A stretch of DNA of 16,936 nucleotides from a candidate division TA06 bacterium SM23_40 (lineage in GTDB: Bacteria; LJUI01; SM1-40), in assembly GCA_001303705.1 (NCBI GenBank), contig LJUI01000048.1, positions 1 to 16,936 of the forward strand. The letters run 5' to 3'. Both the position numbers and the translations under genes were made by a program. The notes under the pieces are model-generated. The model did not search any database, had not been told where the DNA came from, and worked only from the letters and a program-made list of their open reading frames with translations. Below, one piece after another: positions 1 through 16,936 of this stretch (position 1 is the first letter of the stretch; the number at the start of each line of letters is the position of its first letter).

Positions 1-147
1 AGCGGTGAGGCGATGGCGACGGCGTCGAGCGAGCCGTGGAATCTGATATCACGTGATGTACAGGCGATCGTATCGGGAGTGTATCTGTTTTCGGTCGAGT
101 ATGATAATGGAGATGTACAGGTAGGCAAGTTTGTGGTGATCAAGTAG
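1..147 (+). CDS. C-terminal end of a secreted protein (partial, 5' truncated)
   Basis: Frame 1 is open from the window edge to a TAG at 145-147, giving 48 residues. The tail contains W-N-L-I-S-R-D-x-Q-A-I-V-S-G-V-Y-L-F-S-V and ends G-K-F-V-V-I-K. This pattern (aromatic, SRD, SGVYLF, then a final strand with FVVIK) is what I know from the C-terminal ends of large exported proteins in FCB-type bacteria, where the last beta-strands act like a sorting or FlgD-like domain. The rest of the protein lies outside the window, so its main function cannot be named. An aggagg sequence starts directly after its stop codon, and the next gene begins 42 nt downstream on the same strand, so the two are probably co-transcribed. 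Confidence 0.75.
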   Translation, partial: SGEAMATASSEPWNLISRDVQAIVSGVYLFSVEYDNGDVQVGKFVVIK

Positions 148-189
148 GAGGAGATGAACGATCAGATGACACCTGAGGGAGGAGGGACC

Positions 190-1533
190 ATGCGCCCGTT
201 CTGCTGTCGCATCGGCTGGTTGATGCTACTCATTCCATTCATCGCCATCGTGGGTCTGCTGATTAACGGATGCGAGAAGGAACTCGTCGAACCGGAAGAC
301 CCTGACGCTCCCATTATCAACAGTCTCACGGCGGATCCCCCGACGATCGGTATCCGTGGAAGGGTCACGCTGAAGTGCATCGCAGCTGACCCGGAACACA
401 ATAAGGACTTCACATTCAGCTGGAGCAGCACGGCAGGCTCGTTCGTCAATTCCAACGGTGACTCGACAACCCACCCCGATCTCTCTGTTCACGCGAACTA
501 TGCAACCTGGAATGCGCCTGACACCCCACAGGATGTGACGATGACGGTTGTGGTTGACGATGAGACGAACCAGACATCACAAAGCGTCGGGGTCCGGGTG
601 ACTGCTTACGAGCTGGTGGCCTATTGGGGGATGGTCGAAGCAGCAGGCGATTCCACGCACCATCCAGGCATGCTCGACATGCCGCGAGGCGTTGAGATCG
701 TAGGAGACTACTGCTACGTCGCCGACTGGGGCAACGATCGCATGCAGCGTTTCAGTCGACTCGATGGTACGTACGATACGTTGTGGACATTCGTTGTCTC
801 CGGCCCGGACACGGTCGATATCGACGGTCCGATCGACATTGCCGCCGATGATGCTGGCAATGTCTTCCTCGTCGATCACCGGCGTCTGTACAGGTTCGAT
901 GCAGTGGGGCAGGACATCGTCTTCGATAGGTATGCCAGTGTCCCGGATTCCTTCTCGATCGGACTCGCGACCGATGCGGGCGGCAACGTTTATCTCTCGA
1001 GAGGGAACAGCGGAACCATCCGAGGATACGACGGGGATAACCTGAGCTCGCTGCCATCTCTCGTGACAGGCCTCTCCTCGCCTCGCGGGATCACTTTCGA
1101 TCCGGGAGACGATTTCTTGGTGGTCGACTATGACCGCATTCCCTTTGCCGATACCATCGCGCCCGACAGTATCGTCTATGACACTACCACGGTCTCCTGG
1201 ATCTTGCGGTACGAGGCCCCAGCCTACGTAGTGGTGAGTGATACGATCGGGCAGTATGGCGAAGCCGGGGACGGAGAGCTGTACGTTCCGTTCGCTCTCG
1301 CGTACGGCGCATTCGACGACGCCGTCTTCGTTACTGACCTGGGAGGTTCGGGTGATCCCCTCCTCACCCGGGTCGTGATGTTCTCCTCAGACGGCACGTT
1401 CCAGCTCGAGTGGGGGAGTGCCGGCGGGGCGCTCGAGAGCTTCAATGCACCGCTGGGCCTGGCCGCCGACGACGAGGGATTCGTCTACGTCTCCGATACG
1501 GGCAACAACGCGATCAAGAAGTACTCGCCATAG
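190..1533 (+). CDS. NHL/six-bladed beta-propeller lipoprotein with N-terminal Ig-like domain
   Basis: I chose the ATG at 190 over the one at 154. It has GGAGGAGGG at good spacing, and it places a lipoprotein signal at the N-terminus: R7 is followed by a hydrophobic stretch ending I-N-G-C, which puts the lipidated cysteine at residue 28. The 447-residue product then has an acidic linker, an Ig/PKD-like domain (about residues 40-140, with P-x-I-x-x-L-T-A-D and a W-x-A-P-D strand), and about six NHL-like blades. Clear blades are P-R-G-V-E-I-V-G-D-Y-C-Y-V-A-D-W-G-N-D-R and, at the end, P-L-G-L-A-A-D-D-E-G-F-V-Y-V-S-D-T-G-N-N. NHL propellers usually bind protein, peptide or glycan. No catalytic residues can be pointed out, so a binding or scaffolding role at the cell envelope is the likely job. 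It lies 64 nt upstream of the PorV/PorQ-like gene. Confidence 0.82.
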   Translation: MRPFCCRIGWLMLLIPFIAIVGLLINGCEKELVEPEDPDAPIINSLTADPPTIGIRGRVTLKCIAADPEHNKDFTFSWSSTAGSFVNSNGDSTTHPDLSVHANYATWNAPDTPQDVTMTVVVDDETNQTSQSVGVRVTAYELVAYWGMVEAAGDSTHHPGMLDMPRGVEIVGDYCYVADWGNDRMQRFSRLDGTYDTLWTFVVSGPDTVDIDGPIDIAADDAGNVFLVDHRRLYRFDAVGQDIVFDRYASVPDSFSIGLATDAGGNVYLSRGNSGTIRGYDGDNLSSLPSLVTGLSSPRGITFDPGDDFLVVDYDRIPFADTIAPDSIVYDTTTVSWILRYEAPAYVVVSDTIGQYGEAGDGELYVPFALAYGAFDDAVFVTDLGGSGDPLLTRVVMFSSDGTFQLEWGSAGGALESFNAPLGLAADDEGFVYVSDTGNNAIKKYSP

Positions 1534-1597
1534 GGTCGAACGGGTACGCTCTGATTTTCATCAGCTAGGGAGAGTGAACGCAAAGGAGGAACGGACG

Positions 1598-2554
1598 ATG
1601 AACAGACTGGTTGGCGCGCAGTCTCTCGCCGCAGCATCGGCGTTGCTGATCGTTCTCGCGCTTTCACCGTGCGCCGTGCTGGCCCAATCGAAGGTGGGGA
1701 CTGCCGGCATGCAGTTTCTCGAAGTCGGCACGACCGCCCGGGTCGCCGGGATGGGAGAGGCATTCGTCGCGGTGGCGGATGATGCATCGGCGCTGCGGTA
1801 CAATTCTGCCGGACTGGCGTGGTTGGAGGGACGAGAGGCCATCTTCGGCTACACGGACTATCCGGCGGATATCACGCTACAGTATGCCGGAGCCATAGCT
1901 CCCATCTCGCCCGTGATCGGCACGGTGGGGATCGCTGTCACCTCCCTGACGATGGATGATATGGTGGTGACGACGCCGGTCGACTCCGATGTGACCGGTA
2001 CGGGGCGCCACTTCACAGCGGGCGATGTGGCAGTCCAGCTGAGCTACGCTCGTATGTTGACAGACCGTTTCTCTGCAGGGCTGTCGGTACGGTTCATCCA
2101 GGAGGATCTCGAGGATGAGTCCGCCCAGGGGATCGGAGCAGACATCGGCACGTTGTATGATACCCACTGGAATACGGTCAAGGTCGGGATGAATATCTCG
2201 AATTTCGGACCGGACATGAAATTCGTGGAGGAGAGCTTTCCGCAGCCGCTCAACTTCACGGTGGGCGTGTCGGTAGAGCCGATCAGCGACGAACTACACC
2301 ATCTCATTCTTGGGTTCGAAGGAAGCCATCCGAACGATAACGAGGAGCGGGCCGCAGTAGGAGGGGAGTACACTGTGTACCAGATGTTGTCGTTCCGGGG
2401 AGGCTACAAGATCAACTATGATGCGGAGACATGGTCGGCCGGGGTCGGCGTTCAGGTTCCGTTAGGTGTGATGGGAGTCAAGGTCGACTACTCGTACACC
2501 GATTTCGGATATCTCAGTGATATCCACCGCGCGACACTGGGCATCAGCCTTTAG
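1598..2554 (+). CDS. PorV/PorQ-family outer-membrane beta-barrel protein
   Basis: The ATG at 1598 is preceded by AAAGGAGGA eight bases upstream, and it starts a clean signal peptide of about 29 residues with a V-L-A cleavage site before Q-S-K. The mature protein opens with the family hallmark: G-T-A-G-M-Q-F-L-E-V-G, then A-R-V-A-G-M-G-E-A-F-V-A-V-A-D-D-A-S and Y-N-S-A-G-L-A-W-L. The rest is alternating beta-strand sequence ending in a short terminal strand (A-T-L-G-I-S-L). At 318 residues it has the expected length for PorV/PorQ/UPF0164 proteins, which are FadL-like barrels. PorV itself is an outer-membrane partner of the type IX secretion system that receives secreted cargo. Being next to proteins with FlgD-like C-terminal domains fits a secretion or surface-attachment role, but no core secretion gene is in the window, so a T9SS assignment is inference. 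Confidence 0.85.
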   Translation: MNRLVGAQSLAAASALLIVLALSPCAVLAQSKVGTAGMQFLEVGTTARVAGMGEAFVAVADDASALRYNSAGLAWLEGREAIFGYTDYPADITLQYAGAIAPISPVIGTVGIAVTSLTMDDMVVTTPVDSDVTGTGRHFTAGDVAVQLSYARMLTDRFSAGLSVRFIQEDLEDESAQGIGADIGTLYDTHWNTVKVGMNISNFGPDMKFVEESFPQPLNFTVGVSVEPISDELHHLILGFEGSHPNDNEERAAVGGEYTVYQMLSFRGGYKINYDAETWSAGVGVQVPLGVMGVKVDYSYTDFGYLSDIHRATLGISL

Positions 2555-2800
2555 GCCGTGCGGCTCCGGTGGGCAGTTGGGCGCCGGCGGCAAGAGAAGA
2601 AAGGAGGAAAGTGATAGCCGTCGGAAGGCATGGACGTGAAGGGAAGCAGCGTTGTGCTTGTCAAAGAGCCCTCCCGTCGTTGCCTGAACGCTGCCACGTG
2701 GGTCAGGAGAGCAGCGAGGTCGGCTGTCAGCGAGGGGGGGAGAGACGAGGGATGGTAGATGGCAGATCTACCAGCCATGCGAGGAAGGAGGAGCGAGAGC
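2555..2800 (+). other. Intergenic leader of the first propeller gene, with RBS-proximal hairpin
   Basis: This 246-nt spacer has no supported gene and no convincing promoter. A hairpin lies at 2753-2773: TGGTAGAT, loop GGCAG, ATCTACCA (8 bp). It sits about 10 nt upstream of the GAAGGAGGAG ribosome binding site (about 2784-2792) that decides the ATG at 2801. A second strong SD-like sequence (AAAGGAGG, about 2600-2607) lies far upstream, in front of a GTG at 2611. The open frame from that GTG runs out of frame into the next gene and looks like a shadow. Confidence 0.45.
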
Positions 2801-4654
2801 ATGTTGCTTCAACGTCAGATCCCGATCGCGATCCTGGTCGGCTGCTTGCTCGTCAGCTCTGCCGCCGCCTTTGTCGTGGTCCCCGAACGGAGTGACTTCA
2901 GCCTGAGAGATGTCGAGGAAGGTTCGATGCTCAGGCCGGCAGTGGAGGAGGGGCAGGCCGGAGTGGCGACGCCACCTGATCCCGGTACTGCCCACTGGGT
3001 CGCCACGAGCAATTTCCCCACTGATCCAGCGTTTGACTCTCCGTTCTCCTACCCCAATAACCGGCACGTCTGCGTCCATCCAGTCATGGACATTCCGTTC
3101 GTCGGCTGGATGAACAATGACGCGCACCCCACCATTTTCGCGAGCTATGAGTCTCACTGGAACGACCTGTTCCAGTTCTGGACCACTCCTGTCTCCTTCG
3201 TAGACACCCTCCGCGGTCGGCGCTCGGGCGTCTTAGGTGATCACACGACCACAGTGCACGGTACTTGCGCAGCATCGAATGGCGGCACCGTGACGAGAGA
3301 AATATGGTACAACCGCTACGAGAATCCGTGGACCGCGCCGACGTTGATCAGCACCGATGACGGCATTCAGGACTACTTCGTCGCGATGGCGGCCGATCTG
3401 AATGACAACATCTGGCTGGCCTGGGAGCACAACTGGAATGCGGCGTCAGCCAACGACCACGTTCTGCAGGCGACCTATTCAACCGATAACGGGGTTACCT
3501 GGGACCAGGGTAACATCGTGGATGTCCACTCCCCGTACAGCGGCGCCTGGAACCTCACTACGATCGCCACTGATCCGACGAACGGGGACGCGTACATCGC
3601 CTGTGGGATTTACTGGCCGCTCGGCATGCTGTCGCTTCCCGACGACGATGGGTTCAATGACGTCGTACTCTGGCACTACTATGCAGACGGTGATACGTGG
3701 GGCAGTGAGCCCGAAGTCGTGGTCCAGGATATCGATGAAGATCCCACGATCTTTGGCAACCAGGCCTCGCTTCCCACGCTCGTCGTCGACTCCCAGGGTA
3801 CCGTCCACCTGGTCTTCCAGGGCAATCCGAACGTACAGGCCGGAGACGGCACGCTCCAGGGGTACACGATCACCGGACCTGCCGGTGCGCTCTACTACAC
3901 CAACAACGAAGGCGGGATGTGGAGCACTCCCGAAGAGGTCTTCCCGTTGGTCTGGACGGCCTATGGTGACAGCATCGACAGCATGGGCACGATGTGTGGA
4001 TACCCCACCATGGGTATCGACGAGAATGATGGCCTCTGGCTGGTGACTACCGCGCCCACCGTCATCTACAACGATACGATCTTCAGCTGGAACGCCGAGG
4101 TCGCCTACAGGCCTTATGGAGGCGCCTGGAATGCTCCCGAGGACAACTACACGTTGAGCAGCATACCGGAGGATTCGGCGCGGATCGGGAAGTCGGCCAT
4201 CTATGCGTCCATCCCTCATATGGTCGAGGAGGGATATCCGCAGTGTGCCTGGACTCAGATCGTTGACGCGCGGCTCGAGTACGGCGAGATCTGGTATCAC
4301 CGGGCCGAGGTGGTTGGTGTGGGAGATGGCGATTCGGAGAACAGGTTGCCGACAGGGCAGCCCATCTGCCTCTCTCAGAGCTATCCCAACCCGGTCCTGA
4401 GAGGTGCTCGCCACAACGTGACGACGATCCGGTACCAAGTTCCTGAGCCCGGGCAGGCAACGCTCAGGATCTACGATGCGGCCGGACGACTCGTGCGAGA
4501 GCTCGTCAACGGTACGGTAGAGGCAGGATCGCACGAAGCGAGATGGGATGGCCGGGATGTTCGCGGCCGCGACGTTGCGAGCGGTGTGTACTTCTACCGT
4601 CTCGAGGCGGAGCGCGCCGGGAGCATGGTCAGGAAGATGGTGCTCCTCAACTGA
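2801..4654 (+). CDS. Secreted Asp-box (sialidase-like) propeller protein with FlgD-like C-terminal domain, copy 1
   Basis: The frame is open from an ATG at 2759, but the ATG at 2801 is preferred. It has GGAAGGAGGAG at about 8 nt and begins a normal signal peptide (hydrophobic I-A-I-L-V-G-C-L-L-V, S-S-A-A-A cleavage near residue 23). The 617-residue product has a long propeller-like region with an Asp-box motif S-T-D-N-G-V-T-W and repeated strand/turn units such as D-S-Q-G-T-V-H-L-V-F. A FlgD-like Ig domain fills about residues 518-617 (S-Y-P-N-P, T-T-I-R-Y-Q-V, L-R-I-Y-D-A-A-G-R-L-V-R-E-L, A-S-G-V-Y-F-Y-R-L, R-K-M-V-L-L-N). Such tails are common on exported FCB-group proteins. The catalytic residues of true sialidases are not evident, so I call the fold, not an enzyme. 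It is paralogous to the next gene (both share S-H-W-N-D-L-F-x-F-W-T-T-P-V). Confidence 0.8.
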   Translation: MLLQRQIPIAILVGCLLVSSAAAFVVVPERSDFSLRDVEEGSMLRPAVEEGQAGVATPPDPGTAHWVATSNFPTDPAFDSPFSYPNNRHVCVHPVMDIPFVGWMNNDAHPTIFASYESHWNDLFQFWTTPVSFVDTLRGRRSGVLGDHTTTVHGTCAASNGGTVTREIWYNRYENPWTAPTLISTDDGIQDYFVAMAADLNDNIWLAWEHNWNAASANDHVLQATYSTDNGVTWDQGNIVDVHSPYSGAWNLTTIATDPTNGDAYIACGIYWPLGMLSLPDDDGFNDVVLWHYYADGDTWGSEPEVVVQDIDEDPTIFGNQASLPTLVVDSQGTVHLVFQGNPNVQAGDGTLQGYTITGPAGALYYTNNEGGMWSTPEEVFPLVWTAYGDSIDSMGTMCGYPTMGIDENDGLWLVTTAPTVIYNDTIFSWNAEVAYRPYGGAWNAPEDNYTLSSIPEDSARIGKSAIYASIPHMVEEGYPQCAWTQIVDARLEYGEIWYHRAEVVGVGDGDSENRLPTGQPICLSQSYPNPVLRGARHNVTTIRYQVPEPGQATLRIYDAAGRLVRELVNGTVEAGSHEARWDGRDVRGRDVASGVYFYRLEAERAGSMVRKMVLLN

Positions 4655-4716
4655 GGACCGACAGGAGCGAGGCGCCGTCCGGGGCGCAGATAGAAAAACC
4701 TATCGCGATCACGTCT

Positions 4717-4758
4717 GGAGTTCCTCCGGGGTCGGGATACTCACCCCGGAGGAACTCC
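4717..4758. repeat. Perfect 16-bp inverted repeat (hairpin) between paralogous genes
   Basis: The left arm GGAGTTCCTCCGGGGT (4717-4732) and the right arm ACCCCGGAGGAACTCC (4743-4758) are exact reverse complements with a 10-nt loop. Neither side is followed by a T-run, so it does not look like a classical intrinsic terminator. It could be an intercistronic stabiliser, a processing or attenuation element, a protein-binding palindrome, or one copy of a dispersed REP-like repeat. Confidence 0.85.
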
Positions 4759-4803
4759 TAGAGAGGTCACGGAGTCGGGCAGCCCCGTGGCGGAAAGGAG
4801 GTG

Positions 4804-4860
4804 ATGTACCCCTCCCGGGGATATCGAGCAGCATGGCTTGTTTCCTTCTATTGGAGGTAG
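4804..4860 (+). CDS. Putative 18-aa leader ORF with near-perfect anti-SD complement
   Basis: The ORF MYPSRGYRAAWLVSFYWR starts at an ATG directly behind AAAGGAGGTGAT (4794-4805). That sequence matches the usual 16S anti-Shine-Dalgarno complement over about 11 bases. The SD core to ATG distance is only 2 nt, which is short for efficient initiation. The stop TAG (4858-4860) lies inside the ribosome binding site region of the next gene, 7 nt before its ATG, which suggests translational coupling. GGAGG (4797-4801) can pair with CCTCC (4811-4815), which would hide this SD. It may be a real leader peptide, a standby ribosome site, or chance. Confidence 0.3.
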   Translation: MYPSRGYRAAWLVSFYWR

Positions 4861-4867
4861 GGTGAGC

Positions 4868-6724
4868 ATGAAAAATGTAGTGTTTGCATGTGGTGTTGTG
4901 GTTCTCGTGCTGTCCGTTGCCCTGCCCTCGTGGGCGGCGCACGATGGCGCGGTCTCCAGAGAGGCGATCTCGAGGCCGATGGCCAGGGCCGGCGTGCCGA
5001 CAGCGACTCCCCCTCCGTTCTGGCAGTTGTCCACCGTTCGGAACGATGCCGACTATCTGAAGCAGGATGGCACGGGCGATTCGCCCCTCTCCTACCCGGG
5101 CTTCACCCACATCGCCCACGACATGGTCGAGGACGTTCCCTTCTGCCTGTGGCGTGAGGGCAGCTTCTCGGATGCAGATCTTCTCGAGAGCCACTGGAAC
5201 GATCTCTTTCTCTTCTGGACGACACCTGTCGAGGTCATCGCCGATGAGCTTGTGGCCAGGCGTGGGAACGGGTTGATGTACGATGACAACGGGGTGATCC
5301 ACGTCGCCGGCGCGTTCGGCCCCGGCTCTGGAGGTCCGTTCGACATCCGGTACGCCCGGCGCGATCCCGTCGCCGGAACGTGGGGAGCGTCGGTGCAGCT
5401 CTCAGTGGAAGACGATTCCACCGACTACTTCCCCGCGGGTACTGTCGATAGCAATGGGAATGTCTGGGTCGAATGGGAACGGGTCATCACTTCGCCCGCT
5501 CACGAGGCGATCCTGGCATACAAGTCCACCGATGGCGGCGAGACGTGGGATCCGGGCAATCGCGAGGTGATCGTCGATCCGTTCGATGGAGGATGGTCGA
5601 CCTGGAACATGTTCGCTGACCCGTCGAATGGAGACGTCTGGGGCGTCACTGGTGCCTTCGGCAATGAGGACCTGTTCAACGACCTCTGCATCTGGCACTA
5701 TGTGGCAGCGCAGGACACGTGGATGGGCCCGGAGATACCGGTAGTCGGGGATATGGCCCTGAACGACTCGCTCGGGTGGCAGGTGGCGATGCCGCAGATC
5801 GTCATCGACTCACAGCACAATGCCCACGTCGTCTTCGAGATGAACGGACAGGACGATCCCGCGACCAATCCACGTACGCTGACGGTCATTGCCAACATGG
5901 GCCCGTATGGAACGATGCACTATGTCAATAACGTCGGCGGCGACTGGTCTGACCCGGTCCAGATCTTCGTTGCACCGGACACCATCAAGCCGCAGACCGA
6001 CTCTGTCTGCGGTGTTCCGTCGATCGGAATCGACGCCTTTGACAATCTGTACATCTCCTTCTCCCAGGCACTCCAGGTCGATAGCCTGACGGCGACGGGT
6101 GTGATCTGGTCGATGCCGGTCGATGCTTACATGAGCTACAATCCGTACGATCCCGTGGCGCAGGAGTGGCTGGGGTGGAGCGACAGAGTCAAGCTCTCTG
6201 ATCTCCCGATCTGGGAGCTCGGGCCTGACTCGCTGGTCGGTGCCGACTCGGTCGCTCTGTACCCGGGGGTGACGCCCAGGGTCCCCTCCTCCGGCGAGAC
6301 GGCTGGCCCGGGGTTCTTCTGGTGTGAATGGCTGGCGGACAACAGCGCCAACGATTACCACATGATTGACTTCAAGTACGTCCACGCCAGCCTCTGCACC
6401 CTTCCCACAGGGATTTCGGTGGAGGAGCCCGTCTCGGTGAGGAGAGACGGTCTCTTCCTCGGCCAGAACAGGCCGAATCCGTTCTGGAAGAGCACCGAGA
6501 TCGCGTATGGACTGCCGCAGAGTGGGCATGTGCGGCTCGAGATCCATAACGTGCTGGGCCAGCGCGTGCGGACGCTCGTCGACCGCTTCCAGGATGCGGG
6601 AAGACACCGCGTCATCTGGGACCGCCGGGACGAGAGCGGTGCCTATGTGGCGAGCGGGATCTACTTCTACCGCCTCGAGGGACCCGGGACCTCTAAGAAC
6701 AAGAAGATGGCGGTCCTCAACTAG
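4868..6724 (+). CDS. Secreted Asp-box (sialidase-like) propeller protein with FlgD-like C-terminal domain, copy 2
   Basis: The start at 4868 is supported by TTGGAGGT nine bases upstream and by a typical signal peptide (K-N, hydrophobic core V-V-V-L-V-L-S-V-A-L, cleavage after S-W-A near residue 22). The 618-residue protein aligns along its length with the preceding gene: S-H-W-N-D-L-F-L-F-W-T-T-P-V, an Asp-box S-T-D-G-G-E-T-W, D-P-S-N-G-D, and matching D-S-Q-x-x-x-H-V-V-F strands. A FlgD-like domain covers about residues 529-618 (N-R-P-N-P-F, L-E-I-H-N-V-L-G-Q-R-V-R-T-L, A-S-G-I-Y-F-Y-R-L, K-K-M-A-V-L-N). The pair looks like an old tandem duplication, since the sequences have diverged well away from the conserved blocks. 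The likely role is a surface or secreted binding protein. No enzymatic residues are recognised. Confidence 0.8.
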   Translation: MKNVVFACGVVVLVLSVALPSWAAHDGAVSREAISRPMARAGVPTATPPPFWQLSTVRNDADYLKQDGTGDSPLSYPGFTHIAHDMVEDVPFCLWREGSFSDADLLESHWNDLFLFWTTPVEVIADELVARRGNGLMYDDNGVIHVAGAFGPGSGGPFDIRYARRDPVAGTWGASVQLSVEDDSTDYFPAGTVDSNGNVWVEWERVITSPAHEAILAYKSTDGGETWDPGNREVIVDPFDGGWSTWNMFADPSNGDVWGVTGAFGNEDLFNDLCIWHYVAAQDTWMGPEIPVVGDMALNDSLGWQVAMPQIVIDSQHNAHVVFEMNGQDDPATNPRTLTVIANMGPYGTMHYVNNVGGDWSDPVQIFVAPDTIKPQTDSVCGVPSIGIDAFDNLYISFSQALQVDSLTATGVIWSMPVDAYMSYNPYDPVAQEWLGWSDRVKLSDLPIWELGPDSLVGADSVALYPGVTPRVPSSGETAGPGFFWCEWLADNSANDYHMIDFKYVHASLCTLPTGISVEEPVSVRRDGLFLGQNRPNPFWKSTEIAYGLPQSGHVRLEIHNVLGQRVRTLVDRFQDAGRHRVIWDRRDESGAYVASGIYFYRLEGPGTSKNKKMAVLN

Positions 6725-6757
6725 GCTTAGGAGCATAGACACCGCCGCGGAGCGGAG

Positions 6758-6794
6758 AAAAGCGGCCCGGCCCCCGAAGGGGGCCGGGCTGTTT
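6758..6794. terminator. Bidirectional intrinsic terminator between convergent genes
   Basis: An 11-bp perfect GC stem (GCCCGGCCCCC at 6765-6775 with GGGGGCCGGGC at 6779-6789) closes on a tiny loop. On the plus strand it is followed by TGTTTC, a weak T-tract. On the minus strand the loop reads C-TTCG-G, a stable tetraloop, and TTTT follows shortly after the stem, from the AAAA at 6758-6761. It sits between the 3' ends of the plus-strand propeller gene (stop 6724) and the minus-strand lipoprotein gene (stop 6835), so it can serve both. Confidence 0.85.
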
Positions 6795-6834
6795 CATGGT
6801 AGTCTCGTTCTGACCCCAGGCTTTGACTCGAAGT

Positions 6835-8280
6835 CTAGAAGTTGTCGATCAGATCGGCGAGTGCCCGGCCCGCAAGATCTTCCTCCTCGCACAGGGAGAG
6901 CGGGAATGTGAGCAGCACGCTGTTGTACGTCTCGGCCTGGTACCAGGTCCCGCAGGGCAGATTCTCGTCCGGCGCTGCAGGACTCACGTCGTCAAACCCG
7001 AAGATCGTATGCCCGCCTGCGGCGAGCGGCACGACCAGATCCACCCGTGGGAACTGGCCGAAGGGCCATTTGGTGACCGAGAGGGAGAGGTCCGGGAACG
7101 TGATGCCGGCGACGGTCTGTCCGAATGCCCCTCCGAAATCTGAATTGTTCTCTTTGGTGAACCGGGACAATCCGAGGTAGTCATGGGTGAACGTGCCCGG
7201 GGTGGTTCCTCCCGGGGTTTGATCGAGTTCAAGGAGGAGTTCCGGCCCCACGAGGATCAAGTTTCCACCCACGCTCAGATACTCGGCGAGGAGCACCTTG
7301 TGGTTATCGAGGTCGCTCTCAGCGGGGAGATTTATGTGCTCGTTGTGCCAGATGACGGTTCCGTAGGCCTCGATGTCCGAGTGATCGAGATTCCACTGCG
7401 TCTCGAGATCCCAGTGGTCCACCGTCTCGACCAGGTCGCTCTCGCCTACGAGGTGTGTGCCGATCGAGTTCCAGTACGTGCTGTTCTTGTTTATTAACGT
7501 ATCAAATATCGGCATGGTGAAGAGAGTGCGGGTGGCATCGACGATGAGCACCGCGCTCGAATCGAGGGTCGGCTGCACGACCTTGAAGTTGACTTCTGCC
7601 GGAGTGGGGTCGGTCACACTGCAGTTGTCGATGGCCCGCACCTCGAAGACATGATCGCCGTCCGTGAGCCCCTGGTACAGTGCATAGGTCTCGGTCGTTT
7701 CGCTCCAGGGAAGCGAAGGAGGCGATTGCCTCGCCTCATACATCACGATGTATCCGTCCTCGTCGAGACCTCCGAATGTGAAGCGAATGCCGGGCCAGTC
7801 AGGAGTCGCGACGGGAAGGGAGAAGTAGGTATTGTCCTCCAGCCCGCTCGAGATGTAGGTTTCCGGCGCGAGCGTGTACACAGTGAAGATGCGATGATCC
7901 GGCGTCGGGTCGACAGCATCATCATCGTCGACCGCACGGACCCATATCTCGCGGACAAGGGTCGTATCGATCATCGCCACTGCCTCTGCGGAGTCGGCGG
8001 CAACGATGAGGAGGGCAGTCGTATCGGTCTCGACAAAGATCCACGACGTGGTGTCAGGAGTCGCATACTCGAAGCCGACGACCGATCCATCCTCATCATT
8101 CCCGTACCAGTACAGAGTCTGCAGGTAGGGAATGACGGCGCTGTCAGGAGGTACATTGACGAAATTCGTCTCCGGCGGGACGTTGGCCCGTGGGCTTCCC
8201 GGCTCGTCCACCTCTGCACATCCTAAGAACGCGATTAGGAACGCAATGCTCAACGCGAAGACGGCTCTTGTGATGCGCAT
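6835..8280 (-). CDS. Lipoprotein with two Ig/Fn3-like modules and a GATase-like C-terminal half
   Basis: The frame is open from 8373, but the ATG at 8278-8280 is chosen. It has AAGGAGGG eight bases upstream and begins a lipoprotein signal ending F-L-G-C (lipidated Cys at residue 21; F at -3 is slightly atypical). The 481-residue product has two similar modules. Each starts P-E-T and carries D-E-D-G-S/Y-I/V-V, then V-R-A-V-D-D or V-R-A-I-D-N, near the second half of an Fn3/Ig-like fold. The C-terminal half (from about residue 250, A-V-L-I-V-D-A-T-R) alternates hydrophobic strands and helices, with Y-G-T-V-I-W-H-N and Y-L-S-V-G-G-N-L-I-L-V-G-P-E. This resembles the class I glutamine amidotransferase/ThuA-like fold, but I cannot point to a complete catalytic triad. 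It is probably an envelope protein of unknown function. It is transcribed alone from its own promoter. Confidence 0.75.
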   Translation of the reverse strand: MRITRAVFALSIAFLIAFLGCAEVDEPGSPRANVPPETNFVNVPPDSAVIPYLQTLYWYGNDEDGSVVGFEYATPDTTSWIFVETDTTALLIVAADSAEAVAMIDTTLVREIWVRAVDDDDAVDPTPDHRIFTVYTLAPETYISSGLEDNTYFSLPVATPDWPGIRFTFGGLDEDGYIVMYEARQSPPSLPWSETTETYALYQGLTDGDHVFEVRAIDNCSVTDPTPAEVNFKVVQPTLDSSAVLIVDATRTLFTMPIFDTLINKNSTYWNSIGTHLVGESDLVETVDHWDLETQWNLDHSDIEAYGTVIWHNEHINLPAESDLDNHKVLLAEYLSVGGNLILVGPELLLELDQTPGGTTPGTFTHDYLGLSRFTKENNSDFGGAFGQTVAGITFPDLSLSVTKWPFGQFPRVDLVVPLAAGGHTIFGFDDVSPAAPDENLPCGTWYQAETYNSVLLTFPLSLCEEEDLAGRALADLIDNF

Positions 8281-8692
8281 TCGTAGACCCTCCTTGAAGG
8301 AACGTGTGTCGTCAGATGCCCGGACCTCGGGCGGCCGGGCGATCGGACGGCTTGAACTCGTGTCCTGAACCACTTCTACATGTTCCAGTAAGCCAATCAG
8401 ATAGCGTAAGGGATATTACGAGAACCCACTCTAGCAGATTGCCAACCTCCTGTCAACCCAAAAACTGGAGGCGATTATTTTTTCTTGCCGCCCAGGGTGC
8501 ATAGCTTCTCTCGCGTGAACGGGCCCCGGGGGCCCAAATGGCGGGCAGAGCGACGGACCCGTCGGCGCCTCCTGCGGACGGCTCCAGGGGCTCCCGGCAC
8601 AAAGGGCTTGCGCTCGCCGTCCCTGTATGTTAGGAGATACTATAGGTCTTTCTGTGTCAGCCCAAGAGCTATCTGGGGTGAAGGAGGAAGCG
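8281..8692. other. Divergent intergenic region (412 nt)
   Basis: This region separates the minus-strand lipoprotein gene from the plus-strand glycosyltransferase gene. It contains the lipoprotein promoter and its roughly 140-nt leader, an A/T-rich stretch at 8474-8485, and a GC dyad GGGCCCCGGGGGCCC at 8521-8535. No gene is supported. A plus-strand promoter for the glycosyltransferase operon must be here or nearby, but I found no good -35/-10 pair. The best -10 candidate is TACTAT at 8638-8643, with no matching -35. Confidence 0.5.
8428..8456 (-). promoter_or_regulatory. Sigma-70 promoter of the minus-strand lipoprotein gene
   Basis: On the minus strand the -35 TTGACA (8456-8451) is a perfect consensus. 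A 17-nt spacer (8450-8434) follows, then -10 TAGAGT (8433-8428). Transcription would start near 8421 and give a leader of about 140 nt before the ATG at 8280. Upstream of the -35 the minus strand reads AAGAAAAAATAAT and GTTTTTGG, which resembles an UP element. Confidence 0.8.
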
Positions 8693-10174
8693 GTGGACGT
8701 CTCGGTCGTCATTCCTCTGTTCAATGAGAGGGAGAATATCGGTCAGCTGTACGGGCGTCTTGTCTCTGTCCTGTCCGCGCTCGATCTCGACTGGGAGCTC
8801 ATCTTCGTGGACGATGGGAGTACCGACGGCACAGAGGGCGAGCTGACGTCTCTAGCCGGGGAAGATGGGCGTGTCCGCGCCCTCATCCTCACGCGTAATT
8901 TCGGCCAGCATGCGGCGCTCCTCGCGGGATTCGGGGAGGTACGGGGCGATTGTGTCGTGACCCTCGACGGTGATCTCCAGAACCCTCCGGAGGATCTCCC
9001 CCGTCTACTCGATGCCCTGGGAGAAGGGTATGATGTGGTCTCCGGGCGCAGAGTGGACCGAATCGATCCGCTGTTTCGCCGCGTGGTCTCCTGGCTCACC
9101 AATAGGCTCGTATCGCGCGCCACAGGACAGCCGTTTCGGGACTGGGGATCGATGTTCCGCGCTTACCGACGTCCGGTGGTCGATGCGATCTGCCAGTATG
9201 GGGAGAAGTCTCTATTCATCCCCACATTCGTCGGGGCACTGGGCGTACGCATGGCCGAGATAGACGTAGGTCACGCCCGGCGGGCCGCGGGGAGATCAAA
9301 GTACGGCGTTCTCGATCTGCTCCGGCTCTATTTCGACCTTGCCATAGGACTGACACTCATTCCGGTCCAGGCGATCGCCCTTGCAGGAGGAGTGCTGGCC
9401 TCTGTCGGTTTCCTCCTCGGGCTGTACATCTTCGGGAGGCGGATCGTCATCGGTCCCGAGGTTGAGGGTGTCTTCACCGTCTTCGCCTTCTTCTTCATCT
9501 TCTTCGGCACACTGCTCATGGCGGTTGGCATGTTGGGCGAGTACGTGAGCCGCATATACCGGGAAGTCAGGCCTGCGCCCGCATTTCGGGTGAGGCAGAT
9601 CGTGGGCGCGGATGAAGGACGGCATCCCAGGATCGCGGTTGTCGGCTGTGGCGATTTCGGGCGTGCCTGTACCGAAGCAGTAGTACGCGGCAGGGGAAAT
9701 GTCGTGGCCGTCGTCGCATGTCCGGAAAAGGAGAGGGAGGAGGGTAGCGCGTACTCATCGCTACACGAGTTTGCATTCGAGCACCACATACCGCTGTACC
9801 GATCTTCGATCGGCGGCGTGGCAGCGCTCGCGCCGGCCCTCAAGAAGGTGACTCCTGAGCTCATATTCTTCATTCCATGCGATCAGCCCATCCCCGAAGA
9901 GATCGCGCAGTTGCCGCGGCTTGGGTGCATCGCCATCCATATGTCGAGCGACCCTGTCACGTATGAACAGCATGTAGATGAGGCGGAGTCTCCGACAGGG
10001 AGAGAGGGGTCCGTTGTACTGCGCCATCTACGAGGAGGGAGGGCTCTGGTTCTTGCTCAACAACGTGTGATGCTCAGGCCCGGGGAAAGGTTGTCTCCAG
10101 ACAGCGCGGAGGTGGTGGAAGTTGCGGCCCGCCTTGTGGAGCGTCATCTCGCCCAGATCGAGTCCGGCCTGTGA
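8693..10174 (+). CDS. ArnC-like polyprenyl-phosphate glycosyltransferase fused to a formyltransferase-fold domain
   Basis: The GTG at 8693 is preferred over the upstream ATG at 8627 because AAGGAGG lies 5 nt before it and the product then opens with D-V-S-V-V-I-P-L-F-N-E, as GT2 enzymes do. Residues 1-215 are GT2 with D-D-G-S (40-43), L-D-G-D-L-Q-N-P-P-E (91-100) and R-S-K-Y (201-204). Two membrane segments follow (about 218-245 and 258-280), then the signature L-G-E-Y-V-S-R-I-Y-R-E-V-R. The line-up with E. coli ArnC, which attaches Ara4FN to undecaprenyl phosphate, is close as I remember that sequence (G-Q-H, R-A-Y-R-R, G-V-F). ArnC ends there. This protein adds about 180 residues (313-488) resembling the ArnA formyltransferase N-terminal domain: I-A-V-V-G-C-G-D-F-G, H-I-P-L-Y, T-P-E-L-I-F-F. 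The catalytic N-x-H reads A-I-H and the later Asp is replaced, so this domain is probably inactive or regulatory. First gene of the operon. Confidence 0.85.
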   Translation: MDVSVVIPLFNERENIGQLYGRLVSVLSALDLDWELIFVDDGSTDGTEGELTSLAGEDGRVRALILTRNFGQHAALLAGFGEVRGDCVVTLDGDLQNPPEDLPRLLDALGEGYDVVSGRRVDRIDPLFRRVVSWLTNRLVSRATGQPFRDWGSMFRAYRRPVVDAICQYGEKSLFIPTFVGALGVRMAEIDVGHARRAAGRSKYGVLDLLRLYFDLAIGLTLIPVQAIALAGGVLASVGFLLGLYIFGRRIVIGPEVEGVFTVFAFFFIFFGTLLMAVGMLGEYVSRIYREVRPAPAFRVRQIVGADEGRHPRIAVVGCGDFGRACTEAVVRGRGNVVAVVACPEKEREEGSAYSSLHEFAFEHHIPLYRSSIGGVAALAPALKKVTPELIFFIPCDQPIPEEIAQLPRLGCIAIHMSSDPVTYEQHVDEAESPTGREGSVVLRHLRGGRALVLAQQRVMLRPGERLSPDSAEVVEVAARLVERHLAQIESGL

Positions 10175-10257
10175 CGGCCGCAGGGCTCGGGACGGTCCAC
10201 GCTCCGGCTGGCACCGGGCCGATGGCGGCCTGAGCAGGGGAGTAGAAGGGACAGCGC

Positions 10258-10995
10258 GTGCGTGCAGCGCGAGATAGATTCTTCCGGCGGTACTGGCAGA
10301 CCCCTGCCTGGTTCAGGGGTGAGGTCTATGACTATGAGGGATTCGCGTGCGAAGCCTCTGAGTACGCATATGAGCTGCTCGCTCCGCTCGGGGGCGCAAG
10401 GGTGCTCGAGCTGGGCACAGGTCAGGGGTACGACGCCATCGCCCTTGCGGAACGCGGTGCCCGGGTAGTGGCCGCCGACCTGGCAGAAGCGCCGCTCCGT
10501 TCCCTGAGGGAGAAGAATGTCTCAGGAGCATCGATCCGGCCCGTCTGCATGCTCGCCGAGGAACTCGCCTGCAGGAGCGCCTGCTTCGACCGTATCTTCG
10601 GGAGGACTGTGCTGCTCCACGTTCTCCGTCCGAGCGTGTGGCACGAGGTAGAGCGAGTTCTCAAGAGCGGGCAGCGCGCGGTCTTCATCGAACCTCTGCG
10701 CGTCAGTCCGCTCGTCGTGCTCTATCGTATCGCGCGTGGAAAGGGCAGATCTGCCCGGCCCCGTTATCTCAGCCTGGGGGAGATCATTCGGCTCAACACC
10801 CGATTCCGTACAGTGGAGCACCGGGAGTTCTATCTGATATCGGTCCTCGCCCTCGGGTTGCGTCCGGTCCTCTCACGCATAGGGCTCTATTGGCGAGCGG
10901 TGGGGATTCTCAAGCGATTGGACGAGGTGGTATTCGATCTGCTGCCGTGGGCGAGACATCTCGCGTGGATCGCTGTCTTCGCAGTGGAGAGGTGA
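10258..10995 (+). CDS. Class I SAM-dependent methyltransferase
   Basis: The start is the GTG at 10258, with AGAAGGGA about 6 nt upstream and no better in-frame codon. The 245-residue protein has a Rossmann methyltransferase core: motif I V-L-E-L-G-T-G-Q-G-Y-D (about 49-59) for SAM binding, then R-V-V-A-A-D-L-A with the acidic residue that holds the ribose, and a later D-R-I-F-G-R-T-V-L-L-H-V-L motif. The segment V-E-R-V-L-K-S-G-Q-R-A-V-F-I-E-P matches the post-motif III strand of the Methyltransf_11/25 group. The last 70 residues contain hydrophobic stretches, which suggests a membrane-associated or lipid-linked substrate. It lies between an ArnC-like and an ArnD-like gene, so methylation of a lipid-linked sugar or its lipid is a reasonable guess. 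The substrate cannot be read from the sequence. Confidence 0.82.
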   Translation: MRAARDRFFRRYWQTPAWFRGEVYDYEGFACEASEYAYELLAPLGGARVLELGTGQGYDAIALAERGARVVAADLAEAPLRSLREKNVSGASIRPVCMLAEELACRSACFDRIFGRTVLLHVLRPSVWHEVERVLKSGQRAVFIEPLRVSPLVVLYRIARGKGRSARPRYLSLGEIIRLNTRFRTVEHREFYLISVLALGLRPVLSRIGLYWRAVGILKRLDEVVFDLLPWARHLAWIAVFAVER

Positions 10996-11001
10996 GGTAT
11001 C

Positions 11002-11925
11002 CTGTCCGAAGGCTTAGCGCTGAGAGTCGACGTCGACACGCGTCGCGGACTGGAACGCGGCGTACCGCGATTGCTCGATCTGTTCGCCTCCAGGGAGATC
11101 GCTGCGACCTTTTTCATCCCTTTCGGCCCGGACCGGTCAGGCCGGGCGGTCCGCCGCCTGTTCGAGCAGCCAGGGTTCCTGAGGAGGATGTGGCGGCTCG
11201 GCGCCCCCGGCCGCTACGGTCTCCGGACGATCCTCTCCGGCACCCTCATCCCATCTGTCCCCATCGGCAGCGCGAGACCGGATATCTTGCGTTCTGTTGC
11301 GGCAGAAGGGCACGAGGTCGGTTTGCATGGATACGATCACGTGCGGTGGCAGGATCGGCTCGGCGATCTCACCCCATATGAGGTCGCACTCGAATTGGAG
11401 ATGGCGAGCAGAGCCTATCAGGGCATCTTTGGCCAGTTGCCTCGGGCGAGTGCCGCGCCCGGTTGGCGCACCAATGAGCGTGCGCTTCTCGCACAGGAGA
11501 CGCTCGGCCTTCACTACGCGAGCGATGTCCGTGGCCGCAGGCCCTTCTGGCCTGTCGTTCTGGGGAGGAGGCTCGAGACACTCCAGATCCCGGTGACGAT
11601 GCCGACGCTCGACGAGATCTTTGCCTGGGAGGGGCCGGAGCGGAGAGGACCGGAGCGGGCACTCCTCGGAGCACTCGTTCCCGGCAGTGCTAACGTGCTC
11701 GCGGTGCACGCAGAGATAGCAGGGGGTAGCGCGCTTCCCATCCTGAGAGAATTCATCAGCATGGCTCGCGACCGGGGGTACTCGATCTCGAGACTCGAGG
11801 ACCTGGCCCGGGACGTGCTCGGCTCGGGCGAGCAACTACCCTCGTGTGGTATCGGCCTGGGGAGGGTGCCCGGCAGGGCGGGTATGGTCGCTGTCCAGGC
11901 CGAGGTCACCGAGCCTGCATCATAG
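11002..11925 (+). CDS. arnD: ArnD-like polysaccharide deacetylase (undecaprenyl-phosphate formamido-sugar deformylase)
   Basis: The protein matches E. coli ArnD, as I remember it, almost motif by motif: L-R-V-D-V-D-T-x-R-G, G-V-P-R-L-L, A-T-F-F, G-P-D-x-x-G-R, R-R-M-W-R, G-H-E-V-G-L-H-G-Y-D-H-V-R-W-Q (about residues 103-117), S-A-A-P-G-W-R-T-N-E, Q-I-P-V-T-M-P-T-L-D-E, and V-H-A-E-I-A-G-G near the end. ArnD is a metal-dependent NodB-fold hydrolase that removes the formyl group from Ara4FN on undecaprenyl phosphate. The metal ligands (Asp in V-D-V-D, two His in H-E-V-G-L-H-x-x-D-H) are present. The start is unusual. The V-D-V-D motif lies upstream of the first ATG/GTG/TTG in frame (TTG at 11071), and an in-frame TGA sits at 10993. 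I chose CTG at 11002; ATC at 10999 is possible. GAGAGGTGAGG from the preceding gene's end may serve as SD. Confidence 0.85.
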   Translation: MSEGLALRVDVDTRRGLERGVPRLLDLFASREIAATFFIPFGPDRSGRAVRRLFEQPGFLRRMWRLGAPGRYGLRTILSGTLIPSVPIGSARPDILRSVAAEGHEVGLHGYDHVRWQDRLGDLTPYEVALELEMASRAYQGIFGQLPRASAAPGWRTNERALLAQETLGLHYASDVRGRRPFWPVVLGRRLETLQIPVTMPTLDEIFAWEGPERRGPERALLGALVPGSANVLAVHAEIAGGSALPILREFISMARDRGYSISRLEDLARDVLGSGEQLPSCGIGLGRVPGRAGMVAVQAEVTEPAS

Positions 11926-11939
11926 CGGGAACGGATCTC

Positions 11940-13343
11940 GTGCGAATCCTTCTAGTCAATCCCTCTCAGCGGACGGTCTATGGGCCCGGCATACTCCCGC
12001 CCTATCCGCCACTCGGCCTGCTGTACCTCGGGGCGGCGCTGGAGCAGGCCGGCCATCGTGTGGCCTTCTTCGACCACGACATAGAGCGCTCGCGGGGGAT
12101 CGACATGACCGCGGTCCTTAGGGAGTCCAAACCGGATCTTGTCGGCATCACGACTACCACTCCTACGCTTGGCGCCGCCCTGCGAGCTGGCCGGCTCGCC
12201 AAGGAGGCCGTCGGTTGCACCGTTGTTGTCGGCGGGCCCCATGCAAGTCTGGTCCCGACCGAGGTGCTGCGCTCCGAGGTGTTCGACATCGCGGTCGTCG
12301 GCGAGGGCGAGAGGACGATGACCGAGCTGGCGGCACATATTGCGGAGGGCGGCGAGTCGCTCGATCAGGTCGACGGAATCTACTACCGGGACGCGGGCGC
12401 GGTCGTGGCGACTGACAGGCGCGCGCCTGAACCGGATGTGGACAGCATCCCGTTTCCCGCCCGTCACCTCCTGTGCCACCCCCATGCCTACTCGCCCCCC
12501 GATGCGATTGCCCGCCCGTTCGTAACTATCATAGCTTCGCGTGGATGTGCTAACCGGTGCACGTTCTGTTCCACCCCCGCCCTGTTCGGGCCTGACGTGA
12601 GGAGGCGCTCGGTCTCAAATGTGATGGCCGAAATAGAAGACTGTGTGAGGCGGTATGGCATCAGGGAGGTACATCTGGCAGACGATTGTTTCACCAGCGA
12701 TCGGGGATGGACCCTGGAGTTCTGTGGGGAGCTGGCAGAACGTGACCTTGGCATCAATCTCTTTTTCATGAACGGACTGCGCGCCGATCAGGTGGATCGA
12801 GAGATGCTCGCGGCCCTCAAGCGCGTCGGACTCATCAATGTGGGGTTCGGGGTCGAGTCCGGGAACCAGTCTGTCCTCAATCGCGCGAGGAAGGGGTTGA
12901 GGCTCTCGCGCGTGGTGGAGAGCTTCGCCATGGCGAAAGACCTGGGGCTTACCACCTGGGCGTTCTTCATGATCGGTCTGCCGGGAGAGGACGAGAGCAC
13001 TGTGAGGGACACGGTGCGGGTCGCGAAGATGCTTGATCCCGATTTCGCGAAATTCTTCATATTCAAGCCATATCCCGGGAGTGAGGCGTACGAGGAGCTG
13101 AGCGCGCAGGGGCTCATCTTCGATCGTTGTCCGGATCACTATGGGTTGTACGGCCCTCCCGTACACCGGTTGCCGGAGTTGGGCGAGTCGCGCATCGCTC
13201 GCTGGTACCGCCGCGCGAATATCGAATTCTACCTGCGGCCTCGGACGATCCTGCGCCACCTGCTCCGCGTGAGATCGTTCTCTCAGCTTCGCCTCAATCT
13301 GAGGGCGCTGCGGTTCCTCGCTCAGTCCGTCGCCAGGATGTGA
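11940..13343 (+). CDS. B12-binding-domain radical SAM protein
   Basis: The GTG at 11940 starts V-R-I-L-L-V-N-P directly, 14 nt after the ArnD-like gene; the SD is weak (GGGAACGGA). The open frame extends further upstream but there only overlaps the previous gene. The 467 residues have an N-terminal cobalamin-binding-like domain (about 1-140: P-P-Y-P-P-L-G-L-L-Y-L-G-A-A-L-E, H-R-V, V-V-G-G-P-H-A-S, V-V-G-E-G-E). A radical SAM core follows with C203-x3-C207-x2-C210 (R-G-C-A-N-R-C-T-F-C) for the 4Fe-4S cluster, then F-G-V-E-S-G-N-Q and M-I-G-L-P-G-E-D-E-S-T. This is the BchE/HpnJ-type architecture, whose members methylate unactivated carbons, rearrange rings or perform other radical chemistry. 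The D-x-H-x-x-G cobalamin motif is not obvious in the N-terminal domain. Being just behind ArnD suggests the substrate is the same lipid-linked sugar. Confidence 0.85.
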   Translation: MRILLVNPSQRTVYGPGILPPYPPLGLLYLGAALEQAGHRVAFFDHDIERSRGIDMTAVLRESKPDLVGITTTTPTLGAALRAGRLAKEAVGCTVVVGGPHASLVPTEVLRSEVFDIAVVGEGERTMTELAAHIAEGGESLDQVDGIYYRDAGAVVATDRRAPEPDVDSIPFPARHLLCHPHAYSPPDAIARPFVTIIASRGCANRCTFCSTPALFGPDVRRRSVSNVMAEIEDCVRRYGIREVHLADDCFTSDRGWTLEFCGELAERDLGINLFFMNGLRADQVDREMLAALKRVGLINVGFGVESGNQSVLNRARKGLRLSRVVESFAMAKDLGLTTWAFFMIGLPGEDESTVRDTVRVAKMLDPDFAKFFIFKPYPGSEAYEELSAQGLIFDRCPDHYGLYGPPVHRLPELGESRIARWYRRANIEFYLRPRTILRHLLRVRSFSQLRLNLRALRFLAQSVARM

Positions 13344-13420
13344 TGGGGGGGAAGTTCCCGCTACCGAATGCCGGGGCGGTGGCAAACCGACGGCATCCAT
13401 CGAACAAGAGCTGACCGGCG

Positions 13421-15754
13421 ATGAATGGACGACAAGACGTTACCTCACGAACTGCAGCTGTGGGTTTTCTCTCCTCGGTCCTGCTGTCGCTGATTCTCTA
13501 CCTCGCGACACTCTGTCCGACGGTCTACTGGGAGGACAGTGGGGAGCTGATAAGCGCCGCGTATAACCTGGGCATCGCGCATCCGCCCGGACATCCGCTT
13601 TACGTGGTCTCCACCCGGTTCACACTCCTGCTAACACCGTTCGATCCCGCGATCGGCTCCAACGCGGCCTCCGCAGTCGCCGGTTCGCTGGCTGTCGGCG
13701 CGATCTTTCTGGCGATCTGGACACTCTGCCCCGATGAAAGGACCGCAGTTCGCTTCCTCGCCTCCCTCACGGGGGCGCTCTCACTCGCAGTTGCCAGGAC
13801 GTTCTGGAGCCAGGCCGTCATCGCAGAAGTGTACAGTCTGGCATGCCTGGTCTGCGCCCTCCTGCTTCTTCTCGTCCTGCGCTGGGCGATGCATCGAGAG
13901 ACAAATGCGCTGATGCTCGCGGCATTTCTGTTCGGTCTGGGAATGGCGAATCATGTCTTTCTCGGTGCACTTCTTCCCGGGTTGGCCCTCATGGCCTGGG
14001 CCGGGCCGGGCGGTGCAGGCAGGGGGCGAGGAACGCTGGCCATAACAATGGCCCTCCTCGTCCTCCTCGGACTATCCCTGTACCTGTACCTTCCTCTCCG
14101 TTCCCGGTGCGATCCTTCGCTCGATTGGGGAGATCCAGAGCGGCTGGACCGGCTGCTCGATCATGTAACGGCGCGGGAATTCGCGTCCGAGTTCTTCTCT
14201 CTACGTCTCACCGTGGCCGGGGGTCCGCTCGCAGGGATGGTGGCGTTTGTGCAGGACCTCCCCCGGCAGTTCGGCATGCTATGCGTCTCGGCGGCGGCAG
14301 TTGGCCTGGTGAAGCTCCTCCGGCGGCGGCTCATCGCTGCCGGGCTCGTAGTGGCAGCCGCAGGGACGATACTCTTCGCGGGATTCGCTGGTGGGGGGCC
14401 GGACTACGCTGCCTATCTGCTCCCGGCCCATCTCGTCGCAGCACTTCTCGTGGGATGCGGCGTCTCGGCTGTCGCGAGATGGATGACCGCGATGAGGGTC
14501 CCGGCATTCATCGTTCCCGTCCTCCTCCCACTTCTCATAGTGCCGGAGGTGATCCCCAACTGGGACGAGAGCACACGGCATGGGGTAGTCGGCGCCCGGG
14601 AGTACGTGCATGACATGGCTGAGATTCTGCCGCAGCGGGCTCTGTTCATCACCGAGAACAGCGTAGACTACTTCGTGCTGCTCTATCTCCAGCTTGTGCG
14701 GGGGGAGAGGTTAGACGTCGATCCTGTGTACTCGCCGCTCCTGGCGACCGAGTGGTACCGGGAGAGGCTGAGGGACAGGGGGCTCAGGCTCGGGAACGAT
14801 CGGGACGAGCCCGGCCTGCCACAGGCCCAGATTGCTGGCAGGGGATCGGTCGCAGAATCGCTGGCGGCGCTCAACATCGATGACCGTCCGGTATACTACT
14901 CTCCGGGTCCGCGGTTCATGATCGACCCTGGGCGGCTTGTGCCTTGTGGCCTGGTCTATCGTTCTCTGCGCGACGAACGGGATGTCACGCAGGAGGAGCT
15001 CGTACAACACCGTCTCCTGTTGAAGGGCTATGGCGCGCCGCGTGGGCGGATTGACCGAAAGACACGCACCCACTATGCCCTGCTCCATGCTCACCTTGGC
15101 TCCTATTGGTTTGAGCGGCAGCTGTTCGAGGAGGCGCGTCACGCTTACGAACAGGCCGAGTTGTACGATCCCCGCAATCCTGCCATACATTACGACCTCG
15201 GCGTGATCTTCGAGAGACTGGGATCCCGGGACGATGCGGTGGCGGCATATCGGCGCGCAGTGGAGCTCGGGCCAGAGGAGGCAGATTCACGGCTTCGCCT
15301 GGCCGATCTTCTGCTGAGGGAGGGTCTGTATGAGGAGGGCCTGCAACAGCTTCATCAGGCAGCGAATCGGCATCCTCGATCGTCTGCCGTCGAGGTCGCG
15401 ATGGCGCGGGCCTATCTCATCACGGGGGACATCGCTCGGGGCAGGGAAGCAGCAGCACGCGCGATAGCACTCGATCCGGCCTCGTCTGAGGCGCACGCCG
15501 TCAACGGCCTGTCGATGCGGCAAGGCCGGGATCTGAGAGAGGCAGTCCAGGCGTTTCTGGTGGCACTTGAGCTCGAGCCCGGGAACGAGGAGGCCCGGCT
15601 CAATCTTGCCCTGACCTACCGCGAGTTGGGTATGCGGCCAGAGGCGATGCATCATCTCGCGATCCTGGCCGAGGAGCATCCGGAGGAGGAGCTGTATCAG
15701 GAATTTCTCACCGAGCACGATCCCTCCCCGGGCGGGGGCAGGGAGGAGCGATGA
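13421..15754 (+). CDS. DUF2723 (GT-C-type) membrane protein with C-terminal TPR domain
   Basis: The ATG at 13421 follows a 77-nt spacer; no strong SD is visible. The 777-residue product begins with the DUF2723 hallmark (P-T-V-Y-W-E-D-S-G-E-L-I-S-A-A, then I-A-H-P-P-G-H-P-L-Y). About eight to ten membrane helices extend to about residue 360 (for example L-L-L-L-L-V-L-R and M-A-L-L-V-L-L-G-L-S-L). A soluble middle region follows, then five to six TPRs from about residue 550 (A-L-L-H-A-H-L-G-S-Y-W-F, A-I-H-Y-D-L-G-V-I-F-E-R-L-G, A-R-L-N-L-A-L-T-Y-R-E-L-G). DUF2723 belongs to the GT-C superfamily of polyprenyl-phosphate-sugar-dependent transferases, and the acidic D-S-G-E motif is typical of that fold's catalytic loop. 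In this cluster it is the best candidate for the final transferase, in the place of ArnT. The TPRs may recruit the acceptor or a partner. Confidence 0.85.
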   Translation: MNGRQDVTSRTAAVGFLSSVLLSLILYLATLCPTVYWEDSGELISAAYNLGIAHPPGHPLYVVSTRFTLLLTPFDPAIGSNAASAVAGSLAVGAIFLAIWTLCPDERTAVRFLASLTGALSLAVARTFWSQAVIAEVYSLACLVCALLLLLVLRWAMHRETNALMLAAFLFGLGMANHVFLGALLPGLALMAWAGPGGAGRGRGTLAITMALLVLLGLSLYLYLPLRSRCDPSLDWGDPERLDRLLDHVTAREFASEFFSLRLTVAGGPLAGMVAFVQDLPRQFGMLCVSAAAVGLVKLLRRRLIAAGLVVAAAGTILFAGFAGGGPDYAAYLLPAHLVAALLVGCGVSAVARWMTAMRVPAFIVPVLLPLLIVPEVIPNWDESTRHGVVGAREYVHDMAEILPQRALFITENSVDYFVLLYLQLVRGERLDVDPVYSPLLATEWYRERLRDRGLRLGNDRDEPGLPQAQIAGRGSVAESLAALNIDDRPVYYSPGPRFMIDPGRLVPCGLVYRSLRDERDVTQEELVQHRLLLKGYGAPRGRIDRKTRTHYALLHAHLGSYWFERQLFEEARHAYEQAELYDPRNPAIHYDLGVIFERLGSRDDAVAAYRRAVELGPEEADSRLRLADLLLREGLYEEGLQQLHQAANRHPRSSAVEVAMARAYLITGDIARGREAAARAIALDPASSEAHAVNGLSMRQGRDLREAVQAFLVALELEPGNEEARLNLALTYRELGMRPEAMHHLAILAEEHPEEELYQEFLTEHDPSPGGGREER

Positions 15755-15998
15755 GGCGATGAGAGCGCTGCGTGAGGGGGGGAAAAGAAAGATTGACAAC
15801 ACTGCAAGGGCGTACCATAATCCCCACTGAAGCGATATAGACCGGGGATCCGCGATTCCGCTCGATCACCCGGAAGGTTCTTCTGCTCCAGGATGGTGCG
15901 GCCCGACGGAGTCTGATGAATGGTTTGCGTCCGGGCTCGCTCTCGCAGGGGCAGGTGCCGGGGTGGGTGCGGAATCGTGAACATGGGAGATCGCGAAC
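15755..15998 (+). other. Leader/promoter region of the GT9 gene
   Basis: This 244-nt stretch between the DUF2723 gene and the GT9 gene contains the promoter below. A stem follows at 15842-15873: CCGGGGATC pairs with GATC and CCCGG around one bulged A, with a 13-nt loop. A 52-codon ORF (ATG 15916, stop 16072-16074) also lies here. It overlaps the GT9 start in another frame and ends within a hairpin. The 23-codon ORF at 15759-15830 spans the promoter and is not believed. Confidence 0.5.
15793..15821 (+). promoter_or_regulatory. Sigma-70 promoter for the GT9 gene
   Basis: The -35 TTGACA (15793-15798) is a perfect consensus. A 17-nt spacer and -10 CATAAT (15816-15821, 5 of 6) follow. Transcription would start near 15828, about 170 nt ahead of the chosen ATG at 15999. 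It gives the GT9 gene its own transcription unit downstream of the glycolipid operon. Confidence 0.8.
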
Positions 15999-16936
15999 AT
16001 GTGGAGCGCCGTGGCGAACCGGCTTCTGCTCAACTCCCTCAAGATCGTGTATCGGCGGCCTGTCATCCCCTTGACAGGCCTTTTGAGGAATCCGAATGGC
16101 ATCATCGTACGCTCGCCTTCGGGTCCAGGGCAGTACCTGTTCTCGATGCCGGCGCTGTGGGCATTGGTGAAGCTCCACCCCTCGACGCCCCTCGTCCTTA
16201 TTCTCTCAGGCGAGGGTCAGGATCTTCCCTGTCCTTTGCCGGCCCACTGCGAGGTCGTCCGCATCGATTTCAGCCGGCTCCGGGCGAGCGGCAGGCTGCA
16301 TCGCAGGTCGCGCCGCGTGCTCGGGCAGTATGGCGCGGATCTCTTCGTCGACTTCGAGGGGGCGGGAGAACCCGCGATGATGGCGGCGTGGGCGGCGAAT
16401 ACTCCGGTGCGCGCGACATTCCGGTGTCCGGGACTCACTCCCTTCTTCAACTGTGAGGTCGTCGTCGATCTTCCCCGTTGTCGGGACGATATCGACCGCT
16501 ATCTGCGTCTCGTCGCGGCGCTCGGAGCCGAGGCCGAGGATCGATCCCTGGACCTCGATCTCGGAGCCGATGAGCTGGCCAGGGCCAGGGACTTCTTGCG
16601 CCTGGTCGGCCTGAGGAAGGACGAGGTACTCGTGGGCCTGGACATCGGTCCGCCGGCCGACGGCTCAGACCTAGATATGGAGCTCCTGATGAAGTTGATC
16701 GTTGCCCTCGAGCGCAGGGTGTCGAATGTACGGTTCCTGGTCACTCACTCTACCGGGCGCCCGCTACTCCCCAAGATGCGACACCTCCTGGCGAGGGAAC
16801 CGCTCGTCGTCGTCGAGCCGGGATTGCGCCACCAATCGGCCCTCGTCGCCCAGTGCGCGCTTCTGATCGCACGACAGACCGATCTTTTCTCCGTCGCCTG
16901 TGCGCTCGGGGTGCCGGCCCTTCTCCTGCGGGGCAG
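15999..16936 (+). CDS. GT9 family glycosyltransferase, heptosyltransferase-like (partial, 3' truncated)
   Basis: The frame starts at ATG 15999 (SD GGGAG nine bases upstream; in-frame stop at 15978) and is open to the window end, giving about 312 residues. It has the GT9 layout: P-N-G-I-I-V-R-S-P-S-G-P-G-Q-Y-L-F-S-M-P-A-L-W-A-L (position of the usual IGD motif), a middle linker, then D-E-V-L-V-G-L-D-I-G-P-P, and near the end H-Q-S-A-L-V-A-Q-C-A-L-L-I-A-R-Q-T-D-L-F-S-V-A-C-A-L-G-V-P-A (the ADP-heptose-binding side). GT9 enzymes add heptose to the LPS core. The usual S-I-G-D reads S-G-P-G-Q here, and N-D-T-G reads R-Q-T-D, so the donor may differ. The first 30 residues precede the family's normal start, so TTG 16083, just after a terminator-like hairpin, is an alternative start. 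Confidence 0.78.
   Translation, partial: MWSAVANRLLLNSLKIVYRRPVIPLTGLLRNPNGIIVRSPSGPGQYLFSMPALWALVKLHPSTPLVLILSGEGQDLPCPLPAHCEVVRIDFSRLRASGRLHRRSRRVLGQYGADLFVDFEGAGEPAMMAAWAANTPVRATFRCPGLTPFFNCEVVVDLPRCRDDIDRYLRLVAALGAEAEDRSLDLDLGADELARARDFLRLVGLRKDEVLVGLDIGPPADGSDLDMELLMKLIVALERRVSNVRFLVTHSTGRPLLPKMRHLLAREPLVVVEPGLRHQSALVAQCALLIARQTDLFSVACALGVPALLLRG
16057..16084 (+). terminator. Terminator-like hairpin inside the 5' end of the GT9 gene
   Basis: GGCCTGTCA (16057-16065), loop TCCCCT, TGACAGGCC (16072-16080) form a perfect 9-bp stem followed by TTTT. CCTCAA (16037-16042) could pair with TTGAGG (16083-16088) in an alternative or extended fold. The hairpin lies about 230 nt from the predicted transcription start, so it may act as an attenuator. 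It also encodes residues 20-28 if translation begins at 15999, so chance is possible. Confidence 0.45.

Follow-up and report, generated by a model that had tools for sequence, protein, structure and literature searches.

The window (the whole stretch of 16,936 nucleotides that was analysed) carries five forward-strand genes lying head to tail between positions 8693 and 15754, separated by gaps of 83, 6, 14 and 77 nt, in the order ArnC-type glycosyltransferase (GT2), methyltransferase (MT), ArnD homologue, B12/radical-SAM enzyme (rSAM) and DUF2723 transferase. This gene set and its spacing had been proposed beforehand, and both gene calls and domain searches agreed with it. The features of the window, with the evidence used for each, are:

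1598–2554, + strand: PorV-like outer-membrane protein of type IX secretion, located 5' of the operon (PF19572, 1.2e-10)
8693–10174, + strand: ArnC-type polyprenyl-phosphate glycosyltransferase (GT2, two C-terminal TM helices) plus a formyltransferase-like domain (NF007986, PDB 9bhc, Foldseek)
9625–10174, + strand: C-terminal part of the GT2 protein, a degenerate formyltransferase domain of ArnA type (Foldseek, residue alignment)
10258–10995, + strand: class I SAM-dependent methyltransferase (PF08241, BLASTP, alignment)
11002–11925, + strand: predicted ArnD-family carbohydrate-esterase-4-type deformylase/deacetylase (PDB 8t0j, residues, tree)
11940–13343, + strand: radical SAM enzyme with a B12-binding domain, from a subfamily without a name that lies near BchE/HpnJ (Pfam, NCBIfam, tree, CxxxCxxC)
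13421–15754, + strand: DUF2723/TMEM260-type (GT117) GT-C glycosyltransferase with a C-terminal TPR domain (PF11028, profile, fold)
15793–15821, + strand: promoter-like site 3' of the operon (11/12 consensus match only)
15999–16934, + strand: GT9-like glycosyltransferase that runs off the contig (PDB 3tov GT9, 0.0012; no Pfam match)

A Shine-Dalgarno motif (AAGGAGG) is located just 5' of the GTG at 8693, the originally predicted start of the GT2 gene, and an alternative in-frame ATG occurs at 8627. The arnD frame contains no ATG, GTG or TTG ahead of codon 24, and its start is likely the CTG at 11002, preceded by GAGAGGTGAGG. The promoter-like site suggests that the gene beginning at 15999 is a separate unit, and this GT9-like gene probably lies outside the five-gene unit. 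Searches of the window against Rfam and for tRNAs returned no match, while those against anti-phage defence families gave marginal matches only and membership was rejected.

The GT2 protein matched PF00535 (5.7e-31) and the NCBIfam ArnC model NF007986 (7.9e-90, 301 bits, under the equivalog cut-off of 529), its closest solved relative was ArnC (9bhc, 9e-81, vs. 3e-44 for GtrB), and ArnC also ranked first in Foldseek (8.8e-30). Judged from these matches, the whole GT2 is ArnC-type in so far as it is kin to that subfamily, and no further, which upholds the ArnC-like assignment proposed earlier. The same gene is a fusion, overlooked in the original prediction: residues ~335–515 of the frame that starts at 8627 form an ArnA-type formyltransferase-like (FT) domain (Foldseek, ArnA transformylase, 7.9e-10), in which Pfam found no Formyl_trans_C domain. 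We take the catalytic residues of such domains to be N102, H104 and D140 (E. coli ArnA numbering). N102 and D140 were kept in 81/81 intact FTs compared, and in the window they are replaced by A and G, respectively, and the YRG loop is deleted, so the active formyltransferase of the Arn system has no counterpart here and the domain is probably a pseudoenzyme. The FT domain is intact in the fused relatives from candidate division TA06 (L042), G117 and G243; in the window's genome no intact sugar formyltransferase was detected, PurN and Fmt being the only formyltransferases elsewhere.

The ArnD homologue matched NF011923 at 2.6e-61 and 207 bits, and since the equivalog cut-off of 382 bits was not reached, it is filed as a homologue and not as a certified ArnD. 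It aligned with the ArnD structure 8t0j over residues 5–302 (8.5e-48; next carbohydrate-esterase-4 enzyme, 7.2e-6), has the invariant residues of the ArnD family (D9, R174, H233, E235) and keeps HxxxH in the alignment to 8t0j. In the phylogeny it clustered with ArnD, with YadE and PgaB outside, so the ArnD-like call was confirmed and the protein set apart from other polysaccharide deacetylases. It fell outside the clade formed by the ArnDs of the other clusters, being weakly (82) joined to a canonical-type ArnD, which points to a mixed history of the operon. The MT (PF08241, 1.4e-12) is homologous by alignment to the MTs that occupy the equivalent position in L042, L137, L138 and L215, with BLASTP scores of 114 bits to that of L042 and 92 bits to that of L215.

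The fourth gene encodes a protein with a B12-binding (2.9e-21) and a radical SAM domain (7.2e-23) and the CxxxCxxC motif. All its NCBIfam scores were far under every equivalog cut-off: identity with BchE (198.6 bits vs. 481) and with HpnJ (TIGR03471, 170.8 bits vs. 577.6) was rejected, and the rSAMs of the other clusters scored lower still against HpnJ. Its cluster orthologues group with it in a single clade (99% SH-aLRT). Leaving the window aside, the survey placed seven proteins in this clade, each encoded by a genome that also has an ArnD (7/7); the probability of such rSAM-ArnD co-occurrence by chance is 5e-10 by genome and about 7e-6 by family. This points to a radical-SAM/B12 subfamily without an assignment, for which a sugar-lipid substrate is likely.

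The last protein (P0005) combines TPRs with a DUF2723 domain (PF11028, 1.6e-30, 106.6 bits vs. a gathering threshold of 24.2), and its family profile matched the solved structure of human TMEM260 (9rql, 1.1e-49), a protein O-mannosyltransferase (PMC11292533). Foldseek alone ranked TPR proteins first; the membrane part was resolved by VIA-align, which superimposed the predicted model on Pmt4 (Z 26.5), on ArnT bound to undecaprenyl phosphate (Z 26.3) and on OST (about 26). Residues D39, H54, G57, E136 and Y138 are invariant (D39 over 11 sequences). The predicted model thus has a GT-C fold with a conserved acidic residue in the first loop, as the proposed GT-C-type assignment had implied, and the final transferase belongs to the DUF2723/TMEM260 family and not to ArnT, although the fold is common to both. 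Nothing was found in the literature under the name DUF2723, a weak sign of novelty, as subscription papers were mostly outside the search.

The gene order is conserved in other genomes, including those of other phyla, and the loss of order that would speak against a functional unit was not found. The identical five-gene order is present at two loci (L137 and L138) from two genera of another phylum, the order ArnD-rSAM-DUF2723 in a third (L114, L134, L135, L185), and GT2-FT-MT-ArnD-DUF2723 in L042; L215 has GT2-FT-MT-carbamoyltransferase-DUF2723, and G243 has orthologues of GT2-FT, ArnD and rSAM. Because the full order recurs in L137/L138 and partial ones in L114, L134, L135, L185 and L042, its conservation is well beyond chance; within the window's phylum the search took in its own genome only. 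Among 80 ArnD loci elsewhere, another arn-type gene accompanied 72, MT or DUF2723 occurred only in L042, and rSAM in none. By alignment, the GT2 proteins of L137 and L138 are without the TM segments of ArnC, and the loading step may differ there. PorV is conserved beside the cluster in G117, G151 and G289, the PorV of the window matched those of L215, L137 and L138 with 252–271 bits (BLASTP), and in both the window and G117 FlgD_ig-type proteins are encoded ahead of the cluster too. A literature search on ArnD, ArnC and radical SAM, with subscription papers mostly outside it, yielded an archaeal lipid study, judged by its title, and nothing on this cluster.

The Arn (Pmr) system, arnBCADTEF, is the known L-Ara4N pathway of antibiotic (polymyxin) resistance, and besides ArnC and ArnD it needs the ArnA decarboxylase, the ArnA formyltransferase, ArnB and ArnT. 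The operon resembles it in its ArnC-type loader, ArnD homologue, ArnA-type FT domain and a GT-C enzyme that shares the fold of ArnT, but differs in that the FT is fused to GT2 and degenerate, two tailoring enzymes are added, the end enzyme is of the TMEM260 family, and neither ArnA decarboxylase, ArnB, ArnE/F nor ArnT is encoded in the window. ArnA- and ArnB-type genes, which had been suggested as a check on the prediction, were absent from the window and not convincing in the window's genome, which is about 90% complete, so that ArnA, ArnB or FT genes could lie in gaps: the best match to an ArnA-type decarboxylase (82.7 bits, vs. 370–525 in typical arn loci) is a generic SDR, and strong DegT matches, sought as ArnB candidates, were confined to contigs C62 and C149, where one of them adjoins a hexapeptide acyltransferase. 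With no ArnA decarboxylase, no arnB nearby and no intact FT, both Ara4N and formylation are in doubt, the proposed removal of the formyl group of Ara4FN by ArnD is not established, and the sugar is probably not Ara4N.

From the family identities, predicted GT-C fold, conserved residues, FT residue losses, gene order and co-occurrence observed, we infer a step order, substrates and an acceptor, and consider it fairly probable that the five genes specify a pathway for an amino sugar carried on undecaprenyl phosphate, sharing the ArnC and ArnD steps with the Ara4N system but distinct from it. The ArnC-type GT2 would load undecaprenyl phosphate at the inner leaflet with an N-acylated amino sugar taken from a nucleotide donor, and the ArnD homologue would then strip the N-acyl group, freeing the amine and driving the reversible loading forward. 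Relatives whose GT2-FT fusion is intact would use formyl as this acyl group; the fused FT of the window looks inactive, and the group could there be acetyl, or formyl supplied by another source. MT and rSAM may tailor the lipid-linked sugar (O/N-methylation; C-methylation or ring rearrangement), a flippase not found here would move it outward, and its final transfer to an acceptor at the cell surface, perhaps a glycolipid or the Ig-like domains of exported proteins, might fall to the TPR-bearing GT-C enzyme of the TMEM260 type.

Where the sugar ends up can be read in several ways. In the version originally favoured, lipid A phosphate receives the amino sugar and the DUF2723 protein acts in the role of ArnT; we regard this as unlikely, even though its model aligns with ArnT as well, LpxC is present in G000, G151, G289, G030 and G117, and ArnC and ArnD homologues sit in the operon, because Pmt4 and OST align equally well, the sequence kin of the transferase is TMEM260, G243 gave no LpxC match, and no ArnA decarboxylase or arnB goes with the operon. 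The prediction of a route to lipid A, another glycolipid or a protein is partly supported (ArnC-type GT2, ArnD homologue, GT-C fold, gene order), its Ara4FN step is not established, and lipid A is only one possible acceptor. Glycosylation of type IX cargo or other surface proteins, with the tailored sugar placed on Ig-like domains and the TPRs recruiting substrates, is possible though doubtful: Ig-like folds are the targets of TMEM260 and TMTC, the latter of which also carry TPRs (PMC11292533, PMC7801869), the profile matches TMEM260, and PorV upstream (window, G117, G151, G289) and FlgD_ig-type proteins (window, G117) fit an exported acceptor. This last point concerns gene neighbourhood alone, the genes for secreted proteins could have a role of their own, and in G030, G145 and G146, which have the three-gene core, PorV was not seen nearby. 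The transferase shares with TMEM260 (GT117) and TMTC (GT105) the DUF2723/TMEM260 membrane domain and the conserved first-loop Asp, and its TPR tail is as in TMTC; unlike these O-mannosyltransferases, it is bacterial, and the other genes of its operon point to a polyprenyl-phosphate amino-sugar route.

A glycolipid route of the HpnI-HpnK-HpnJ kind, in which a glycosyltransferase, a deacetylase and a B12-type radical-SAM enzyme act one after another on a lipid-linked amino sugar and the last turns the freed sugar into a cyclitol, matches the order of chemistry (PMC12583986), and HpnJ is the second-best NCBIfam match of the rSAM (171 bits). It is nevertheless very unlikely, as that score is far under the cut-off, BchE scores higher, the GT2 is ArnC-type, the glycosyltransferase and deacylase families differ, and nothing ties the operon to hopanoids, no hopanoid gene being seen in the window. 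Glycan genes often cluster together in genomes, and the closest relative of the window's ArnD differs from those of the other cluster ArnDs, which would suit envelope glycan genes that have come together by chance and share no pathway; given the identical order in another phylum, the partial orders in others and the rSAM-ArnD co-occurrence, we consider this extremely unlikely.

For the preferred amino-sugar pathway, the ArnC and ArnD steps would be used outside the context of polymyxin resistance, and the varied state of the FT domain, fused to the GT2 in certain lineages and decayed or missing elsewhere, is relevant to whether this chemistry depends on formylation. The most specific form of the proposal, in which a TMEM260-type GT-C enzyme glycosylates Ig-like domains of type IX-exported proteins with an ArnD-deacylated, rSAM-rebuilt amino sugar from undecaprenyl phosphate, is quite unlikely as a whole, but if true it would add a novel type of protein glycosylation and hint at what the bacterial DUF2723 proteins do. 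The cross-phylum gene order ties bacterial DUF2723 proteins to a specific lipid-linked sugar route, and their donor thus becomes testable.

The five-gene set of the window, which encodes an ArnC-type GT2, a methyltransferase (MT), an ArnD homologue, a B12/radical SAM enzyme (rSAM) and a DUF2723 transferase, is conserved and functionally coherent. Its head-to-tail layout agreed exactly with the original prediction in coordinates and gaps. The operon and its upstream neighbours are:

1598-8373: upstream of the operon, genes for a PorV-like protein and for two secreted proteins whose C-termini are of FlgD_ig type, plus a 512-aa gene on the reverse strand
8693-15754, + strand: the operon, five head-to-tail genes with gaps of 83, 6, 14, and 77 nt

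The window is the entire contig C167 of a 2.88 Mb genome (about 90% complete), the only representative of its phylum in the comparison set. The GT2 gene has a GTG start at 8693 preceded by AAGGAGG. ATG, GTG, and TTG are all absent from the first 23 codons of the ArnD gene, which likely starts at CTG 11002, behind GAGAGGTGAGG, a strong Shine-Dalgarno. Promoter-like sites (consensus matches only) were found directly after the last operon gene and, on the - strand and pointing away from the operon, before the first gene.

The prediction of an operon was correct, and the order GT2-MT-ArnD-rSAM-DUF2723 recurs identically outside the window's phylum, in two genomes of one family (G151 and G289). ArnD-rSAM-DUF2723 was found in their relative G387, at the start of a contig, and in three genomes of another phylum (G030, G145, and G146), while the TA06 locus L042 carries GT2 with a fused ArnA-type formyltransferase domain (FT), MT, ArnD, and then the beginning of a DUF2723 gene. 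In G117 the genes were spread over three contigs (GT2-FT-MT-carbamoyltransferase-DUF2723; rSAM-DUF2723; a DUF2723 fragment with ArnD). Of 80 ArnD relatives taken from public genomes, 72 sit with a further arn-type gene (arnB, ArnA dehydrogenase or arnT); an MT or DUF2723 gene adjoins ArnD in a single one (TA06, L042), and the rSAM in none. The G117 carbamoyltransferase (NodU/CmcH-type, PF02543 and PF16861, L215:419-2080) lies between MT and DUF2723, in the place of the window's ArnD and rSAM, and from its presence in that slot the tailoring enzymes seem interchangeable. In G243 (L055, 9965-10903, the same record as G243:C1), the GT2-FT fusion, ArnD and rSAM were located on three separate contigs, the rSAM adjoining an RtcB-like gene. 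A different, mixed cluster in G366 (L142, 5015-12544) gives a second case of ArnD paired with a radical SAM enzyme: it comprises SDR, ArnB-like, ArnD, GT2 and formyltransferase genes, one for a 368-aa protein containing hydrophobic stretches, and a B12/rSAM belonging to another clade.

The cluster rSAMs form one clade (99% SH-aLRT, tree of the closest rSAM homologues), and in the 386-genome survey all seven of its non-window members come from the 22 ArnD-bearing genomes. The chance of this co-occurrence was 5e-10 by genome, a value made too small by the kinship of the genomes, and about 7e-6 by family, with the number of families estimated at 260. The enzyme has a B12 domain and the CxxxCxxC motif; BchE, HpnJ, and the other named NCBIfam families were rejected, with scores far under all their cut-offs.

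Against solved structures, GT2 residues 24-327 matched ArnC (9e-81), GtrB (3e-44), and dolichol-phosphate mannose synthase (8e-23); by sequence, with a concordant predicted model, the protein is assigned to the ArnC type. The ArnD homologue matched ArnD (8t0j) over its whole length at 8.5e-48, versus 7e-6 or worse for other CE4 enzymes, and keeps the invariant residues of the family. The MT is homologous to those in the same position of L042, L215, and the two loci with the five-gene order (L137 and L138). The DUF2723 protein is a member of the Pfam TMEM260-like family, and a profile built from its relatives matched a solved TMEM260 structure at 1e-49. Its predicted model (mean pLDDT 81.6) aligned equally well with Pmt4 (Z 26.5), undecaprenyl phosphate-bound ArnT (26.3), and OST/STT3 (about 26), and its TPR tail is reminiscent of the TMTC family (PMC7801869). 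Three more DUF2723 paralogues are present in the window's genome (contigs C19, C63, and C70), the one on C63 with pilin-like genes close by.

In the Arn system, ArnC loads only the formylated sugar, which is then deformylated by ArnD and transferred by ArnT at the periplasmic face (PMC12748117). The operon parts suggest the Arn logic with other pieces: the GT2 would load a sugar, the ArnD homologue would N-deacylate it, MT and rSAM would tailor it, and the GT-C enzyme would transfer it. The Arn-type label holds for only two of the steps. HpnI-HpnK-HpnJ, which converts a glucosamine headgroup to a cyclitol ether (PMC12583986), offers a precedent, by analogy and with no claim of family, for a lipid-linked amino sugar being processed by an N-deacylase together with a B12-type radical SAM enzyme.

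Behind its two TM helices, the GT2 continues into a domain whose predicted model superposes on the formyltransferase domain of ArnA (Foldseek 7.9e-10). In this domain Asn102 is replaced by alanine and Asp140 by glycine (E. coli ArnA numbering; both present in 81/81 intact formyltransferases compared), the YRG loop is deleted, and the protein has no C-terminal Formyl_trans_C domain. Intact FT domains fused to the GT2 are present in Elusimicrobia (L018), TA06 (L042), G117 (L215), and G243 (L216), and the cluster GT2s of G151 and G289 are without FT. Besides the degenerate domain, no sugar formyltransferase was found in the window's genome (about 90% complete), which has two ordinary formyltransferases (PurN-like and Fmt-like), and likewise none in G151, G289, and G387. 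The best ArnA decarboxylase match in the window's genome reached 82.7 bits, versus 370-525 bits at typical arn loci; at Binatota-type loci this position is likewise held only by a distant SDR (about 155 bits). Aminotransferases of the ArnB superfamily were found only on contigs other than the operon's, and because one adjoins a hexapeptide acyltransferase, we infer that N-acetyl and N-formyl sugars are equally likely donors.

As to the acceptor, TMEM260 and TMTC act on Ig-like domains (PMC11292533). PorV, a type IX secretion outer-membrane protein, is encoded upstream of the cluster in the window and also in G117, G151, and G289. Between PorV and GT2, both the window and G117 have a FlgD_ig-type protein and a reverse-strand gene, which in G117 resembles the 512-aa gene of the window. 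By analogy, Ig-like-domain proteins may be among the candidate acceptors, given PorV and the Ig-like sorting-domain proteins nearby. Lipid A is a possible acceptor where LpxC is present, and is less credible as a general one because G243 (about 93% complete) has GT2-FT, ArnD, and rSAM orthologues with no LpxC match, an absence that is not certain.

One clade (support 97) unites the ArnDs of G117, G243, G151/G289, and the G030 group, and the window ArnD falls outside it, grouping (support only 82) with that of G085, whose locus has adjacent FT and SDR genes. Either the window lineage swapped its ArnD for a more canonical-like one, or the tree was misled by long branches. If ArnD was replaced, the step itself was retained, and this would speak for ArnD-type chemistry being important in the pathway. 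Based on sequence and predicted models, the operon is classed as a putative polyprenyl-phosphate amino-sugar pathway that ends in a TMEM260-type enzyme.
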